64,000 nt of DNA from Shewanella psychropiezotolerans (GTDB lineage Bacteria; Pseudomonadota; Gammaproteobacteria; Enterobacterales; Shewanellaceae), in assembly GCF_007197555.1 (NCBI RefSeq), contig NZ_CP041614.1, forward strand, positions 3,836,001 to 3,900,000, in the 5' to 3' direction. Below are positions 1 to 64,000 of this stretch, piece by piece. The first letter of the stretch is position 1; every line of letters starts with the position of its first letter. Below the pieces are notes generated by a model, which saw only the letters and a list, made by a program, of their open reading frames with translations, was not told the DNA's origin and searched no databases. The position numbers and the translations under genes are program-made.

Positions 1-2
1 CC

Positions 3-437
3 GCAAAAACCGGCACTCCAAATGGTTATGGCCTGGTCGGCGGTGAAGCAAACTCAGTCGAAGGCAACAAACGGCCGCTAAGCTCGATGAGCCCAACCAT
101 AGTGATGAAAGATGGTAAACCCTTTATCATCACCGGCAGCCCTGGAGGTTCACGCATCATCACTACAACGATGCAGATCATCATGAATGTCATCGACCAT
201 GACCTTAATATCGCCGAAGCCACTGCCGCCCCTCGCATACACCATCAGTGGTTGCCCGATGTGCTACGTGTCGAACAGAGTCTCAATAGTGACACCATTG
301 AGCTACTCGAAGCTAAGGGCCATAAGGTCAGTGTGGGTAATGCCATCGGCTCGACTCAATCGATAATGGTCACAGAGCAAGGCGTATTTGGCTCATCAGA
401 CCCTCGCCGCGCCGGATCGCTGACCTTAGGGTATTAA
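3..437 (+). CDS. ggt: Gamma-glutamyltransferase, C-terminal part (partial)
   Basis: This is the 3' end of a gene cut by the window edge; the frame is open from base 3. Gamma-glutamyltransferases are periplasmic Ntn-hydrolases that cleave glutathione and other gamma-glutamyl compounds, and they self-process into large and small subunits. The visible part is small-subunit sequence: the characteristic PLSSMSPTIV segment followed by GSPGGSRI, which in the family lies near the substrate pocket, and a C-terminal SDPRRAG stretch typical of the family. A methionine at base 87 lies inside the conserved block, so it is not a start. The catalytic threonine lies upstream and is not visible. A strong terminator follows about 30 bases after the stop. 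Confidence 0.85.
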   Translation, partial: AKTGTPNGYGLVGGEANSVEGNKRPLSSMSPTIVMKDGKPFIITGSPGGSRIITTTMQIIMNVIDHDLNIAEATAAPRIHHQWLPDVLRVEQSLNSDTIELLEAKGHKVSVGNAIGSTQSIMVTEQGVFGSSDPRRAGSLTLGY

Positions 438-464
438 TCCAGATAAAATCCACTTTGCACAGTT

Positions 465-493
465 AAAAAGGGAAGCCATTGGCTTCCCTTTTT
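465..493 (+). terminator. Intrinsic terminator after ggt
   Basis: Perfect 13-bp arms (465-477 and 481-493) around a 3-base loop, with A-rich left and T-rich right flanks. It should stop transcription from the gamma-glutamyltransferase gene and could work in both directions. Confidence 0.85.
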
Positions 494-914
494 AAATATC
501 TATAAAGCTCAGACAAACTGCTCTTATCCCAGCTCAAACCTACCCGAAAGATGCTAAAATCCGCCCCAAAAAAAATTTAACAAACTTTCAACAACTTAAG
601 CTCTACAGGTACCATTGCGGCCTATATGTGAACTCACTTATGATCAAGTTTGTGGTTAATAATTTATCAAAAAGTGCCAGATAATGTATAAAAACAAGGC
701 ATTCAAAACATTTGTTACAAACAAAACATTATTTTGATAGCTTTAACACCTTTAACCATGATATTTAAAAGCTCTTAACGTCAGTTTAAGCCTTTTGACG
801 TATAAATTGTCATGATGATTTTTTGTCTAGCTTAAACTGCACGCTTTTGCCCGCTATGGGCTTGGCGATAATATTTCAACACAAGCAAATAAAAACAAAT
901 CGGGGATATAAATA
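494..914. other. AT-rich intergenic region upstream of the M3 peptidase gene
   Basis: No coding region was seen. The stretch is AT-rich and should hold the promoter of the downstream peptidase gene. A small inverted repeat, ACGTCA at 778-783 and TGACGT at 796-801, could be a regulator site; this is weak. Confidence 0.4.
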
Positions 915-3095
915 ATGAAGGGATTAACCCTCAAACCACTGGTAACCGCTATGGCACTCACTTTTGCATTAGGTGCATGTAGCTCATCAACGACAGGAAG
1001 CGGCGACACCAATCTGGCACCTAACGTCGTAGCGCAGCAGATAATCGAAAACAATGCGGGTAACCCTTTTTTTAAGCCATACGATACTTACCTTGGTATT
1101 CCTGATTTCGATAAGATCAAACCAGAACACTACCTACCGGCATTCAAAGCGGGAATTGCTCAGCATCAAGCCGAAATGCAAGCCATCATAGATAACCCGG
1201 AAGCACCCAACTTCGCTAATACAATAGAAGCGATGGAATTTTCAGGTGAGCTAACCTCAAAAGTCGCCAGCGTGTTCTACAACCTAACGGGTGCCGACAC
1301 TAATGATGCGCTGCAGACTATCTCAAAAGAGGTCTCGCCTATGCTTTCATCGGCCAGCGATGATGTATTGCTAAACGACAAATTGTTCCAAAAAGTAAAA
1401 GCGGTTTATGACTCACGAGATACTCTGGGCCTGAATACCGCTCAGTCTAAGCTACTCGATGACACTTATAAGTCTTTCACTCGTGGCGGCGCTAACCTAA
1501 ACGAAACAGACAAGACCAAGCTTCGTGGTCTTAATGATCAGATTGGCAAACTCAGCCTGGAGTTTGGTGACAACCTACTGGCCGAAACTAACGCATTTGA
1601 GCTCGTTATCGATAACAAGGCCGATCTTTCTGGTCTACCAAAAGATGTGATTAACACAGCAGCGGATACCGCGGCAAAGCGTGGCCACGAAGGTAAGTGG
1701 GTGTTCACCACCTCACGCCCCTCTATCACACCATTTTTGACCTATGCCGACAGTCGCGAGCTACGCGAAAAGATCTACAACGGCTATATCATGCGCGGTA
1801 ATAACGACAACGCTAATGATAACAAGCAGATCTTGGCTAAGATGGCTGCCCTACGTGCAGAGCGTGCGCAGCTGATGGGTTACAAGACCCATGCGCATTT
1901 CGTACTAGAAGAACGCACCGCTAAGACACCTGAAAATGTCTATGAGTTACTTAATAAGGTTTGGCCTGCAGCCCTTGCCCAGGCAGAAGCTGAAGTTGAT
2001 GTTATGCAAGAGCTTATCGACTCTGAAGGCGGTAATTTCAAACTTGCAGGTTGGGATTGGTGGTATTACTCAGACAAGATCCGTGTGGCTAAGTACAGCT
2101 TTAACGAGCAACAGACTCGCCCCTACTTCTCACTGGAAAATACCCTTAAAGGTGTGTTCTATACGGCTAACCGTTTATTTGGCATCACAGTCAAGGAACG
2201 TACCGACTTACCTAAGTACAACGATGAAGTTCGTACCTGGGAAGTGTATGACAAAGACGGCTCTTTGATGGCCATCTTCATGGGTGACTACTATGTACGC
2301 GACAGCAAGCGTGGTGGTGCATGGATGAACTCTTACCGTCAGCAGTACAATATGAATGGCGTCGACTCTAAGCCTATCATAGTCAACGTACTTAACTACC
2401 CTCGCCCTGCAGCAGGTGAGCCTTCACTACTGACGTTTGATGAAGCCAGTACCCTGTTCCATGAATTTGGTCACGCCCTTCATGGCATGCTGTCAGATGT
2501 TCAGTATCGCTCTCAAGCAGGAACTTCTGTTCCACGTGATTACGTCGAGTTCCCATCACAGGTGATGGAAAACTGGATGACTCAACCCGAAGTATTGGCT
2601 CAGTTCGCTAAGCATTATAAGACCGGTGAAGTGATCCCTCAGGAGCTAGTGAAGAAGATACAGGCTGCGAGCAAGTTCAACCAAGGTTTTGCCACCGTTG
2701 AATATATGGCCGCGACTAAGTTAGATCTTGATTGGCACACAGTGACCGACTTTACCCCGAAAGATGCGGCAAAATTTGAAGCTGAGTCACTCAACAAGAT
2801 GGGGCTTATCAATGAGATCACTCCAAGATACCGCAGTACTTACTTCTCGCACATTTTCTCGGGTGGATATTCTGCAGGTTACTACAGCTACCTTTGGTCT
2901 GATATCTTAGGTGCCGATGCATTCGAAGCCTTCAAAGAGAACGGTATCTTCGACCAAACAACAGCTGAAGCCTTCAGAAACAACATCTTGTCTCAAGGTG
3001 GCAGTGAAGATCCTATGCAACTTTACAAGCAGTTCCGTGGCAAAGAAGCGGGCATAGACCCACTACTTCGCAGCCGGGGTCTACTTGCAAAATAA
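915..3095 (+). CDS. M3 family zinc metallopeptidase lipoprotein (peptidyl-dipeptidase Dcp-like)
   Basis: A 726-residue protein with a lipoprotein signal peptide (LGACSSS lipobox, Cys at about residue 22), so it should be membrane-anchored in the envelope. The M3 zinc site HEFGHALHG is at about residues 516-524, within the usual C-terminal catalytic half, and the downstream region holds the tyrosine- and glycine-rich SGGYSAGYYSYLW stretch that shapes the Dcp/oligopeptidase active site. Length fits Dcp plus an export signal. Dcp enzymes release dipeptides from the C-terminus of peptides, so a role in using extracellular peptides is likely. The ATG follows a GGGGATAT stretch. The gene stands alone between terminators. 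Whether it is a strict dipeptidyl carboxypeptidase or a broader oligopeptidase cannot be read from sequence. Confidence 0.9.
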   Translation: MKGLTLKPLVTAMALTFALGACSSSTTGSGDTNLAPNVVAQQIIENNAGNPFFKPYDTYLGIPDFDKIKPEHYLPAFKAGIAQHQAEMQAIIDNPEAPNFANTIEAMEFSGELTSKVASVFYNLTGADTNDALQTISKEVSPMLSSASDDVLLNDKLFQKVKAVYDSRDTLGLNTAQSKLLDDTYKSFTRGGANLNETDKTKLRGLNDQIGKLSLEFGDNLLAETNAFELVIDNKADLSGLPKDVINTAADTAAKRGHEGKWVFTTSRPSITPFLTYADSRELREKIYNGYIMRGNNDNANDNKQILAKMAALRAERAQLMGYKTHAHFVLEERTAKTPENVYELLNKVWPAALAQAEAEVDVMQELIDSEGGNFKLAGWDWWYYSDKIRVAKYSFNEQQTRPYFSLENTLKGVFYTANRLFGITVKERTDLPKYNDEVRTWEVYDKDGSLMAIFMGDYYVRDSKRGGAWMNSYRQQYNMNGVDSKPIIVNVLNYPRPAAGEPSLLTFDEASTLFHEFGHALHGMLSDVQYRSQAGTSVPRDYVEFPSQVMENWMTQPEVLAQFAKHYKTGEVIPQELVKKIQAASKFNQGFATVEYMAATKLDLDWHTVTDFTPKDAAKFEAESLNKMGLINEITPRYRSTYFSHIFSGGYSAGYYSYLWSDILGADAFEAFKENGIFDQTTAEAFRNNILSQGGSEDPMQLYKQFRGKEAGIDPLLRSRGLLAK

Positions 3096-3140
3096 CACAG
3101 GGTCACAAACATAAAGTTTGTCCATGCATAGATTAAAATA

Positions 3141-3168
3141 ATAAGAGCCCTTTTTAGGGCTCTTATTT
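3141..3168 (+). terminator. Intrinsic terminator after the M3 peptidase gene
   Basis: Ten-bp arms (3141-3150 and 3157-3166) carrying AAGAGCCC/GGGCTCTT, with a T-rich tail. A near-identical hairpin follows the alpha-amylase gene at 5454. Confidence 0.85.
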
Positions 3169-3374
3169 ATTGTTCTTCGTCAGTAATGCAGCCCCGGAAT
3201 AATACTTTTCGCTTGCGACTCTCTTAAACGCTCTTAGTCCTCTTTTAAATACTTATTCTTGTTTCTATGCAGCCTTACTTCAATGCATACGTATTCAACT
3301 ATCCCTGCAATGACCCAGTATTATTTTTAAGCAATGATGACTCAGTTCTCGAGGTGTAAATATAAAAATCAGAA

Positions 3375-5401
3375 ATGGAATTTAAAATGAACAATAAAAA
3401 AAATCATAATTTAATCGCAAAAAGTTTAGCCATGACTTTATCTCTACTGAGTACAACGCAAATTCAAGCCCAAACTCAGCCAACCACCTTCGTTCATTTA
3501 TTTGAATGGAGTTGGCAAGATGTCGCACAAGAATGTGAAGACTATTTAGGCCCTAAAGGCTATCGGGCTGTACAAGTATCGCCGCCCAATGAGCATATTC
3601 AAGGTTCACCGTGGTGGACACGCTACCAACCAGTGAGTTATCAATTAGAAAGTCGCAGTGGAACACGTGAACAGTTCATTGATATGGTTAACCGCTGTAA
3701 AAATGTTGGTGTAGATATTTACGTAGATGCCGTCATCAATCATATGGCTCATGGCAGTGGTACAGGCTCTGCTGGCAGTGTTTATGGGAATAAACACTAT
3801 CCAATGTATGACCCTCAAGATTTTCATAACACCTGCGCTATTAATGATTATGGTGATCGTTGGCAAGTTCAAAACTGTGAGCTAGTCGGTTTGCCTGATT
3901 TAAATACTGGTTCAGCTTATGTGCAAGCTACATTAGCGGGTTATTTAAATGATTTAATCAGTATTGGTGTCACAGGTTTTCGTTTCGATGCTTCTAAACA
4001 CATGTCAATTGAAGACATTCAGGGAGTATTATCGAACGTGAATGGCACGCCCTTAATCTTTCAGGAAGTGATCGATCAAGGGGGGAAGCCATCGGCTCCT
4101 CTGAATATACAAGTGCTGGCTTAGTGACTGAATTTAAATACACCACCAAATTAGGTGACACTTTTAGAAACGGTAAACTCGCTTGGCTAAATAATTTCGG
4201 CGAAGCTTGGGGTTTTATGCCCAGCAACTCAGCCGTCGTCTTTGTCGATAATCATGACAATCAACGTGGTCATGGTGGAGGCGGGAATGTTATCACCTTT
4301 GAAGATGGGCGCTTATACGATTTAGCCAATGTATTTATGTTAGCTTACCCCTATGGCTACCCAAAAGTAATGTCGAGCTACGAGTATCATGGTGATTTTG
4401 ATGCAGGAAAGCCGCATATTCCCGTTCATAACCAAGGCAACTTAGAATGTTTTGCCAGTAACTGGAAGTGTGAGCACAGATGGTCTTATATCTCTGGCGC
4501 TGTCGATTTCAGAAACAATACCGCTGACAACCTCAGCATGACTAATTGGTGGGATAATGACAATAACCAAATAGCTTTTGGCCGTGGTAGCTCAGGATTT
4601 GTTGCTATCAATAAAGAAGACATTAATTTAACCTCTATCCTAAATACGGACATGACAGCAGGTACTTACTGCAACGTGCTCAAAGGTCAATTGTCAGCCG
4701 ATGGATTATCTTGTAGTGGTGAAACAATTAGGGTCAATACCGATGGCAGTATCAATGCAAATATCGGCTCTTGGGACGCCTTTGCCATTCACCGTGGTGC
4801 CAAAGTCACCGGCGTTACGATTCCACCGGAAAGTGATTGGCAACGTACCCTGATATTCATTCGAGCTCAAACTCTGAGCGGTCAAAATATGTTTATTCGC
4901 GGTGGTATCGACCATAATTATGCTAACAATATTTTAGGAAGAAACTGTCAAACGACTAACTTAGATTGTGCTATGCCCATCAAGCATAACAACATGCTTA
5001 ATGTCACCACAACGCAGTGGAAAGCCAATGAAAGCTATCTAGACTGGTACGGAAGTGAAGCTAGCCAAAGCATGGAATCTGAAGGAACACCACTGGATTG
5101 GACAACCAATATCTGGCCAAATAGCTGGGGCACCAAACGAACCACTGCAGTCGATGGATATGGTGAAGATCCATTCAACATTTGGGGCCAACATTACTGG
5201 ATGCTGGATGTCGATATGGACTGTAGTAAAGCCGTCAACGGACAATTTGAAATAAAGGCTTTCATTAAAAATGGTCAAGGCTGGGAGTCTAACATCTCAC
5301 AAGTTGATGCGCCTTATGGCTCTAATAACCATTTTGCCCAATGTGGAAAAATCAACAAATTTGACTTCAACGCTAATAGTGTTGACGTTCGTGACTTTTA
5401 A
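3375..5401 (+). pseudogene. Alpha-amylase (GH13, animal-type/chloride-dependent), frameshifted
   Basis: A secreted alpha-amylase read in two frames. The first part (3375-4124) has a signal peptide, the family motif DAVINHM and the nucleophile motif GFRFDASKH; the catalytic Glu is in FQEVID. The second part (frame of 4124-5401) carries [10 protein letters not shown] with the third catalytic acid, then the beta-domain and a C-terminal module of about 170 residues seen in other marine amylases. The frame breaks at a run of six G at 4080-4085. Seven G would restore the expected [19 protein letters not shown] reading. The GTG at 4124 lies in mid-domain and is not a real start. The methionine at 3387 is an alternative start closer to the signal peptide. 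The lesion may be real decay, slippage or a sequencing undercall. Apart from it the gene looks intact, without other stops. Confidence 0.85.
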
Positions 5402-5453
5402 CCCCTTCCAACCGAGCTAATTCATTGTAGCTTAGCGGTTTCCAGCATTGCAT

Positions 5454-5476
5454 AAGAGCCCTTTAGAGGGCTCTTT
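5454..5476 (+). terminator. Intrinsic terminator after the amylase gene
   Basis: Arms AAGAGCCC (5454-5461) and GGGCTCTT (5468-5475) followed by T and C. Same stem as the terminator at 3141. Confidence 0.8.
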
Positions 5477-5480
5477 CCCT

Positions 5481-5504
5481 CCCTAGATAAACGTTTATCT
5501 AGGG
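5481..5504. repeat. Perfect 24-bp palindrome
   Basis: Twelve-base arms with no loop, centred on ACGT, directly after the amylase terminator. It lacks a T-run and is too tight to fold well as RNA, so it looks more like a dimeric protein-binding site. It may belong to the nucleotidase gene 260 bases downstream. Confidence 0.5.
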
Positions 5505-5716
5505 CCCTGACCATCAACGAAATATACACATCAAATACATTAAACTACCAAGGTATCAAGCGAATGATACACTTCTGCTCAAATTTAAACCAAACGACAT
5601 CTAAGTCTCATATAAAGCGTTAAACCCTTACTCTAAATCACATTATTGAAACTTATCCAGCATATAATAACCTCACGCCCTCAGTGATACCACAAGAAAT
5701 ATCACGTTGGTTACAT

Positions 5717-5748
5717 GAGGCATAACTTAACAACAAGAGTCATGCCTC
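5717..5748 (+). promoter_or_regulatory. 5'-UTR hairpin abutting the nucleotidase ribosome-binding site
   Basis: GAGGCAT (5717-5723) pairs with ATGCCTC (5742-5748), and the GGGGT that could serve as ribosome-binding site starts at the next base. A weaker stem, GTGATA/TATCAC, lies just upstream. A role in translation control is possible but unproven. Confidence 0.35.
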
Positions 5749-5761
5749 GGGGTCTTAATAA

Positions 5762-7831
5762 ATGAGAATGATGGATATGTTTAATAAAAAAGTTTTAGCA
5801 GTAGTTATCGCTTCAACACTTGGCCTTGCGGCTTGTGGATCTGATGATAATGATGTCGCGGCCATTCAAGTGGATCTTCGTATTCTTGAAACCAGTGATC
5901 TTCATACCAACATCATGGATTATGATTATTACAAAACCAAGTATGACCCGAGCATAGGCCTTGCACGAACGGCTAGCCTGATTAAACAGCGAGGCGCTGA
6001 AGTCAGCAACTTCGTATTAGTCGACAACGGTGACTTATTGCAAGGCAGCCCAATGGGCGACTACGTTGCCGATAACTTTAAACGCGACAGCACCATAGGC
6101 GGCACTCATCCAGCATATAAGGCCATGAATACACTCGGCTACTCTGTGGGCAACTTAGGCAACCATGAGTTTAACTATGGCCTGGATTTCTTAAGCGAAG
6201 CCATAGCAGGCGCAAACTTCCCTTACATCAATGCTAACGTCTTATGTGAAGCCGATTGCTGGGAAGGCAAAGAAAAGGGTGATAACTTATTCACCCCTTA
6301 CATCATCGAAGAAAAAACGGTCATCGACAGCAAGGGTGATCAGCAAACGGTTAAAATTGGCTATATCGGCTTCGTGCCCCCTCAGATATTACTCTGGGAT
6401 AAGCAAAACCTATCCGGCAAAGTTTCAGTTATGGGTATTGTCGAAGCTGCTGAAAAATTCGTTCCATTAATGAAAGCTGAGGGCGCCGATGTTATCGTCG
6501 CAATCCCACACTCAGGCGTGGGCACACCTTCAAATCCAATCGATGTCAACGACGAAAATGCCACTTACGCGCTATCTCTGGTAGAAGGTATCGATGTGAT
6601 AACCTTTGGTCACAGCCATTCAGTATTTCCGTCGGCAACATTTGAAGGTCTGGAAAATGCCGATCTGGAGAAAGGGACTATCAATGGTGTGGCTGCCGTC
6701 ATGCCTGGCCGTTGGGGTGATAACTTAGGTATTGTCGATCTAAAACTTGAGATGCAAGACGGTAATTGGGTCATTATCGATCGCACTGCAAAAGCTGCTC
6801 CTATCTATGACAAAAATGCTGATGAACCTGAATTAGTCAGTGCAGATAATGGTATTCGAGACGCCGTTGCAATCGAACACCAAGGTACACTTAACTATGT
6901 CAACCAGCCGATTGGTAAAGCATCCGCCGACATGTACAGCTTCCTTACCTTAGTGCAAGATGATCCATCGGTGCAGATTGTCTCCGATGCCCAGATAGCC
7001 AAAGTAAAGGCTAACCTTACTGACGCGTTAAAAGATATTCCGGTATTGTCTGCCGCAGCACCTTTTAAAGCAGGTGGACGTCACAGCACTACCGCCGATG
7101 CAGACTCTTATGTGCAAGTTCCAGCCGGCGACTTGACCTACAAAAATGCAGCAGATCTTTATCTATATCCAAATACCATGGTTGTAGTAAAAGTCACAGG
7201 TGCAGAAGTGAAAGATTGGCTAGAGTGCAGTGCAAACCAATTTAACCAAATATCAGCAACCTCAACAGAGCCGCAGTATTTAATCAATTGGGACACACAC
7301 AGAACCTACAACTTCGATGTCATCGATGGTGTCACCTACAAGATTGATGTGACTCAACCGACTAAGTTTGATGGTGATTGTAAACTGCTTGATGCCGATG
7401 CCAACCGTATCGTCGATCTAGCTTATACCGAGGACGGAATATTAATCACTGGCGATGAATTTGCTAACAAAGAGTTCATTATAGCGACAAACAACTACCG
7501 CGCATTCGGTGGTAAATTTGCGGGTACAGGTTCAGATTACGTCATCATGGAGCTACCGGATAGCAACCGTGAAGCTCTCGCTCAGTACATCACTGAAGAG
7601 ACTGAGGCGAATGGTGAAGTAAATCCAAGCGCTGATAATAACTGGGACTTCGTGACGATCAACACAAGTACTAATTTGGATATTCGCTTCGAAACTCAAG
7701 ATAGTGAGCTCGCTGACAAGTTTATTCTTGAGAATCAAGTACGTCCGTTAACCAAACGTGCTGACTTAACTGATGAGTTTGGTTTCGCCATTTACAATAT
7801 AGACTTAACAACCGAAGCTACCGCTAAGTAA
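5762..7831 (+). CDS. 5'-nucleotidase / 2',3'-cyclic-nucleotide phosphodiesterase family lipoprotein
   Basis: A 689-residue exported protein with a lipobox (GLAACGSDD). The N-terminal metallophosphoesterase domain (about 35-340) shows the binuclear metal motifs: TSDLHTN, VDNGDLLQGSP, GNLGNHEFNYG and GHSHSVFP. The C-terminal 5'-nucleotidase domain (about 370-640) has the substrate-binding GGRHS region and the ATNNYRAFGG segment. This two-domain layout is that of CpdB/UshA enzymes, which strip phosphate from extracellular nucleotides so the nucleoside can be imported. The DLHTNIMDYDYYK region resembles CpdB rather than UshA. Two hairpins in the leader suggest possible translation control. It stands alone, with a terminator just after it. 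Confidence 0.88.
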   Translation: MRMMDMFNKKVLAVVIASTLGLAACGSDDNDVAAIQVDLRILETSDLHTNIMDYDYYKTKYDPSIGLARTASLIKQRGAEVSNFVLVDNGDLLQGSPMGDYVADNFKRDSTIGGTHPAYKAMNTLGYSVGNLGNHEFNYGLDFLSEAIAGANFPYINANVLCEADCWEGKEKGDNLFTPYIIEEKTVIDSKGDQQTVKIGYIGFVPPQILLWDKQNLSGKVSVMGIVEAAEKFVPLMKAEGADVIVAIPHSGVGTPSNPIDVNDENATYALSLVEGIDVITFGHSHSVFPSATFEGLENADLEKGTINGVAAVMPGRWGDNLGIVDLKLEMQDGNWVIIDRTAKAAPIYDKNADEPELVSADNGIRDAVAIEHQGTLNYVNQPIGKASADMYSFLTLVQDDPSVQIVSDAQIAKVKANLTDALKDIPVLSAAAPFKAGGRHSTTADADSYVQVPAGDLTYKNAADLYLYPNTMVVVKVTGAEVKDWLECSANQFNQISATSTEPQYLINWDTHRTYNFDVIDGVTYKIDVTQPTKFDGDCKLLDADANRIVDLAYTEDGILITGDEFANKEFIIATNNYRAFGGKFAGTGSDYVIMELPDSNREALAQYITEETEANGEVNPSADNNWDFVTINTSTNLDIRFETQDSELADKFILENQVRPLTKRADLTDEFGFAIYNIDLTTEATAK

Positions 7832-7855
7832 GACTTAAGCTGTTCTTAACTAACC

Positions 7856-7878
7856 AAAGGCTCCCAACGGAGCCTTTT
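7856..7878 (+). terminator. Intrinsic terminator after the nucleotidase gene
   Basis: AAAGGCTCC (7856-7864) and GGAGCCTTT (7869-7877), 4-base loop, T-rich end. Confidence 0.85.
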
Positions 7879-7909
7879 CAATTTAACCTTAATGACAACC
7901 CAAATTTTA

Positions 7910-8758
7910 TCAGGCTCTTATCTCATTCACCCGCCAGGTTTCAGTGATTTTAGGGTCCAGGTAATTGGTGCACAATTTAGGGATAACCAACAATAAGACG
8001 AGTAAGCTGACAATATAACGAATAACAATAATATCAACAGCCATTGCTAATAAGCCGAGGCCAATAAACACGGCAAGAAAGGGAAACGTTGCTTTGAACC
8101 TAGTCCGTTCATTCCTATGATATTCCAACTCTTCTGGCAATAACAGTTGCACCAACTCCAACGCATGAGCTTTAACCGTCTGGTTAATGAAAACCACCCT
8201 ATGTCGTTTATCTTTATGCTTTACATAGAAAATATCAGAATTGTGATCACTCACCAGCTCAGAGATCTCATCAAAGGGAATTCGCCGCACTTTTTGGGGT
8301 TCGGCTAACGCAATGAGCTCATCAACTGACGCATCATGCTGATATTTGATTTGTAACCGTTTAGCCATCCGACGTTCAAACTCGAAAAAAACCAGCTCGT
8401 CGGCTTGTATTAGCACTAAGTATTTATCATCGATATCTAACCAAGAGTTTTGCGTGTAAAACCCCTCTGGTAGACTCCCTTGTGAGACTTTAATACTCAG
8501 ATATTTTAGTAAAAGATAGGCAATAACACTCACAAACACGCTGAATAACACGGCATTAAAGAAGTGCTCTACCACCCCTTCGGCAGCCAAATTAGTATCT
8601 ACAAATGCGGCTTGATCTAACTGTTGCCACAAATAGGACCCAGGGTCAAAGTATTCAACAATCAATACCGACCAAAAAGTAGTAAAAATGAAAATCGCGA
8701 AGGTGAGAGCCCAAATAACATGTTGGCTTTGTTGGCTTGGAGAACGATATTTAATCAT
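7910..8758 (-). CDS. Hypothetical four-helix membrane protein with a cytoplasmic PH-like central domain
   Basis: A 282-residue protein not recognised as a named family. Hydrophobic segments lie at about residues 13-33 and 67-87 and again as a pair near 225-262. Between them is a soluble region of about 135 residues with a beta-strand-like alternation (YLVLIQADELVFFEFERR, then VRRIPFDEISEL), resembling bacterial PH-like or YcxB-type domains that sit between membrane helices; this is inference from pattern. It converges on the nucleotidase gene. The ATG has a GGGAAGTAG ribosome site. Function unknown. Confidence 0.7.
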   Translation of the reverse strand: MIKYRSPSQQSQHVIWALTFAIFIFTTFWSVLIVEYFDPGSYLWQQLDQAAFVDTNLAAEGVVEHFFNAVLFSVFVSVIAYLLLKYLSIKVSQGSLPEGFYTQNSWLDIDDKYLVLIQADELVFFEFERRMAKRLQIKYQHDASVDELIALAEPQKVRRIPFDEISELVSDHNSDIFYVKHKDKRHRVVFINQTVKAHALELVQLLLPEELEYHRNERTRFKATFPFLAVFIGLGLLAMAVDIIVIRYIVSLLVLLLVIPKLCTNYLDPKITETWRVNEIRA

Positions 8759-9247
8759 GCTACTTCCCTGTATATTACGACATAAACTTTACTGAATTAC
8801 ATTCACCAATTTAGCTGATATAACACTGTAAACTTATAACGTCTGCCCGCTCCCTTCCTGGAACGAAAACTCACAATTAATAATTTATCTGTCACTAACA
8901 ATATAGCAGTAAAAACCAATATAGCACCGTAAATTGAAGTTTTTCACTCATTCATATTAAGGGATACGGCGCTGAAACTATTCTATCTTTTGCCTCTTTG
9001 AGCCCTGCTTAATCTCCCTGCACCCCAGGATTATCCAGATAGGCTTACTCTATTAGGTTATGCATTTTCCAGCTAAGGGCTATAAGCTCATCTTTTTCAA
9101 AAACAGTCATTGTCACTTCCATGCCCTTCTATATAACTTACAGCTAGGCTCGAAACCATCATATCTGGGTAGCGCGACATCTAGCTCTTTCCAGCTCGAT
9201 TTCGATGACACAAAATTATGCTTAAAGTTAATCAATGATTATTAATG
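8759..9247. other. Intergenic region without a recognised gene
   Basis: About 490 bases between two minus-strand genes. Short open frames are present but show no start signals or familiar sequence. It holds the promoter of the membrane protein gene and the 3' flank of the PhzF gene; nothing else was recognised. Confidence 0.4.
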
Positions 9248-10165
9248 TCAGTCCAGATATATCTCGCCTTTACTCACCAGCACACTGTTACCGCCAATCC
9301 AGGTATCAATAACTTGCCCTGCCTTTTTAAGCGCTCTAGCCTTAAGCACGCTAGGACGGTCCATTTCGACGCCTTGGGCTATGGTCCAACACAGCATGCC
9401 CTCTTGCAAACTAGAATAATGTGCTAGCAAGCCGGCTAATGCACAATTTGCACTGCCGGTAGCCGGATCTTCTGGTACACCATCGAATGGGGCAAACATA
9501 CGAGCCTGAATATCAAACTGCTGCTCTGCTTTTGACGATTCTTCTCGTTTTACATAGAGATGAATATCCGGGGTTACGCCTATGGCTTGTATCTTCTCGA
9601 ACGCGTCCAACTTAGCTCTCGCGCTTGCTAATGCATCTAAACTCATAAGCTCAACCATGAGGAATGGCAACCCAACCGAAGCCACAATAGGCTGATGAGT
9701 GCTAAGCTGGATATCATCAAGATTGAGCGACAGAGCCTCGGCAACGAGAGACGCATCGATACTTTGCCCCAAGGAGACAACCTCTGGCGCTTTGAGTTCA
9801 CAGAAGATAGCGCCATCGTCTTGCTGTGCTATGGAGATGGGCACCAGCCCAGCCTTCTCCTCGAAGATGATTGTTTGCAGCTCTTGCCTATCGAGCAAAC
9901 CGGTCTTAGCCAATAAAAATGCGGTACCCACATTGGGATGTCCGGCAAAGGGCACCTCTATAGATGGGGTGAAAATGCGCACTTTCCTCGTATTTCCTTG
10001 CTCAGCAGGAAACACGAAGGTGCTCTCAGGAAAGTTAAACTCACGAGCGATCTGTTGCATCTGCTCAGAGGTTAACCCTTGTGCATCCGGCAATACGGCT
10101 AATTGGTTACCACCAAAGCGTTTATCGGTAAATACATCACAAATATAATAGGGGTAAGACTTCAT
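9248..10165 (-). CDS. PhzF family isomerase/epimerase-like protein
   Basis: A 305-residue protein of the PhzF (diaminopimelate-epimerase fold) family, opening with the typical YICDVFTDKRFGGNQLAV. The catalytic glutamate of the family is in NFPESTFV at about residue 47, followed by the paired-domain signatures FTPSIEVPFAGHPNVGTAFLL (read with its GHP motif) and DPATGSANCALAGLL near the C-terminus. PhzF itself isomerises a phenazine precursor, but most family members have unknown substrates, and there are no phenazine genes nearby. The length is normal. It is probably monocistronic. Confidence 0.85.
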   Translation of the reverse strand: MKSYPYYICDVFTDKRFGGNQLAVLPDAQGLTSEQMQQIAREFNFPESTFVFPAEQGNTRKVRIFTPSIEVPFAGHPNVGTAFLLAKTGLLDRQELQTIIFEEKAGLVPISIAQQDDGAIFCELKAPEVVSLGQSIDASLVAEALSLNLDDIQLSTHQPIVASVGLPFLMVELMSLDALASARAKLDAFEKIQAIGVTPDIHLYVKREESSKAEQQFDIQARMFAPFDGVPEDPATGSANCALAGLLAHYSSLQEGMLCWTIAQGVEMDRPSVLKARALKKAGQVIDTWIGGNSVLVSKGEIYLD

Positions 10166-10353
10166 CGAACACTTTTCCTTAGTTATTCATTGACTTATCT
10201 AAGGCTAACAATAAGCCGCCATTACTCTTTTCATTATCTAAAGACTCACGAGATCTAACGCTTGCTAGAACCTCTCATCACTACTTATGTAAGCACTATC
10301 TCAGTGTCTTGCAAAATATTCAGACATCTTGTTCCTCTTTATTTAGCGACTCT

Positions 10354-10851
10354 TTATTTAACCAGATAGAGGCAATCTTCCAGCCCTATCGACTCTGGAT
10401 ATTGCGTTTCCTCAAAGCCAAGGCTCAGATAAAGGTTTAGAGCAGGTAAGTTATGACTTAGGACAAACAAGGATAGGTTGCCGGGCTTAGCTGCAATCCC
10501 TAAGTGCTGGCAAGCTAACTCACTCAAGAGCGCTATTAAGATATGGCTGATTTTCTGATTTTCAAACCTTCCCGACAAACATCTCTTACCGCGAAAGGCT
10601 GGCGCTATGACCAGGCGGCCCAGATGACATTTGTCATTACGGCGGTAACACTGGCCAAACCCGGCTAACTGACCATCATGAGTGATTAGAGAATATGAGA
10701 TTAAATCGTCTAGCTTAAGATCTTCGATAAAGCTTGCATCGGTGAAAGGAAAACGAAAACCAGGTCCAGCCCAATTTTTCAGTGCTGCCTCATCGGTAAA
10801 CCAGGTCATCATCTGCTGCACCTGATCTCTGTCAACATTGAACAGCTTCAT
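10354..10851 (-). CDS. GNAT family N-acetyltransferase with an unusual acetyl-CoA loop
   Basis: A 165-residue GNAT-like protein read from the ATG at 10851 (MKLFNVDRDQ). An open frame extends further upstream but without family sequence. The core GRLVIAPAFRGK (beta-4 and start of the acetyl-CoA loop), LFVLSHNLPALNLYLSLGFEE (beta-5/alpha-4 region) are clear. In most GNATs the segment after RGK is a compact R/QxxGxG/A loop; here it reads RGKRCLSGRFENQKISH, with no GxG and a few extra residues. It may be catalytically altered, or the region may have suffered a small compensated frameshift. Substrate unknown. Confidence 0.65.
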   Translation of the reverse strand: MKLFNVDRDQVQQMMTWFTDEAALKNWAGPGFRFPFTDASFIEDLKLDDLISYSLITHDGQLAGFGQCYRRNDKCHLGRLVIAPAFRGKRCLSGRFENQKISHILIALLSELACQHLGIAAKPGNLSLFVLSHNLPALNLYLSLGFEETQYPESIGLEDCLYLVK

Positions 10852-11082
10852 CTTTAATCCCTTTAACCCATTTGGACACTTCTTTGACACCTTTATACCG
10901 ATTGATATTAATGCCAAAACGTAAACCACTATCACAAAATAACAGACACAAAAGTGTTTGCGAAACTAGCATTCCAAGATACAGTATTCTCTAATATTTA
11001 AGTAAACTATTTCTCTGTTTACATTTCATTTATTTACGAATTAGTTGTAACTAAATACTCTATCTGTGTAAGGTTTATATCT

Positions 11083-11718
11083 ATGTCTTTAGTACCATTT
11101 TCTCAAGCATGCGAAAATAACAAGGCCCCGATACTCGAAGTCATAAGTCAAGTTTTCTCAACATCTAAGTGCGTACTAGAGATAGGCACAGGTACCGGCC
11201 AGCATGCTGTGCATTTTGCTCAAGCTCTGCCCCATCTGACTTGGCAAACCAGCGATCAGGTTTGCTATCTCGACGGCATTAACGCACAACTTAAGCAGGC
11301 ACGCTCGCTAGGCGATCAAAACACAGATCCCATCGCAAATATCCAAAGTCCGTTAATACTTGACGTGACTCAGCCCTGGCCACTTGCGAGTCATCAAACA
11401 GAAATTGATGGTATTTTTACCGCTAACACCTTGCATATCATGGCAAAGGATATGGTCGAAGCCTTCTTTATTGGCGTAGGTAAACATCTGCGTACCCAAG
11501 GTAATCTGTGTATTTATGGCCCGTTCAATTACGCCGATAACTACACCAGCGAGAGTAATGCCAGATTCGATACCTGGCTAGCGCAGCAGGATCCGAGAAG
11601 CGCCATACGAGACATTGAATGGATAGTTCAACTTGCAGAAACTCAAGGACTACGCTTAATTGAAGATCATACAATGCCTGCTAATAATCGATTACTGCAT
11701 TTTGAAAAAAATAAATGA
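11083..11718 (+). CDS. DUF938 family SAM-dependent methyltransferase
   Basis: A 211-residue protein with the SAM-binding glycine motif LEIGTGTGQHAVHFA at about residue 38 and an overall sequence matching the DUF938 family (opening with PFSQACENNKAPILEV, later GIFTANTLHIM). These are class I methyltransferase-fold proteins of unknown substrate, common in proteobacteria. It lies just upstream of the tryptophanase operon in the same direction, but more than 200 bases and a clear new promoter separate them. Confidence 0.85.
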   Translation: MSLVPFSQACENNKAPILEVISQVFSTSKCVLEIGTGTGQHAVHFAQALPHLTWQTSDQVCYLDGINAQLKQARSLGDQNTDPIANIQSPLILDVTQPWPLASHQTEIDGIFTANTLHIMAKDMVEAFFIGVGKHLRTQGNLCIYGPFNYADNYTSESNARFDTWLAQQDPRSAIRDIEWIVQLAETQGLRLIEDHTMPANNRLLHFEKNK

Positions 11719-11873
11719 CTAATAGCTTATCTCTAGGTTCATTTCAGAGGTATTTATTTTTACATTAAAGATAATTTCCATTCAATCGAAATTTAAATTA
11801 GCAGTTTTTTAACGACAGTTTAAAAATAAAATTTTTTTAATATTATAAGGTTACCTTACAAAGAACGACATCC

Positions 11874-11901
11874 TTTACTTAAATACCACGATGTGTATAA
11901 T
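11874..11901 (+). promoter_or_regulatory. Candidate promoter of the tryptophanase operon
   Basis: TTTACT at 11874-11879 and TATAAT at 11896-11901 with a 16-base spacer; TGTG precedes the -10. Transcription would start near 11908, about 27 bases before the leader ORF. No convincing CRP site was found, though CRP control is the rule for tna operons in enterics. Confidence 0.5.
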
Positions 11902-11934
11902 TAATGACCACCCGAATCATTTGGAGAGGATAAT

Positions 11935-12075
11935 ATGACAATACTCAATTCACCATTATTCACTCCTCAAGATTTAAATATATTCGTTCCCATCTCTGCG
12001 GCCATTCTATTCTGTTGGTTTACCCAAGATCCAAAGATAAAACTTAACTTTGTCAGCAGCCCACACACTCTCTGA
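11935..12075 (+). CDS. tnaC: TnaC-like leader peptide of the tryptophanase operon
   Basis: A 46-codon ORF with a strong ribosome site (GGAGAGGA at 11922-11929), ending 54 bases before tnaA. Residues 28-35 read WFTQDPKI, matching the essential WFNIDNKI block of Escherichia coli TnaC, in which Trp12 and Asp16 stall the ribosome when tryptophan is high; the W-to-D spacing of four is kept. In E. coli the last residue before the stop is Pro24, twelve after the Trp. Here the next proline is fifteen after the Trp (P43) and three more residues (HTL) follow. It is too short for routine gene callers. Position plus motif make the call firm, but stalling itself is inferred. Confidence 0.8.
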   Translation: MTILNSPLFTPQDLNIFVPISAAILFCWFTQDPKIKLNFVSSPHTL

Positions 12076-12129
12076 TTTTAAAAAAATATTTTCCATATAT
12101 TTACTTTATTAAATTAGAGAGTTAATACT

Positions 12130-13527
12130 ATGTTTAATTTACCCCAACCTTATAAAATTAAGGCTGTAGAGCCTATTAGTTTGCTCACTGAAAAAGAGCG
12201 ATTTCAAGCACTGACTGATATAGGTTTTAACCCTTTTCTATTGAGAAGCGAGCAGGTTTTTATCGATCTGCTAACTGACTCCGGCACAGGCTCCATGAGT
12301 AACCAGCAATGGGCAGCCATCATGCGTGGAGATGAATCCTATGCTGGCAGCTCAAGTTATTATGCATTGGAAGCAGCTGTCACGGATATTTTTGACTATC
12401 GATATACTATTCCAACGCACCAGGGACGAGGCGCCGAACAAATACTTTTTCCGGTTTTAATCAAAGAAATGAAAGAAAAACGAGGCGGTAAAGAGCCAGT
12501 GTTTATCTCTAATTACCACTTTGATACCACCGCGGCCCATGTTGAACTTAATGGAGCAAAAGCTATCAATGTCGTCATCGAAGATGCGTACAACGCCAGT
12601 GCTTTTCACCGATGGAAAGGCAACTTTGATGTCGATTTATTACAGAATAATATTGAACATTATGGGGCCGAAAACATAGCGGCGATCATCATGACAATCA
12701 CTTGCAATAGTATGGGTGGACAACCAGTCTCTATGGATAATATGGCCGAAGTCTATGCCATAGCCAAATTAAACAACATTCCGGTTGTTATTGATGCTGC
12801 ACGCTTTGCTGAAAATGCATGGTTTATCAAAGAACGTGATCCAGAATATTTTAATATCGATATCGATGAGATTGTTAAAACCATGTTCCGCTACGGAGAC
12901 ATGTTTACCATGTCTGCCAAGAAAGATGCCATGGTCAACATTGGCGGGCTATGCTGCTTCAAAAATAGGATAGATCTCTACCAGCAAACTCAGGTGCTTT
13001 GTATTCCGATGGAAGGATTTGCCACTTATGGTGGTTTAGCAGGCAGAGACATGGAAGCCATGGCGGTAGGACTCTATGAAGCAATAGATTATTCCTACCT
13101 AACAGCACGGATAAGTCAGGTCTCCTTACTCAGTGAAAGACTAGCTGAAGCGGGCATCCCAGTTCAAAGCCCCAATGGCGGGCATGCTGTGTTCATTGAT
13201 GCCAAAGCCTTCCTGCCTCACATTCCCGCTCATCAGTTTCCTGGGCACGCACTCGCTATTGCCCTATATCTGGAAGGGGGTATCCGCAGCGCTGAAATCG
13301 GCTCCTTACTACTTGGAAGAGATCCTGAAACTGGTAAGCAAAAAGACTCACCAACCGAACTTCTCAGACTCGCTATCCCTAGGCGAGTTTACACCAATGA
13401 ACACATAGAGTATGTGGTCAATGTCTTCGCTAAGTTGATAGAGAAAAAATCAGAGATCCCAGGCTATACATTCACTGTTGAGCCGCCTGTTCTGAGGCAC
13501 TTCCTCGCACAATTCACTCCCGTTTAA
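12130..13527 (+). CDS. tnaA: Tryptophanase
   Basis: A 465-residue PLP enzyme that splits L-tryptophan to indole, pyruvate and ammonia. It aligns along its whole length with enteric Tna[15 protein letters not shown] near the N-terminus, [10 protein letters not shown], the PLP lysine in [13 protein letters not shown] (about residue 265) and [16 protein letters not shown] in the C-terminal part. Tyrosine phenol-lyase is the close alternative; it lacks the latter block and has FTTTRYHQ where this protein has FDTTAAH, so tryptophanase is preferred. It follows the tnaC-like leader and precedes an aromatic amino acid permease gene, as in known tna operons. Confidence 0.92.
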
Positions 13528-13541
13528 ACATTATCAAGACC

Positions 13542-13577
13542 AGCCATGCCATTCATTAAATAATGAATGGCATGGCT
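13542..13577 (+). repeat. Long perfect hairpin between tnaA and the permease gene
   Basis: Seventeen-base perfect arms (13542-13558 and 13561-13577) with a 2-base loop. It lacks a proper U-run downstream. It could lower read-through into the permease gene or protect the tnaA 3' end. Confidence 0.7.
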
Positions 13578-13661
13578 ATTTAATTGATGATGTTTACCCG
13601 AGTCTATCTCGGCGCAATATGAGGTCATCATCATAAACTAATTACTATAGGTTACTTAGTT

Positions 13662-14936
13662 ATGGAATATTCTAATAATAAACTCTCGCTTATATACGGT
13701 GCAGCCGTAGTCGTCAGCACAGCTGTCGGTGTAGGTATGATGAGCCTACCAATTGTCAGTATCGGCATGTGGTTTCTCCTCAGTGTCGCGGTCGTGGTGC
13801 TGACTGCAATATATATGCTCGCCGCTGGCTCATTGTTACTAGAAGTGAATATGAACTACCCCGTTGGGACTGGGTTTCATTCAATGATAAAAGATTGCAT
13901 GGGGAACAAACCCACATATTTCAATGATGCCATGATGATATTTAATGGCTTCATTTTATTATATGCTTATATTACCGCCGGAACAGACACAATCAAAGTT
14001 TACAGTGAAATTCTAGTTGGGTTTGAAATAAACTCAACATTATCAGCCTTGTTATTCACTGCTGTTTTAGGCGTTATAATCTGTTGCAAACCCATTATTA
14101 TCAGCAAGATTTCATGTTCATTAATATTTATTATGTTATGTACTTTTGCTTATCTTCTTATAGACCTTGGTAATACAGTAGAATTAAGCAATATTATCGA
14201 TAAGGAGCAATCACTATTCGATAGCACTATCCCACTCTTGCCCTATGTCATATTAACCCTCCCCTTCTTTATGGCGGCAGCAGGTTACCAACAAATAATC
14301 CCCATGCTAAGAAACTTATATAAAAACAAGCCAGAGCGTGTCATGAAAAGCATTTTTCTTGGACTATCAATTGTGAGTGTTTTCTATATTTTATGGATGT
14401 TCGTCATTATGGGAAACCAAAGCCAAAATGACATGATTGCTAAAGTGAATGCTGGTAATACCAATATTGAAGGCATTGTTTCGCTGATAGGTCATAACAG
14501 TGGTGAGCTTAATGCCCTGCTGTTTTTCTTTGTACAAGTGGCGGTGATCACCTCTTTTATCGGTGTGGCAAAAGGCTTACTTGATTACCTGTCAGACATC
14601 ATGATTAATCAATGGGGCTTATCCGATCGCTATCCACGATTATTAGTGCTGGCGCCCCCACTTTTATGTTCATTAATGTTCCCTAACGGATTTCTTATCG
14701 CCATCGGCTTTGCCGGATTAGCTGGGGCGATTTGGGGAGGGATCTTTCCAGCAATACTCGCGCAGATCAGTCGAAAAAAACACGCTAGCAATGGATATGT
14801 CACCTTCGGCGGCAAGATGACCCCTTGGTTCACATTGGCCTACAGCATGTTAATCATCTGCTCTATGCTGCTGTCCTCTTTTGAGCTGTTACCCACCATG
14901 CCACAACTTCAAGAATCGATGACATTAAAGGATTAA
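13662..14936 (+). CDS. tnaB: Aromatic amino acid permease (HAAAP family, TnaB/Mtr-like)
   Basis: A 424-residue integral membrane protein with about eleven hydrophobic helices. The opening LIYGAAVVVSTAVGVGMMSLPIV is the TM1 signature of the hydroxy/aromatic amino acid permease family (TnaB, Mtr, TyrP), and LPFFMAAAGYQQIIPML lies in mid-protein. Its place directly after tnaA argues for tryptophan uptake feeding tryptophanase. It ends four bases before the next gene, so the two are coupled. TyrP-like specificity cannot be excluded from sequence alone. Confidence 0.85.
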   Translation: MEYSNNKLSLIYGAAVVVSTAVGVGMMSLPIVSIGMWFLLSVAVVVLTAIYMLAAGSLLLEVNMNYPVGTGFHSMIKDCMGNKPTYFNDAMMIFNGFILLYAYITAGTDTIKVYSEILVGFEINSTLSALLFTAVLGVIICCKPIIISKISCSLIFIMLCTFAYLLIDLGNTVELSNIIDKEQSLFDSTIPLLPYVILTLPFFMAAAGYQQIIPMLRNLYKNKPERVMKSIFLGLSIVSVFYILWMFVIMGNQSQNDMIAKVNAGNTNIEGIVSLIGHNSGELNALLFFFVQVAVITSFIGVAKGLLDYLSDIMINQWGLSDRYPRLLVLAPPLLCSLMFPNGFLIAIGFAGLAGAIWGGIFPAILAQISRKKHASNGYVTFGGKMTPWFTLAYSMLIICSMLLSSFELLPTMPQLQESMTLKD

Positions 14937-14940
14937 TATC

Positions 14941-16128
14941 ATGAAGCGTACTAATATCCCCGTACATTTTTGTTTTGCTTGGCTGACCATACTTGTCGCC
15001 ATTATTCCTCCAACAAGTCAGCCTATTGCAAAAGAATATCCTGACATTGAGTTGCCCATTACACCTGTAACGCCACAAGCTAATTCTGTCGTCGATATCG
15101 ATGCCGATTACCTGACTTATGTCACTGGAGCAACCGAAACCCAATCAAATAAAAATTCCAATGCTGCCGGAGGCATCATAAGGCTGATGGTTGACTGGAC
15201 GCTGATTGAAAACAAGCAAAACGACACTGGTAAATATGTCTTAAAAGTAGAACATCGTCATAGATACACAGACACTAGCCCTAAAGCATTTGTCATCGAC
15301 AATGTCGGAGCCGTTGGACTCATACAGCCCATCCTTAGTGATCAAGGCTTGCGTTTAACCAACCTGTATTGGAAGCAGCAGTTTAACCAGAATGATACCG
15401 AGTTATTAATCGGTTTTCTTGATACCACCGACTACATTGACACCTATGCATTAGGCAACCCCTGGAATGGATTTTCCAATTTCATCTTCAGCACAGGTGC
15501 AGGCACGATTGCAATGCCCGATGAAGCTACATTTGGGATATCGGTTAGGCACATGTTTAACGAGGAATTATATGGCTTAGCCAGTCTCTCCGATGGTAAT
15601 GCCGATTCCAGTCACCCTTTTGAAGCTTTTAGCAAAATTTTTGATGAGCAGGCGCTTTTTAGTTCACTGGAACTGGGTTGGATTGAATCATTAGATCAAT
15701 TTTATACCCGTAATCTTCATCTTATTGCTTGGCAACTCGATGGCGGCACCCGCCACAGCACACAGGACAGTCAAGGCATCAATTTATCAGCCACCTATAT
15801 GATTGAACGATGGATCCCTTTCTTACGCGCAGGCTACGCTGAGGGAGATGCCAGTTTGCTCTCAAGCTCTGTAACCGCTGGGGTAGGTTTCGTTGGATTA
15901 GGCACAGGACAAGACTCCCTTAATCTTGCCCTTGGTTGGGGCAAGCCCAATAAAGCCTTGTTCGGTACGCAATTTGATGACCAATACACGGGCGAACTTT
16001 TTTACAAATACCGCCTTAATGCTCACCTCACGTTCAGCCCTAATATTCAATACCTCCATACTTTACCGTTGACCCCTGAGGCAGATAATTCATGGGTATG
16101 GGGGTTAAGAGTTCATTTCACGTTATAA
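14941..16128 (+). CDS. Outer-membrane beta-barrel protein, OprB-like carbohydrate porin family
   Basis: A 395-residue exported protein starting four bases after the permease stop, behind AAAGGA. It has a signal peptide, then alternating amphipathic strands, and ends in an aromatic-terminated final strand of the porin type (VWGLRVHFTL). Features such as LTNLYWKQQF, GNPWNGFSNFIFSTG and FLRAGYAEGD resemble the OprB carbohydrate porin family. In the tna operon context it may pass tryptophan or indole across the outer membrane, which is inference; enteric tna operons have no such gene. Some other barrel family is possible. Confidence 0.7.
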   Translation: MKRTNIPVHFCFAWLTILVAIIPPTSQPIAKEYPDIELPITPVTPQANSVVDIDADYLTYVTGATETQSNKNSNAAGGIIRLMVDWTLIENKQNDTGKYVLKVEHRHRYTDTSPKAFVIDNVGAVGLIQPILSDQGLRLTNLYWKQQFNQNDTELLIGFLDTTDYIDTYALGNPWNGFSNFIFSTGAGTIAMPDEATFGISVRHMFNEELYGLASLSDGNADSSHPFEAFSKIFDEQALFSSLELGWIESLDQFYTRNLHLIAWQLDGGTRHSTQDSQGINLSATYMIERWIPFLRAGYAEGDASLLSSSVTAGVGFVGLGTGQDSLNLALGWGKPNKALFGTQFDDQYTGELFYKYRLNAHLTFSPNIQYLHTLPLTPEADNSWVWGLRVHFTL

Positions 16129-16151
16129 AAACAGGTATTATTTTACAGCCC

Positions 16152-16194
16152 CTCATTGTTATTCTGCCCTTTAAAATGGCAGAGTAACAATGAG
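16152..16194. terminator. Terminator hairpin between the tna operon and the sensor kinase gene
   Basis: Seventeen-base arms (16152-16168 and 16178-16194) with one G-T mismatch and a 9-base loop, lying between convergent genes. Confidence 0.7.
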
Positions 16195-16264
16195 ATCAAT
16201 GGAGCACTACCACAGAGATCACAGCCATACAATTAATCAATAAATTTGGATACATTTTCAATAT

Positions 16265-17536
16265 TTAGCCTAACTTGATAATAAAATCAGCGCCACCGAT
16301 CACCGCATCCTCGACCGAAATACTGCCCTTATGTTTATGGATAATCGACTGCACTATGGCAAGACCTAGCCCATATCCTCCGGAATCTCTGGAGCGACTC
16401 GGGTCTAAACGGGTAAAAGGCTCAAATATTTGATTTTTCTTACCCGGAGCTAGCCCGGTTCCGTCATCTTGAATGCTTATCAGAAGATAAGTATTGTCGC
16501 TTTTGACTGAAATGAGGCACTTAGAGTAAGCGAAGCGTCCCGCATTTCTCAGAATATTGGATAGCGCGATAACCATTAATTTTATGTCACATTTAACAGG
16601 GTAATGGGTTTCATCATCGAAGATAAACTGAATGTTGGGATAGAAACTCTGTACTTTATCGATTGAAATTTCCACTAACTCTTTAACACTCGTTAGGCTC
16701 AATTCAATTTCGGCCCCATCATGCTGAAGCCGAGAATATCTCAGTACCTGTTTGACCAGCTCATCGAGCTCTTTAATCGAACGCTCAAGTTGTCCATTTA
16801 GTTGCAAGCGCTTATCCACATCAGCCTCTTCGAGCAACTCTAAGGCGAACTCCATTCGAGCTAGCGGGCTTCTGAATTCATGGGCTATCCCATGGAGGAG
16901 ATCTCTTTGTGTGATAAGCAGCTGATCGAGTTCATTGGATTTTTGCCGATTAGTTCTCGACATCAATTCAGCTTGAGAGATCAATGAGTCGATATTAATC
17001 GGCTCATTGGAAGGGCAAGTATCTCCAAAGAGTGATTCACTGAGACGTCTCAGTGCCTTGATATCTTGATAATGAAGTAAACTGACGGTAATGATGGCCA
17101 TAAATAAGGCAAATAACCAGGTGAATATCTCTGGTGCATAGGCCAGAGTCACGTCATAAAATGGACCCGCTGTTATCCCATATTGTTTCGACACAGGGTA
17201 ATAGACAAGCCCCATCTCAAGATCGATAATGCCGTTAGTGCCTATAGGAGAAACAAGTTGCTCTAAGGTTTCTTCGTTGAAATTATCTGCATTTAGTTTA
17301 TCAATAAATACCGGAACACCAAGATCATCAGAAAGAGACGCCACTTGGTGATGCCATAGTTTAGGCTTGGTATTATCGACACTGTTTTTGATCTGAGTCC
17401 GATATTGCAACAGATCATTATTAAATGTTCTCAGGGCTAGTCTATCTACTGCATCATAAATAAAAGCCTGACTCAGCAAGGCAGCAATAATGAAACTGAT
17501 GAATAAAGCTGTCGCCGATCGCAGTATTCTAGTCAT
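16265..17536 (-). CDS. Sensor histidine kinase (RstB-like)
   Basis: A 423-residue membrane kinase. TM1 is at about 8-28, a periplasmic sensor of about 105 residues follows, then TM2 at about 135-155. The H-box AHEFRSPLARMEFALELLEE carries the phospho-His at about 218, and the ATPase domain shows the N-box (ALSNILRNAGRFA), DDGTGLAP and GGYGLGLAIV. The short periplasmic sensor and H-box resemble RstB/CpxA-type kinases. It begins two bases after the response regulator stop, so they are one transcription unit. The signal is unknown; the upstream secreted protease gene in the same direction suggests envelope or protein-use control. Confidence 0.87.
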   Translation of the reverse strand: MTRILRSATALFISFIIAALLSQAFIYDAVDRLALRTFNNDLLQYRTQIKNSVDNTKPKLWHHQVASLSDDLGVPVFIDKLNADNFNEETLEQLVSPIGTNGIIDLEMGLVYYPVSKQYGITAGPFYDVTLAYAPEIFTWLFALFMAIITVSLLHYQDIKALRRLSESLFGDTCPSNEPINIDSLISQAELMSRTNRQKSNELDQLLITQRDLLHGIAHEFRSPLARMEFALELLEEADVDKRLQLNGQLERSIKELDELVKQVLRYSRLQHDGAEIELSLTSVKELVEISIDKVQSFYPNIQFIFDDETHYPVKCDIKLMVIALSNILRNAGRFAYSKCLISVKSDNTYLLISIQDDGTGLAPGKKNQIFEPFTRLDPSRSRDSGGYGLGLAIVQSIIHKHKGSISVEDAVIGGADFIIKLG

Positions 17537-17538
17537 TT

Positions 17539-18255
17539 TTATCTCGCAAGTAAGTACCCTTTATTTCTAATCGTCTGGATAATATTTCCGGCTCCACTAT
17601 GTAGTTTTAACTTATTTCTCAACCTGGAGATGCGTAGATCGATAGAGCGCTCAATACCGTCATATTCAAAATTAAAAATGGTCTTATGTAAGGCTTCTCG
17701 ACTGACGATCTCTCCGCAATGAATCGCAAGCTGCAGCAAGACATCGTATTCGGCGCCAGTAAGCTCGATCACTTGATTATCAACCATGAGTGTTCTGTGG
17801 CCGGGGTTGAGCACAAAACTTTGATTACCAAACGGGATACTTTCTAATTCCTGCCGTTTCTTATGCTTCTCAAGATGCCTGAGTTGAGCTCTAATATGTG
17901 CCAGCAAGACTCTAGGTTTAACCGGTTTTGCCAGATAGTCATCTGCCCCGACTTCGAGACCTGTCACTTCATCGATATCATCATCCAGTGCAGTCAACAT
18001 GATAATCGAGCCATGGTAGTCATCTCTTATCTGTTTACATATGGTGAGTCCATCAACATGAGGAAGCATAAGATCCAGTATGACTATATGAGGCGCTTGT
18101 TCGAGTATCTGCGCGGCGGCGTTGAGGCCGTCATTAAGGACATTGACTCTATATCCATTTTGAACAAGATAATCACGGATAAGGTTGCATAGTTCGATAT
18201 CATCGTCGATAACGAGTACGGATAGTTTTTGTTTCATTTCAGAACTTTGTCTCAT
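17539..18255 (-). CDS. OmpR/PhoB-family response regulator (RstA-like)
   Basis: A 238-residue regulator. The receiver domain has acidic pocket DDD (about 17-19), the phosphorylated Asp in LDLMLPHVDG (about 61) and KPVKPRVLLAHI. The C-terminal winged helix is typical (TGAEYDVLLQLAIHCGEIVSREAL, then RSIDLRISRLRNKL, each within the usual OmpR layout). The ATG at 18255 has AGGA upstream; a second ATG at 18237 would remove six residues. It overlaps nothing and is followed at once by the kinase gene. A 9-bp stem (18261-18269/18282-18290) sits just ahead of the start. Confidence 0.88.
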   Translation of the reverse strand: MRQSSEMKQKLSVLVIDDDIELCNLIRDYLVQNGYRVNVLNDGLNAAAQILEQAPHIVILDLMLPHVDGLTICKQIRDDYHGSIIMLTALDDDIDEVTGLEVGADDYLAKPVKPRVLLAHIRAQLRHLEKHKKRQELESIPFGNQSFVLNPGHRTLMVDNQVIELTGAEYDVLLQLAIHCGEIVSREALHKTIFNFEYDGIERSIDLRISRLRNKLKLHSGAGNIIQTIRNKGYLLAR

Positions 18256-18321
18256 ATTGACATAAGTCCTATACGGCTACGGGACTTATGCCATTGGCTA
18301 ATATACCAAGCTTAATACTTG

Positions 18322-18708
18322 TTATTGATTATGGTCTTGTTCAATCAGTAACTTTTTACACTTTTCGAATATAACCTGATTATAAGATGTCATAAAGTCT
18401 ATGAGATATTTACGTTTATCCCTCTGCTCCTCAGTGGAAATAACGTCTCCGGTTTCGATCATATACTGAACTCCACATAATGCCTTAGCCTGCTGATTAT
18501 CATTCATTGAAATCCCAGGCAGAGTCATTCTTCTCCCTGTCGTCGCATAGAGTCTATAGTCACCGAGAAGCTCAGCTTCCTTGACAGCCTCAGCCACCTT
18601 AATCTGCACTGGGTCCATCTCCAACTGAGACTGGTTCTCACAACCACAGAGTTGAATCATGGCCATCAAAGATATCACCATAGACATAAGAGGCTTTATC
18701 TTATTCAT
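18322..18708 (-). CDS. Small hypothetical lipoprotein
   Basis: A 128-residue protein read from the ATG at 18708, which overlaps the stop of the upstream protease gene (ATGA), implying translational coupling. The first residues form a lipoprotein signal ending LCGCENQ. The mature part has two further cysteines (ALCGVQY, EKCKKLL) and no recognised domain. Its coupling to a secreted protease and its place upstream of a two-component system suggest it may assist or report on that protease, but this is inference. Confidence 0.7.
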   Translation of the reverse strand: MNKIKPLMSMVISLMAMIQLCGCENQSQLEMDPVQIKVAEAVKEAELLGDYRLYATTGRRMTLPGISMNDNQQAKALCGVQYMIETGDVISTEEQRDKRKYLIDFMTSYNQVIFEKCKKLLIEQDHNQ

Positions 18709-21305
18709 CCAAGCCACCTTTTCATTCTACGCCCTGCCAATAAGGGCATTAATATCAATAACCAGAAGTCCAGGCTGCCACCAGATGATTTCTTATCACT
18801 CTCGCCTCCGATGGCCTTTACTGTGATTGTCACAATCCCATCGGCGGAAGCTTTCTCCGAGTCTTGCACTGTATAGGTTATGGTGTCGCTCCCAGAGAAT
18901 CCGGCGGCAGGCGTGTAACTTAACTTGTTGTTGATAATAGTGACGCTTCCCTTGCCGGTATAATTAACGCTGACAAGACTCAGTTGCTTGTTTTTATCTA
19001 CATCTAAATCATTACTCAAAGGGTCGATAATATTTTTGCTCGAATCTTGCGCTACACTGGCTACATCGTTCACGGCTTCGGGGGCATCATTTACAGCTGT
19101 GACACTGATGATGACAGAGAAGGCCTCGCTCTTAATATCACCTTTATGACCAGTCACAAGTACAGATATCTCACCATTAAAATCAGCCTTAGGCGTGATA
19201 GTATCGCCGTTAACCTGATAGTTACTCCCCGTTTGCAAGCTAATGCTACTTGCTACAAGCCCTTGGTAATTGAACATATCCGCCGTTACCTTCAATTTTT
19301 CATCTTCATCGATAGAAAGCGGCGCTTTCAGTCCAGAGATGGTAATTTTTTCATCGGCTGCACCTGAGGAAATTGAAAAATTTCCGCTGTTAATAGCAAA
19401 GAAGATGTTATCTGCACAACTCAGTCTTATGCGGGCTTTATCCGAACTGATTTGTGACAGCTTGACCTCATAACTACCGTTATTATCGACCCCAAGCGCC
19501 AGGTCGGTCTCGAAACTGATACCCGCATCGGTCGACAACTGGATATTCACTTTAGTACAGGAAATTGGCGCAACCTGAGTGTTAGCAACATTCCAAGTGA
19601 CTACTTGGGTATTATTAGACCAAGAGGATCCTGACGCGGGCTCAATAACAGAAAATGCCTGATTGGTATCGATAACGCTGACTTTCATCGAGTCTCGCGA
19701 TAAACCTTTTTTGCCATCTCTCACGACTAAACGAAAATTAAGTTCACGAGTGGTCTTGGGATACGTTTCACCTATGGTGAGTTTATTGAGCAATATATCT
19801 TCGAGTCTTGGAAACGTGCGACTCGGCTGGCTACTTGGACTCCATACCCTAAATAGTGGGCGCTTACCGTCATCGATTTGCTCTGAAAGACTGGCACTAG
19901 CTGGGCCTAAGTCATACTGTTGCCAGTCATAAGATAAGTTGTCACCATCGACATCGCTTGCACTACCAGTCAACACAAAGGGGGTACTGGCCGGAATGAC
20001 ATAATCTTTACCCGCATCCACTGTGGGGCTTGAGTTGGTTATGCTAGTGATCTGGCCACAACTTCCTCCACTCCCTGTCGTGATATGAGTTTTGATGACA
20101 TCGATTGAATGTGAATGGAAATAAGCATTAGAGTTATTCTGTAAGTTCTGTTGCCCGCAAATACCGGCATAACCCATCACAGTCGATCCACTGCCAGGTT
20201 CATAGGCGCTGGTATCGGCACGATTGCCATCGCAAGAGTCCGATAAGCCATTAAACGTATGATCGGCGCCAAATTGATGCCCTAACTCATGGGCAACATA
20301 ATCGATATTAAATGCATCACCTGTCGGACTACCACTACCTGTTACCCCATCTCCTTTTGAATTCACATCACAGATCACGCCAAAACCAGCTAAACCACCT
20401 CCCCCGGTATTAACAACGTGGCCGACATCATAACTGCCACTGCCTATGGCTTGATCTATGATCCCCGTATTCGCTTCACCGTCTGCATCTGTATTAGCGA
20501 AGGGATCGGTCTCAGGATCAACGAAAATAAGTGCGTCATTATTAGCGACTAGCTCTAACTTCACCGCTAGATCGGCTTGATAAACATCGTTGACTCGATT
20601 GAGCATGGTGATAACAGCGGCAAGGCCTTGCTCTTTCGTTCCGCCATGAAATTGGGTGTACTCACCCGTAGCCGAGATGGCAATACGATAGGTTTTTAAT
20701 TGAGTCGCCTGACCTTGGCTATTATTGGTCACCTCCCTTCTAACATGATTCAATAATGTATCTTGTCCCTTACCTCTATGTTTAGGCGCTTGTCTTCTTG
20801 GCATATTGCTAAGATCTAAAGGGATAGCATCTTTTCTAAAGTAACTGATATAGCGGGCATCATTACCTCGATATTGAGGGTCGATATAGACAGTTTCGTC
20901 TCCGAATCGAAACAGGCCATGAAATCCCTGAGGAGTAATATCGAAACGACCATGATTATCCGGATTTCCGAGTTCAAAACCACTGAAGGTTTTTATATTG
21001 GGGTATTTCTCACTAAGCTCGCTAGCAACTATGTCTGCAGGCTTTAACTTAAAGTCTGCAAAACTACCATCGGGCAGAGGTAATGTCACAACAACACTCT
21101 CATCCACTGACAGCAAAATCTGATTTAATGCAGCAATATTCGTTGTTAGCTGATGACTCAAGCGTGCCTGGCTATTGATCTTTCCTCCATCAGTCTTAGC
21201 TGCTACCTTGTGCCAATCATTAAACTGGCTCGATGATAGTCCTTGTGCAATCACAGATTGTGAAGCTAGAGCACATAGACTCAAAATCGATATTATTTTT
21301 TTCAT
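18705..21305 (-). CDS. Secreted reprolysin-like (M12B) zinc metalloprotease with GlyGly-CTERM anchor
   Basis: An 866-residue exported protease read from MKKIISIL at 21305. A signal peptide ends near AIAQ/VIAQ; a propeptide-like region of about 180 residues follows. The metzincin zinc site HELGHQFGADH lies near 336-346, with GYAGICG after it, as in the reprolysin-like family. Next come PKD/Ig-like and cadherin-like repeats (DAPEAVNDVASVAQD is typical). The C-terminus is SSGGSLDFWLLILMPLLAG plus a basic tail, a GlyGly-CTERM signal recognised by rhombosortase, after which such proteins go to the surface by type II secretion. A small lipoprotein gene overlaps its stop and a two-component system follows. 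Confidence 0.87.
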   Translation of the reverse strand: MKKIISILSLCALASQSVIAQGLSSSQFNDWHKVAAKTDGGKINSQARLSHQLTTNIAALNQILLSVDESVVVTLPLPDGSFADFKLKPADIVASELSEKYPNIKTFSGFELGNPDNHGRFDITPQGFHGLFRFGDETVYIDPQYRGNDARYISYFRKDAIPLDLSNMPRRQAPKHRGKGQDTLLNHVRREVTNNSQGQATQLKTYRIAISATGEYTQFHGGTKEQGLAAVITMLNRVNDVYQADLAVKLELVANNDALIFVDPETDPFANTDADGEANTGIIDQAIGSGSYDVGHVVNTGGGGLAGFGVICDVNSKGDGVTGSGSPTGDAFNIDYVAHELGHQFGADHTFNGLSDSCDGNRADTSAYEPGSGSTVMGYAGICGQQNLQNNSNAYFHSHSIDVIKTHITTGSGGSCGQITSITNSSPTVDAGKDYVIPASTPFVLTGSASDVDGDNLSYDWQQYDLGPASASLSEQIDDGKRPLFRVWSPSSQPSRTFPRLEDILLNKLTIGETYPKTTRELNFRLVVRDGKKGLSRDSMKVSVIDTNQAFSVIEPASGSSWSNNTQVVTWNVANTQVAPISCTKVNIQLSTDAGISFETDLALGVDNNGSYEVKLSQISSDKARIRLSCADNIFFAINSGNFSISSGAADEKITISGLKAPLSIDEDEKLKVTADMFNYQGLVASSISLQTGSNYQVNGDTITPKADFNGEISVLVTGHKGDIKSEAFSVIISVTAVNDAPEAVNDVASVAQDSSKNIIDPLSNDLDVDKNKQLSLVSVNYTGKGSVTIINNKLSYTPAAGFSGSDTITYTVQDSEKASADGIVTITVKAIGGESDKKSSGGSLDFWLLILMPLLAGRRMKRWLG

Positions 21306-21424
21306 AGGGACCCCCTTTAACAATGAGAGCCACCACCTTAATGTAAAACACTTGTTAACTTCCTTGGCAAATTGTAGCGTTTACCCCCAAATAGATACAA
21401 ACGGATACAAAGCATGTTTGCCGT

Positions 21425-22345
21425 CTAATTCGGTTTGTTTAAAATCATCCCCTGAGTCTGCAACACCTCATCTTTATCAATATAGTCCTGCATAAAATCA
21501 CGTAAACACTTGGCTTTGGCACTCAAGAGTCTGCCACTAGGCCAGACGGCGTATAGCTCTCGCTTAGGACCTGACCAATCTATGAGTACCTGCACTAAAT
21601 TGCCATCATGCAAATCTTGGTACACTTCGCTGATAGGCAACAAGGCAATACCTATCCCATCACAAGCCCACTGACTGGCCATCTTAATATCATTAACAAA
21701 AGTATTGATACTAGGTGTGAGCTCCACCTCATTGCCGGTGACTCTATGGGTCAGTGTCCATACGGGAATACTATTTACCCCTATGATCCTATGCTTGAAA
21801 AGTTCGTCCAATTGAGCTGGCGCCGCATGATTGTTCAGATAGTCTGTCGAAGCGACAAGAACAGTTGGAATGAAACCCAATCCCTTCTGATACAACTGAG
21901 AATCTTTTTGCGGTCCGATCCTCAGAGCGATGTCGGCCTGAACCACCAAAATATCTTGATTGGCATTATTCAAACTGAGATCCAGCTGAATATCGGGATA
22001 GGACTTGATAAACGATGACCACATGGGCTGCAGTAATCCGGTGGATATATTGGTCGGTGCCAGCACTTTCAACTTGCCACTGAGCAAGTGTAGGTCTGCT
22101 GAGAGGCTACGTTGTGTGGCTTCAAATGTCTGTACTAACTCATAGAATGCCTGGTAATACACCTCACCTTCCGCCGTCAGAGAAAACTGACGGGCGGATC
22201 TATGTATCAACTTACATCCAATAGAAGTTTCGAGTTTTTGCAGGCGACGGGTCACTGTGGCGGCGGGCAGTCGTAACTGCTTCGCCGCGATAGCTAAGCC
22301 TCGCGACTGAACGATATGGATATAGAGCGCTATGTCATCTAACAT
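21425..22345 (-). CDS. LysR family transcriptional regulator
   Basis: A 306-residue regulator read from MLDDIALYIHIV at 22345; an open frame continues upstream without family sequence. The N-terminal winged helix contains AAKQLRLPAATVTRRLQKLE, the recognition-helix region of LysR proteins, and the rest is the periplasmic-binding-like effector domain. It is divergent from the monooxygenase/DUF2798 pair, whose promoter it probably controls as LysR regulators usually do. The effector is unknown. Confidence 0.87.
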   Translation of the reverse strand: MLDDIALYIHIVQSRGLAIAAKQLRLPAATVTRRLQKLETSIGCKLIHRSARQFSLTAEGEVYYQAFYELVQTFEATQRSLSADLHLLSGKLKVLAPTNISTGLLQPMWSSFIKSYPDIQLDLSLNNANQDILVVQADIALRIGPQKDSQLYQKGLGFIPTVLVASTDYLNNHAAPAQLDELFKHRIIGVNSIPVWTLTHRVTGNEVELTPSINTFVNDIKMASQWACDGIGIALLPISEVYQDLHDGNLVQVLIDWSGPKRELYAVWPSGRLLSAKAKCLRDFMQDYIDKDEVLQTQGMILNKPN

Positions 22346-22497
22346 GATTTCATAAATGGAATTTATAATTGAATTGTTACGTATATTTATAATAAACGAA
22401 ACCATATAAGCTCGTCTAACTTTCTCAATAAACATCTACTCATCACATAAGCGTCATTAGTTCATAATCAAAAATGAGTAGTCAATCTGGAGGCAAC

Positions 22498-22770
22498 ATG
22501 GGTCAATTATGGATAAATGCGGGTCTGGTTACAGAAGCTGGCTTAGATACAGATCAAGTCAAGCAGGCACTGCACGCATTGTCAGAAGCGACAGCAAAAG
22601 AAGTTGGTTGTTTAAAATTTGAAGTGCTGCAGCATCAAGACAATCCGTCTCACTTTACCCTTTGGGAACACTGGGTAAACAGTGATGCACTGAGCGCACA
22701 CTTTGAGGCCGAACATACGCTGGCTTATCTTGCTCGTAATCTGACTAAAGTGACCTATATCGAAAACTAA
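22498..22770 (+). CDS. Antibiotic biosynthesis monooxygenase (ABM) domain protein
   Basis: A 90-residue single-domain ABM-fold protein. The ATG at 22498 has GGAGG at 22489-22493 and is preferred to an ATG at 22474. Features are EVGCLKFEVLQHQDNPSHFTLWEHW and a trailing HTLAYL segment, matching small putative quinol monooxygenases (YgiN/LsrG type). Such proteins are often redox or quinone-linked oxygenases, but substrates are rarely known. It is followed 26 bases later by a DUF2798 membrane protein gene and is divergent from a LysR gene. Confidence 0.82.
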   Translation: MGQLWINAGLVTEAGLDTDQVKQALHALSEATAKEVGCLKFEVLQHQDNPSHFTLWEHWVNSDALSAHFEAEHTLAYLARNLTKVTYIEN

Positions 22771-22795
22771 CCATGGTCACTGACAAGGAGGCACG

Positions 22796-23026
22796 ATGAA
22801 ACAACGCATCGTATTTTCACTATTAATGTCCTTTGTATTGTCCCTGCTGATGACCCTCTGGATAACCTGGATTAACTTAGGATTAGCGCCAAACTTTCTC
22901 TGGTTATGGGCAAAGGCCTTCATATTGGCATGGCCCGCAGCCGCGACCATCTCCTTCCTATTTGCCCCTAAGGTGCATAATTTATCTGAAAAAATAGTCA
23001 GAAAATGGTTAAAACCGGCCGGATAA
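22796..23026 (+). CDS. DUF2798 family small membrane protein
   Basis: A 76-residue protein with two transmembrane helices (about 6-26 and 38-58) and the WITWINLGL...FLWLWAKAF arrangement of the DUF2798 family. AAGGAGG precedes the ATG. It forms a unit with the monooxygenase gene and is closed by a strong hairpin. Function unknown. Confidence 0.8.
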   Translation: MKQRIVFSLLMSFVLSLLMTLWITWINLGLAPNFLWLWAKAFILAWPAAATISFLFAPKVHNLSEKIVRKWLKPAG

Positions 23027-23029
23027 ACG

Positions 23030-23065
23030 GCTGTAAATACAGAATCGAACATCTGTATTTACAGC
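23030..23065 (+). terminator. Hairpin after the DUF2798 gene
   Basis: Perfect 14-base arms (23030-23043 and 23052-23065) with an 8-base loop, four bases after the stop. There is no U-run, so it may act as an attenuator or mRNA end rather than a classical terminator. Confidence 0.65.
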
Positions 23066-23256
23066 ACAAAAAGGAATTTATATGAATGTTCAACGCATCA
23101 AGTATTCCTAGTCTGACGGCCTAGTTTGTATTGCAGACTAGCAGGCCAAATATAAGGGTTCTTTTGGTTACCAAGCATATAAATATTCACATGTCTTGAA
23201 CATTAAAAAACATGATCGTATACTTTATCCATAAAGGGATTTAATTTGGTAAGAAC

Positions 23257-25197
23257 ATGAAAAAAATAAAGTATCTGCTAATCACTCTCGCATGCGCGCT
23301 AAATCTTAATACTATTGCAATGGCCGCTTCTATACCGATAGAGTCATTTAGCTCCCTCCCCTTGCTAGAGTCACCTCAGATCTCCCCGGATGGTAAATCT
23401 ATGGTGTCAATATACAACACGGCTAAGGGGCCTATGGTGGTGCAATCTCAGTTCCCAAGCAATAAGCTCACCGCGTTGGCGCAACTGAAAAAAGCAAAAG
23501 ATAGAGTCGACTTTGTACGTTGGTCCGGTAATAAACATGTCATTATTGGCACCAGTTACCCGGATAACTATCGCGGAAGCTATAGCAGGGTCTCTAGGAT
23601 CTACTCCATAGACACAGAAACCAAGAAAGCCAGGGAATTAACCCACAGGCGACTCAGAAAAGATCCCTGGCATAAACTGCAATCATATTCTTTAGTTTCG
23701 ACTTTAAAGAATGATCACCAACACATCCTTATCAGCACATACGATACCAGAGACAAGGGGTATAGCCTCTTTAAGGTAGATCTGACCGATGGTAGTTTCG
23801 ACAAATACTTGGCAAATACCTACGACATTGACTCCTGGTTTGCCGATCACGACGGCACTGTTCGCTTGGGTATTGGCATAAAAAAACAAGAAGGACTCTT
23901 TGATGACAAGGGTCACTTTATTACCATCTGGTATAGAAAAACTGCCGATGATAAGTTTAAAAAACTACATCATAAACAGTACGGTAAAGGCGATACATTT
24001 ACCGTATTGGGACTAACAAAAAATGCCACTAAAGCCTACGTACTCAGTGACCGTGAGACCAGACGTCAAAGTCTGTGGCTATTCGATATTGCATCGGGTA
24101 AATTTGAAAAGAAAATATTTGGCCATGAAAAATACGATTTAGATAGCGGGATCAGCGACTCAGATGGCGAGCTTATCGGCGTCACTTGGTCAGATGATTT
24201 TCAGCAACGCTACTACTTCAAAGATAAAGATAGGCAAGTATTCGACACGGTGAAGGCATCACTGGAGGATTATCAGGTGTTTATTGCCAGTAAGAGCCGT
24301 GACAATACCAAGGTATTAGCTTACGCCATCCAAGATAACTCACCGGGTAAATACTTCTGGTTCGATCTCAGTACTAATAAGGGCGGCATCTGGTTCTCGC
24401 AATACCCTAAATTGGAAAATAAGCCACTGGCCTCGGTTCAAGCCATAGAATTTTTGGCATCCGATGGGAAAAAAATTCCTGGATACCTAACCATGCCCAT
24501 TAATTTGCAGCCCAATAGCAAGCCTCCTTTGGTGGTATTACCCCATGGCGGCCCCCATAGCCGTGACTACCGATATTTCGATCCTCTGGTACAACTTATC
24601 GCCCATGAAGGTTACGCAGTACTGCAGATCAATTTTCGAGGCTCGAGCGGTTTCGGTACAGACTTTGAAACCTCCGGCTATTATCAATGGGGCCGGCGCA
24701 TGCAGCAAGATGTTATGGATGGCGTAGACTGGCTTAACAAACAAAACCTGGTTAATGGAGATGCCTGTATCGTCGGAGGGAGTTATGGGGGCTATGTGGC
24801 CCTCACCGCCGCCGTTCAAACCAATCAGGCCTTTAAGTGCTTCGTCAGCATAGCCGGGATAAGCGACCTCGAAGAGATGATCGATGATGAAGAAAGAGCT
24901 GACACTTATGTTGCCAATATTGTCGACCCGGCTGACAGCGACGCTAAGAAAGCCCTCGCCGACGTATCCGCCATCAACCATCTAGATAAGATAAAAGCCC
25001 CTATTTTACTTATTCATGGTACTAAGGACACACGAGTCAACTTTCAACAATCCAGTGATTTTTACAGCAAGGCAAAGAGTAAGGGATTGAATGTTAGATA
25101 TATCGAGTTAAAAAATGGTACCCATTTTCTGGATAATCCAGATAACAGGAAGGTCGCCTACGGTGAAATTAGTGCATTCTTGAATAAGTATTTATGA
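23257..25197 (+). CDS. Secreted S9 family prolyl oligopeptidase-like serine peptidase
   Basis: A 646-residue exported protein with a signal peptide ending near AMAA, a beta-propeller of about 370 residues and a C-terminal alpha/beta hydrolase domain. The catalytic triad is visible: Ser in GGSYGGYVAL (about 509), Asp in HGTKDTRVN (about 589) and His in NGTHFLDN (about 623); the oxyanion motif LPHGGPHSRD precedes it. This is the acylaminoacyl-peptidase/dipeptidyl-peptidase type abundant in Shewanella, used to trim extracellular or periplasmic peptides. Monocistronic by its flanks. Confidence 0.9.
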   Translation: MKKIKYLLITLACALNLNTIAMAASIPIESFSSLPLLESPQISPDGKSMVSIYNTAKGPMVVQSQFPSNKLTALAQLKKAKDRVDFVRWSGNKHVIIGTSYPDNYRGSYSRVSRIYSIDTETKKARELTHRRLRKDPWHKLQSYSLVSTLKNDHQHILISTYDTRDKGYSLFKVDLTDGSFDKYLANTYDIDSWFADHDGTVRLGIGIKKQEGLFDDKGHFITIWYRKTADDKFKKLHHKQYGKGDTFTVLGLTKNATKAYVLSDRETRRQSLWLFDIASGKFEKKIFGHEKYDLDSGISDSDGELIGVTWSDDFQQRYYFKDKDRQVFDTVKASLEDYQVFIASKSRDNTKVLAYAIQDNSPGKYFWFDLSTNKGGIWFSQYPKLENKPLASVQAIEFLASDGKKIPGYLTMPINLQPNSKPPLVVLPHGGPHSRDYRYFDPLVQLIAHEGYAVLQINFRGSSGFGTDFETSGYYQWGRRMQQDVMDGVDWLNKQNLVNGDACIVGGSYGGYVALTAAVQTNQAFKCFVSIAGISDLEEMIDDEERADTYVANIVDPADSDAKKALADVSAINHLDKIKAPILLIHGTKDTRVNFQQSSDFYSKAKSKGLNVRYIELKNGTHFLDNPDNRKVAYGEISAFLNKYL

Positions 25198-25259
25198 CGT
25201 TAGCATCGCCAAGCTGACTTATTCAAAATCACTAGCTAAGAGTAAAGAGTATTATACGC

Positions 25260-25298
25260 TGGGCTTGATGACACTAATTTCTAGAGCCATCAAGCCCA
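25260..25298. terminator. Hairpin between convergent S9 peptidase and chemotaxis receptor genes
   Basis: Perfect 11-base arms (25260-25270 and 25288-25298), 17-base loop, T-rich on the plus side. It probably serves as a shared terminator. Confidence 0.6.
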
Positions 25299-25380
25299 AC
25301 TATTTTCCCAGCTAAAATGACGAGCTGTCTCATAAATAGAGTTAACGAAGAAATACAAATCATATTAACTTATCACCATT

Positions 25381-27393
25381 TCAAAGCTTAAACCCCTCTA
25401 TCTGCGCGGCTAGCTTTCTGGCATCTTCTGCCAGACTGATACAGATCTCAGATGCGCCTTGAGCCGATGTGAGTGCCTCGTCTGCGCCTTGGCCGATAGC
25501 GAGAGTCTTGGTGTCTATTTGTATGGTGGCGATGCGCTGCTCGGCGACGGCATGGGCGATCTCTTGAGTGACCCCGACAATTTCCTCCATATTCGTGGTG
25601 AGCTGAGCCATGCTTTGACTCACTTCCTTGGCCAGTAATACGCCTTTATCAGCCTGGCTGGTGCCTGACTCCATGGCGCTGACCGCTTGCTTTACCCCGG
25701 CTTGTACTTGCTCAATCATGGATTGGATCTCTTGGGTCGATGTTTGAGTGCGACTGGCTAAAGTTCGCACCTCATCGGCCACCACGGCAAAGCCCCTGCC
25801 CTGCTCTCCGGCTCTGGCTGCTTCAATCGCAGCATTGAGTGCCAGCAAGTTAGTTTGATCGGCAATTGAACGGATCACATCCACCACATTACCTATTTCA
25901 CTGGTATGTTCGGCCAACAGATTGATCACCTCAGATCCAGTGGTAACTTCTTTGGCGATATGATCTATTCCTTCGACGGTGTCTAAGATGACAACTTGCC
26001 CTTGTGTCACCGCCTGCTGAGCATTCGCGGTGATATTGGTCGCCTCCCCCATGCTTGCTTCGACGCTGTTTACCGACACTAATACCTGACCAATTGCGCT
26101 AGCAACATGGTGGGTTTCTTCCTGCTGCGCGGCTAACGTAGCCTCCATACTTTTAGTCACCTCAAGCATGGTACCACTGGCAACAACCACCTGCTCACTC
26201 AAGGTTTGTACCTCAGTGATCAAACTGCGGATACTGACAAGCATACGATTAAATGCGCTGGCGATGTGAGAAAACTCATCTCCGCCTTTGCCGGATATGC
26301 TGGTATGTGAAAGCCTGACCTCTTTGCTAAGATCACCTTTCGAAACCAGATCAACGATAGATTCTATCTCCCGCACATTAACCACGATAGCTTGGTAAAT
26401 AACGAGAAGCGCATACAGGCTGCCGATCACCACTAAGCCTACTATGGCTATCAACCAAAACATCACCAGCGTTTTATCACTTTCACGACTCGTTAAGGTG
26501 TCTGCTAGCGCTCGGTGGCTTTGCACCAACACTAAGGTAATTCGTTGTGCTTGTTCCTGAGTTTGCTGTTTAAATGCCGGCTCAGTTATCTCTAAGTTAT
26601 CCGGAATAATCAGCTTGTCGTTCACCAATTGAATAAATTCTTCTATCCCTAGGTGCATCTCCTCAATATTCCTGATAAGCGAGCCGATACTGTCATCATT
26701 TTCCTGCATGGCTAATCTGCCCAGGGTCTTCTCACTGCTCTGTAACAACTCTGACAAGCGGTTATTGAGCGCCACCAGCCGAGTATAAGTATCTTGAGTA
26801 AAGCCAGCAGAAGCTAATACCTGCTTTGATACGCTTGCGACTCTGGCGCTGAAATCACTTAACTCTGAGAGTCGTGAAAGATATATCTCAGCAAGATAGA
26901 AACCCCTTGGGTCTACGTCCAATGACAGACCCGTTTCTGCGCCTATACTCTCTTTGAGATCTTGTAGCTGATCGGCAATAAAATCAATATCAGCGGCAGA
27001 AACACGCTGCTTATCAGACTCCCCAGCGGCTTGACCCATAGCGAGTATATTTTGTGATAAAAGACCCACAGACAGAGGGGCCGCTGAGGCATAGATATCA
27101 CTCTGACGGGACACTTGCTCGAGGCCTTCGGCTAAGCTAGTTAGCCCACTTATCTGTCCACGACCTCCGGCTCTAAGATGGCTAAGCTTTTCATCCACAC
27201 TCGCCAGCCCTTGAACAAAGGCCAGGCCAGTGAGCTCACGCTCTACCCTCTTTACCTCTTGAAACTGAAGTTGAACAATATAGGCGGCACCTATGGAGAG
27301 AGGTAACAGGGTTGCGATGGCTAATAGAGTAAATTTCTTTTTAAAACTCAGTTTATTGGCCAAGCTCATCCCGAAAGAAAGGAGTGCAGACAT
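25381..27393 (-). CDS. Methyl-accepting chemotaxis protein
   Basis: A roughly 670-residue receptor. TM1 is near the N-terminus ([20 protein letters not shown]), a periplasmic helical ligand domain of about 260 residues follows, then TM2 ([19 protein letters not shown]), HAMP and a long signalling helix hairpin with the conserved tip [20 protein letters not shown]. The helical sensor resembles nitrate/TarH-type domains. The start is uncertain; the ATG at 27393 is favoured over a TTG at 27411 and an ATG at 27369. It would route an unknown chemical signal to CheA. There are no other chemotaxis genes in the window. Confidence 0.88.
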
Positions 27394-27571
27394 TGGGAAG
27401 AATCCATTCAAAAAGTGATAGTATATTTTAGACCAGAACAGGGAAGGTTTTATTACAAAGAAGTAACACTCAGCTCAACTCAGGCGACGAAGACCAAACG
27501 GTATTCGTCGCCTTACTGCTGGCCTAAGCATGGTAATTAAAGCATGACAATGTCATGAAGCAGGAACAGGG

Positions 27572-28438
27572 CTATCCCCTAACCGTCTTCATATAGTGTT
27601 TTGGGCTAACACCAAATTGTTGGCGAAAGCGTTGGGAGAAACGCGACTCCGACTGATAACCACAGAGCAGGGCTAAGTCGACCTGTCGGTAATTTTTCTT
27701 CTGCATCAAACTCAAACCATGGAGCATACGCACTTCGGCCAGCACCTCCCTGAACGAAGTGCCCTCCAGGGCCAGATGACGCGTCAGTGTCGACTTACTC
27801 ATGGAAAAAAGCTTACAGACTTGCTCAATGTGATGTTCGGCTCCAGGACTCTGGGCCAGATAACGGCTAAGTCTCTGCCGCAATGATTGCGGATCGCCGG
27901 GAAACAGCTTGTCCAAGCAGCCCGCTTCCATGAGTTGCTGATAGAAGCCATTTAGGTAGTAACTTTGTACCTGAGTGCTTAAATCCTGCCCCTGCATGCT
28001 CAATAACAGCTCTAAGGCAAAGCAGAGTTGACTATTCGCGCTTAACTTAGGCGACTGAGCCTGAGAAAATTCATGATATGCCGATGACAGGACCGCTCTC
28101 GCCTCCCCCTTGTTTCCTCTGTGCTTATTTTCTTTCCTGTTTCCTTTGCTATATCCAACTTCAATCTCATCCATCAACTCTTGGCTTGGTGGCTGCAAAA
28201 ATGATACCTGCACCGAGCTGAACTGCTGATGATGGGGCTCATTGATAAAAGTGAGCTGACTACCCGCCGCGGCGATCAACCAGTCGCCGCCACCAATATG
28301 AAGTGACTCTTCATGCCAGCTCATGAGTTTACGGCCTTGTTTGATCGCAAAAATACTCGGGCTATGCACAGGTACATTACGCAGTGCCTGTGGTGCTATG
28401 CCCTGATAATGACTCACCAAGATCACTTTTTTCATCAC
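27572..28438 (-). CDS. AraC family transcriptional regulator
   Basis: A 288-residue regulator with a variable N-terminal domain and a C-terminal pair of helix-turn-helix motifs (SMSKSTLTRHLALEGTSF and LLCGYQSESRFSQRFRQQFG, ending GVSPKHYM), the AraC signature. The N-terminus is short and shows no clear cupin motif. It lies 46 bases downstream of the PEBP-like gene in the same direction and may be cotranscribed. Confidence 0.87.
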   Translation of the reverse strand: MMKKVILVSHYQGIAPQALRNVPVHSPSIFAIKQGRKLMSWHEESLHIGGGDWLIAAAGSQLTFINEPHHQQFSSVQVSFLQPPSQELMDEIEVGYSKGNRKENKHRGNKGEARAVLSSAYHEFSQAQSPKLSANSQLCFALELLLSMQGQDLSTQVQSYYLNGFYQQLMEAGCLDKLFPGDPQSLRQRLSRYLAQSPGAEHHIEQVCKLFSMSKSTLTRHLALEGTSFREVLAEVRMLHGLSLMQKKNYRQVDLALLCGYQSESRFSQRFRQQFGVSPKHYMKTVRG

Positions 28439-28484
28439 ATCAGCCCTCGAGTATAAATACAGGCGTTAACAACAAACACCGCAA

Positions 28485-29015
28485 CTAGCGCACATAAGTG
28501 GCCGTCAACACAGCTTTCTCAATCACCATACTATTGAGGGTGAAACCCACTACCGCGGGCGAAATGTCAGCAGGCAGATCTATCTTAGCTTTCGGCAACG
28601 CCCACACGGTGAACTGATATCTGTGCATGCCATCACCCTTAGGCGGACATGCACCGCCAAAGCCGGGTTTACCAAAATCAGTGCGAGTCTCTAATCCCAC
28701 TGATGCCTTACCCGATGCGCCCCGTGGCAAGCTGAGTGTGGACACGGGAATATTTAATACCGTCCAGTGCCACCAACCACTTTCAGTTGGTGCATCAGGA
28801 TCATAAGCCGTGATAGCGAAGCTCTTAGTACCGGGCGGCACCTTAATCCAGGAAAGCTGGGGAGAGAGATTACCGCCATTACAGCCCATACCGGAAAATT
28901 CAAACGTCTTGCCCATAAGCTGGCCTTCTTTGATATCTTGACTCGATATCTCCATGGCCGAGGCGGATATGCCGATAAATGCGGCCATGATGGGTAATAG
29001 ATTGATGACTTTCAT
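28485..29015 (-). CDS. Exported YbhB/YbcL family (PEBP, Raf kinase inhibitor-like) protein
   Basis: A 176-residue protein with a signal peptide (ending near SASA) and the PEBP fold signatures: ITAYDPDAPTESGWWHWTVLNIP and GGACPPKGDGMHRYQFTVWAL. Bacterial members bind small anionic ligands but have no firm role. It is followed by an AraC-type regulator gene, which might respond to the same condition. Confidence 0.87.
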   Translation of the reverse strand: MKVINLLPIMAAFIGISASAMEISSQDIKEGQLMGKTFEFSGMGCNGGNLSPQLSWIKVPPGTKSFAITAYDPDAPTESGWWHWTVLNIPVSTLSLPRGASGKASVGLETRTDFGKPGFGGACPPKGDGMHRYQFTVWALPKAKIDLPADISPAVVGFTLNSMVIEKAVLTATYVR

Positions 29016-29158
29016 AACTGATCCCTTAAGTAAATAGAAGCTATAGAATAGCCCTTACCCGGGAAAATACTTAACCATAAAGTTCATTTATTACCATAAT
29101 TATCGACAACATGACACTTTGAGTCATAAAATAACAAAAGTAGATTTTCGCCCATAAA

Positions 29159-29190
29159 AAAAGCATAAACGCCTCAGCATTTATGCTTTT
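29159..29190 (-). terminator. Terminator after the acyl-CoA dehydrogenase gene
   Basis: Eleven-base arms (29159-29169 and 29180-29190) with A- and T-rich flanks that serve as a U-run in either direction. Confidence 0.75.
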
Positions 29191-29272
29191 ATTTCTCCCA
29201 TCGGCGTTCAAGTGCTAAGTCTCAAAACCAAGAAACTGACTCAAGGCTCATACCCAAACTAAACCTGACAGA

Positions 29273-31069
29273 TTAGAGGTCGAAATCGGCCTCTTCAAGT
29301 TGAGTCAAAAGTTCACTGCTGGACTCAATCTGCTTACGCAGGCTGCGGGTCTGCACTGTCCAATAACTCATATAAAACTGAGCCGTTTTAAGCTTACCCT
29401 CATAGAAAGCCTTATCTTCAGTACCAGACTCAAGCGCCGCGAGCGCCGTCACTGCGCTGCGGGTCCACATCCAGGCCAGTACTGTGATCCCAAGGATCTG
29501 CATATATGGCATTGAGCCCGCCCCCAGGATATCAGGGTTCTTAGGAGCATTAGCAGCCAAAAACTGAGTCGCCTTCTCCAGATCCCCTGACGCATCCATC
29601 AGCCCGGCAAGATAAGGTTTCATGGCATCATTAGCCATGTTTTCACCGATAAGGGTTTTAACCATCTCTGACCAAACCATCAAGGTGGCGCCCTTGTCCC
29701 CCATCAGCTTACGGCCGACAAGATCTAATGCCTGCACGCCATTGGTACCTTCATATAACATGGCAATACGTATGTCGCGCACGAACTGCTCCATGCCCCA
29801 CTCGTGAATATAGCCATGGCCACCGAAAACTTGCTGAGCATCGACACAGGCATTGAAGCCACGGTCGGTGATAAATCCTTTGACGATCGGGGTAAATAGC
29901 GCCGCGAGCTTATTAGCCGCTTTTGCCTTATCCGCATCAGGGTGACGCTCGGCTTCGTCGAGCCACAAGGCTTGCTGGCCAATTAAGGCTCTGGCTCCCT
30001 CGTTGAAGGATTTCTGCGCCATCAGCATACGTCGTACATCGCCATGAACCAAGATAGGGTCGGCGGCCTGTGACGCATCTTTTACGCCACTTAAGCCTCG
30101 GCCCTGAATTCTGTCTTTGGCATAAGCCAAGGCATTTTGGTAGGCAATTTCTGATACCCCTAAACCTTGAACGCCCACACCGAGTCTGGCTTGGTTCATC
30201 ATGGTAAACATGGCTCTCAGGCCCTGATGTGGCTCACCGATAAGCTCGCCTATGGCAGCATCGAAATTCATCACACAAGTTGAGTTACCGTGAATGCCCA
30301 TCTTATGCTCAAGCGCCGCGGCACATAAGCTGTTTGCTTCGCCTAAGCTGCCATCGGCATTAACCATAATCTTAGGCACGGCAAACAGTGATATGCCCTT
30401 CACGCCTTCCGGTGCATCGGGTAGTCTGGCAAGCACCAGGTGAATGATATTCTCCGCCAAGTCATGATCTCCCGACGAGATGAAAATCTTCTCGCCCGAA
30501 ATAGCAAACAGTCCCTCGCCAGCCTCAACGGCTTTGGTTCGCAATAGTGCCAGATCTGTTCCCGCATGGGACTCGGTAAGGTTCATGGTGCCGGTCCATT
30601 CACCGGAAACCAATTTCTCTAAATATTTCTGTTTCAGTGCATCGCTACCATGGGCATGAATTGCCGCATAAGCGCCATGTGTCAGACCCGGATACATGGC
30701 AAACGCCATATTAGTGGCCGTTTTCATCTCGGTAGCAAACACACCGATACACTCAGGAAGCCCTTGACCACCGTACTCAGGATCGCAGGTCAGCGTCGCC
30801 CAACCATTGTCGACATATTGCTTATACGCATCAGCAAAGCCTTTGGGGGCGATAACCTTGCCATCGACCAACTTACAGCCTTCAACATCGCCACTGCCAT
30901 TGAGGGGCAACATGACCTCTGTGGTAAAGTCCGCCACTCCTTGCAAGATTGCATCACCTAAGTCGGCATCGATTTCATCGAAGCCTTTAAGCTCAGTGCG
31001 CTGATATATATTGAGAAGTTCGTTAAGTACGAACTGATAGTCACGAAGTGGCGCTTGATATATTGGCAT
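29273..31069 (-). CDS. Acyl-CoA dehydrogenase with C-terminal extension (DmdC/AcdA-like)
   Basis: A 598-residue FAD enzyme that introduces the first double bond in acyl-CoA beta-oxidation. The family signatures are MNLTESHAGTDLALLRTKA (FAD/substrate contact), ISGEKIFISSGDHD and the catalytic glutamate in MLYEGTNG (about residue 441). The size, the MPIYQAPLRDYQF start and the extra domain after about 470 place it with the large acyl-CoA dehydrogenases that include 3-methylmercaptopropionyl-CoA dehydrogenase; the true substrate is open. It stands alone with a terminator. Confidence 0.88.
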   Translation of the reverse strand: MPIYQAPLRDYQFVLNELLNIYQRTELKGFDEIDADLGDAILQGVADFTTEVMLPLNGSGDVEGCKLVDGKVIAPKGFADAYKQYVDNGWATLTCDPEYGGQGLPECIGVFATEMKTATNMAFAMYPGLTHGAYAAIHAHGSDALKQKYLEKLVSGEWTGTMNLTESHAGTDLALLRTKAVEAGEGLFAISGEKIFISSGDHDLAENIIHLVLARLPDAPEGVKGISLFAVPKIMVNADGSLGEANSLCAAALEHKMGIHGNSTCVMNFDAAIGELIGEPHQGLRAMFTMMNQARLGVGVQGLGVSEIAYQNALAYAKDRIQGRGLSGVKDASQAADPILVHGDVRRMLMAQKSFNEGARALIGQQALWLDEAERHPDADKAKAANKLAALFTPIVKGFITDRGFNACVDAQQVFGGHGYIHEWGMEQFVRDIRIAMLYEGTNGVQALDLVGRKLMGDKGATLMVWSEMVKTLIGENMANDAMKPYLAGLMDASGDLEKATQFLAANAPKNPDILGAGSMPYMQILGITVLAWMWTRSAVTALAALESGTEDKAFYEGKLKTAQFYMSYWTVQTRSLRKQIESSSELLTQLEEADFDL

Positions 31070-31460
31070 TCCTGTTCCCTTTATTTTTATGCTAAATGGT
31101 AAAGCTCAGGTGTTATTTATCAGGTCTTCTATCTTATGTATCTTGTGCATAGATTCTATAGTGTCATTAGAATGAACTTTTCATACACAAGTTTCAATCA
31201 TGCGTTTAATTTAATCATTTTACAAGTACAGAGATCCGACCACTTTACTTAATTTGGTTTGAAAAATCAGCATTAGTTCAAGTTTGTTCCACAGCTAGAA
31301 CAGCGTTACCATAAATTCAGCATAACGACCCCTTATGAAGGGCGGGGAAACAGGGTAAGCTAATTGTCAGTTTTTAAAATAAATTCCGCTGCTTGAACAT
31401 AAAAAGACAAATATGCTCTCTTAAATGTACGGCACGAATTGATGGAATGAGGAAGCAGTA
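31070..31460. other. Divergent promoter region
   Basis: About 390 bases between divergent acyl-CoA dehydrogenase and hexose-phosphate epimerase genes. AT-rich, no ORF recognised; no firm operator identified. Confidence 0.4.
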
Positions 31461-32309
31461 ATGGGCTCAGTCACCACAAAAAAGCACAGCAATGGCTTAG
31501 AATATGTCGATGTCGATACGCCATTATGTAAGGCGAGAATTTTCCTGCAAGGCGCACAGATAGACCTGTTTCAACCAGTCGGTAAAGCGCCGTTACTTTG
31601 GGTCTCATCCGCCGATGATTATCAGCCAGGTAGTGGCATCCGAGGCGGTATACCTGTGTGTTGGCCCTGGTTTGGCCAGAGTGATAACCCGGACTGGCCC
31701 CAACATGGATTCGCTCGCACCCGCATCTGGGCACTGGAATCCGTGCAGATGAAGAATCAGGCCGTCGAACTTAAGCTAACCCTTAAGATAAGTGAAGCAG
31801 ACAAGCTCTACTGGCCCCATGATACTCGCGTCGAAATGCTGTTTACCTTAACGGACACCCTGACGGTATCACTGAAGAACACCAATTTGGCCAGTTATCC
31901 GGTGAGTTTGACTCAGGCACTACATAGCTATTTCCCGGTCAAAGATATTCATCAGCTTAAAGCCACAGGCTTTAAAGGTTCAAAATACATAGAGTTCGGT
32001 GAAGGCCCATTCAAGCAAAATGGCGATGAAGTGCTATTCGACAAAGAAACCGATCGGGTATATACCCAATTGGCTGACGTTCAAGAGCTGCACACCCCGG
32101 ACGGCATTATTGAAGTTAGCCGCGAAAACAGCCACTCAGCAGTGCTCTGGAACCCTTGGATTGATAAGTCTCAGCGCTTGTCTCGTTTCAACAGCGATGA
32201 CTACCAGACCATGGTCTGTCTCGAGGCGGCCAATGTGTTGGAAGATAAGCTCACGCTTGCACCCGATGAGACCCATATGCTGACCACTAAGATTGGCTGG
32301 AAAGATTAG
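31461..32309 (+). CDS. D-hexose-6-phosphate mutarotase-like protein (YeaD family)
   Basis: A 282-residue galactose-mutarotase-fold protein matching the YeaD/glucose-6-phosphate 1-epimerase family: RGGIPVCWPWFGQSD, HGFARTRIWAL, LTQALHSYFPVKDI with its family His, and a C-terminal VCLEAANV segment with the catalytic Glu. These enzymes equilibrate alpha and beta anomers of hexose 6-phosphates in the cytoplasm. Clear GAGGAAG ribosome site. Monocistronic. Confidence 0.87.
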   Translation: MGSVTTKKHSNGLEYVDVDTPLCKARIFLQGAQIDLFQPVGKAPLLWVSSADDYQPGSGIRGGIPVCWPWFGQSDNPDWPQHGFARTRIWALESVQMKNQAVELKLTLKISEADKLYWPHDTRVEMLFTLTDTLTVSLKNTNLASYPVSLTQALHSYFPVKDIHQLKATGFKGSKYIEFGEGPFKQNGDEVLFDKETDRVYTQLADVQELHTPDGIIEVSRENSHSAVLWNPWIDKSQRLSRFNSDDYQTMVCLEAANVLEDKLTLAPDETHMLTTKIGWKD

Positions 32310-32650
32310 TCCATTTAAAGTAACGAGTTTCAATTAAGAGTTTTTAAAGTAATAGATTATAAAGTAATAGGTTTTAAAATAAGAATTTTTTAATTACCAG
32401 CATCTCAACAAAGGGCATATTGTTCATCAATAGGACCTTGTTGTTTTCAACAGCAAGGTCAAAATCATAATTATTAACAGTACAAGGGCTCATGGATGAA
32501 AGCCATCGACATAAAGAAAATCTCCAAACACTTTCAGTCAGTTGCACTTATGCTCCTACTCCAGCTAAGCTAGAGTGATATTGTTACGATTGAATATCAC
32601 TCCATGCTAAACTCAAACCATATTTCTCCACTCTAGTCCGATAATCTTAA
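32310..32650. other. Intergenic region with a 10-bp inverted repeat
   Basis: AT-rich stretch of about 340 bases. A perfect inverted repeat (32573-32582 and 32593-32602, GAGTGATATT arms, 10-base gap) lies about 50 bases before ydbH and may be a hairpin or operator. Confidence 0.4.
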
Positions 32651-35600
32651 ATGTTAAGTCGTCTCTCCCGTGTAAAGCGGCTCATGCTAGCCTTGATTGT
32701 CAGTCTACTCATACTCGTTGTCATTTTGGTCAACAGCTTTGAGAGATTGGCTATGAGTATCGCCAATGATTATCTTGTTGAATATAACACTCAGATAAAT
32801 GAACTCAGCATCAGGCCCACCTCGATGCACCATTGGCAGTTCCCAGTTATCAAGTTGACGGTTCATAACAGTGAAATCAGCATCACAGATTTAGCGTTAA
32901 CCTTAGATACAGATATGAGCCTTTTGAGTCTCTATTCTCAGCAGCTATCTAGCAACCAAGTCGTGAGCTTAATAAAGCAAATATCTATCAAAGAGATCCA
33001 TGCCAAGCTCAATCCAGGCGTGTTAACTGATGCGGGCAAGAATGTCGACGACCAAGGTCCTACCCTGGCACTGGATCTCAATGAACTCCCTCAGATAAAT
33101 ATTGGCACGACTTCGCTGAGCCTGGCGGGCATCTCTGCTTCAGCCTTGAGCTTGACCGTGGAGCATTTAACCTTAGATGAAGATGGCAACCTAAGCACGG
33201 CCATCAGTCGAAACGATAATGCCATTTTTCAGTTAGATGCCCATTTAACGGATAAACAATGGCAAGTATCGAGCCGACTCGTCTTCGATGAGTTATACGC
33301 ATTCCTGACCGAGCTTGCAGCACAAGAGTTCGATACGAGTGCCCTCGCCCCGCTGCTCGCCCTGAAACAAGAGAGTGAACGAATTGGACTGGTATTAAGT
33401 GGCACTCTTGAATCTAACGCCACGCTAGACCTTAAATCGGCTCAACTAGAGTCATCCCATATCTTAAAACACTCAAGCCTGACATTGATGCAGTTTGATG
33501 AGCTCACCTTGACGCCTCACTCACCGAGCTCTTCGGCAGAGGAACCTTTAGCCCAAGACAGGGTTAAATTTGACATCGCCGGCCACCTTGCCGATCTGAC
33601 CTTAACACTACAGCCTTTCACCCTCGAGGTTAGCCCGAGTCGCCATCAGATAAACAGCTTATTACCCCTTCTCTATAATGAACGGCATGATAAACGGATC
33701 ATCCCTCTTGTGGCGGCCTTACTTGAGCCCAGCACCAGTACAGCTGCGGGGGGCGATAAGAGTCAGGCTCGAATAGATGAAAAACAAGCCATTAAGGTGA
33801 TATTCACTCTGTCCCAACCTTTAGACTATTCGTTTGTCTCAAAAAATATTCATCTGGGCCATGCACAGCTGATGATCCGTGATGCCATGGTGGATGCCTC
33901 ATTATCTGCAACTAATTTGTCACTGCAAATACCCACACAGAGTCAGGCATTCGAGTTAACAAGCGATTGGCAGTTTGCAGCGTCCCGCGAGCAAGCATTG
34001 GCGCTTAGCTCACTAATGCCTGACGATCCAAGCCCTTTCGCCGGCAATAAGACCATAGCCGATATCAGACTCGGCGCTTCATCCCTCACCCTGGCAGGAA
34101 AAATAAATATTGAAACTCCTACTGCAAGTGAGTCACCTCAATTCAGGCTCAGTATAAATCCAAATCTGCAGGCACAGATAGACAGTGTGGAGCTAGTACC
34201 TCAGTCAGTAAAACAAGACTCGGCGAGAAAAACTGCAGATAACCCCAGGTTTCAATTTGAGCTGAATCATCTCAAGCTAGTTAGCCATGATGAACTGGTG
34301 ATGACCTCGAGTGAAGCCAGTCCGGTGAGCCTGGATATTCCCAGACTGACATTCTCTATAGGCCCAACGCGCTACAGGCATGACATACAGACTGATTTAG
34401 CCTCTGTCACTAAAGCGCTCAGCTTCGACGCTAACAGCCTAAAATTCAGCACTCTAGCAATGAGCCACTTCATCATAATGAAGAGTCTGATTAATGAGAG
34501 CTTAGCCAGCAGTAATCAAGCAAGCAATAGCAAATTGGCCTTATCCGCTTTCACCCTTGAGTCCGAAGACGTTCAATTCATTCAGTCCACAAGCTCAGGC
34601 GACCGCCTCACGGTATCAACGGCAGTGACGCGTCTAACCAGCCTTGACCCACTGGTGATAAAGCGAATGATTGACTCAGCAGACAAAAACAAACAGCCGA
34701 TTCAAATAAGCGTCCCTCCATTAAACTTTGAGCAGCTAGACAATGAACTGGCCCTAAAACCTGTGCCATCGACGGAGCAAAACGAATATCTGGCTAAGCT
34801 ATCAGGCCTGTATCTCTCTTTAGAAAAAACCAGTTCATTGACGATCTCCGATCTCACTGCAGAGGCGATGAGCCGAGTATTAACCGAAAACCTATGGGAA
34901 AATGTCGCTCACTATGAGCTCAATGGCGCCGAGCTGACTCATCATTACATAAAGAACAACAGAAAACGTACCGAGAAACTGTTAGGCCTCTACACGGCGA
35001 GTCTTTCCCAAACCTTAGACTGGAATGGCGTTAAATTAGATACCCATGAAAACTGGGAGTTCGATGGCCTCGAATTTGTCAGTGAACACAGATTACGGCC
35101 TCACATACCTACAGAGGCTAAAGGCTCACAGCTGCAGCTAACTGGAAAGTTAAATTTAGACAGTGATCTTGGCACTATTTTATCCCTTGTGAGCAATAAC
35201 TACTCCCTGCCAAAATCCCTGTTCATCACAGGTGATGCCAGGCTGCAGACTAAATACGAACTCAATAAAAATGATAAATCGACTCAAGTGAGTATCAATT
35301 TCACACCTGAGCTCACTTCCCTCAGCGGCAGCATTAATGAGCTTCCCTTCGAGCAAGCCGAAATTCAGGCCAGCTGCCACTATCAAATGGAGCAGAAAAA
35401 TCAGTCCTCATCCCCTGAGTCTCAAGGGTCAAATATCAGTACCTTGTCTTGCCCGGATATCCAGTTCTCTGCCGCTGCATTTAATCCCGGCATACTGATC
35501 ACAGATATCAAGGCTCAGGCAGATTTTAGCGTCTCACTTGACGATAAAATCGCTACTAAAAAAGTAACAGAACAAGAAGCAAAAAATCGGAAAGATCTGA

Positions 35601-36199
35601 GTCCTGATGTTGGCAAACGCCCCAAACCTATGCTCCCCGAGACCTTAAGTGCGGCAAATATCCAGATTAATGCTAGCGGTGAGCTCCTCGGCGGACACTT
35701 ACTGTTACCCGAGTTTAACTTAAGATTACACGACAAGTCCCATGGGTATCTGGTCCTCCAGGGGCTTGAGCTTGAACAGTTACTGGCCATCCAGCCTCAG
35801 GTCGGCCTCTATGCAGACGGGATCTTCGATGGCGTATTGCCTGTTGATCTAGTCCAAGGCAAGATATCAATAAGCGGTGGTAAACTGGCTGCTCGAGCAC
35901 CGGGCGGACTCATATCAGTCAGCGGCAATCCGGCGGTGGAGCAGATGCGCCTGTCCCAGCCCTACTTAGATTTTGCCTTCTCCACCATGGAGCATCTCGA
36001 ATATTCAGAACTCTCCAGTAGCTTCGATATGGCCCCCGATGGGGACGCACTATTGAAAGTGAGTGTAAAAGGAAAAGCGAAAGGGATTGAACGCCCTATT
36101 CACTTGAACTACTCTCAAGAGGAAAACATGCTGCAGCTGTTAAAGAGTTTACAGATTGGCGATAAGTTGCAGACTCAAATCGAACAGTCGATGAATTAA
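32651..36199 (+). CDS. ydbH: YdbH family intermembrane phospholipid-transport-type protein
   Basis: A 1182-residue AsmA-superfamily protein with one N-terminal membrane helix (LIVSLLILVVILVNSF, about 14-30) and a very long periplasmic beta-rich body, ending in the YdbH-type C-terminal region (GGKLAARAPGGLISVSGNP and YSELSSSFDMAPDGD). In E. coli YdbH works with YnbE as a bridge for phospholipid movement to the outer membrane, redundant with TamB and YhdP, with YdbL as a helper. The two small downstream genes match that trio. It is longer than the E. coli protein (about 880 residues); the extra length is in low-complexity mid-regions. An in-frame six-G run is present at 33747. Confidence 0.85.
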   Translation: MLSRLSRVKRLMLALIVSLLILVVILVNSFERLAMSIANDYLVEYNTQINELSIRPTSMHHWQFPVIKLTVHNSEISITDLALTLDTDMSLLSLYSQQLSSNQVVSLIKQISIKEIHAKLNPGVLTDAGKNVDDQGPTLALDLNELPQINIGTTSLSLAGISASALSLTVEHLTLDEDGNLSTAISRNDNAIFQLDAHLTDKQWQVSSRLVFDELYAFLTELAAQEFDTSALAPLLALKQESERIGLVLSGTLESNATLDLKSAQLESSHILKHSSLTLMQFDELTLTPHSPSSSAEEPLAQDRVKFDIAGHLADLTLTLQPFTLEVSPSRHQINSLLPLLYNERHDKRIIPLVAALLEPSTSTAAGGDKSQARIDEKQAIKVIFTLSQPLDYSFVSKNIHLGHAQLMIRDAMVDASLSATNLSLQIPTQSQAFELTSDWQFAASREQALALSSLMPDDPSPFAGNKTIADIRLGASSLTLAGKINIETPTASESPQFRLSINPNLQAQIDSVELVPQSVKQDSARKTADNPRFQFELNHLKLVSHDELVMTSSEASPVSLDIPRLTFSIGPTRYRHDIQTDLASVTKALSFDANSLKFSTLAMSHFIIMKSLINESLASSNQASNSKLALSAFTLESEDVQFIQSTSSGDRLTVSTAVTRLTSLDPLVIKRMIDSADKNKQPIQISVPPLNFEQLDNELALKPVPSTEQNEYLAKLSGLYLSLEKTSSLTISDLTAEAMSRVLTENLWENVAHYELNGAELTHHYIKNNRKRTEKLLGLYTASLSQTLDWNGVKLDTHENWEFDGLEFVSEHRLRPHIPTEAKGSQLQLTGKLNLDSDLGTILSLVSNNYSLPKSLFITGDARLQTKYELNKNDKSTQVSINFTPELTSLSGSINELPFEQAEIQASCHYQMEQKNQSSSPESQGSNISTLSCPDIQFSAAAFNPGILITDIKAQADFSVSLDDKIATKKVTEQEAKNRKDLSPDVGKRPKPMLPETLSAANIQINASGELLGGHLLLPEFNLRLHDKSHGYLVLQGLELEQLLAIQPQVGLYADGIFDGVLPVDLVQGKISISGGKLAARAPGGLISVSGNPAVEQMRLSQPYLDFAFSTMEHLEYSELSSSFDMAPDGDALLKVSVKGKAKGIERPIHLNYSQEENMLQLLKSLQIGDKLQTQIEQSMN

Positions 36200-36295
36200 T
36201 TCATCGGTTTTTGAACGTTCAGCTTCCAGTCATCTCAAAGCGATATAGTGATACTAATTACTACAATGTTTAATTAATAAAATAAGGAACACTCA

Positions 36296-36496
36296 GTGAA
36301 GAGACTGCCTATTCTGCCCACGACCATTAGCGCGATGATCGCTCTCCTGGCACTCACAGGCTGTACGCCCACAATCAAGATTGAGCCACCGGACAAGCCG
36401 ATAGTGATCAATCTGAATGTTAAGATTGAACATGAGATCAGAATTAAAATCGATAAAGAGCTCGATGAGTTGCTGACCAACGATGAACTGTTTTAA
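36296..36496 (+). CDS. ynbE: YnbE family small lipoprotein
   Basis: A 66-residue lipoprotein starting with GTG behind AAGGAA. The lipobox is LTGCTP, followed by IKIEPPDKPIVINLNVKIEHEIRI, the strand-forming part that in E. coli YnbE completes the end of the YdbH bridge at the outer membrane. Located between ydbH and ydbL as in enterics. Confidence 0.85.
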   Translation: MKRLPILPTTISAMIALLALTGCTPTIKIEPPDKPIVINLNVKIEHEIRIKIDKELDELLTNDELF

Positions 36497-36525
36497 TCTC
36501 GGCTATAGAATTTAAGGAGTACAAA

Positions 36526-36846
36526 ATGAAAACCAAATTATTGGTGCTCGCAGCAGGACTATTGCTGAGCCTAAATGCATTTGCCATATCGCTACATGAC
36601 GCTAAGTCTCAAGGTTTGGTGGGTGAGCAAACAAATGGCTACTTAGGCATAGTAAAAAGTAGCCCGGATGCCAGCGCGTTAGCTAAACAGGTCAATGCTA
36701 AGCGTAAGGCCCATTATGAAAATATTGCCAAGAAAAATGGTATTTCAATCACAGAGGTCGCTAAAATGGCGGCTGAAAAAGCGATGAGGGCCACTAAGAA
36801 AGGCCTATATATTCAAACTAAGAGTGGTAAGTGGATTAAGAAATAG
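36526..36846 (+). CDS. ydbL: YdbL family (DUF1318) periplasmic protein
   Basis: A 106-residue exported protein (signal peptide ending NAFA) with the DUF1318 features DAKSQGLVGEQTNGYLGIV and KRKAHYENIAKKNGISITEV. In E. coli YdbL modulates the YdbH-YnbE interaction. It closes the three-gene unit and is followed by a strong terminator. Confidence 0.87.
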   Translation: MKTKLLVLAAGLLLSLNAFAISLHDAKSQGLVGEQTNGYLGIVKSSPDASALAKQVNAKRKAHYENIAKKNGISITEVAKMAAEKAMRATKKGLYIQTKSGKWIKK

Positions 36847-36897
36847 TGGTTTCAAAAACAGCCATCTCTTCTATCGATTGAGCTATTTACTGCCATA

Positions 36898-36923
36898 AGA
36901 AAGCCCGCGAACGCGGGCTTTCT
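36898..36923 (+). terminator. Intrinsic terminator after ydbL
   Basis: GC-rich arms AGAAAGCCCGCG and GCGGGCTTTCT around a 3-base loop. Confidence 0.88.
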
Positions 36924-37012
36924 GTTATGTCGCTTTGAGCGACGTTAATATTGATTGATATAAGTCACTCTAACGGCTCAATCTAATAGCATTTCAGTTC
37001 GAAGAATAAGCA

Positions 37013-39853
37013 TCAAAACTTGAGGCTTGTTTTCCCCTTGAGGCCATCGTTGTCTTTAACCACTAACTTAACCTTGCTAGCACGACTGGCAAACTTGATC
37101 GCCAATGGACCCGATGCACGACTGCCATCGTTAAACTTCCACTTATGCTTAGTGATATAGCCATCGTCATCGAAGCTCATAGACACAAACAGGTCGATAA
37201 ACCAGAGGTCGATATGCTTTATCACGGCAACAGGCTTAATCTTGTCAGCTTGTGTATCTATGGTGATGGTTTGCGAGACATTATGGGTTAAGCCGTCATT
37301 ATCGGTAACGGTTAATGTCACCAGATAATCGCCATCTTGTGCATATTCATGGCTGACCATAGCAGACTCAGCGACAGCGCCGTCGCCTAACTCCCATGAG
37401 TAACTCACAATCTCACCGTCTTCATCTGCTGAGGTATCATTAAACGTCACCACGGCACCATCAATAGACACAGTGAAACTGGCCACTGGAGCAATATTAT
37501 CTTCACCAAGCAACACAGAGATAACCACAGGATCGTGATCCGACGAGCGATATGCATCATTATTGTACAAATCAGCGAGCTGCGCATCTGACTTAAACTC
37601 TTCGTTGTAGTCGAGTAATCTTGGCTCATCGGTATTGATATGCCACTCGGTTACGTCGATGACTTTATCCAACAAGCTAGCATTAGCCAGGGCATGATCC
37701 AGCTGACCCGACTCTCCCGAATAAACATAAGAGTATGCATTCTCTTTATCAAGATGGTCGAACAACTCAGTAAACCCTGCGTTTTTAAGTGCTGTTAATG
37801 GATTTTCCTGAGCATAGGCATTGAGATCACCCATCACTAACACATCGGCCTCACCGTACTCAGCTGCTAGCCAGAGACTGACCGCCTCGGCGGCGCTGGT
37901 GCGGGTCAAATTACAGTTACCTTGACCATCGTTCATATTGGGATCGCCTAAGCTATCACAATCACTGCCCTTAGATTTAAAGTGATTCACTGCAACAACA
38001 ATCACCTCATCACTATCAAGGTGTCTGAAGGCTTGAGTCAACATAGGACGATTCTTACCGTCGTTAAACAGTGGGTTATTGTTTTCATCCAATGGTGAAT
38101 TAGCGCTTGAAAGCACTTTAGCCACGCCATTCAGGCTCACCTTGTCTAGGCGATAGATCATACCCACAGTGATAGCATCTGTCCCTATGCCAGCAGCGGT
38201 TTCTGCGCTGACATAAGCATAGCGAGTCTCACCGATTGCCTGGTTAAGGCCGGAGACGAGATCGGCAATGGCTGATTCACTGCCAAAGCCATCATTTTCT
38301 ATCTCCATCAAACCTAATACATCGGCATTAATGGCGACCATAGCGGCAATGATCTTGTCTCTTTGACGGATAAATTCAGTAGCGGTATCCGCGCCACGTG
38401 GCGTCGGGAAACCCGCCCCAGCACCATCACCATTGAAATAGTTAAGCACATTGAAGCTGGCAAGGATTAGATTGCCGCCTTCGGCGAGCATTGGCGCCGG
38501 AGTTCTCGCATTTTCGGCGACGAAATTAACCGTATCCATAGGCATCAGACGATACTTACCAAAACCATAATGCATTACCGCATCGAGTCCTGTGATGGTA
38601 TCACCGACACGCACCGTATTTGATGCACTTAGCCCTGGCGCCGGATAACGCACAGGATCTGGGTTTTGCGATGTCAGTCCATCGTCTAACACTATGGCAT
38701 CTTTAGCATTAGCAGCAGTTACCGCCAGTGCATCACTGCCAGGGGCGGCAACTTGAGTACCTATATAATGACGTTGGCTACCTAACAGTAACTCACCATA
38801 ACGGCCTAAGTTATAGACTTCATTGACCGTTAAGTTATGGCTGAAACTGACGCGCATCCCTTCGAACGCTTCTAGATCACTTGTCTCATCGATTGGCAAG
38901 GTCACTATGGCGGCTGTTGGCATCGCCTGAGCCGACTCACAGAGTATATGAGCAGCCACATCGGTCAACTCAGTCAAGCCATTGTATTCCTTCACCTTAG
39001 CCTGAAAACGAATACGGTCACCGGCAAGATAACCTGTCACGCTGCCCGTATAGACGAACACACCTTCTGAGGTCAAGGGATCGCCGTCGACTTCATTGTC
39101 GGCCATCTGCACAAACAACCCCTTAAGACCCGCTTCCTGATTACTGGTGACTATAGCTTCGACTTCGACAAACTGACCATTGAGTGGGCTGGTATCGGTC
39201 TGACCTTGAATGGCATGAATAGCCGTGGATGGGTCATTACACACAAGTGTCACAGGTTCTGTGGGCTCAGTTGGGTCGGTGGGATCTGTGGGCTCAGCAT
39301 TAAACTGTCCAAGATCTGAAAAATCATCCTTGGCAAAACCCTGCCAGGTATCTAAGGTCACCTCATCGTCGATAGCGCTATCGCCGATAAGCTGAGCGGG
39401 ATCGCGGCGCAGCGTGTTGTCTTGAGTCGACAAATCACCGCTGCCCCACTGACTACCAGGATCTACGCCAACCTGACCCAAGCTATCGACTACCGCACCC
39501 GACTTTCTGAGGACGATAGCATCATCGCCGTTAAAAAAGCTCGAGTTACTCACTTGATTAGCAAGAGCCAAAATTTCGGCATTAGCATCATTATCGGCAA
39601 GAACATAAGTCTGACCCGCGGCCAAAGTTCCAGTCAGAACTATGGTCGACCCCACATCAGTTTTACCGTTAAAATAGTATTCGACTTGGTATTGGCTGAG
39701 ATCGATATCAGTATTGGTAGGATTGTAGAACTCGATGGCCTTATTGTTACTACTGCCTTCGACATATTCAGAAATGATTAGATGATCGGCTGCCTGAGCG
39801 AACGTGGAAACACCACCTATCGCCAAGGCAAGTAAACTTGCTTTGGTAAACAT
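37013..39853 (-). CDS. exeM: ExeM/NucH-type extracellular endonuclease
   Basis: A 946-residue secreted nuclease. After the signal peptide (ending FAQA) come a lamin-tail domain (about 20-150, LIISEYVEGSSNNKAIEFYN), a Thr/Pro/Glu-rich linker, an OB-like domain (about 205-310), an endonuclease/exonuclease/phosphatase domain (about 455-790, with ASFNVLNYF, LMEIENDGFG, VVAVNHFKSKG, MGDLNAY and SSDHDPVV) and PKD-type repeats. ExeM-type nucleases degrade extracellular DNA and affect Shewanella biofilms. Other ExeM proteins often end in a GlyGly-CTERM; here the end is GLKGKTSLKF, with no such anchor, so it may be freely released. Monocistronic. Confidence 0.88.
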   Translation of the reverse strand: MFTKASLLALAIGGVSTFAQAADHLIISEYVEGSSNNKAIEFYNPTNTDIDLSQYQVEYYFNGKTDVGSTIVLTGTLAAGQTYVLADNDANAEILALANQVSNSSFFNGDDAIVLRKSGAVVDSLGQVGVDPGSQWGSGDLSTQDNTLRRDPAQLIGDSAIDDEVTLDTWQGFAKDDFSDLGQFNAEPTDPTDPTEPTEPVTLVCNDPSTAIHAIQGQTDTSPLNGQFVEVEAIVTSNQEAGLKGLFVQMADNEVDGDPLTSEGVFVYTGSVTGYLAGDRIRFQAKVKEYNGLTELTDVAAHILCESAQAMPTAAIVTLPIDETSDLEAFEGMRVSFSHNLTVNEVYNLGRYGELLLGSQRHYIGTQVAAPGSDALAVTAANAKDAIVLDDGLTSQNPDPVRYPAPGLSASNTVRVGDTITGLDAVMHYGFGKYRLMPMDTVNFVAENARTPAPMLAEGGNLILASFNVLNYFNGDGAGAGFPTPRGADTATEFIRQRDKIIAAMVAINADVLGLMEIENDGFGSESAIADLVSGLNQAIGETRYAYVSAETAAGIGTDAITVGMIYRLDKVSLNGVAKVLSSANSPLDENNNPLFNDGKNRPMLTQAFRHLDSDEVIVVAVNHFKSKGSDCDSLGDPNMNDGQGNCNLTRTSAAEAVSLWLAAEYGEADVLVMGDLNAYAQENPLTALKNAGFTELFDHLDKENAYSYVYSGESGQLDHALANASLLDKVIDVTEWHINTDEPRLLDYNEEFKSDAQLADLYNNDAYRSSDHDPVVISVLLGEDNIAPVASFTVSIDGAVVTFNDTSADEDGEIVSYSWELGDGAVAESAMVSHEYAQDGDYLVTLTVTDNDGLTHNVSQTITIDTQADKIKPVAVIKHIDLWFIDLFVSMSFDDDGYITKHKWKFNDGSRASGPLAIKFASRASKVKLVVKDNDGLKGKTSLKF

Positions 39854-40417
39854 ATTAACCCCTTAATATTATCCATTTAACCTAGTTATTGTTCGAGCAT
39901 TTGACTCTTTTGTTCAAATTGCTCCGGCTTTTTCCAAAAAACCAGTCGATACTATAAAGGAGTTTTGCTTCAAATAGGTTGCACTTAAGTTGTATTTAGG
40001 TTGCTGGCATGACTTTTTATATCGATTAAAACATCAGGGGCGTGCAAATATCTTTACAGGTAAGCTTCAACATCAATGTGCTTGCGGGCTGTCAGTCTTA
40101 AAGCTGATTCTTTAAAAATCAAGAATAACTCGTCTACCGCCTCAACACACATCATCTTGCCAAAGCATCATATTTAATTCGCATAACACCTGATCAAGTT
40201 ATCAAAGCAACCCATATCTTTATCCTGTCAGCATCTCACTTGTGCGCTAGACCAAGTTATGACAAAACAGCACGTGAGCCCCATCACAGCTTAAACAAAT
40301 AGTGAATTACTCCCGTCTACTTAAGGATTAACAGGAGTAAAATCTAATTTGTTTAACTTGTCTAACATATCTTCGACATTCGGATTTTCGCTAATTGGCT
40401 TCAAATTAAGGTTACTT
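39854..40417. other. Divergent intergenic region upstream of the Dcu transporter gene
   Basis: About 560 bases. A TTG with AGGAG upstream at 40349 opens a frame joined to the transporter, but the conserved family start is the ATG at 40418. No firm FNR or CRP site was found by eye, although Dcu genes are commonly anaerobically controlled. Confidence 0.4.
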
Positions 40418-41719
40418 ATGATCGCTATAGAATTTTTTGTTGTGCTTGCTTTTATCTATCTTGGCGCGCGAATTGGTGGAATAGGAATAGGACTGGCCGG
40501 CGGCGCTGGCGTCTTAGTGCTGACCCTGTTTATGGGCGTCGATACTGGACATATCCCCGTAGATGTCATCTTGATCATCATGTCAGTAATAGCGGCAATT
40601 GCGGCCATGCAAGTGGCTGGGGGCCTGGATTGGCTAGTCGACTTGTCCGAGCGTTTTCTGCGTAAAAACCCCAAACGCATCACCTTCTACGCGCCCATTG
40701 TCACGTATTTCATGACCTTGCTAGCAGGCACAGGACACACGGCATTCTCTACCTTGCCCGTCATAGCCGAAGTCGCCAAGGAGCAAGGCATTCGCCCTTC
40801 ACGTCCCTTGAGTATCTCTGTTGTCGCCTCACAAATTGCGATCACGGCATCACCTATCTCGGCGGCTGTCGTCTTCTTCTCCGGATTATTGGAACCCTTA
40901 GGTGTGGGTTACTTAACCTTACTCGCCATCTGTATTCCGACGACATTTACCGCCTGTATGGTGGGCGCGTTCGTCGCAAACTTCTTAGGCTGTGAGCTAA
41001 AAGATGACAAAATCTATCAGGAAAGACTGGCCAAAGGCCTGATCAAGATTAAGGGGCAAACTCAAAGAGAGATTCTGCCTACGGCCAAGTTGGCCACCGG
41101 AATATTCATCACTGCCATTGTTTGTGTGATCGTTTATGCCACACTGATTTCCGATGCGGTCAATATCATAGAAAACCCCACCTTGGGCCGCAACGATGCC
41201 ATCATGGTGTTTATGCTTACCGCAGCGACAGCTATAGTGACCTTCACTAAGATAGATGCATCTAAGATAGCCAATGCCGCGACCTTCAAGTCAGGCATGA
41301 GCGCCTGTATCTGTGTACTCGGTGTGGCTTGGCTGGGTGATACGTTCGTATCCAGTCATATCGACCAGATAAAAGAGTTTTCCGCAGATATCCTTAATCA
41401 ATACCCCTGGATGCTGGCAGTAACGCTATTCTTCGCCTCCATGTTGCTCTACTCACAAGGTGCAACCACCACGGCATTGATGCCAGCCGCTCTGGCAATA
41501 GGCGTAGCCCCACTCACCGCCATCGCTTCATTTGCAGCGGTCAGCGCCCTGTTCGTGCTACCAACCTACCCGACTCTACTCGCAGCCGTGGAGATGGACG
41601 ATACCGGCTCAACCCGCATCGGAAATTTAGTGTTTAACCATCCTTTCTTCATTCCAGGTTTAGTGACCATATCCACCTCTGTAGCTTTGGGCTTCTTAAT
41701 AGGTGGACTGGTTTTATAA
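40418..41719 (+). CDS. Anaerobic C4-dicarboxylate transporter (DcuA/DcuB family)
   Basis: A 433-residue integral membrane protein with about ten to twelve helices. The family start is MIAIEFFVVLAFIYLGARIG at 40418 (TAAGG ribosome site); LLAGTGHTAFSTLPVIAEVA and QIAITASPISAAVVFF are Dcu signature stretches. These carriers exchange fumarate, succinate, malate or aspartate across the inner membrane, mainly during fumarate respiration. The C-terminus FNHPFFIPGLV is the normal family end. Directly after the stop, three tandem copies of the last 98 bases follow. Confidence 0.88.
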   Translation: MIAIEFFVVLAFIYLGARIGGIGIGLAGGAGVLVLTLFMGVDTGHIPVDVILIIMSVIAAIAAMQVAGGLDWLVDLSERFLRKNPKRITFYAPIVTYFMTLLAGTGHTAFSTLPVIAEVAKEQGIRPSRPLSISVVASQIAITASPISAAVVFFSGLLEPLGVGYLTLLAICIPTTFTACMVGAFVANFLGCELKDDKIYQERLAKGLIKIKGQTQREILPTAKLATGIFITAIVCVIVYATLISDAVNIIENPTLGRNDAIMVFMLTAATAIVTFTKIDASKIANAATFKSGMSACICVLGVAWLGDTFVSSHIDQIKEFSADILNQYPWMLAVTLFFASMLLYSQGATTTALMPAALAIGVAPLTAIASFAAVSALFVLPTYPTLLAAVEMDDTGSTRIGNLVFNHPFFIPGLVTISTSVALGFLIGGLVL

Positions 41720-42011
41720 ATTTAGTGTTTAACCATGCTTTGTTCTCCATTGCAGGTTTAGTGACCATATCCACCTCTGTAGCTTTGGGCTTCTTAATAG
41801 GTGGACTGGTTTTATAAATTTAGTGTTTAACCATGCTTTGTTCTTCATTGCAGGTTTAGTGACCATATCCACCTCTGTAGCTTTGGGCTTCTTAATAGGT
41901 GGACTGGTTTTATAAATTTAGTGTTTAACCATGCTTTGTTCTCCATTGCAGGTTTAGTGACCATATCCACCTCTGTAGCTTTGGGCTTCTTAATAGGTGG
42001 ACTGGTTTTAT
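41623..42011 (+). repeat. Tandem repeat: transporter 3' end followed by three 98-bp copies
   Basis: Unit 1 is the genic end (41623-41717, 95 bases). Copies follow at 41718-41815, 41816-41913 and 41914-42011, each exactly 98 bases. The three copies are alike except for one C/T difference in copy 3 and each encodes a variant C-terminus (NHALFSIAGLV instead of NHPFFIPGLV) ending in its own TAA. Unit 1 differs from them only in that short patch, including a 3-base gap. The copies are not translated in continuation, because unit 1 ends in a stop. Confidence 0.92.
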
Positions 42012-42095
42012 AAATTTAGTGTTTAACCATCTAGGTTTGATGGCTATCGATTAACGACCTCGGTAGCTTTGGGGTTCTTAATAGATGGAGCCCTA
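42012..42095 (+). repeat. Decayed fifth copy of the 98-bp repeat
   Basis: Begins with the same AAATTTAGTGTTTAACCAT start and later has GGTAGCTTTGGGGTTCTTAATAG-like sequence with substitutions and small gaps. It marks the old edge of the tandem array. Confidence 0.6.
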
Positions 42096-42432
42096 CTCTA
42101 ATCACTTTCGGATCTAAAGTGGCCAAGCCTTCAAATGAAGGCTGATTACATTTTTACCTTGGTTCATTTTGTTTTGGTCATTACATTTCGTCATTCCGGC
42201 AGAGCTTTTGAGCCTGAATCCAGTGACCTTTGCTGTTGGAATATGTCATTGAAGGTCATAACTTCATTGTTATCTAACGCAGGGGCACTTGCAGCGGGTG
42301 CAGTGCATGGTCTTGTATGCCTAGAGTATCACAGCCTAGGTACGACCTTTTATGCACTTTTCTCTCTCGTATGGCTAAATATTTTTAGTTTACACTGACT
42401 CCATTTGTTCCCTTAACCGAGGAGTAAACAAC
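42096..42432. other. Intergenic region with REP-like sequence
   Basis: An 87-codon open frame (from 42135) is present, but its middle is the CATTCCGGCAG...GAATCCAGTGACC type of dispersed intergenic sequence seen in many proteobacteria, so it is not called as a gene. A short stem (GCCTAG..CTAGG) follows near 42325. Confidence 0.4.
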
Positions 42433-42501
42433 ATGACTTCACAAGGCGTAAAGTTACCAACTCAGTTATTGCGCTGGAAGCTGACTCAGAGAGTGGCTTA
42501 G
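42433..42501 (+). CDS. Possible 22-residue small protein or gene remnant
   Basis: MTSQGVKLPTQLLRWKLTQR plus two residues, with GGAG twelve bases upstream and a strong terminator 20 bases after the stop. The neat cassette of ribosome site, ORF and terminator suggests an expressed short peptide, or the remains of a deleted gene whose ends have been kept. Not recognised. Confidence 0.35.
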   Translation: MTSQGVKLPTQLLRWKLTQRVA

Positions 42502-42523
42502 GACTGCCTTGAGCTGAAAAATC

Positions 42524-42575
42524 AAAAGCCATCGAGCAGTTCTAGATTGAATCTAGAGTGCTGGTGGCTTTTTTG
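42524..42575. terminator. Strong terminator between the small ORF and intI
   Basis: Outer arms AAAAGCCA (42524-42531) and TGGCTTTT (42565-42572), inner perfect stem TCTAGAT/ATCTAGA; T-runs on both strands, so it can end transcription from intI as well. Confidence 0.8.
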
Positions 42576-42596
42576 TTTAGGGGGATTAATAGCCTA

Positions 42597-43556
42597 TTAC
42601 AAAGCATCTAATGGGCTAACGGTTCCCGCATAATGTTGACCTAATACATGGGTATAGATCTGGGTGGTATTAATGTCATTATGACCAAGTAACTCTTGTA
42701 CGGTTCTTATGTCAGTTCCCGTTTGTAATAAGTGAGTGGCAAATGAGTGCCTAAAAGTATGACAGTTAACTTTTTTCATTATGTGGGTCATTTTCACTGC
42801 GTTTTGAAGTGATTTTCTTATGCTACTGTCATGACGGTGATGTCTGCAAGGGATTTTTGTCACTGGGTGTTCACAGATATGGGTTGATGGAAACACAAAC
42901 ATCCAAGCAGATTGACGAAAAGCATTGGGGTACTTTTTCCCTAAAGAATAAGGTAGCGATGGGCCAAAGCCATTTTTGTTGTCTTTTTTCTGTAATTTAA
43001 TGGATTTATCAATATAAGCAGATAGTTTGCTACAACATAATTGGCTCAATAATGTCTGCCTGTCCTTATTTCCTTTCCCATCCCGGATTGTTAACGATAG
43101 ATTATCTATATTGATATCTTGCAGTCTTAACCTTAAACACTCGTTGACCCTCATACCGCTACCGTAGAGCATCTCTACGACCAATTTTGCAGTTCCATCC
43201 ATATTTGACAGTATCTGAGACACCTCTTTAGGTGATAAGACTGTAGGTAAAGTCCGTTGCTTTGTCGCTAAGCTAAAACCTAAATCCCCCAGTTCAATTC
43301 TAAGGTACTGTTGGTATAGAAAGGCCAATGAATTTAGAGCTACCTTTTGAGTATTAACAGCCACATTTTGATTGTTTGCTAACCCGCTCAGAAAGCTCTT
43401 AACATCACCGGAAGAGAGTGTCTCTGGATGAGCTTTTTTATGAAATAGTATGTAACGTTTAATCCAATACAGATAGGCTTTCTCCGTTCTTAGACTATAC
43501 CCTCGCAAACGGAGCTCTTGTCGAACCGACTCTAAAAATGGACTTGAAGTTTTCAT
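42597..43556 (-). CDS. intI: Integron integrase IntI
   Basis: A 319-residue tyrosine recombinase read from the ATG at 43556 (MKTSSPFLES); an in-frame start nine codons earlier is less likely. The catalytic residues are visible: Arg in YGSGMRVNECLRLR (about 134), the HxxR box in CHTFRHSFATHLL (about 264-267), His in ELLGHND and the Tyr nucleophile in TQIYTHV (about 301). Between them is the extra segment GKKYPNAFRQSAWMFVFPS, which distinguishes integron integrases from XerC/D. It is divergent from the cassette array, the standard integron layout, and has a LexA-type box just upstream. It looks intact. Confidence 0.94.
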   Translation of the reverse strand: MKTSSPFLESVRQELRLRGYSLRTEKAYLYWIKRYILFHKKAHPETLSSGDVKSFLSGLANNQNVAVNTQKVALNSLAFLYQQYLRIELGDLGFSLATKQRTLPTVLSPKEVSQILSNMDGTAKLVVEMLYGSGMRVNECLRLRLQDINIDNLSLTIRDGKGNKDRQTLLSQLCCSKLSAYIDKSIKLQKKDNKNGFGPSLPYSLGKKYPNAFRQSAWMFVFPSTHICEHPVTKIPCRHHRHDSSIRKSLQNAVKMTHIMKKVNCHTFRHSFATHLLQTGTDIRTVQELLGHNDINTTQIYTHVLGQHYAGTVSPLDAL

Positions 43557-43573
43557 TTGTTGCACCCACAAAA

Positions 43574-43593
43574 CACTGTACACTTATACAGTA
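43574..43593 (-). promoter_or_regulatory. LexA (SOS) box upstream of intI
   Basis: CTG (43576-43578), ten AT-rich bases, CAG (43589-43591), with A/T bases flanking as in the LexA consensus. It ends 18 bases before the intI ATG, where bound LexA would block transcription. LexA control of intI is established for class 1 and Vibrio cholerae integrons. Confidence 0.8.
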
Positions 43594-44103
43594 TTATCAA
43601 GTTTTAAAAAAAATCAAGATAGATTTTAAGAGTCTATTCACGCTTTGCCATTGTGATATGAAAAGAAGTTGTGTAAATTCAGTAAGATGAAAGTGTTCAA
43701 ACTTGAACAGCCTAGATAACCGGAAAGCAAAGTGTGCAACTAAGTTTTATCCGAAAGTGTATTGGATACTATTTGCCATGGATTAAGATAAAAGCATGTT
43801 TGCATTGGGATATTTTGACAGTTAATAACGCACACTTTCCCAAGAGGCATTGGCGAAACACGCTTGCCGTATATTAAAATGTTATGCGTACTAAGAGATA
43901 TTTAACCTTTTAGACGTTTTGGTAATCTGCTCTTGGGCTTTAGTTTTAGAATAGAAAGATGTGTTAATCTATCGCCGCCTAGATAGTGGCTATCGCTTAA
44001 GTTAATAACTTAAACGGTAAAGTAAAAACAAGGATTGTTAGCCTCGGCCTTTATGCCCCAGCCTCACAGTCAAACAACAAAATTAAAACAAACAGCCTGC
44101 ATC
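43594..44103. other. attI region and a first cassette without an evident ORF
   Basis: The integrase attachment site should lie here. Candidate core sites are GTTATGC at 43881-43887 and GTTAGCC at 44037-44043; the choice cannot be made by eye. Depending on it, the first cassette (closed by the attC at 44104) is about 290 or 136 bases. No ORF of useful length is seen. Two small hairpins (GATAG/CTATC and TTAAGTT/AACTTAA) lie near 43983-44010. Confidence 0.5.
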
Positions 44104-44179
44104 GCATAACAAGAAGCAGCAGTTCGGCCAATAAATTGGCCCCGACTCGCTTCGCTCGCGGCTGTGCTAGGCGTTAACT
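44104..44179 (+). repeat. attC site closing the first cassette (no ORF)
   Basis: Left GCATAAC (44104-44110), right core GCGTTAAC with cleavage after G173; inner arms AGCAGC and GCTGTGCT pair with an unpaired base, as in attC sites. Confidence 0.8.
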
Positions 44180-44184
44180 GTCTT

Positions 44185-44559
44185 ATGAAATTTAGAGAAT
44201 ATATCGAAGAAATAGATTTTGATGGAGCAGAGATTGTTGATGTTGCTCGCAAAGATGATGTCGTCATAGTTTCTTTTAGAAAAGGGCTTTTGTTACCTAG
44301 CCATCCTGCACATTCGAAATTCCCAGGAACTTTGGATAGCTATGAAATATCGTTTTTCGGCGTGACAAATGAAGAAGCCTTAAAATATGTTGGTGTCGGC
44401 GTATCAATCACATATTCTGGAAAAATTCCAGTAGAGAGCCTAGAGCACATAATGCATGAGGGTAATCAATTCAGCTTCGGCGGGTATGTTGAAAGGGAGC
44501 CTTGGTATGAGTGGAAGTTTAATGCAAATGAGTATGAGGTTCGGCTTGGCAACAGTTAA
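44185..44559 (+). CDS. Integron cassette protein, 124 aa, unknown
   Basis: Read from the ATG at 44185, eleven bases inside the cassette; a GTG at 44164 lies in the preceding attC and would not move with the cassette. The sequence is acidic and beta-rich looking (FREYIEEIDFDGAEIVDV at the start, EREPWYEWKFNANEYEVRL at the end), without signal peptide or membrane helix. The stop codon lies in the next attC. Not recognised; size and acidity resemble immunity proteins, which is only a hint. Confidence 0.65.
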   Translation: MKFREYIEEIDFDGAEIVDVARKDDVVIVSFRKGLLLPSHPAHSKFPGTLDSYEISFFGVTNEEALKYVGVGVSITYSGKIPVESLEHIMHEGNQFSFGGYVEREPWYEWKFNANEYEVRLGNS

Positions 44560-44651
44560 CAAGTCAAAGCACGCGGACTTGGCAAAGCTGTCACCTTTTT
44601 TGTTCCAAAAAAACCGCCAACTTCACCAAGCCGGTGTTTGAGGCGTTAACT
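44554..44651 (+). repeat. attC site after the 124-aa cassette
   Basis: AGTTAAC (44554-44560) to GCGTTAAC (core GTT at 44645). About 98 bases, with an AAGTCAAAGC/..GGTGTTTGAGGC type imperfect stem. Confidence 0.8.
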
Positions 44652-44655
44652 GTCT

Positions 44656-44925
44656 ATGAGCATGGAAGTATCACAAGTAAATAAATTGGAGCTAGCTGAG
44701 AAGCTTGAATCCTATTTGTCTGGAAAAATAGATCATGATGCAATAAAGTCTCATGCTTGGAGTTTATCTGATGCATCGCCCAAAGAACCAAGCGAGACTG
44801 AAAAAGTGTTTTGGTCCAGTATATTCACAATCATACATTTAGCAGATGATGAGCACTGGAAAGACGGCTGTACTCAAAGAGATTTAGGTGAGTTATTAAT
44901 CCAGTTAAAAGGTGGCAATAGCTAG
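44656..44925 (+). CDS. Integron cassette protein, 89 aa, unknown
   Basis: A short acidic, probably all-helical cytoplasmic protein (KLELAEKLESYLSGKIDHDA, then FTIIHLADDEHW). The ATG is eleven bases into the cassette; there is no strong ribosome site, as for many cassettes, so translation may depend on upstream context. The helical, acidic nature would fit a colicin/CDI-type immunity protein, but no family was recognised. Confidence 0.6.
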   Translation: MSMEVSQVNKLELAEKLESYLSGKIDHDAIKSHAWSLSDASPKEPSETEKVFWSSIFTIIHLADDEHWKDGCTQRDLGELLIQLKGGNS

Positions 44926-44943
44926 CAATGTGCCAACGGCAAC

Positions 44944-45034
44944 AGTTAACAAGTTTATCAACGAACGCCACTTCGTGGCTGGACAGCCTAATGCGTGGCT
45001 TCGCCACAGGCTGCCCGTTATAAAGGCGTTATAG
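44944..45034 (+). repeat. attC site after the 89-aa cassette
   Basis: AGTTAAC (44944-44950) to GTTATAG (45028-45034). Inner arms CACTTCGTGG-type and GCGTGGCTTCGCCACAGG fold into hairpins. A second CGTTATAA lies 12 bases before the core. Confidence 0.78.
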
Positions 45035-45059
45035 GGCTGATTAGGAAATTGATAGGCTA

Positions 45060-45299
45060 ATGGAAATATACGGATATACGAATGAACAAGTAGCAGCTGG
45101 TGTAGACAAACCTTCTTCACTTTCTGAAGTTACGCTAGTTTCAAATGCAGATGATCTTAGAGAAATCGCTAAATTTCTTAACAGTATTGCAGATCAAATA
45201 GATGAAGATTCTGATGGCTTTGAACATGAGCATTTATCAAATACTAATGAGACAGTTTCTAAAACTAATATTATTGTGTTTAATGAAGCGGCCCTATAA
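45060..45299 (+). CDS. Integron cassette protein, Imm32-like immunity protein
   Basis: A 79-residue protein with the pattern of the Imm32 family: SEVTLVSNADDLREIAKFL, a short acidic loop, then GFEHEHL and a terminal NIIVFNEAAL. Imm32 proteins are predicted antidotes in polymorphic-toxin systems. No toxin is encoded beside it, which is usual for orphan immunity genes. Recognition is by remembered motif order, not by search. The stop lies in the attC that follows. Confidence 0.6.
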   Translation: MEIYGYTNEQVAAGVDKPSSLSEVTLVSNADDLREIAKFLNSIADQIDEDSDGFEHEHLSNTNETVSKTNIIVFNEAAL

Positions 45300-45382
45300 C
45301 AATACGCTTAAATGCGTTCCGGCCAAAAAAACGGCCTCCACTGGACGTGCTAGACGCACGCCTTTTAGCTAAAGCGTTAGCA
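45294..45382 (+). repeat. attC site after the Imm32-like cassette
   Basis: CTATAAC (45294-45300) to GTTAGCA (45376-45382), 89 bases; ACGCTTAAATGCG and GACGTGC..GCACGCC arms. Confidence 0.78.
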
Positions 45383-45397
45383 GTCTAATGAGGATTT

Positions 45398-45661
45398 ATG
45401 TTATTCATTAAGGAAAACGAAACCACACTTACAATTTGGTGGAAATTGATAGGGTCAACAATTATTTTTGTTGTAGCAGTAGTCGCCGCTCTGACAGGCA
45501 CACTATACATCCCGTCAAAATATGGATTCCTTACAGCGGAATCTAACCCTTTAACATTTATTGGCTTGGTTATTTTTTTCTTCTGTTTATCGGCATTGTC
45601 GTTCTGGCAAGGTGGTTATGGAATATATCAAAAGTACTTTGCAAAGCCGAAGTGCAGCTAA
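45398..45661 (+). CDS. Integron cassette protein, two-helix membrane protein
   Basis: An 87-residue protein with two transmembrane helices (about 18-38, IIFVVAVVAALTGTLYI, and 51-70, LTFIGLVIFFFCLSALSFW). Ribosome site GAGGA. The short loop between helices and small termini give no family hint. Such small membrane proteins recur in integron cassettes. Confidence 0.7.
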   Translation: MLFIKENETTLTIWWKLIGSTIIFVVAVVAALTGTLYIPSKYGFLTAESNPLTFIGLVIFFFCLSALSFWQGGYGIYQKYFAKPKCS

Positions 45662-45756
45662 CAAGCTGCTAAATTAAGATTCACCAAGGCTGTCATGCCA
45701 TTTGCTGAGCAAATCGCCCGCCAGCACATGGTTCACTTATTAGCAGGGCGTTATAT
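45656..45756 (+). repeat. attC site after the two-helix cassette (twin of 49395-49495)
   Basis: AGCTAAC (45656-45662) to GTTATAT (45750-45756), about 101 bases. Differs from the site at 49395-49495 at only about five inner positions. Confidence 0.85.
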
Positions 45757-45768
45757 GTACAAGGAGTT

Positions 45769-46227
45769 ATGGTGAAAAAGTTCTTCAAATATCTAGGTTT
45801 CGGTTTTTTAAGTGTTGTTATATTTTTTATTGGAATCGGGGTTGTGACATCAATCAATACAATAGATAAAGAAGTAGTATTCGAACCCTATATTGCTAAA
45901 GCAATTCCGAAATTAACCTCATGGGAGCAATCTTCTTATCAAGAGTTAATGTCTGAGGATGGTTTTAACGGAGCAACACCAGAGCAATGGACTTTATATC
46001 TTAATCAGTTTTCTAAACTAGGTGAGTTTCAGTCAATTGGAAAAGCAGAGCTTCAAAATTGGAAAACTCTTTCCCCAATTGATAGTCCAAGCGTTACTTA
46101 TGCTATTTATCAAGTACCAGTTACATTTTCTACTGGTCTTGCTCATGTTCAATTGGCTTTGCAATCATCTGAAGATAAAGTCGAAATTAATAGTATTAAA
46201 TTCCTATCCGACATTTTAATGCAATAG
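45769..46227 (+). CDS. Integron cassette protein, membrane-anchored with periplasmic domain
   Basis: A 152-residue protein with AAGGAG ribosome site, one N-terminal helix (FGFLSVVIFFIGIGVVTSI, about 11-29) and an exported domain of about 120 residues with TPEQWTLYLNQFSKLGEF and a strand-rich end (YAIYQVPVTFSTGLAHVQLAL). The single-pass layout with a compact alpha+beta domain recalls NTF2-like or DUF4019-type proteins, without certainty. Function unknown. Confidence 0.68.
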   Translation: MVKKFFKYLGFGFLSVVIFFIGIGVVTSINTIDKEVVFEPYIAKAIPKLTSWEQSSYQELMSEDGFNGATPEQWTLYLNQFSKLGEFQSIGKAELQNWKTLSPIDSPSVTYAIYQVPVTFSTGLAHVQLALQSSEDKVEINSIKFLSDILMQ

Positions 46228-46230
46228 TAC

Positions 46231-46330
46231 ATATAACAAGCTGTTCAAGCGGGACAAATTACAGTTGGCTGGTTTCGCTCCGCTTCACATTTTAGCCAAC
46301 TACAATTTTCCCCTTAACAGGGCGTTAAAT
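46231..46330 (+). repeat. attC site after the 152-aa cassette
   Basis: ATATAAC (46231-46237) to GTTAAAT (46324-46330), 100 bases; AGTTGGCT and AGCCAACT arms. Confidence 0.82.
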
Positions 46331-46335
46331 TTATA

Positions 46336-46545
46336 ATGAATACAGAAATCGAAATTAAAGCCTGCGATGAGTGCGGGAGTAATTACAAAGCAAGCTCATC
46401 TGAAATGATGTCTTTGTGTCCAGAGTGCTCGCATTACCTATATGATTACGAAAATTGCATTCATGAATTCGAAAATGGTAAGTGTAAAAAGTGTCTCTGG
46501 GATGGCTCTGCCTCTAAATACGTTAAGAACCTTAAAAATGGCTGA
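46336..46545 (+). CDS. Integron cassette protein, small zinc-ribbon
   Basis: A 69-residue protein with three CxxC pairs (CDECG, CPECS, CKKCLWDG), as in proteins with one or two zinc ribbons. The end CKKCLWDGSASKYVKNL with a preceding CIHEFENGK resembles rubredoxin-like zinc knuckles. Probably a DNA-, RNA- or protein-binding adaptor; no family is certain. Confidence 0.68.
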   Translation: MNTEIEIKACDECGSNYKASSSEMMSLCPECSHYLYDYENCIHEFENGKCKKCLWDGSASKYVKNLKNG

Positions 46546-46571
46546 GGTATTGTGATGTCGCTAGCCCCAAA

Positions 46572-46631
46572 ATTTAACAAGGCGCTCAAGCTTTGGACGT
46601 GCTCTGCACGCCGCTTAGCTTGGCGTTAAAT
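46572..46631 (+). repeat. attC site after the zinc-ribbon cassette
   Basis: ATTTAAC (46572-46578) to GTTAAAT (46625-46631), 60 bases, with the near-perfect AAGGCGCTCAAGC / GCTTAGCTTGGCG stem of short class attC sites. Confidence 0.88.
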
Positions 46632-47064
46632 GAATAAAACTATGAATCCTGAAATTACAGACTTTCCACTCGAAGCTGATGATGATCTCGTCATAAATAA
46701 AACGCGAGAGTACAACCTACAGTTTGTTGAAAAAGATGTTAAACCATTATCTGTATACTTTCGTGACTCAGAAGCCAATATAATCGCAGGGTTAACAGGC
46801 AAAACATACTGGAACTGGCTTCATGTCGAGTACTTGTGGGTAAGCGAATCAGAAAGGAAAAGTGGGCTAGGCTCTAAACTTGTGTCCGCAGCCGAAACAG
46901 AAGCAATAAAAAGAGGCTGTACAGGGTCAACCTTAGATACCTTTAGCTTTCAAGCTCTAGAATTTTACCAAAAATTAGGTTATTCCATTGCAGGTTCACT
47001 TGAAGGCTACTCAGGCAAGCATCAGCGTTACTATCTGGAGAAAAGTCTTGAAAACATCATTTAA
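46630..47064 (+). CDS. Integron cassette protein, GNAT N-acetyltransferase
   Basis: A 144-residue acetyltransferase. The GNAT core is clear: VEYLWVSESERKSGLGSKL with the acetyl-CoA loop RKSGLG, then AIKRGCTGSTLDTFSFQALEFYQKLGY. The first ATG overlaps the cassette's own recombination core, so the start is formed by the cassette boundary; a second ATG lies four codons on. It resembles GNATs of the family annotated near tRNA or antibiotic acetyltransferases but is not a known resistance enzyme. Substrate unknown. Confidence 0.85.
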   Translation: MNKTMNPEITDFPLEADDDLVINKTREYNLQFVEKDVKPLSVYFRDSEANIIAGLTGKTYWNWLHVEYLWVSESERKSGLGSKLVSAAETEAIKRGCTGSTLDTFSFQALEFYQKLGYSIAGSLEGYSGKHQRYYLEKSLENII

Positions 47065-47133
47065 CAAGGCGCTCAAGCGGGACAAATTAAAGCAGGCCTT
47101 TGCCCTAATTTCCCCCTTAGCTTGGCGTTATGA
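47059..47133 (+). repeat. attC site after the GNAT cassette
   Basis: ATTTAAC (47059-47065) to GTTATGA (47127-47133), 75 bases; left half nearly equals those of the sites at 46231 and 46572 (GCTCAAGCGGGACAAATTA-type). Confidence 0.87.
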
Positions 47134-47143
47134 GTAAGCGTAT

Positions 47144-47656
47144 ATGAAATTCGAGTACTTTAAATTTCCAGAGAAGTTTGCTTTTCTAATTGATAGCCCG
47201 ATGCCTTGCTCTCTTTGCGGAGAACGTGGTGTTTGGTTTGATACTGGAGGGTATGCAGGTGTAGAAGACATCGATTGTATTTGTAGCGGTTGTCTTAAAT
47301 CTGGAAAGTTAATTGAACTTGAGATTGAGCCAAATTTAAATTTCGATGATGGCTCTGAAGCAGCGAAAACAATTACTTATAAAACACCGTCCCTACCGAC
47401 ATGGCAAGATACAACTTGGCCAATAATTGATGGTGAATTTCCTGTTTTTGAATGTATTGCCTCAACACAAGACTTTAAAAATAAAGAAGAGTTTCTAGAT
47501 TCATTCATCGAGAATGATCAGAAGAAAAAAGATATTGAATGGATTTGGGATGCATTACCGGAGAAAGTGTTAAATAACTACCAAGAAGGTGGTGATTTAT
47601 CCGTATATTTGTTCATTTTAAATGGTAAAAAATATTGGGTGTGGGATGCTAACTAA
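47144..47656 (+). CDS. Integron cassette protein, CbrC (UPF0167) family
   Basis: A 170-residue protein with the CbrC/UPF0167 pattern: FEYFKFPE at the N-terminus, CSLCGERGVWFDTGGY, then CSGCLKSGKLIELE, giving two CxxC pairs spaced as in the family. E. coli CbrC is linked to colicin tolerance through the CreBC regulon; the biochemical role is unknown. It lacks a signal peptide. Confidence 0.68.
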   Translation: MKFEYFKFPEKFAFLIDSPMPCSLCGERGVWFDTGGYAGVEDIDCICSGCLKSGKLIELEIEPNLNFDDGSEAAKTITYKTPSLPTWQDTTWPIIDGEFPVFECIASTQDFKNKEEFLDSFIENDQKKKDIEWIWDALPEKVLNNYQEGGDLSVYLFILNGKKYWVWDAN

Positions 47657-47659
47657 CAC

Positions 47660-47764
47660 TCATAACAAGGCGCAGCAAGCCGACCTCCGGCAACTGTCAC
47701 CTTTTGTGCATGGAACCGCACAAAAGGCGCCAGTTACCTCCGGCGGTTGTGCGCGGCGTTATAT
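47660..47764 (+). repeat. attC site after the CbrC-like cassette
   Basis: TCATAAC (47660-47666) to GTTATAT (47758-47764), 105 bases. Inner arms CACCTTTTGTGC and GCACAAAAGGCG. The left part matches the truncated site at the end of the array. Confidence 0.85.
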
Positions 47765-47826
47765 CGTTTTTTGGGTAACTGTATTGTGTGGTAATATTTA
47801 GCCCTAATTCTTATAAGGACACTATT

Positions 47827-48363
47827 GTGAAAAAATTATTGGTTCTAGGTTTTATTGCTACTCTAGCGGGCTGCGCTGACTCTCATAATTTAAATGTTTC
47901 TAATACCGAAGTAGTTAATAAAATATCAGCAAGTTCATCTGTTTATGTCGCATTATCAGAGGATGGACGTTATGGCGAGAAAGACTATAAAGGTTCAGGC
48001 GTATTATTAAGTAATGTTATTAAGTCTGGCTTACTCACTAAAATGAACGATATCACTGTTGCTAACGAAGCTGGATCATTTAAAGAATCGATTAAGCTTG
48101 CTGAAAGTAATGGTTCAGATTATTTGTTTTACCCAACAATTATGCATTGGGAAGATCGTGCAACGGAATGGTCGGCTAAAGCTGATAAAGTTGAAGTGAA
48201 AATTGTAACTTGGGATATTAAAAATAATGTTGAACTAAGCTCGGCGATTATTGATGGTTCAAGCGGACTTGCAACATTGGGTGGCGATCATCCTCAAGAC
48301 TTATTACCTGAGCCAGTTAACGCGTATATTGATACTCTTTTTTCAGTACCAGTTCAAAATTAA
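47827..48363 (+). CDS. Integron cassette protein, DUF4823 lipoprotein
   Basis: A 178-residue lipoprotein. The GTG at 47827 is the start: AAGGA lies seven bases upstream and the lipoprotein signal (VLGFIATLAGCAD) begins there; an earlier in-frame GTG at 47788 has neither. The mature part carries the DUF4823 block TIMHWEDRATEWSAKADKVE and the end GGDHPQDLLPEPVNAYIDTLF. Family function is unknown. Its own ribosome site and exported product suggest an independently expressed cassette, and the leader of about 60 bases before the start could hold a promoter. Confidence 0.8.
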   Translation: MKKLLVLGFIATLAGCADSHNLNVSNTEVVNKISASSSVYVALSEDGRYGEKDYKGSGVLLSNVIKSGLLTKMNDITVANEAGSFKESIKLAESNGSDYLFYPTIMHWEDRATEWSAKADKVEVKIVTWDIKNNVELSSAIIDGSSGLATLGGDHPQDLLPEPVNAYIDTLFSVPVQN

Positions 48364-48370
48364 GTACACG

Positions 48371-48496
48371 ATATAACAAATGCATCAATACGATTTGCTA
48401 CACTCGGCGTTGTCAGTTTGCCTTTAGTTTCAGTGATTAGGCAGTAAAATTCAGCTAAGCCTATATCGTAGCAAACGTGTTATGCAGGCGTTATGT
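48371..48496 (+). repeat. attC site after the DUF4823 cassette
   Basis: ATATAAC (48371-48377) to GTTATGT (48490-48496), 126 bases, the longest of the array; outer arms AATGCATCAATACGATTTGC and GCAAACGTG..TGCAGG. Confidence 0.78.
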
Positions 48497-48515
48497 TGCA
48501 AAAGGAAAATTCAGG

Positions 48516-48851
48516 ATGAATGATGTAGCAATAGAAGAGAAACAAAACTTTTTAAAAAAACTATTTTCTGGTGGATTTCGATTAGTTGATGTTTTTTGGG
48601 CTGGCTTCATTTTAGTTGGTGCAATAATAGGTTTGTGTGTTTCTAAATTGGCAACATTTGAATCAATAATTATCGGTGATTGTTTAAAGTCGGTATATTT
48701 TATTTTGATCAGTGTTGCAGTCTGGAAGTCAGCAAGTTTGTATCAAGGGAAAAAAGTTTGGTTAATTTTAGCTAAAATTTCTGCAGTTTTAACCATTACC
48801 GCTAGTATTTTTGAGCTTGGTGCATGGGCTATCTACTTATCGTCAAACTAG
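48516..48851 (+). CDS. Integron cassette protein, three-helix membrane protein
   Basis: A 111-residue protein from the ATG at 48516; an upstream in-frame start at 48477 lies in the previous attC. Three transmembrane helices are likely (about 27-43, 55-71 and 84-107). A short cytoplasmic N-terminus (NDVAIEEKQNFLKKLF) precedes them. No family recognised. Confidence 0.68.
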   Translation: MNDVAIEEKQNFLKKLFSGGFRLVDVFWAGFILVGAIIGLCVSKLATFESIIIGDCLKSVYFILISVAVWKSASLYQGKKVWLILAKISAVLTITASIFELGAWAIYLSSN

Positions 48852-48853
48852 CA

Positions 48854-48954
48854 ACATAACAAGCCAAGGCAATGGGACAATTTTAAGCTGGCTTCCCGTC
48901 GCTACGCACCTAATTTTAGCCAGCTTAAAATTGCCCCTGCTTGGGGCGTTATAA
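48854..48954 (+). repeat. attC site after the three-helix cassette
   Basis: ACATAAC (48854-48860) to GTTATAA (48948-48954), 101 bases; long arms ATTTTAAGCTGGC and GCCAGCTTAAAAT give a very stable stem. Confidence 0.87.
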
Positions 48955-48968
48955 AGCACAAGGAAGGT

Positions 48969-49400
48969 ATGAGTTTATCCATTGGTTGTTCGCAAAATGA
49001 ACAAATAGAGATCAAAGTAGAACAGTACCTTCACTCTCCCTGCGGCGAGCCTTTTGATGATAACTGGCTTCTTTGCTCTATTAGTGTTTCATTTGGAAAC
49101 TTTAGTGGTACATTTTCAGCCAGTTTCCAAACCTATGATTTTGTAAAATTCTCAGAAGAAGTACAAAAGCTCTATACATGCCTAAAAGGTACAGCCACAT
49201 TCGATAGTATCGAAGGGCAGCTTGAATTTAAGTTAACTGGAGATGGAAAAGGCAGGATTGAATTAGAGGGTAATTGCATGGACACTGTAGGTATTGGTAA
49301 CGAGCTTACTTTCTCAACTGGTTTTGACCAAACATACCTTCGGTCTATTATCTCTGATTTGGACGAGGTTATAGCAAACTACCCTGTACGTACTTTATAA
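48969..49400 (+). CDS. Integron cassette protein, WapI-family immunity-like
   Basis: A 143-residue protein with ribosome site AGGAAGG. The run of features DDNWLLCSISVSFGNFSGTFSA, FVKFSEEVQKLYTCLKGTA and QLEFKLTGDGKGRIELEG, then DQTYLRSIISDLDEVI (each a family-typical block) matches proteins annotated as WapI-family immunity proteins, which protect against WapA-type contact toxins. No WapA-like toxin is present in the window. Alternative view: a widespread cassette-borne family whose immunity label is inherited from few members. Confidence 0.68.
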   Translation: MSLSIGCSQNEQIEIKVEQYLHSPCGEPFDDNWLLCSISVSFGNFSGTFSASFQTYDFVKFSEEVQKLYTCLKGTATFDSIEGQLEFKLTGDGKGRIELEGNCMDTVGIGNELTFSTGFDQTYLRSIISDLDEVIANYPVRTL

Positions 49401-49495
49401 CAAGCTGCTAAATCCAGATTCACCAAGGCTGTTATGCCATTTGCTGAGCAAATCGCCCGCCAGCACTCGGTTCACTTATTAGCAGGGCGTTAAAT
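49395..49495 (+). repeat. attC site after the WapI-immunity-like cassette (twin of 45656-45756)
   Basis: TTATAAC (49395-49401) to GTTAAAT (49489-49495). Near identical to the attC at 45656 although the cassettes differ. Confidence 0.85.
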
Positions 49496-49711
49496 GGCTT
49501 AAGTGTTTTGAGCTAGTAAGCCTTTAGCAATATTAATGAGTTTCCTGTAATCTACAGGCATTCAGTCGGCTGTGAATACACCAGCCACAAACAGCATGGA
49601 AGTTGTTCAAATTGGTTTCTTGGTAAATACCTGAAACTCTCCAAAGCACTCTTCCTGCATTAATTTTTAACTTGCTAATCCTTGATCAAATAAACACCGA
49701 AATGGGGTAGC
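49496..49711 (+). other. Integron cassette without an evident ORF
   Basis: About 300 bases between two attC cores. No plus-strand ORF over a dozen codons. On the minus strand a 20-codon ORF (start near 49562, MPVDYRKLINIAKGLLAQNT) is the best candidate but has no clear ribosome site. The cassette could carry a promoter, a small RNA or a decayed gene. Confidence 0.5.
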
Positions 49712-49798
49712 AAGTAACAATTGCATTAAAGGCAGCCCACGAAAAGACTGTGGGCTTGGACACGCTAACCGAGCGCCCTTTATGGCAAGGCGTTATGT
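49712..49798 (+). repeat. attC site after the ORF-less cassette
   Basis: AAGTAAC (49712-49718) to GTTATGT (49792-49798), 87 bases; AAAGGCAGCCCAC..GTGGGCT and GCCCTTTATGG arms. Confidence 0.78.
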
Positions 49799-49810
49799 GT
49801 CGGAGGTATC

Positions 49811-50122
49811 GTGACATCTAAGGAAGAGAAGAAGCGACGTGCAGCTCTAGTTGAAGCAATCGTGGCTGAAGATACGAGAAAGGCCATTGATGATATGCCT
49901 ATTTCATTATCCAACCTAGGAAAGCTTTTCGATTACCTCGATGTAAAGCTAGAAGAAGGCTGCGACCATACACCGAAAATCACTACTGATTTCTTAGCTA
50001 GTATCAATCTGAGCTCAGAAAAAATACTACCGTGGCTCCAAGACCAGGGTGGTTATTGTGACTGCGAAATACTGGCAAACGTAGAAGAGGGCTGGGAAAG
50101 TGAAATCACAAAAAACACATAA
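49811..50122 (+). CDS. Integron cassette protein, DUF2695 family
   Basis: A 103-residue protein beginning with GTG behind GGAGG. The DUF2695 pattern is plain: MPISLSNLGKLFDYLDVKLE, CDHTPKITTDFL, then LPWLQDQGGYCDCEILANVEE, with three conserved cysteines that may bind metal. Family function unknown; it is common in chromosomes as a single gene. Confidence 0.8.
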   Translation: MTSKEEKKRRAALVEAIVAEDTRKAIDDMPISLSNLGKLFDYLDVKLEEGCDHTPKITTDFLASINLSSEKILPWLQDQGGYCDCEILANVEEGWESEITKNT

Positions 50123-50176
50123 CAAAACCAGCCAGAAGGACGCAGTAAACTGCGCCCCTGCTGGTAGGCGTTATGT
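50117..50176 (+). repeat. attC site after the DUF2695 cassette
   Basis: ACATAAC (50117-50123) to GTTATGT (50170-50176), 60 bases; ACCAGCCAGAAGG / CCCCTGCTGGT arms with inner GCGCAG-type stem. Confidence 0.88.
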
Positions 50177-50191
50177 TTTAGGAGGGAGCCA

Positions 50192-50536
50192 ATGGTAGCT
50201 CTATATGTCGTTTGCACAGTTACCTGCTTTTTAGCTACTACAGCTTGCCTATACTTTTATTTGCCCAAGTTAGGTGTAAATCAAGCATTAGGCCAAAGAA
50301 GCTCAATTTTAAGTACCCTTATGGTTGGAGTTTCTGTAGTGGCTGCTATAGGTGCGCAGTATTTGAATGAATTAGCCATTATCATAGCCGTTTGTATAAC
50401 CTTCTTCATCATCAAGTACTATTTAGACATAACCAAAGCAAAAGTGTTTACTCTAATTTTTGGTTTATATATCGTGAATGTGATGGTGGTTAGCGTTACC
50501 TTGATGATATTTTTACCTAGTTATCAGCCAACATAA
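50192..50536 (+). CDS. Last integron cassette protein, four-helix membrane protein
   Basis: A 114-residue very hydrophobic protein with ribosome site GGAGGG. Helices are likely at about 3-24, 40-58, 61-76 and 86-109. No charged catalytic motif. No family recognised. It is followed by a broken attC, so this cassette can no longer be excised in the normal way. Confidence 0.7.
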   Translation: MVALYVVCTVTCFLATTACLYFYLPKLGVNQALGQRSSILSTLMVGVSVVAAIGAQYLNELAIIIAVCITFFIIKYYLDITKAKVFTLIFGLYIVNVMVVSVTLMIFLPSYQPT

Positions 50537-50572
50537 CAAGGCCAAGCAAGCCGACTCCGTCAGCTGTCGCGT
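50531..50572 (+). repeat. Truncated attC at the distal end of the array
   Basis: Starts ACATAAC and matches the left part of the attC at 47660 (AAGGC..AGCAAGCCGAC..CCG), through CAGCTGTCGC, but the right half and the GTTRRRY core never appear. The array ends here. Confidence 0.75.
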
Positions 50573-50965
50573 TTCTTGCAAAACCCACTAATATAACCAA
50601 GACATCCAAAATTATTCTCTGTTAGATGGCCTGTACCTACTAGAGTCAGATTGCCTGATAAATTCATTGTTGTATCAATCCGCCCACTTGTTACGCCAAA
50701 CAATACTCAAATATTCTGTCATGAGTTGATTTCGACTCATGCCCTTGAAAATAAGACATCAAAAAAACCAAACTTCCGTTTGGTTATGCTTGAATAAAAT
50801 ACTTTTGAAATAGGTTACTTTGGGTCTTAATTAATCGCTATCTAGCCATCCATAACACTTTGCGACACAAGTATAAAAAAAACAGACTAATACTGGAAGG
50901 TTTCTACTGGATATCAGCGTTACCATTGGTCCTCGACATCAAATGCATACTCCAAGGAGTCGATT
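50573..50965. other. Intergenic region between the integron end and the effector-like gene
   Basis: About 390 bases without a called gene. It contains a terminator-like hairpin that works only on the minus strand (50760-50785), although no minus-strand gene lies upstream of it, so a small RNA or lost gene is possible. The effector-like gene's ribosome site AAGGAG is at 50953-50958. Confidence 0.4.
50760..50785 (-). terminator. Orphan minus-strand terminator
   Basis: Perfect 8-base arms AACCAAAC and GTTTGGTT, 4-base loop, and seven A on the plus strand (seven U in a minus-strand transcript). Confidence 0.6.
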
Positions 50966-52543
50966 ATGCCTACTATCTCAGTAACTCCAAGTTCTCATAA
51001 AACGATAGAAATATCTTCAAGCGGAAATAGAGATATCGTCTCAAAAAAAGGGCTAATCAAAAGCGCAAAGGCTGCATCGGCAAAATTAGCATCTATAGGC
51101 TCTGCTTTAACGCTCCCCACCTGTAAAGACATGCATTTTAATCGCGCAAAAGCAACCCAAAAATCGGCACCACAACACGACGTCACTGATTTTAAATCAG
51201 AGTTTATACCACGTCGAAGTGAGGCGAAAAAGCACACCGCCCAAGATACAGAGACTAGCACAACAGCATTGCAAAACTATTATCAACACCAGCATGCCAC
51301 AGTAAAGCAAGAGTTTGAGTCTCTGTTTAATACCTATGCTAGCTCCAGCACTGAGCATGGTAAATATGCACAAAGTTATGCCAATGATCTATCGATGACA
51401 TGTGTAGAAGGTCGCTATCAACTCCCTGCCCTACCAAAGACTGTTGCTGAATTTGCCATTATATTCAATCAACTAGCACAGAACCATGCGCCTAATGGAT
51501 CGTTAGGAAAACTGATTAAGAAGGCACTTGGTAAGAATACCACTCTTGGTCAACTTCTTGATATCAATACAAGTGCAAAACTCGGAGCACTATCACAACT
51601 TATCCCGATAACATTAAAAGTGACTCTGAAGCATAAATTATCATCCCCTACAACGACAGAGCCCCCAAAAGTAATAAAACTAGATCCGATCGAAAAGGAA
51701 AAATTAGCCACTGAAAAGCAGCGTAAACTTCCTTCTCTGCTGCAGCAATTAGACACTCTGTCCGAGGTTTACTCCTCTTATGTTAAAGAGTTACCCACCG
51801 CTGATTCTCAAGCTAGGGGGCTGCAACAATCTTTGCTTGAGGCTGCGAATAAGCTTGATGCCATAGACAAGGATAACGAATTACAACGACAGCCTGAGTT
51901 TAGAGGTCGAGGCGCTACGTTTACACAAACAACACCAAATACACACCTAGCCCATAGCGCACTCTTTGACAGCGATAAAATATACAGCCTTGCTGACTTT
52001 GATGACATTATTGCCAGTAACCGTGCGATCAAAGAGAAAATTGCAGAATTTGATCGTCATTTATCACAACTAAACCAAAATATTGGGTTTCATGTTGAAA
52101 AGCTGCCAAATAAAGCAGAGGTAGCCAATAGTAAAATCTTAGGCATTAACCCGTTAGATATTGATCTTGATAAGGTCATGGACAAACTAAACAATCTAGA
52201 AACTCTGCTGTTAAAACCCAAACAAAACTGGAGAAGCCGACTTATTAACTTTTTCCATCCAAAAGGTTTCCAAAGCGAATCTGACCGTCTTACTTTTGAG
52301 ACCATGGCCATTCATCGGCTCAAAGAGCTGAAAGAGAAAATATCGACATCTTCTGTGGAGATGAAACTGGAAGATTTTTCAACCAAGCCTTGGTTTAAAT
52401 ACCTTGTAGCTAAGCAAATCGAGTCATTACAAACAGCCAGCCAAAGTTACCAATTTGGCCCCTTTAGTATTGCATCACCAGCCAAGAAACAACTGGATGC
52501 TTTTTTACGATCAAATGATTGGCCTAAACCGAATGTTGCCTAA
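50966..52543 (+). CDS. Putative type III secretion effector, unknown fold
   Basis: A 525-residue protein without signal peptide or membrane helix. The first 25 residues are rich in Ser, Thr and Ile and poor in acidic residues (PTISVTPSSHKTIEISSSG), as in type III secretion signals. The rest is mainly helical: a middle region with GSLGKLIKKALGKNTTLGQLL and long charged helices later (ATEKQRKLPSLLQQLDTLSEVY; KVMDKLNNLETLLLKP). A CesT-like chaperone gene follows 61 bases downstream, the usual layout for an effector and its chaperone. No catalytic motif was recognised. The effector call rests on the N-terminus and the partner; other readings, such as a secreted helical adhesin-like protein, remain open. 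Confidence 0.6.
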   Translation: MPTISVTPSSHKTIEISSSGNRDIVSKKGLIKSAKAASAKLASIGSALTLPTCKDMHFNRAKATQKSAPQHDVTDFKSEFIPRRSEAKKHTAQDTETSTTALQNYYQHQHATVKQEFESLFNTYASSSTEHGKYAQSYANDLSMTCVEGRYQLPALPKTVAEFAIIFNQLAQNHAPNGSLGKLIKKALGKNTTLGQLLDINTSAKLGALSQLIPITLKVTLKHKLSSPTTTEPPKVIKLDPIEKEKLATEKQRKLPSLLQQLDTLSEVYSSYVKELPTADSQARGLQQSLLEAANKLDAIDKDNELQRQPEFRGRGATFTQTTPNTHLAHSALFDSDKIYSLADFDDIIASNRAIKEKIAEFDRHLSQLNQNIGFHVEKLPNKAEVANSKILGINPLDIDLDKVMDKLNNLETLLLKPKQNWRSRLINFFHPKGFQSESDRLTFETMAIHRLKELKEKISTSSVEMKLEDFSTKPWFKYLVAKQIESLQTASQSYQFGPFSIASPAKKQLDAFLRSNDWPKPNVA

Positions 52544-52604
52544 CATGTAACACCGATAGTTATCTAATAATCACAGGTAAAACTGAATCCGATGAGGTGT
52601 CTAG

Positions 52605-53021
52605 TTGAAATTTGAAACGGTGTTAACAGAGCTTGCTCAATTATGGGGAGTTAATATACCCACCGAGTCAGATGCTATTGAAATCATTGATAATCAAGAG
52701 TGTTTATGGGTCCTGGAATGTTCAAAGATGTCAGATACCTTTACTTTGTATACTCACCTTAATATTTCGCTCAATGCCAATGATATTAATTATTGGTTAA
52801 GCATGAACATGAAGCGAGACTTATTAGGCAGCAGCTGGATTGGATTAGATGAAGGCACACTTTGCTTGGGTTTATCCTTACCGAAAGATAAACTTGATCA
52901 CCATGAACTCAATAATATCTTTGAAAATATGTTATTAATCAAAGAGAAGCTGTATTTATTAGCTGCAAGCGATGCAGATGCCCATATCGATCAAGCGTTA
53001 ATTAATATTCAGTTCATTTAA
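52605..53021 (+). CDS. CesT/SycE-like type III secretion chaperone
   Basis: A 138-residue acidic protein starting with TTG, with GAGGTG six bases upstream. It has the size and pattern of class I type III chaperones: an N-terminal helix (FETVLTELAQLWGV), short strands (ECLWVLECSKMSDTFTLYTHL), a helix (NDINYWLSMNMKRDLL), more strands (SSWIGLDEGTLCLGLSLPKD) and a C-terminal helix. These dimers bind the N-terminal 50-100 residues of one effector and pilot it to the secretion ATPase. The effector-like gene is directly upstream. No apparatus genes are in the window. Confidence 0.65.
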   Translation: MKFETVLTELAQLWGVNIPTESDAIEIIDNQECLWVLECSKMSDTFTLYTHLNISLNANDINYWLSMNMKRDLLGSSWIGLDEGTLCLGLSLPKDKLDHHELNNIFENMLLIKEKLYLLAASDADAHIDQALINIQFI

Positions 53022-53091
53022 CTTCCGAGCTGTACGTTAGGACGGGGCGGTCAGATTTCGGCCAACAAGCATGCCGGAAAGACTGCATGAT

Positions 53092-53802
53092 TCACTTGGA
53101 TGCTGATGCTGAACAGAGTGCTTTTTTAACCGCAGCTTCTGAGTGTATAGCCGTCGTATCATACAAGGGAACTTGAGTATCTTCTTGGCCAACTAATAAT
53201 GCAATCTCGGTACAACCTAAAATCACCGCCTGTGCTCCTTGAACATAAAGACTCTCGATGATCTTCAGGTAGGACAGGCGAGATTGTGGATTCACCTTGC
53301 CAAGGCATAGCTCCTCATAGATAACCCGATGAACAATCTCTCTATCTTGAGGCTCTGGCGTTAATACCTCGATACCATACTTATCGGTCAGACGTCCCTT
53401 ATAAAAGTTCTGCTCCATGGTAAATTTTGTGCCCAATAGCCCAACTGTTTTGATCCCATCCGCAATAAGCTTATGGGCAGTAGCATCGGCGATATGCAGC
53501 AAGGGGATCTCAACAGCTTGCTCCACTTTTTCAGCCACCTTGTGCATGGTGTTGGTACAGATCATGAAAAAATCTGCCCCCGCGGCTTCAACAGAGCGCG
53601 CAGCTTCGGCCAGTATCTCGGCGGTTTTATCCCACTCGCCTTTATGTTGCAGGCGTTCAATCTCGGCAAAATCGACGCTATAGAGGGCGATTTTTGCCGA
53701 ATGTAATCCACCGAGTTCACGCTTTATGCCCTGGTTTAATGCCTGATAATAACTGGCCGTAGACTCCCAGCTCATGCCGCCTATCATTCCTATGATTTTC
53801 AT
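53092..53802 (-). CDS. Aspartate/glutamate racemase family protein
   Basis: A 236-residue racemase-fold protein. The opening MKIIGMIGGMSWESTASYY and the two catalytic cysteines, in ICTNTMH (about 83) and LGCTEIALL (about 193), are family hallmarks of the aspartate racemase (YgeA-like) branch. Such enzymes interconvert L- and D-amino acids through a two-cysteine mechanism without PLP. Exact amino acid uncertain. Single gene, converging on the chaperone gene. Confidence 0.88.
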   Translation of the reverse strand: MKIIGMIGGMSWESTASYYQALNQGIKRELGGLHSAKIALYSVDFAEIERLQHKGEWDKTAEILAEAARSVEAAGADFFMICTNTMHKVAEKVEQAVEIPLLHIADATAHKLIADGIKTVGLLGTKFTMEQNFYKGRLTDKYGIEVLTPEPQDREIVHRVIYEELCLGKVNPQSRLSYLKIIESLYVQGAQAVILGCTEIALLVGQEDTQVPLYDTTAIHSEAAVKKALCSASASK

Positions 53803-53893
53803 ACTCTCTCCTTGAATAATTGTTCGTCGCTAAAGCAGCCTGAATATAAACTAACAAGCTTGGCCTTATATACCTGCATGTATCACAGTCAAA

Positions 53894-54487
53894 TCACCAC
53901 ACCTTCACGGCGACATGGACGGCCTGAGTGAGGTCATCCAGTGTTTTTCCCGAGCGGGCTAGTACGGCTGAGCCATGAATAAAGGTCATGATGTAATTGA
54001 CGTTGGCCTCAACATCGAAGCCCAGATCCAGATTGCCTTGAGATTTTTCTTTATTGAAAAATTCGATCAGGAAAACTTGATGAGAGCCTTGGATCTTTAA
54101 TATGGCATCCATGGCACTCTGGGGCATATCGTGACTGGCAGATTCCGCGGCGCACAGAGAAACAAAACAACCCTTTGGCAGGGAGATATCACAATGCATC
54201 TCTACCACAGACAAGAGGTAATTTAACAGACGCTGCTTGATACTGAGATCTTGCTGTTGCAACTTTTCAATATGGGGCGTGGCATATTTAGCTAGATAAT
54301 GCTCTGTCGCAGTAACAAACAGCTCCTCCTTATTGCCGAACGCCGAGTACAGACTAGGCTTGTTAATCCCCATGCTTAGAGTCAGATCTGTCATGGACGC
54401 CCCTACGAAGCCTTTCTGCCAAAATACTAAGGTCGCCTGCTCTAAGGCAGCATCGATATCGAAGTTACGTTTTCTACCGGAAGCCAT
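53894..54487 (-). CDS. TetR family transcriptional regulator
   Basis: A 197-residue regulator with the N-terminal TetR helix-turn-helix (ATLVFWQKGFVGASMTDLTLSMGINKPSLYSAFGNKEELF contains the motif; key part ASMTDLTLSMGINKPSLY). The ligand domain resembles AcrR/YjgJ-type repressors. It is divergent from an SDR gene, with two identical palindromes between them, so it most likely represses both genes until an electrophile or similar ligand binds. Confidence 0.9.
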   Translation of the reverse strand: MASGRKRNFDIDAALEQATLVFWQKGFVGASMTDLTLSMGINKPSLYSAFGNKEELFVTATEHYLAKYATPHIEKLQQQDLSIKQRLLNYLLSVVEMHCDISLPKGCFVSLCAAESASHDMPQSAMDAILKIQGSHQVFLIEFFNKEKSQGNLDLGFDVEANVNYIMTFIHGSAVLARSGKTLDDLTQAVHVAVKVW

Positions 54488-54530
54488 ATCTGCCTCTGCT
54501 CACTTATATAAATAAAAATCACCTTGGTTC

Positions 54531-54562
54531 TTGACAATATTGTACCGATCGGTAAGTATAAT
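54531..54562 (+). promoter_or_regulatory. Candidate promoter of the SDR gene
   Basis: TTGACA (54531-54536) and TATAAT (54557-54562) with an unusually long 20-base spacer that contains the first operator palindrome. Confidence 0.45.
54543..54554. promoter_or_regulatory. TetR-type operator 1
   Basis: Perfect palindrome TACCGATCGGTA between the divergent TetR and SDR genes, inside the candidate promoter spacer. Confidence 0.8.
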
Positions 54563-54570
54563 TTCAACCG

Positions 54571-54582
54571 TACCGATCGGTA
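54571..54582. promoter_or_regulatory. TetR-type operator 2
   Basis: Identical palindrome TACCGATCGGTA, 28 bases from operator 1, just after the -10 region; bound protein would block initiation. Confidence 0.8.
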
Positions 54583-54625
54583 CACAATGAAACCCAATTT
54601 AAAAACCATGAAAAGGAAGATAAAG

Positions 54626-55369
54626 ATGAGTTTTGATATAGCGAATAAAGTGGCACTGGTTACTGGTGCGAACCGTGGCATAGGCAAATCTATCGTTGAG
54701 TCATTTCTGGCTCACGGCGCGAAGAAAGTCTATCTGGCGGTGCGCGATCTCGATTCGACTAACGAGCTAGTGAAACAGTATGGGGTTAAGGTTTCACCTC
54801 TGCTGATCGATGTGTCTAAACCTGAATCTATCGTGGCTGCTGCGAAACTGGCTACAGATATACAAGTGGTTGTGAATAACGCTGGTGTGTTGAAAATTGC
54901 CGGACCGCTAGATGAACATGCAGAAGCATCATTAACCGAAGAACTCAACATAAACGCTTTCGGCCTGCTGCGCATAGCTCAGGCATTTACCCCGGTACTC
55001 GAGAAGAATGGACCAGGTGCTTTGGTGCAACTCAACTCGGTAGCTTCCATTAAAAACTTTGGCGCGCTCACCACCTATTCAGCCTCGAAAGCGGCTGCAT
55101 ACTCGATTACCCAAGGCTTAAAAGAGAATCTGGCACCGAAAGGAATTACAGTATTGAGTGTCCACCCCGGCCCTATCAATACCGATATGGCGGCGCAAGG
55201 TGGCATGACAGAAATAGCCGAGCCCACCAGTGTGGTGGCCGAAGGAATAGTGACCTCCCTAAAAGCTGGAGACTTTCATCTCTTCCCCGATGCCATGGCC
55301 AGGGACTTTCAAGGCGCCTATCAAAGCTACGCCGACAACATCATAGAGGCTGATTTATCTGAATCCTGA
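54626..55369 (+). CDS. Short-chain dehydrogenase/reductase (SDR)
   Basis: A 247-residue classical SDR from the ATG at 54626 (AAGGAAG ribosome site); upstream in-frame codons run into the operators. Cofactor motif TGANRGIG at about 14-21, NNAG at about 85, catalytic Ser in LNSVASIKNFG and YSASKAA with the Tyr/Lys pair (about 152-156). It likely reduces a carbonyl with NAD(P)H. The TetR divergon suggests a detoxification or stress role, typical of AcrR-like/SDR pairs. Confidence 0.9.
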   Translation: MSFDIANKVALVTGANRGIGKSIVESFLAHGAKKVYLAVRDLDSTNELVKQYGVKVSPLLIDVSKPESIVAAAKLATDIQVVVNNAGVLKIAGPLDEHAEASLTEELNINAFGLLRIAQAFTPVLEKNGPGALVQLNSVASIKNFGALTTYSASKAAAYSITQGLKENLAPKGITVLSVHPGPINTDMAAQGGMTEIAEPTSVVAEGIVTSLKAGDFHLFPDAMARDFQGAYQSYADNIIEADLSES

Positions 55370-55386
55370 TGAGCGATTAAAATAAA

Positions 55387-55425
55387 AAGGGTTATTGATG
55401 AGTCATTCACTCAACAATAACCCTT
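55387..55425. terminator. Terminator between SDR and MarR genes
   Basis: Eleven-base arms AAGGGTTATTG and CAATAACCCTT plus an inner TGAGT/ACTCA stem, A/T flanks; serves both convergent genes. Confidence 0.82.
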
Positions 55426-55458
55426 ATATTTATCTTAGCCCGATATGTGCAGAGATGG

Positions 55459-55881
55459 CTAGTTGACCAACTTCTGTAATAGGCGTATCAGTTCTTTCTG
55501 TTCACTCGCCTTTAGTGGCGCTAATAACTCTTTATTCACCGCGATAGGGATAGGTAATAACTGGCTCTCTAACGCTCGGCCTTTCTCAGTTAAATAAATC
55601 CGAAAACTTCGACGACTATTTGGATCGTTTCTGCGTTCAACCAGAGACAATTTCACCAGTTTATCCAGTGTTCTGGTAGTGGTTGAATTTTCTATCATAG
55701 ATTTTCTGGCGATCTCACTCTGTGTTATCCCCTCCTCCTCGAACAAACACATTAAAACTGGCCAAAGGGCCAGAGTTAATCCCTGCTTTTTTAGCTGCTC
55801 TTCAAACTTTCTTGCAGCCTTATTGGCAATAACATTTGTTAACCATCCAAAGCTGGCTTTACGCTCAAACTTTATACTCAT
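55459..55881 (-). CDS. MarR family transcriptional regulator
   Basis: A 140-residue regulator with a winged helix: ITQSEIARKSMIENSTTTRTLDKL as recognition region and RRNDPNSRRSFRIYLTEKG as wing. It starts 18 bases after the cytochrome b gene, so they are cotranscribed, and it may bind the inverted repeat at 56552-56597 to control both this operon and the divergent cytochrome c' gene. MarR proteins usually sense phenolics or oxidants. Confidence 0.88.
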   Translation of the reverse strand: MSIKFERKASFGWLTNVIANKAARKFEEQLKKQGLTLALWPVLMCLFEEEGITQSEIARKSMIENSTTTRTLDKLVKLSLVERRNDPNSRRSFRIYLTEKGRALESQLLPIPIAVNKELLAPLKASEQKELIRLLQKLVN

Positions 55882-55899
55882 TATTTTCTCACGAACATA

Positions 55900-56520
55900 T
55901 TATGACAGTGCAACTATTGCAATGGTAACTAATACCGAAGCAATTAACACTACACATGCGCGTTTATTTGATTCAAAGCTTAATACGACCTGCTCCGCTC
56001 GGATTTGTACGCCAATCACCATAGCCCAAAGCAGTGGCTTCGAGCGTAATTTGTAAACGAGAATAGCCATCAAATGTAGGCCTATTACCACAAGTAACAA
56101 TACCGCTAAGGATGTATGAAATCCGATTAGACTCTCGACGACTCTATCGGTCAGCCAAATATCAGAAAACGGTATTTTTTCTACCAAACCCGCAATCACT
56201 AAACCGGTTAAGCACTGGAATAATAAAATAGCCAGCATGAGTATTACCATCCATCCACCGGCCGGATTATGGCCAGGTTTTTCTTGATTCTGCTCGCTAA
56301 AATATCTTAATACGGTCTTGGGAGACTGGACAAAATAAGAAAACCGACTGGTGTCACTGCCTATCACTCCCCAGGAAACTCGCCAAATTAGTAGAGTAAC
56401 TAAACCTAACCCTAAGGAAATATGAACTCCAACACCTTGATAACCTGTTACAAACAATCCAATAATCAGGGCAACTTGAAGCCAGTGATATAGACGTGTA
56501 GGTAGATCCCAAACTTTCAT
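55900..56520 (-). CDS. Cytochrome b561 family di-haem membrane protein
   Basis: A 206-residue protein from the ATG at 56520 (AAGGAATG before it). The start KVWDLPTRLYHWLQVALI gives the first haem-ligand His in TM1; four helices follow, with paired histidines in ISLGLGLVTLLIWRV-type TM2 surroundings and in LIGFHTSLAVLL and GLHLMAILVY. This is the b561/hydrogenase-type cytochrome b that takes electrons from quinol to a periplasmic partner. The divergent gene encodes a cytochrome c', which is often its partner in such pairs. Confidence 0.85.
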   Translation of the reverse strand: MKVWDLPTRLYHWLQVALIIGLFVTGYQGVGVHISLGLGLVTLLIWRVSWGVIGSDTSRFSYFVQSPKTVLRYFSEQNQEKPGHNPAGGWMVILMLAILLFQCLTGLVIAGLVEKIPFSDIWLTDRVVESLIGFHTSLAVLLLVVIGLHLMAILVYKLRSKPLLWAMVIGVQIRAEQVVLSFESNKRACVVLIASVLVTIAIVALS

Positions 56521-56551
56521 TTCACATTCCTTAATACAAATCAATGACAAT

Positions 56552-56597
56552 AATTTACACGACAACAGTTGCGCACGCAATGATTGTCGTGTAAATT
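56552..56597. promoter_or_regulatory. Long inverted repeat in the cytochrome b / cytochrome c' divergon
   Basis: Perfect 14-base arms AATTTACACGACAA (56552-56565) and TTGTCGTGTAAATT (56584-56597) around an 18-base spacer that itself holds TTGCG-CA-CGCAA (56569-56580). It is well placed to bind the cotranscribed MarR regulator. Confidence 0.7.
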
Positions 56598-56673
56598 GTT
56601 GTCCATACCACAGGCATGAAAATACTTGTCTGGATTCAATACAGCAGTTTCAACATATAGAGGAGCCATTAAC

Positions 56674-57117
56674 ATGAAATACAGTCTTAGCATCATCATT
56701 ATCTGTGCAACGCTTTCGCCAAATGCTATTGCTGAAGTGGGAAAATTTGAGCATGAAATAGAAGAGCGTAAAACATCATTTACTCAAATAGAGGATCTCA
56801 ATGAGCAAATAAAAATAAATCTTAAGAGTGACGATATTCCCTGGCCGGTACTGCAAGCTAATACCGACACCCTGCTTGCAGCATCCTCCTCATTAAGCAA
56901 CTTATTTCCACAAGGGAGCCATGAAAACAGCAGGGCAAAGCAAAAAATTTGGAACACCCCCGCTAAATTTAAAAATGAATTAGCACTAATGGATAGCCAC
57001 TTTCGCGCACTCAACAATGCGGTTTTACAAAAAGATACTCATGCAGCAAAGCTTGCATTAAAAAAAGCAAACTCTACATGTAGTAACTGCCATAGAAAAT
57101 ATCGTTCTTGGTGGTAA
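56674..57117 (+). CDS. Cytochrome c'
   Basis: A 147-residue exported protein from the ATG at 56674. A signal peptide (ending AIA) is followed by an acidic four-helix-bundle sequence and, in the last fifteen residues, the haem site CSNCHRKYR, the C-terminal CxxCH characteristic of cytochrome c'. The helical GSHENSRAKQKIWNTPAKFK region matches the family. These proteins bind NO and other small gases; with the b561 partner it could act in NO or stress-related electron transfer. GAGGAGCC lies before the ATG. Confidence 0.88.
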   Translation: MKYSLSIIIICATLSPNAIAEVGKFEHEIEERKTSFTQIEDLNEQIKINLKSDDIPWPVLQANTDTLLAASSSLSNLFPQGSHENSRAKQKIWNTPAKFKNELALMDSHFRALNNAVLQKDTHAAKLALKKANSTCSNCHRKYRSWW

Positions 57118-57179
57118 ACACCCAAACCTACCCACACAGCTCAATTAATCTAGTCCAATCAATAAAATAAGGAAATATC

Positions 57180-57527
57180 ATGAAACACTTACTAATCAGT
57201 ATCCTGATGCTCATACTCCCCACCACAGCCATGGCGCAAAATGTCATACTCATCAACCCTTTTGAAGTACCAAAGGGACAAGAAGCCGAAGCAATCGTGT
57301 ACTGGGAAGCTGCAAGAGACTTTCTGCAACAACAACCCGGCTATGTCTCCACCGAGCTACACCAATCTATACAGCCCAATGCAAGGTTTCATTTAATCAA
57401 TATTGCCGAATGGGAAAACATCGAAACCTTCAAGGCAGCAACATCGAAAATGAGAAAAGAGTTAACACAGAAGCGTATCGAAGGGATGAAGTTTTATCCG
57501 GCACTGTATGACATCATACGTAAATAG
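57180..57527 (+). CDS. Exported ABM-domain protein
   Basis: A 115-residue protein with a signal peptide (PTTAMAQ) and an antibiotic-biosynthesis-monooxygenase domain (INPFEVPKGQEAEAIVYWEAARD; later FHLINIAEWENIETFKAAT). It follows the cytochrome c' gene by 62 bases with its own AAGGA and probably shares its transcript. A periplasmic ABM protein next to cytochromes suggests redox or haem-linked chemistry, unproven. Confidence 0.82.
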   Translation: MKHLLISILMLILPTTAMAQNVILINPFEVPKGQEAEAIVYWEAARDFLQQQPGYVSTELHQSIQPNARFHLINIAEWENIETFKAATSKMRKELTQKRIEGMKFYPALYDIIRK

Positions 57528-57567
57528 TTAAAATTACACCTCGAAAAGCTTTAAATACAGACCAAGT

Positions 57568-57605
57568 AAGGCTCCCCTTGACCTTAAGCTGTCAAGGGGA
57601 GCCTT
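57568..57605. terminator. Terminator after the exported ABM gene
   Basis: Perfect 15-base arms (57568-57582 and 57591-57605), 8-base loop, T/C-rich tail; also able to end the minus-strand operon. Confidence 0.88.
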
Positions 57606-57722
57606 CTCTTGTTTAGGATAAAAGTATGAGACTCACTCACATCATGCCATGAAAATAATTATTGGATATCTTACTGACAACTCAATTATCATTTTCATTA
57701 ATCTAGCTCCCTGGTTAACTCC

Positions 57723-58292
57723 TTACTCCGAGTCGGTAACCAAGAGCACACCGCGGGCATAATCCACGACAGAGGCACTGGCCACCACTGCGCCGGCGGT
57801 CACATCCAAATTCATGATCCCTTCATCGGCAATGACCGGAGTGGATGACCAAAGGTAGGAATAACCGCCCTCAGCCTGAGCAATCGCATCAACATTAGGG
57901 AAGATCACACTGTTCATCGCAGGATGCACGCAGCGCTGCTCACGTATAGAAACCAGCTCTTTGATGTTAGGCACACGCCAGTTATCCTGGCCAGCGAAGT
58001 GATATAGCTTATTTGCCTCATTAGTTCTGGCGTTGTCGGCCGCTTGCAGCGCTCCTTGCCAGAAGACAGTCACAGGCATGCCGTCACAATATTTAGTCTC
58101 ATTGTTCCAGGTTTGGCCTACTGAGCAACGCATCCAAATCAGTTTAGTGGCTTGATCTGTCACCGTACCGTCATTGTTATCGATAAATCTTGCGGTCGGT
58201 GTGGTCGCGTCGAAACTCATTTCACAGGCTTGCTCTACTGCCGTCGCTGAAAAGCTCAGGGTTATCGCCGCCGCTAATAGTAATTTTTTCAT
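57723..58292 (-). CDS. Secreted DUF1566 protein
   Basis: A 189-residue exported protein (signal peptide ending SATA) made of one DUF1566 domain: DNNDGTVTDQATKLIWMRC, FAGQDNWRVPNIKELVSI and YLWSSTPV are its hallmarks. The domain occurs in the Legionella collagen-like adhesin Lcl C-terminus and in many surface proteins, often as a ligand- or glycan-binding head. Several cysteines could form disulfides. Last gene of the operon with the TonB receptor, protease and larger DUF1566 lipoprotein. Confidence 0.82.
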   Translation of the reverse strand: MKKLLLAAAITLSFSATAVEQACEMSFDATTPTARFIDNNDGTVTDQATKLIWMRCSVGQTWNNETKYCDGMPVTVFWQGALQAADNARTNEANKLYHFAGQDNWRVPNIKELVSIREQRCVHPAMNSVIFPNVDAIAQAEGGYSYLWSSTPVIADEGIMNLDVTAGAVVASASVVDYARGVLLVTDSE

Positions 58293-58310
58293 TATAGTTC
58301 CCTAATTCTC

Positions 58311-59738
58311 TTATTTAACACCGACAAGACGGACTGGCAAGGCTGATGGATAATCACAATCATCTTGGCTAACACAGTATGAGTAAGACGTTGTAGCTCC
58401 CATATACCAGCGGTTAAAACCTAAGGTCCACATATAGGCGGACTGATCCATCGAGGCATAATTTTCTACCGAAGGCGTACTGCTCCAGTAATCATTATCC
58501 GCCGAATTAGGGAAAAACTTGATATCGACTGCCATCTGCACATCATCGCTACCTGAATCGGTAGACGCGAAGTTGACCAGGCTGTATAGCTGATCGAAGC
58601 TGGGTAGTTGCCAATCTTTAACGCCGCACAAACCTTGTTTATCTTCCAGCTCATTTAGATGAGTCTGGTATTGAGATGTGGTGCAGATACCGCTGGCATC
58701 ATCACAACTCGCCTCATCAATCTCACCTTGGGTGATAACCCGCTCATCCTTGATATAGACCAAGAGACGGTCTTTATCTTGAACACCTGTGCCATCGGCA
58801 GTTTTATTCTCCCAAATAAGCCCTGTATTTAGATCTTTAACACAACTCCACAGCTGAGCATCGGCGGCCAACGCCTCGCCCTTAGCATCGAGTTTCTGAT
58901 AACTGAAACCGGCAGCGCCGTCACTGTTATCATTGTTGGTTTTATCCAGGCCATAGTCGGCATCCTGTCCGGCAAACTGCTCATCTCGGCTATCTGAAGC
59001 GAATGAAGTGCCATCGGCAAACAAGGTGATCCCTGTGTCTGTCATGGGATAAACCGAATTTAGCTGACTGGCGTAACCGATAATATCTTCAGCAAAAACG
59101 AGCATGTCCTCGTCAGTCATGCCAGCCCAAGAGGCCAAATGCTGGCTCATTGCGGCCAGTAAAGCCGGCGATTGAGCCGCCTTAGCGCCTATCGCTTGCC
59201 ACATGATGTCAAATTTAGGGTTAAAATCAGTCAAAGCATCATGATGCTGTAACAGGCTCGCATCAGTGGGCAACTCAAGCGTAAACTGCTTGTTTAGGCT
59301 TGAAGCTATCGAAGCTAATGCCTTCTCTTGTGTCATGCCGTTAAGCATAAGACCTGACACCATGCTGGAAACCGGATTGAGTGTCACCTCACTCTTATCG
59401 GCGATGGCCGCTGATGCAAGGTAGCGCATCATGGGCTTATCACTGCCGGCATCTTGGCTCTGCAATATGTAGTAATTATTGAGTACAGCAACATCTTCGC
59501 TGCTCAGCGTCGCTACGCCGGCCGTCATGTCGGCTTGGGTTTCACCCACATCACAGACGAAATTCTGATTACCATCGGCGCAGATCTGACCATCAATACT
59601 GGCATCGGCAGCAAAGCTTACGCTATAAACCTTAGCTGGTTCGATAGTAGGTGTAGTGGTCGAGTCATCGCTCGAGCCACAGGCGGTTAATCCGGCACAA
59701 ACTAGTGCGAGATAGAGCGGGCTTAGATTTATTTTCAT
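58311..59738 (-). CDS. DUF1566 surface lipoprotein
   Basis: A 475-residue lipoprotein from the ATG at 59738 (lipobox CAGLTACGSS). It has a short N-terminal domain with the repeat-like SIDGQICADGNQNFVCDVGE, a helical middle of about 150 residues, and a C-terminal DUF1566 domain (WSCVKDLNTGLIWENKT; CGVKDWQLPSFDQLYSL; YWSSTPS; LPVRLVG). It begins four bases after the protease stop, so the genes are coupled. It probably displays a binding head at the outer membrane. Its own function is unknown. Confidence 0.8.
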   Translation of the reverse strand: MKINLSPLYLALVCAGLTACGSSDDSTTTPTIEPAKVYSVSFAADASIDGQICADGNQNFVCDVGETQADMTAGVATLSSEDVAVLNNYYILQSQDAGSDKPMMRYLASAAIADKSEVTLNPVSSMVSGLMLNGMTQEKALASIASSLNKQFTLELPTDASLLQHHDALTDFNPKFDIMWQAIGAKAAQSPALLAAMSQHLASWAGMTDEDMLVFAEDIIGYASQLNSVYPMTDTGITLFADGTSFASDSRDEQFAGQDADYGLDKTNNDNSDGAAGFSYQKLDAKGEALAADAQLWSCVKDLNTGLIWENKTADGTGVQDKDRLLVYIKDERVITQGEIDEASCDDASGICTTSQYQTHLNELEDKQGLCGVKDWQLPSFDQLYSLVNFASTDSGSDDVQMAVDIKFFPNSADNDYWSSTPSVENYASMDQSAYMWTLGFNRWYMGATTSYSYCVSQDDCDYPSALPVRLVGVK

Positions 59739-59742
59739 GGTC

Positions 59743-62196
59743 CTACTTCTCCATTTTTCCATATTGTCGTGTAATAAAAGCGAAACAAAGCATCCAAAGT
59801 GTCCAGCCTAGGCTGCCACCTGAATCTTTAGTTTTTTCATCGGGTTTCTTATCTGGTTGTGGATTAACATCTGGCTGACTGCAGGTGTATTCGCTCACCT
59901 GGCTCAAGCCCCACGAAAGCAGCTTGCCCTTGTTACCTGCGTCGTGATCTATGATCTGCAGCTGCCACTCGCCCGTCAGGCTTTCATCTATGACTGCGAA
60001 CCAGTCGATATCGGCCACACTATTTGGCAAGGTGTAATCGAAATTCGTATGCGGGTAATAACCCCGGTCCCAGATATCGACCTGCAGACCCGAAGGGCTG
60101 ATAAGCTTGATGCTGAGCTGGTCAAGTTGAGCATGCTCGATGTGAAGAGACAGTGTAAGGTCTTGATTAACCTTTAAACCTGGCTGACTAAAGTCAAGAT
60201 AGAAGTTGTTTACCCCCATCTCCTTGGTCAAACCGACATCATTGGCTGTGGCATCGAGCAAGTCTCCGCCTGTGCCTGTGGCCGTTTGATGAGCTCCCTC
60301 GCCGATGGTCACACCAAGTGCGAGGCGGGAGTGGTTTATCGCAGCGATATCACTGGTATAATGCACATCGACGGGCAATGTGATCTTCTGACCGCAAGTT
60401 AAGTTGTTGCCAAGCGCTAAGGTAAACTGTCCATCTATCGCCCTGGTATCACCAGCGAGTAATTCAGTCATTGGCGCCATATCACCACTCACCTCTACAC
60501 CCTCGGGTAAGTCAGAGAAACTGAAGCTAATATCTTCAAGTTTTGCCACCGCAAGATTTTGTAGGGAAAGATTTAGCGGTACTGAGCCTGTCTGCTGCTT
60601 CACCACACTGGAGATAACTAACTCGATGGGATCTAAGATCAAACCATGCTTATCAAATTGCTGTTGCAAAATGGCGGCATAATCTTTCGCAGGATGCATA
60701 CGCGCAGCCATGTCAAGTGTCGATAGAGCGAGCTGAGCCATACGAACCCCGGCGCCCATGCCATACATGGCTTCGATAACGATGCGTTCAAAATCATCGA
60801 TAGCCTCATCGCCATGGCTTTCGAACGCCCGGCGCATCCCCTGAAACAGAGGGGTCGACCAGAGCTGATCGCCTAAGGTATCTTTGACCCACTGGTGAGC
60901 CGGATAGTTATAATTAGGATTATATTTAGCCGATTGATCATCTAAAGTTCTGGGTTTACGATTACCGAACCGAGCATCCCAGTTAAACATGACATTAGGC
61001 TCAAAAATTTGGCCTTGAGGATCCCGGAAGCTGTGCACTCCGGCGTAGAAATCGGAGAAGCCTTCGCCTATGGCGCCACTGTCACCGCCCTTATCGCTAT
61101 TATTGATGAAATGCAACAAACCATGGCCGAACTCATGCCAGATCACATCGGCATCTTCACCGTCGGGTACCCCGCCGACACCGAGCAAGATCCTATTCTC
61201 GAGGAAGGAAAATGCCGACTGATCGTTAGTGCCACCACGAGCATCCACCTCGATGGGCGAATAAAATATCTGGCTAGTGCCTTCATAACCAAGGCTCTGC
61301 AGATGACGTTGAGCCTTATCCAGATGATAATAAGCCATGACCTGGACAAACTCATCATCATCACGGCGCCACTCAATGTCGCCTGTCAGCAAGGGAGATG
61401 GATTAACAGGTTCGGCCAGGTCCACCACCTTGACATAGGGACCGCTCAGCATGAAGCCAGCCTCGACAGCCTGAAGATCTTGCAGTTCGACTCGGCTATA
61501 GGCGGCGTCTGGCAAGGTCTCGGTCAAAGCTTGTTGCTCCAGACTCTCATCCATCAGCTTAGTCTTAGGGTCGGGACTGAATACCAGCGCCTTGAGACTC
61601 TTGCCAGTGAGCAAATCACCGGGAGTAAAGTCAGGCAGATAAGCTTCAACCGTGCGCTCCTTGCCCAAAAATTGTTTATGATCTAAGTCGACATAGAAAG
61701 AGAATGTCGCCTCAGGTTTATACTGTTTGACCTTCACCTGCCACACGGGATCAATGCCCGATGCCTCAGTCAACCACCAACCTTTGGCCAAGCCTTGGAT
61801 GTCGAAATTATCCGCTTGGATGCCGATAGCCTGGGCAATGACACTAGACTCGGGTTCAACTTCAGACTCAGGCCAAGTGAGTGATAGCAAGGAAGTAACA
61901 GACGCCTGATAGTAGCGAAACGGCATGCCAGCCCGGTTCACCGCTAAAGCATCCACCACGGAAAATACCGGTAGCCCATCTATCAGAGGATAGAAACTGT
62001 AGTAATGACCAAATACACCGCGGCGCTCATAGGCAAGAAGATGCTCCCTTGAAAACTCATCGCCCAAATAATCATTGGCCTGCTCGGCATTTTCTATCTG
62101 TGTGGGACTCAAGGGATCCAGAAAATGTAACTCACTGGCACCGCAGACACCGCTAACGAGCAGGGCTACAGCCGCTAATTTAAAATGATGTTTCAT
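59743..62196 (-). CDS. Secreted gluzincin metalloprotease with P-domain and GlyGly-CTERM
   Basis: An 817-residue exported protease. After the signal peptide (VSGVCGAS) comes an FTP/PepSY-type propeptide. The zinc site is HEFGHGLLHF with the third ligand in GAIGEGFSDFYAG, as in M4/M36-type enzymes. Near 670-780 is a proprotein-convertase P-like beta domain (SLHIEHAQLDQLSIKLISPSG; GEWQLQIIDHDAGNKG). The C-terminus is a proline/lysine linker then DSGGSLGWTLWMLCFAF and a basic tail, a GlyGly-CTERM for rhombosortase. The start codon sits nine bases after the TonB receptor stop, and its ribosome site AGGTGAAG overlaps that stop. Confidence 0.87.
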   Translation of the reverse strand: MKHHFKLAAVALLVSGVCGASELHFLDPLSPTQIENAEQANDYLGDEFSREHLLAYERRGVFGHYYSFYPLIDGLPVFSVVDALAVNRAGMPFRYYQASVTSLLSLTWPESEVEPESSVIAQAIGIQADNFDIQGLAKGWWLTEASGIDPVWQVKVKQYKPEATFSFYVDLDHKQFLGKERTVEAYLPDFTPGDLLTGKSLKALVFSPDPKTKLMDESLEQQALTETLPDAAYSRVELQDLQAVEAGFMLSGPYVKVVDLAEPVNPSPLLTGDIEWRRDDDEFVQVMAYYHLDKAQRHLQSLGYEGTSQIFYSPIEVDARGGTNDQSAFSFLENRILLGVGGVPDGEDADVIWHEFGHGLLHFINNSDKGGDSGAIGEGFSDFYAGVHSFRDPQGQIFEPNVMFNWDARFGNRKPRTLDDQSAKYNPNYNYPAHQWVKDTLGDQLWSTPLFQGMRRAFESHGDEAIDDFERIVIEAMYGMGAGVRMAQLALSTLDMAARMHPAKDYAAILQQQFDKHGLILDPIELVISSVVKQQTGSVPLNLSLQNLAVAKLEDISFSFSDLPEGVEVSGDMAPMTELLAGDTRAIDGQFTLALGNNLTCGQKITLPVDVHYTSDIAAINHSRLALGVTIGEGAHQTATGTGGDLLDATANDVGLTKEMGVNNFYLDFSQPGLKVNQDLTLSLHIEHAQLDQLSIKLISPSGLQVDIWDRGYYPHTNFDYTLPNSVADIDWFAVIDESLTGEWQLQIIDHDAGNKGKLLSWGLSQVSEYTCSQPDVNPQPDKKPDEKTKDSGGSLGWTLWMLCFAFITRQYGKMEK

Positions 62197-62203
62197 ACTT
62201 CAC

Positions 62204-64000
62204 CTAAAATTTATAAGAGACCGAGGCGCTAAAAGTGCGGCCTGGCTGAGTGGGCTGGTAGCCTGACGTGCCAGCGACATCCTGATAGCGCACATACTCT
62301 TTATCGAGTAGATTTTTAATCGACAGATTAACCTTGAAGTGAGCGTAGACTTCATATTGAGCCGCAAGATCGACAATCACCCAGCCAGCAGGTGCCGGGC
62401 AATCCTGCGGGCCGGTACGAGAATCGACACAGGTGGTGACATTGGTCATCTCGGTCGCTCCATTGACCAAACCCGAAAGACGTAAATTGTCGTATTGATA
62501 GTTGAGGGAAACTGAGCCCTCCAGTGGGGTCAAGGTGCGTAACTTCTCATCGGTGTCATTGTTTTTGCCATCAACCCAGCCCATTTGAAACTGGACGTCC
62601 AGATTTTCAGTCAAGTTATAATCTAGGTTGAATTCGCCGCCCCAAGAACTGGCACTGTCGATGTTGACAAATTGACGTTCGAATACGCCATCACTCATGC
62701 GGAGTCCAACCTCGATCCAATCGATGAAACCATCGAATTGGCTATAGTAATAACTCGCCGCTATATCCAGATCTTGCCACTGCCAGCGCATGCCCAGCTC
62801 GATACTCTCGCTGGTTTCTTCATGCAAATCAGAATTCGGGATGATCTCAAACGGCGGGAAGGCAAACAGGTGAGGAATGCTGCCATAGACCTTGTCGTAA
62901 GGGGCGGCGCGGTAGCCCTGTGAATAGGCAAGATAGCCACTTATATCTTCACCAGGATCATAGCTTAGCGAGATACTGGAAGAGACATTATCTGAAGTAT
63001 TGTCTTCCAGTTTAATGTTTGATATTTCAGTTTGTTCTGGTGTCAGGCTATTTCTGTCATAGCGGCTGCTGAGTAGCAGTCCCCAGTTATCACTCAGGCT
63101 AATATCATCTGAGATATACACACTGAATGAATCTGTGCTGGCATCGGCAAAAGGCTGATTTGACCAGTAGGTTTGTTTACCGTTCTCAATCTTATTACGC
63201 TCCTTGGTGCGAGAATGATTGAGGCTCTGCCCTTCTATGCCATAGAGGAAATTATGTTCCATGCCATTTAACTCAGTCCAGAGGTCCATATCGACGCTGA
63301 AGCCATAGGTGCTTTCTTTAAACGTTTCATTACTCTCGTATCTACGGTATCGCTCTTGTACGTTAAGAAATGTACGTGTGAGTAGATCGTTAACTTTATT
63401 TTCGTTTTCAGTCTCACCAGAGAAAATTTGGCCCGATAGGTTATCGAATAAGATGAAGGACTCTGGTGAGTATTGCATCTTGATCTGTTGCACCATTGAG
63501 CTTTGCTCTTCATCTCTGTTGCGCTTTTCCACATCCCAAGCACCATCAGGCTGAGGCACGGAGCCCGGCGCCCCGTGTGTCGATTTTGTCTGACTTTGCC
63601 AGTCACTATTGACGCTCAATAGCCAGTGCTGATTGCTGACAAGATTAGTATTGAAGGAGATACTGGTGCCATCGATATCGGCAGGGGATCGCGTACCGGC
63701 ATAGTTCTGTTGCTCATGGCCCTGCCATTGACTCGCACGTAACATAACTGGAATATCGAATGCTTTAGTAGCTGCGGTGACAGATAACTTTTTCTGCTCG
63801 TTAACGCCGCTGTATAAGGCTTTTAATGCCAGATAATAATCTTTATGGTAGAGGTAATCGGCCGCTTCCTTAGTCTCGACTTTCACCACCCCCCTAAGGC
63901 TCCCGAGCCGAAGAATGAGGATGCGGGTCCCTTGGCCACCTCGATAGATTTAACATCATCGAGATCGAAGTTAAATCGTCCGACACTGTCATTAATGTCA
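62204..64000 (-). pseudogene. TonB-dependent receptor, 5' end outside window, frameshifted
   Basis: The last about 590 residues of a TonB-dependent outer-membrane receptor. Plug-domain sequence (SIEVAKGPASSFFGSGALGG) is read in one frame up to 63889; the beta-barrel (VVKVETKEAAD onward, ending in the aromatic SVSYKF) is in the next frame. The shift is at a six-G run on the coding strand (63889-63894); with seven G the reading GALGGVVKVETK is the exact family plug end. As written the plug frame meets TGA at once. The GTG at 63889 is therefore an artefact start. The barrel itself is intact. It leads the operon with the protease and DUF1566 genes; the ligand may be a peptide or metal complex freed by that protease. 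Confidence 0.85.

Follow-up and report, generated by a model that had tools for sequence, protein, structure and literature searches.

The locus at positions 42597-50582 of the window (the whole 64-kb stretch of DNA analysed) carries an intact integron integrase gene (intI), a LexA box, an attI site, 14 complete attC sites and one truncated attC (Table 1). attI adjoins intI, and cassette 1 begins at the attI crossover. The cassettes form a same-orientation array with an attC hairpin each (14 plus the truncated one, that of site 4 being weak). Thirteen cassettes contain a gene, always on the plus strand, while the two minus-strand ORFs of at least 60 aa present in the array each span a cassette boundary. 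We are thus dealing almost certainly with a chromosomal integron of ordinary layout in a Shewanella-type genome, as a sequence-only reading of this DNA had proposed; its claims of an intact intI with the integron-specific insert, of fourteen complete attC sites and a truncated one, and of thirteen ORFs all in plus orientation were borne out. The gene-capture device is complete and probably working.

Table 1. Features of the integron (positions in the window)
Feature	Position	Strand	ORF and product	attC (right core)	Remarks
intI, integron integrase (tyrosine recombinase)	42597..43556	-	ATG 43556; 328-aa ORF from GTG 43583		
LexA-box-like site CTGT-N8-ACAG	43576..43591	.			upstream of intI
attI region, crossover G/TTA at 43881	43592..43887	+			homology limits, alignment
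cassette 1	43882..44173	+	no gene	44104-44179 (44173)	start/R'' complementarity 8 bases; no ORF fills cassette
cassette 2	44174..44645	+	44185-44559, 124 aa	44554-44651 (44645)	all-beta predicted fold
cassette 3	44646..45028	+	44656-44925, 89 aa	44944-45034 (45028)	
cassette 4	45029..45376	+	45060-45299, Imm32 family	45294-45382 (45376)	PF15566 31.8 bits vs cut-off 27; weak hairpin
cassette 5	45377..45750	+	45398-45661, hydrophobic	45656-45756 (45750)	
cassette 6	45751..46324	+	45769-46227, N-terminal hydrophobic stretch	46231-46330 (46324)	
cassette 7	46325..46625	+	46336-46545, zinc-ribbon-like (below cut-offs)	46572-46631 (46625)	
cassette 8	46626..47127	+	46630-47064, GNAT acetyltransferase	47059-47133 (47127)	PF00583 48.8 bits
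cassette 9	47128..47758	+	47144-47656, UPF0167	47660-47764 (47758)	PF03691 52.8 bits vs 25
cassette 10	47759..48490	+	47827-48363, DUF4823, lipoprotein-like	48371-48496 (48490)	126-base attC
cassette 11	48491..48948	+	48516-48851, hydrophobic	48854-48954 (48948)	
cassette 12	48949..49489	+	48969-49400, WapI-like immunity protein	49395-49495 (49489)	PF24716 105.4 bits vs 27
cassette 13	49490..49792	+	no gene	49712-49798 (49792)	arm mismatches own start
cassette 14	49793..50170	+	49811-50122, DUF2695	50117-50176 (50170)	PF10905 67.1 bits vs 25
cassette 15	50171..50582	+	50192-50536, hydrophobic	truncated at ~50582	left arm ~50531-50582 kept

The first bases of a cassette pair with its own attC arm in 14 of the 15 cassettes. 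With cassette 13 excluded, this complementarity averages 9.0 contiguous bases (14 cassettes) versus 4.8 for non-self pairings (n=196, five reaching 8), and it exceeds chance. An anchored structural detector recovered 13 of the 14 complete sites and nothing more in the 64 kb, the opposite strand included; a looser one returned the same 13 together with a spurious place inside cassette 6, four places elsewhere on the plus strand and two on the minus strand. A covariance model built without any site of the window matched 8 of the 14 sites at E <= 5e-5, gave a weak match inside site 10 (E 0.9) and found nothing beyond the array in the window. It missed six sites, and it is an insensitive model, having missed one of its training sites, in locus L057; even so, the outcome that the earlier reading had named as counting against itself, most sites falling below threshold, did not occur. 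With filters off, the search returned noise (best E 0.026), in our reading because long loops were no longer accommodated. Across the whole genome the covariance search listed two places, its first pass having scored 150 of 2186 candidates. Anchored patterns were therefore used genome-wide, giving 34 and 22 matches versus 8 and 7 in reversed-pattern controls. At gathering scores, Rfam matched nothing in the window.

Bottom-strand folds reached z <= -2 at 12 of the 14 sites, sites 1 and 10 falling short of z -2. At sites 4 and 8 the outer stem remains open in the fold of lowest energy. Inner-stem pairing of at least 6 of 8 was seen at 11 of 14 sites versus 3 of 101 background pairs. Among 62 sites of relatives, 201 cells had changed on both sides versus 67 in shuffles, two of the five covariation measures not rising above shuffles (8 pairs versus 7.2; 24 further types versus 26.2). 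At the other end of the array, the DNA homology of intI-attI ends at 43884-43887 in five relatives' loci and earlier, at 43598-43774, in four others; an attI alignment of six sequences is invariant through GTTA.

Intact boundaries delimit 14 complete cassettes and a truncated fifteenth, whose start matches R'' over 8 bases. Its attC left arm, which no right core was found to follow, is 96% identical to a stretch at an attC place of another genome (G028). The figure of about sixteen cassettes, given by the sequence-only reading, goes beyond this count by one and stands only with a decayed boundary inside cassette 13. There, the assigned attC arm (ending 49718) matches the cassette's own start over just 4 bases and pairs over eight consecutive bases with ACTTGCTA at about 49667-49677 of the same cassette; we estimate that about 0.004 such matches are expected by chance over some 230 positions. 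This match therefore suggests that cassette 13 represents two fused cassettes with a decayed boundary near 49667, and the total may then be 16. Mismatched neighbours are not rare: runs of 6 bases or fewer occur in 20 of 80 pairs from the arrays of relatives and others, some of them reflecting missed sites. The body of cassette 13 has no relative in 243 other genomes or on plasmids. We also tried an alternative AAC arm ending at 49671, which gives a 6-base match, but its outer stem stays open and a shorter hairpin forms inside.

Next, we considered where the cassettes come from. They had been described as drawn from many sources, and for cassette 10 this holds. The entire cassette is 94% identical in DNA to a cassette in a genome of another family (G387), and its protein is 96% identical to one of Aliivibrio sp. 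1S128. Its attC type is repeated in arrays of another genome, G333, recurs on Aliivibrio wodanis plasmids (92-95% identity) and is also present, 93% identical, in the Shewanella genome G099. Judging from these identities, the array is a mixture, in which at least cassette 10 evidently either originated in another, Aliivibrio-like family or has been exchanged with it. For others, where the attC type is also seen in further families, a foreign source is plausible; at least 8 of the 14 attC types recur in other genomes. It is possible, though less likely, that the attC mosaic arose mostly within the Shewanella lineage, with cassettes formed on several attC templates, and not through import from a range of sources. 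The attC types of sites 5, 6, 9, 10, 11 and 12 are indeed present in the loci of Shewanella relatives without the cassette gene, and that of site 5 is found elsewhere in the present genome, whereas cassette 10 is common in its entirety to another family and the type of site 2 is 97-98% identical across several families. A mosaic of attC types does not make this array special, since such arrays are also seen in other genomes examined, and the same types in Shewanella relatives.

attI x attC insertion and attC x attC excision are established integron reactions. In the present case, DNA damage would probably induce IntI via the LexA box. IntI would recombine the folded bottom strand of attC with double-stranded attI at 43881, new cassettes would enter at the intI end in a single orientation, and attC x attC recombination would excise and reshuffle them. 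The LexA-box-like site is the sole occurrence in the 64 kb, and a LexA box precedes intI in all nine close relatives' loci scanned. Its position upstream of intI is that of an SOS integron, and regulation by it is predicted. GTG 43583, the start as listed, falls within the box; ATG 43556 is the likelier start, because in all seven aligned IntI relatives a Met lies at that place or one residue away.

An integron intact in sequence may yet be quiescent, a fixed relic with immobile and mostly silent cassettes. Such a state would agree with the truncated last attC, the apparent decay of cassette 13, a second, degenerate intI and dispersed attC sites that the genome also carries, and the finding that no cassette gene body is shared, over at least 45 bases, with the relatives' loci compared. 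We consider it unlikely, as the intI reading frame and LexA box are intact, and the 94% identities of cassette 10 to a cassette of another family and of the cassette 2 protein to a protein from an environmental contig point to fairly recent exchange. We thus retain the reading of a probably working device.

The enzyme itself belongs to the integron-integrase family. As the earlier reading had predicted, it matches an integrase profile (TIGR02249, 385.5 bits, cut-off 265); it also matches the Vibrio integron integrase 2a3v over its full length (E 5.6e-78). The catalytic residues R..HxxR..H..Y and the IntI insert are intact. It does not group with Xer, the other outcome that the earlier reading had named as refuting: its identity to IntI of seven relatives is 62-86%, versus 28% to the XerD-like and 24% to the XerC-like protein of its own genome. 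The idea that it is a Xer or phage integrase beside unrelated repeats draws on the tyrosine-recombinase domains common to the integrase, XerC and XerD, and may safely be dismissed, the score being over the IntI cut-off and under those of the XerC and XerD models, and the genome's own Xer-like proteins being devoid of the insert.

Cassette expression, if any, would be driven by a promoter of the intI-attI region together with promoters that lie within cassettes, cassettes 1 and 13 being candidate promoter carriers. Like the gene-less promoter cassettes described in the accessible text of Blanco et al. 2024 (PMC11014356), these two have no filling ORF; according to the same text, such promoters are not predictable in silico. 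Sigma-70-like sites were absent from the plus strand inside both cassettes, one was located on the minus strand of cassette 13, and the region as a whole has fewer than shuffles (11 versus 19.8).

No resistance gene was recognised among the 13 products in an NCBIfam scan, in agreement with the sequence-only reading, and the GNAT protein of cassette 8 scores far under the four AAC cut-offs listed. Three, perhaps four, products look like orphan immunity proteins: those of cassettes 4 (Imm32), 9 (UPF0167/CbrC family), 12 (WapI-like) and possibly 2, whose predicted fold may resemble one chain of a toxin-immunity complex and which is a candidate for the PIM7 type or another immunity fold. None of these cassettes has a second gene. 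UPF0167 is the family of the colicin E2 tolerance protein CbrC, cassette 9 reaching just 28.9 of 300 against the CbrC equivalog. The WapI-like protein is the sole PF24716 match in the genome. In 393 other genomes no WapI-like relative was found next to a toxin; the one relative there was weak (34%, interrupted by a stop codon), its 2.5 kb being viewed as an ORF list. Solved structures, searched by profile and by sequence, offered no credible relative for the products of cassettes 2, 3, 4, 9, 12 and 14.

A reading that we regard as rather doubtful has the array serving, in good part, as a bank of orphan immunity genes that would protect from neighbours' toxins, contact-delivered or colicin-like, and that IntI would shuffle under stress. 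Phage-defence cassettes have been proposed for other integrons, a role to which an immunity bank may be likened. Of the 13 cassette proteins, 10 were scanned with PADLOC, which assigned none of them to a family. In arrays of relatives and others, 103 cassette ORFs match 128 PADLOC models (GajA-like and PDC-S31 among the matches listed); such arrays therefore do carry defence-like genes. The same 103 ORFs match 43 Pfam families, with at least one SUKH family among the 25 listed; SUKH proteins are immunity proteins. No excess of immunity genes over other integrons was demonstrated. In the open-access literature consulted, including the accessible parts of PMC10963911, PMC7370490, PMC5361080 and PMC11551772, we found no description of immunity-protein cassettes as a class of their own in chromosomal integrons; the accessible part of PMC11089894 names immunity proteins as one sort of effector that cassettes encode. 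The few candidates here are individually testable.

The integron is located on a single 6.45 Mb contig. The best match in a collection of plasmids extends over 3% of the array, phage records gave no match to it, and no transposase family was seen among 16 proteins scanned in the flanks (37-64 kb). Being chromosomal and outside any transposon or plasmid, it classes as a sedentary chromosomal integron. Superintegrons of Vibrionaceae share the integrase family and mechanism, and attC of Vibrio superintegrons is a near-uniform repeat. The present array differs in having far fewer cassettes (15) and many attC types, the attC lengths of 60-126 bases and the several families, unlike uniform Vibrio repeats, being as originally described; it is not of the Vibrio superintegron type.

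The locus is a further example of the integron kind already published for Shewanella, and the concept of the integron is unchanged by it. The accessible part of Nunez et al. 2022 (PMC9229058) describes Shewanella chromosomal integrons alike in intI, attI and cassettes mostly of unknown function, also with a gene-less cassette, diverse chromosomal neighbours and additional CALINs. Compact and complete, the present array, with 14 complete cassettes and a truncated one, exceeds the maximum found there ("up to nine"), and one of its cassettes has been caught entire in another family. The protein encoded at 50966-52543 in the flank was meant to mark the empty site, but none of 126 other genomes of the genus has a relative of it, so that no empty site was found. 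Matches to IntI are present in 83 of the 129 genomes making up the genus sample, counting this one.

The array in the window is a real integron, ordinary in kind, and represents a further member of the known Shewanella chromosomal integrons. The sequence-only reading of a chromosomal integron in a Shewanella-type genome is therefore sound, with intI, attI and the attC array all located. On the intI ORF, XerC, XerD and other Xer models remain below their own cut-offs, and its product matches 2a3v, a solved Vibrio integron integrase, along its full length (E 5.6e-78). When IntI was aligned with seven IntI relatives and with the XerC-like and XerD-like proteins of this genome, it proved to keep both the catalytic residues and the insert around KKYPNAFRQSAWMF; the Xer-like proteins, 24% and 28% identical to IntI, have no such insert. 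Thus intI is intact, as had been proposed, and a grouping of the integrase with XerC/D, which was checked, is not found.

The listed GTG start of intI sits within a LexA-type box; a box likewise precedes intI at each of the nine relatives' loci scanned, the nearest ones by DNA. An ATG at 43556 is the likelier true start, because a methionine lies at most one residue from there in 7/7 relatives. DNA identity with five relatives' loci spans intI, continues to 43884-43887 and ends there, and at four further close loci it ends sooner, at 43598-43774. When the window is aligned with five relatives, the crossover GTTA provides the final columns without variation. These endpoints and columns together place attI and the start of cassette 1.

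Features of the integron and its surroundings (window positions; cassettes numbered outward from intI)
Feature	Position	Strand	Remarks
dcuB-like gene	40349-41719
98-base repeat	41623-42030		4.2 copies, 97% alike
intI ORF	42597-43583	-	integron-integrase model TIGR02249, 385.5 bits (cut-off 265)
LexA-type box	43576-43591		CTGT-N8-ACAG, upstream of intI; single such site in window
attI	43881
Cassette 1 start	43882
attC 2	44554-44651
Cassette 4 product			Imm32, above Pfam cut-off
Cassette 8 product			GNAT, above Pfam cut-off
Cassette 9 product			UPF0167, above Pfam cut-off
Cassette 10 product			DUF4823, above Pfam cut-off
Cassette 12 product			WapI-like immunity, above Pfam cut-off
Cassette 14 product			DUF2695, above Pfam cut-off
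Inverted repeat in cassette 13	49666-49718		AACTTGCTA ... TAGCAAGTAAC
Cut attC of cassette 15	about 50582
525-aa ORF, then CesT-type chaperone-like ORF	50966-53021
Two Lcl_C-domain proteins and large P-domain protein	57723-62196		same orientation

Fourteen right cores follow one another in the window, in agreement with the fourteen complete attC sites and one truncated site reported before. We examined them by a model-free test, in which complementarity is expected between the first bases of a circular cassette (TTRRRY...) and the distal arm (R'') of its own attC. Self-pairing of 6-11 contiguous bases was found in 14 of 15 cassettes, with a mean of 9.0 in these 14 versus 4.8 for 196 non-self pairings, only five of which reach 8 bases. 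Bottom-strand folding beats shuffles (z <= -2) at 12/14 sites, the exceptions being site 1 (-0.05) and site 10 (-1.70); at sites 4 and 8 the outer stem stays open in the fold of lowest energy. With fixed arms, at least six of eight positions of the inner (L) stem are paired at 11/14 sites, the background in the rest of the window being 3/101 pairs with looser anchors and 0/7 with identical ones. Sites 4, 13 and 14 score 3, 3 and 1 in this register; allowing a one-base shift raises site 4 to 6 and site 14 to 8. With looser anchors, the anchored structural detector returns the same 13 sites and one spurious place in cassette 6, as well as four places on the plus and two on the minus strand elsewhere in the window.

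For a covariance model, 65 sites, none from the window, were taken from fetched loci by a self-complementarity rule; three were excluded as dissimilar, and we drew up a consensus structure for the remaining 62 from their sequences. In this structure 94.7% of cells are paired, falling to 32-46% when the partner is slid along, and both-side changes occur in 201 cells versus 67 in shuffles. Two of five covariation measures (the number of pairs with both-side change and further pair types) are no higher than in shuffles. The model recovers 8/14 window sites at E <= 5e-5 and matches weakly inside site 10 (E 0.9), with no other match in the 64 kb up to E 10; a search confined to the array gives the same nine places, and a control stretch gives none. 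With filters off the search fails, and nothing is matched in L057, another stretch of the same genome, though one training site lies there. The model therefore backs most window sites yet lacks sensitivity.

The array consists of fourteen complete cassettes, of 301-732 bases with a gene and 292 and 303 bases for the two gene-less ones, followed by a fifteenth with a cut attC. The arm of cassette 13 agrees with the start of its cassette over just 4 bases but with bases near 49667 over eight in a row, suggesting that cassette 13 may be two fused cassettes; the inverted repeat there may be their decayed boundary. If so, the earlier count of about sixteen cassettes holds; otherwise it is fourteen and one cut.

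All thirteen cassette ORFs are in plus orientation, as had been noted, and occupy 69-87% of their cassettes; the two minus ORFs of at least 60 aa in the array both span cassette boundaries. The Pfam scan covered all 13 proteins at Pfam cut-offs, and by eye the products of cassettes 5, 6, 11 and 15 have hydrophobic stretches. PADLOC gave no match for the ten proteins scanned. The absence of recognised resistance genes is borne out by NCBIfam (0/13), the GNAT protein reaching 17-19 bits where the cut-offs for aminoglycoside acetyltransferases are 140-300.

A search with the array DNA across 394 genomes of the order (own included; two first-pass candidates scored per genome) gave matches at E <= 1e-10 in 120 of them. 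In the matches listed, eight of 14 complete attC sites (2, 3, 5, 6, 9, 10, 11, 12) match other genomes, and cassette 10 is the sole cassette found whole elsewhere (94% over 740 bases in G387, a genome of another family). The cassette 10 product shares 96% identity with a protein of Aliivibrio sp. 1S128, and the attC type of this cassette occurs on Aliivibrio wodanis plasmids (92-95%), throughout the arrays of genome G333 and in a Shewanella genome, G099 (93%). Relatives of the cassette 2 product are found in an environmental contig (94%) and a Thalassolituus MAG (89%), those of the cassette 3 product in a Shewanella (92%) and a Paraglaciecola (85%). On sequence comparison, these matches demonstrate exchange with foreign genomes, in one direction or the other, for cassette 10 and make it likely for further cassettes; the proposal of many sources thus stands for one cassette and is plausible for others whose attC type recurs in other families. 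In several families of the order attC 2 recurs at 97-98% identity, its cassette gene being unmatched there. Such near-identical attC on different genes across families is relevant to how cassettes form.

The genome is a single contig of 6.449 Mb, of which the window covers bases 3836001-3900000. The setting of the integron was compared over 20 stretches: one comes from the own genome, and 19 surround intI in 19 relatives, mostly reaching just 2-4 kb past intI. No DNA of at least 45 bases from 36-56 kb is common to them beyond intI-attI, intI remains and attC sites; the platform therefore occupies different neighbourhoods in different species. The portion of a Shewanella integron survey consulted (PMC9229058) likewise reports differing neighbourhoods, together with intI in 158/304 genomes, a cassette maximum of nine, one gene-less cassette and CALINs (attC clusters without integrase nearby) in the majority of strains. 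We found IntI matches (E <= 1e-40) in 83 of 129 genomes of the genus, own included. The longest arrays detected in relatives' stretches (at most 20 kb each) hold 10 and 11 sites, so that fourteen is long yet within line.

Elsewhere in the own genome (G000), L141 (G000:C1:662000-672000) and L142 (G000:C1:3737000-3744000) are CALIN-like stretches with three attC-like sites each, at 664-670 kb and, in two orientations, at 3739-3742 kb, and with no integrase match there. L057 (G000:C1:2585000-2600000) contains, at about 7728-10836, intI remains with stop codons, adjoined by one or two attC-like sites at 2.596 Mb, a decayed second integron. Further attC-like sites lie at 5.66 Mb. Among 127 genomes of the genus, the own attC pattern count (22 vs 7 in control) is in the ordinary range; one other genome, G098, has 62 vs 16.

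Directly after the truncated attC, the 525-aa ORF has no Pfam or NCBIfam match above cut-off, and its protein has no relatives among 126 other genomes of the genus. Farther on, the P-domain protein neighbouring the Lcl_C-domain proteins displays a weak metallopeptidase match. On the other side of the integron, the 98-base repeat begins in the 3' end of the dcuB-like gene and extends beyond its stop.
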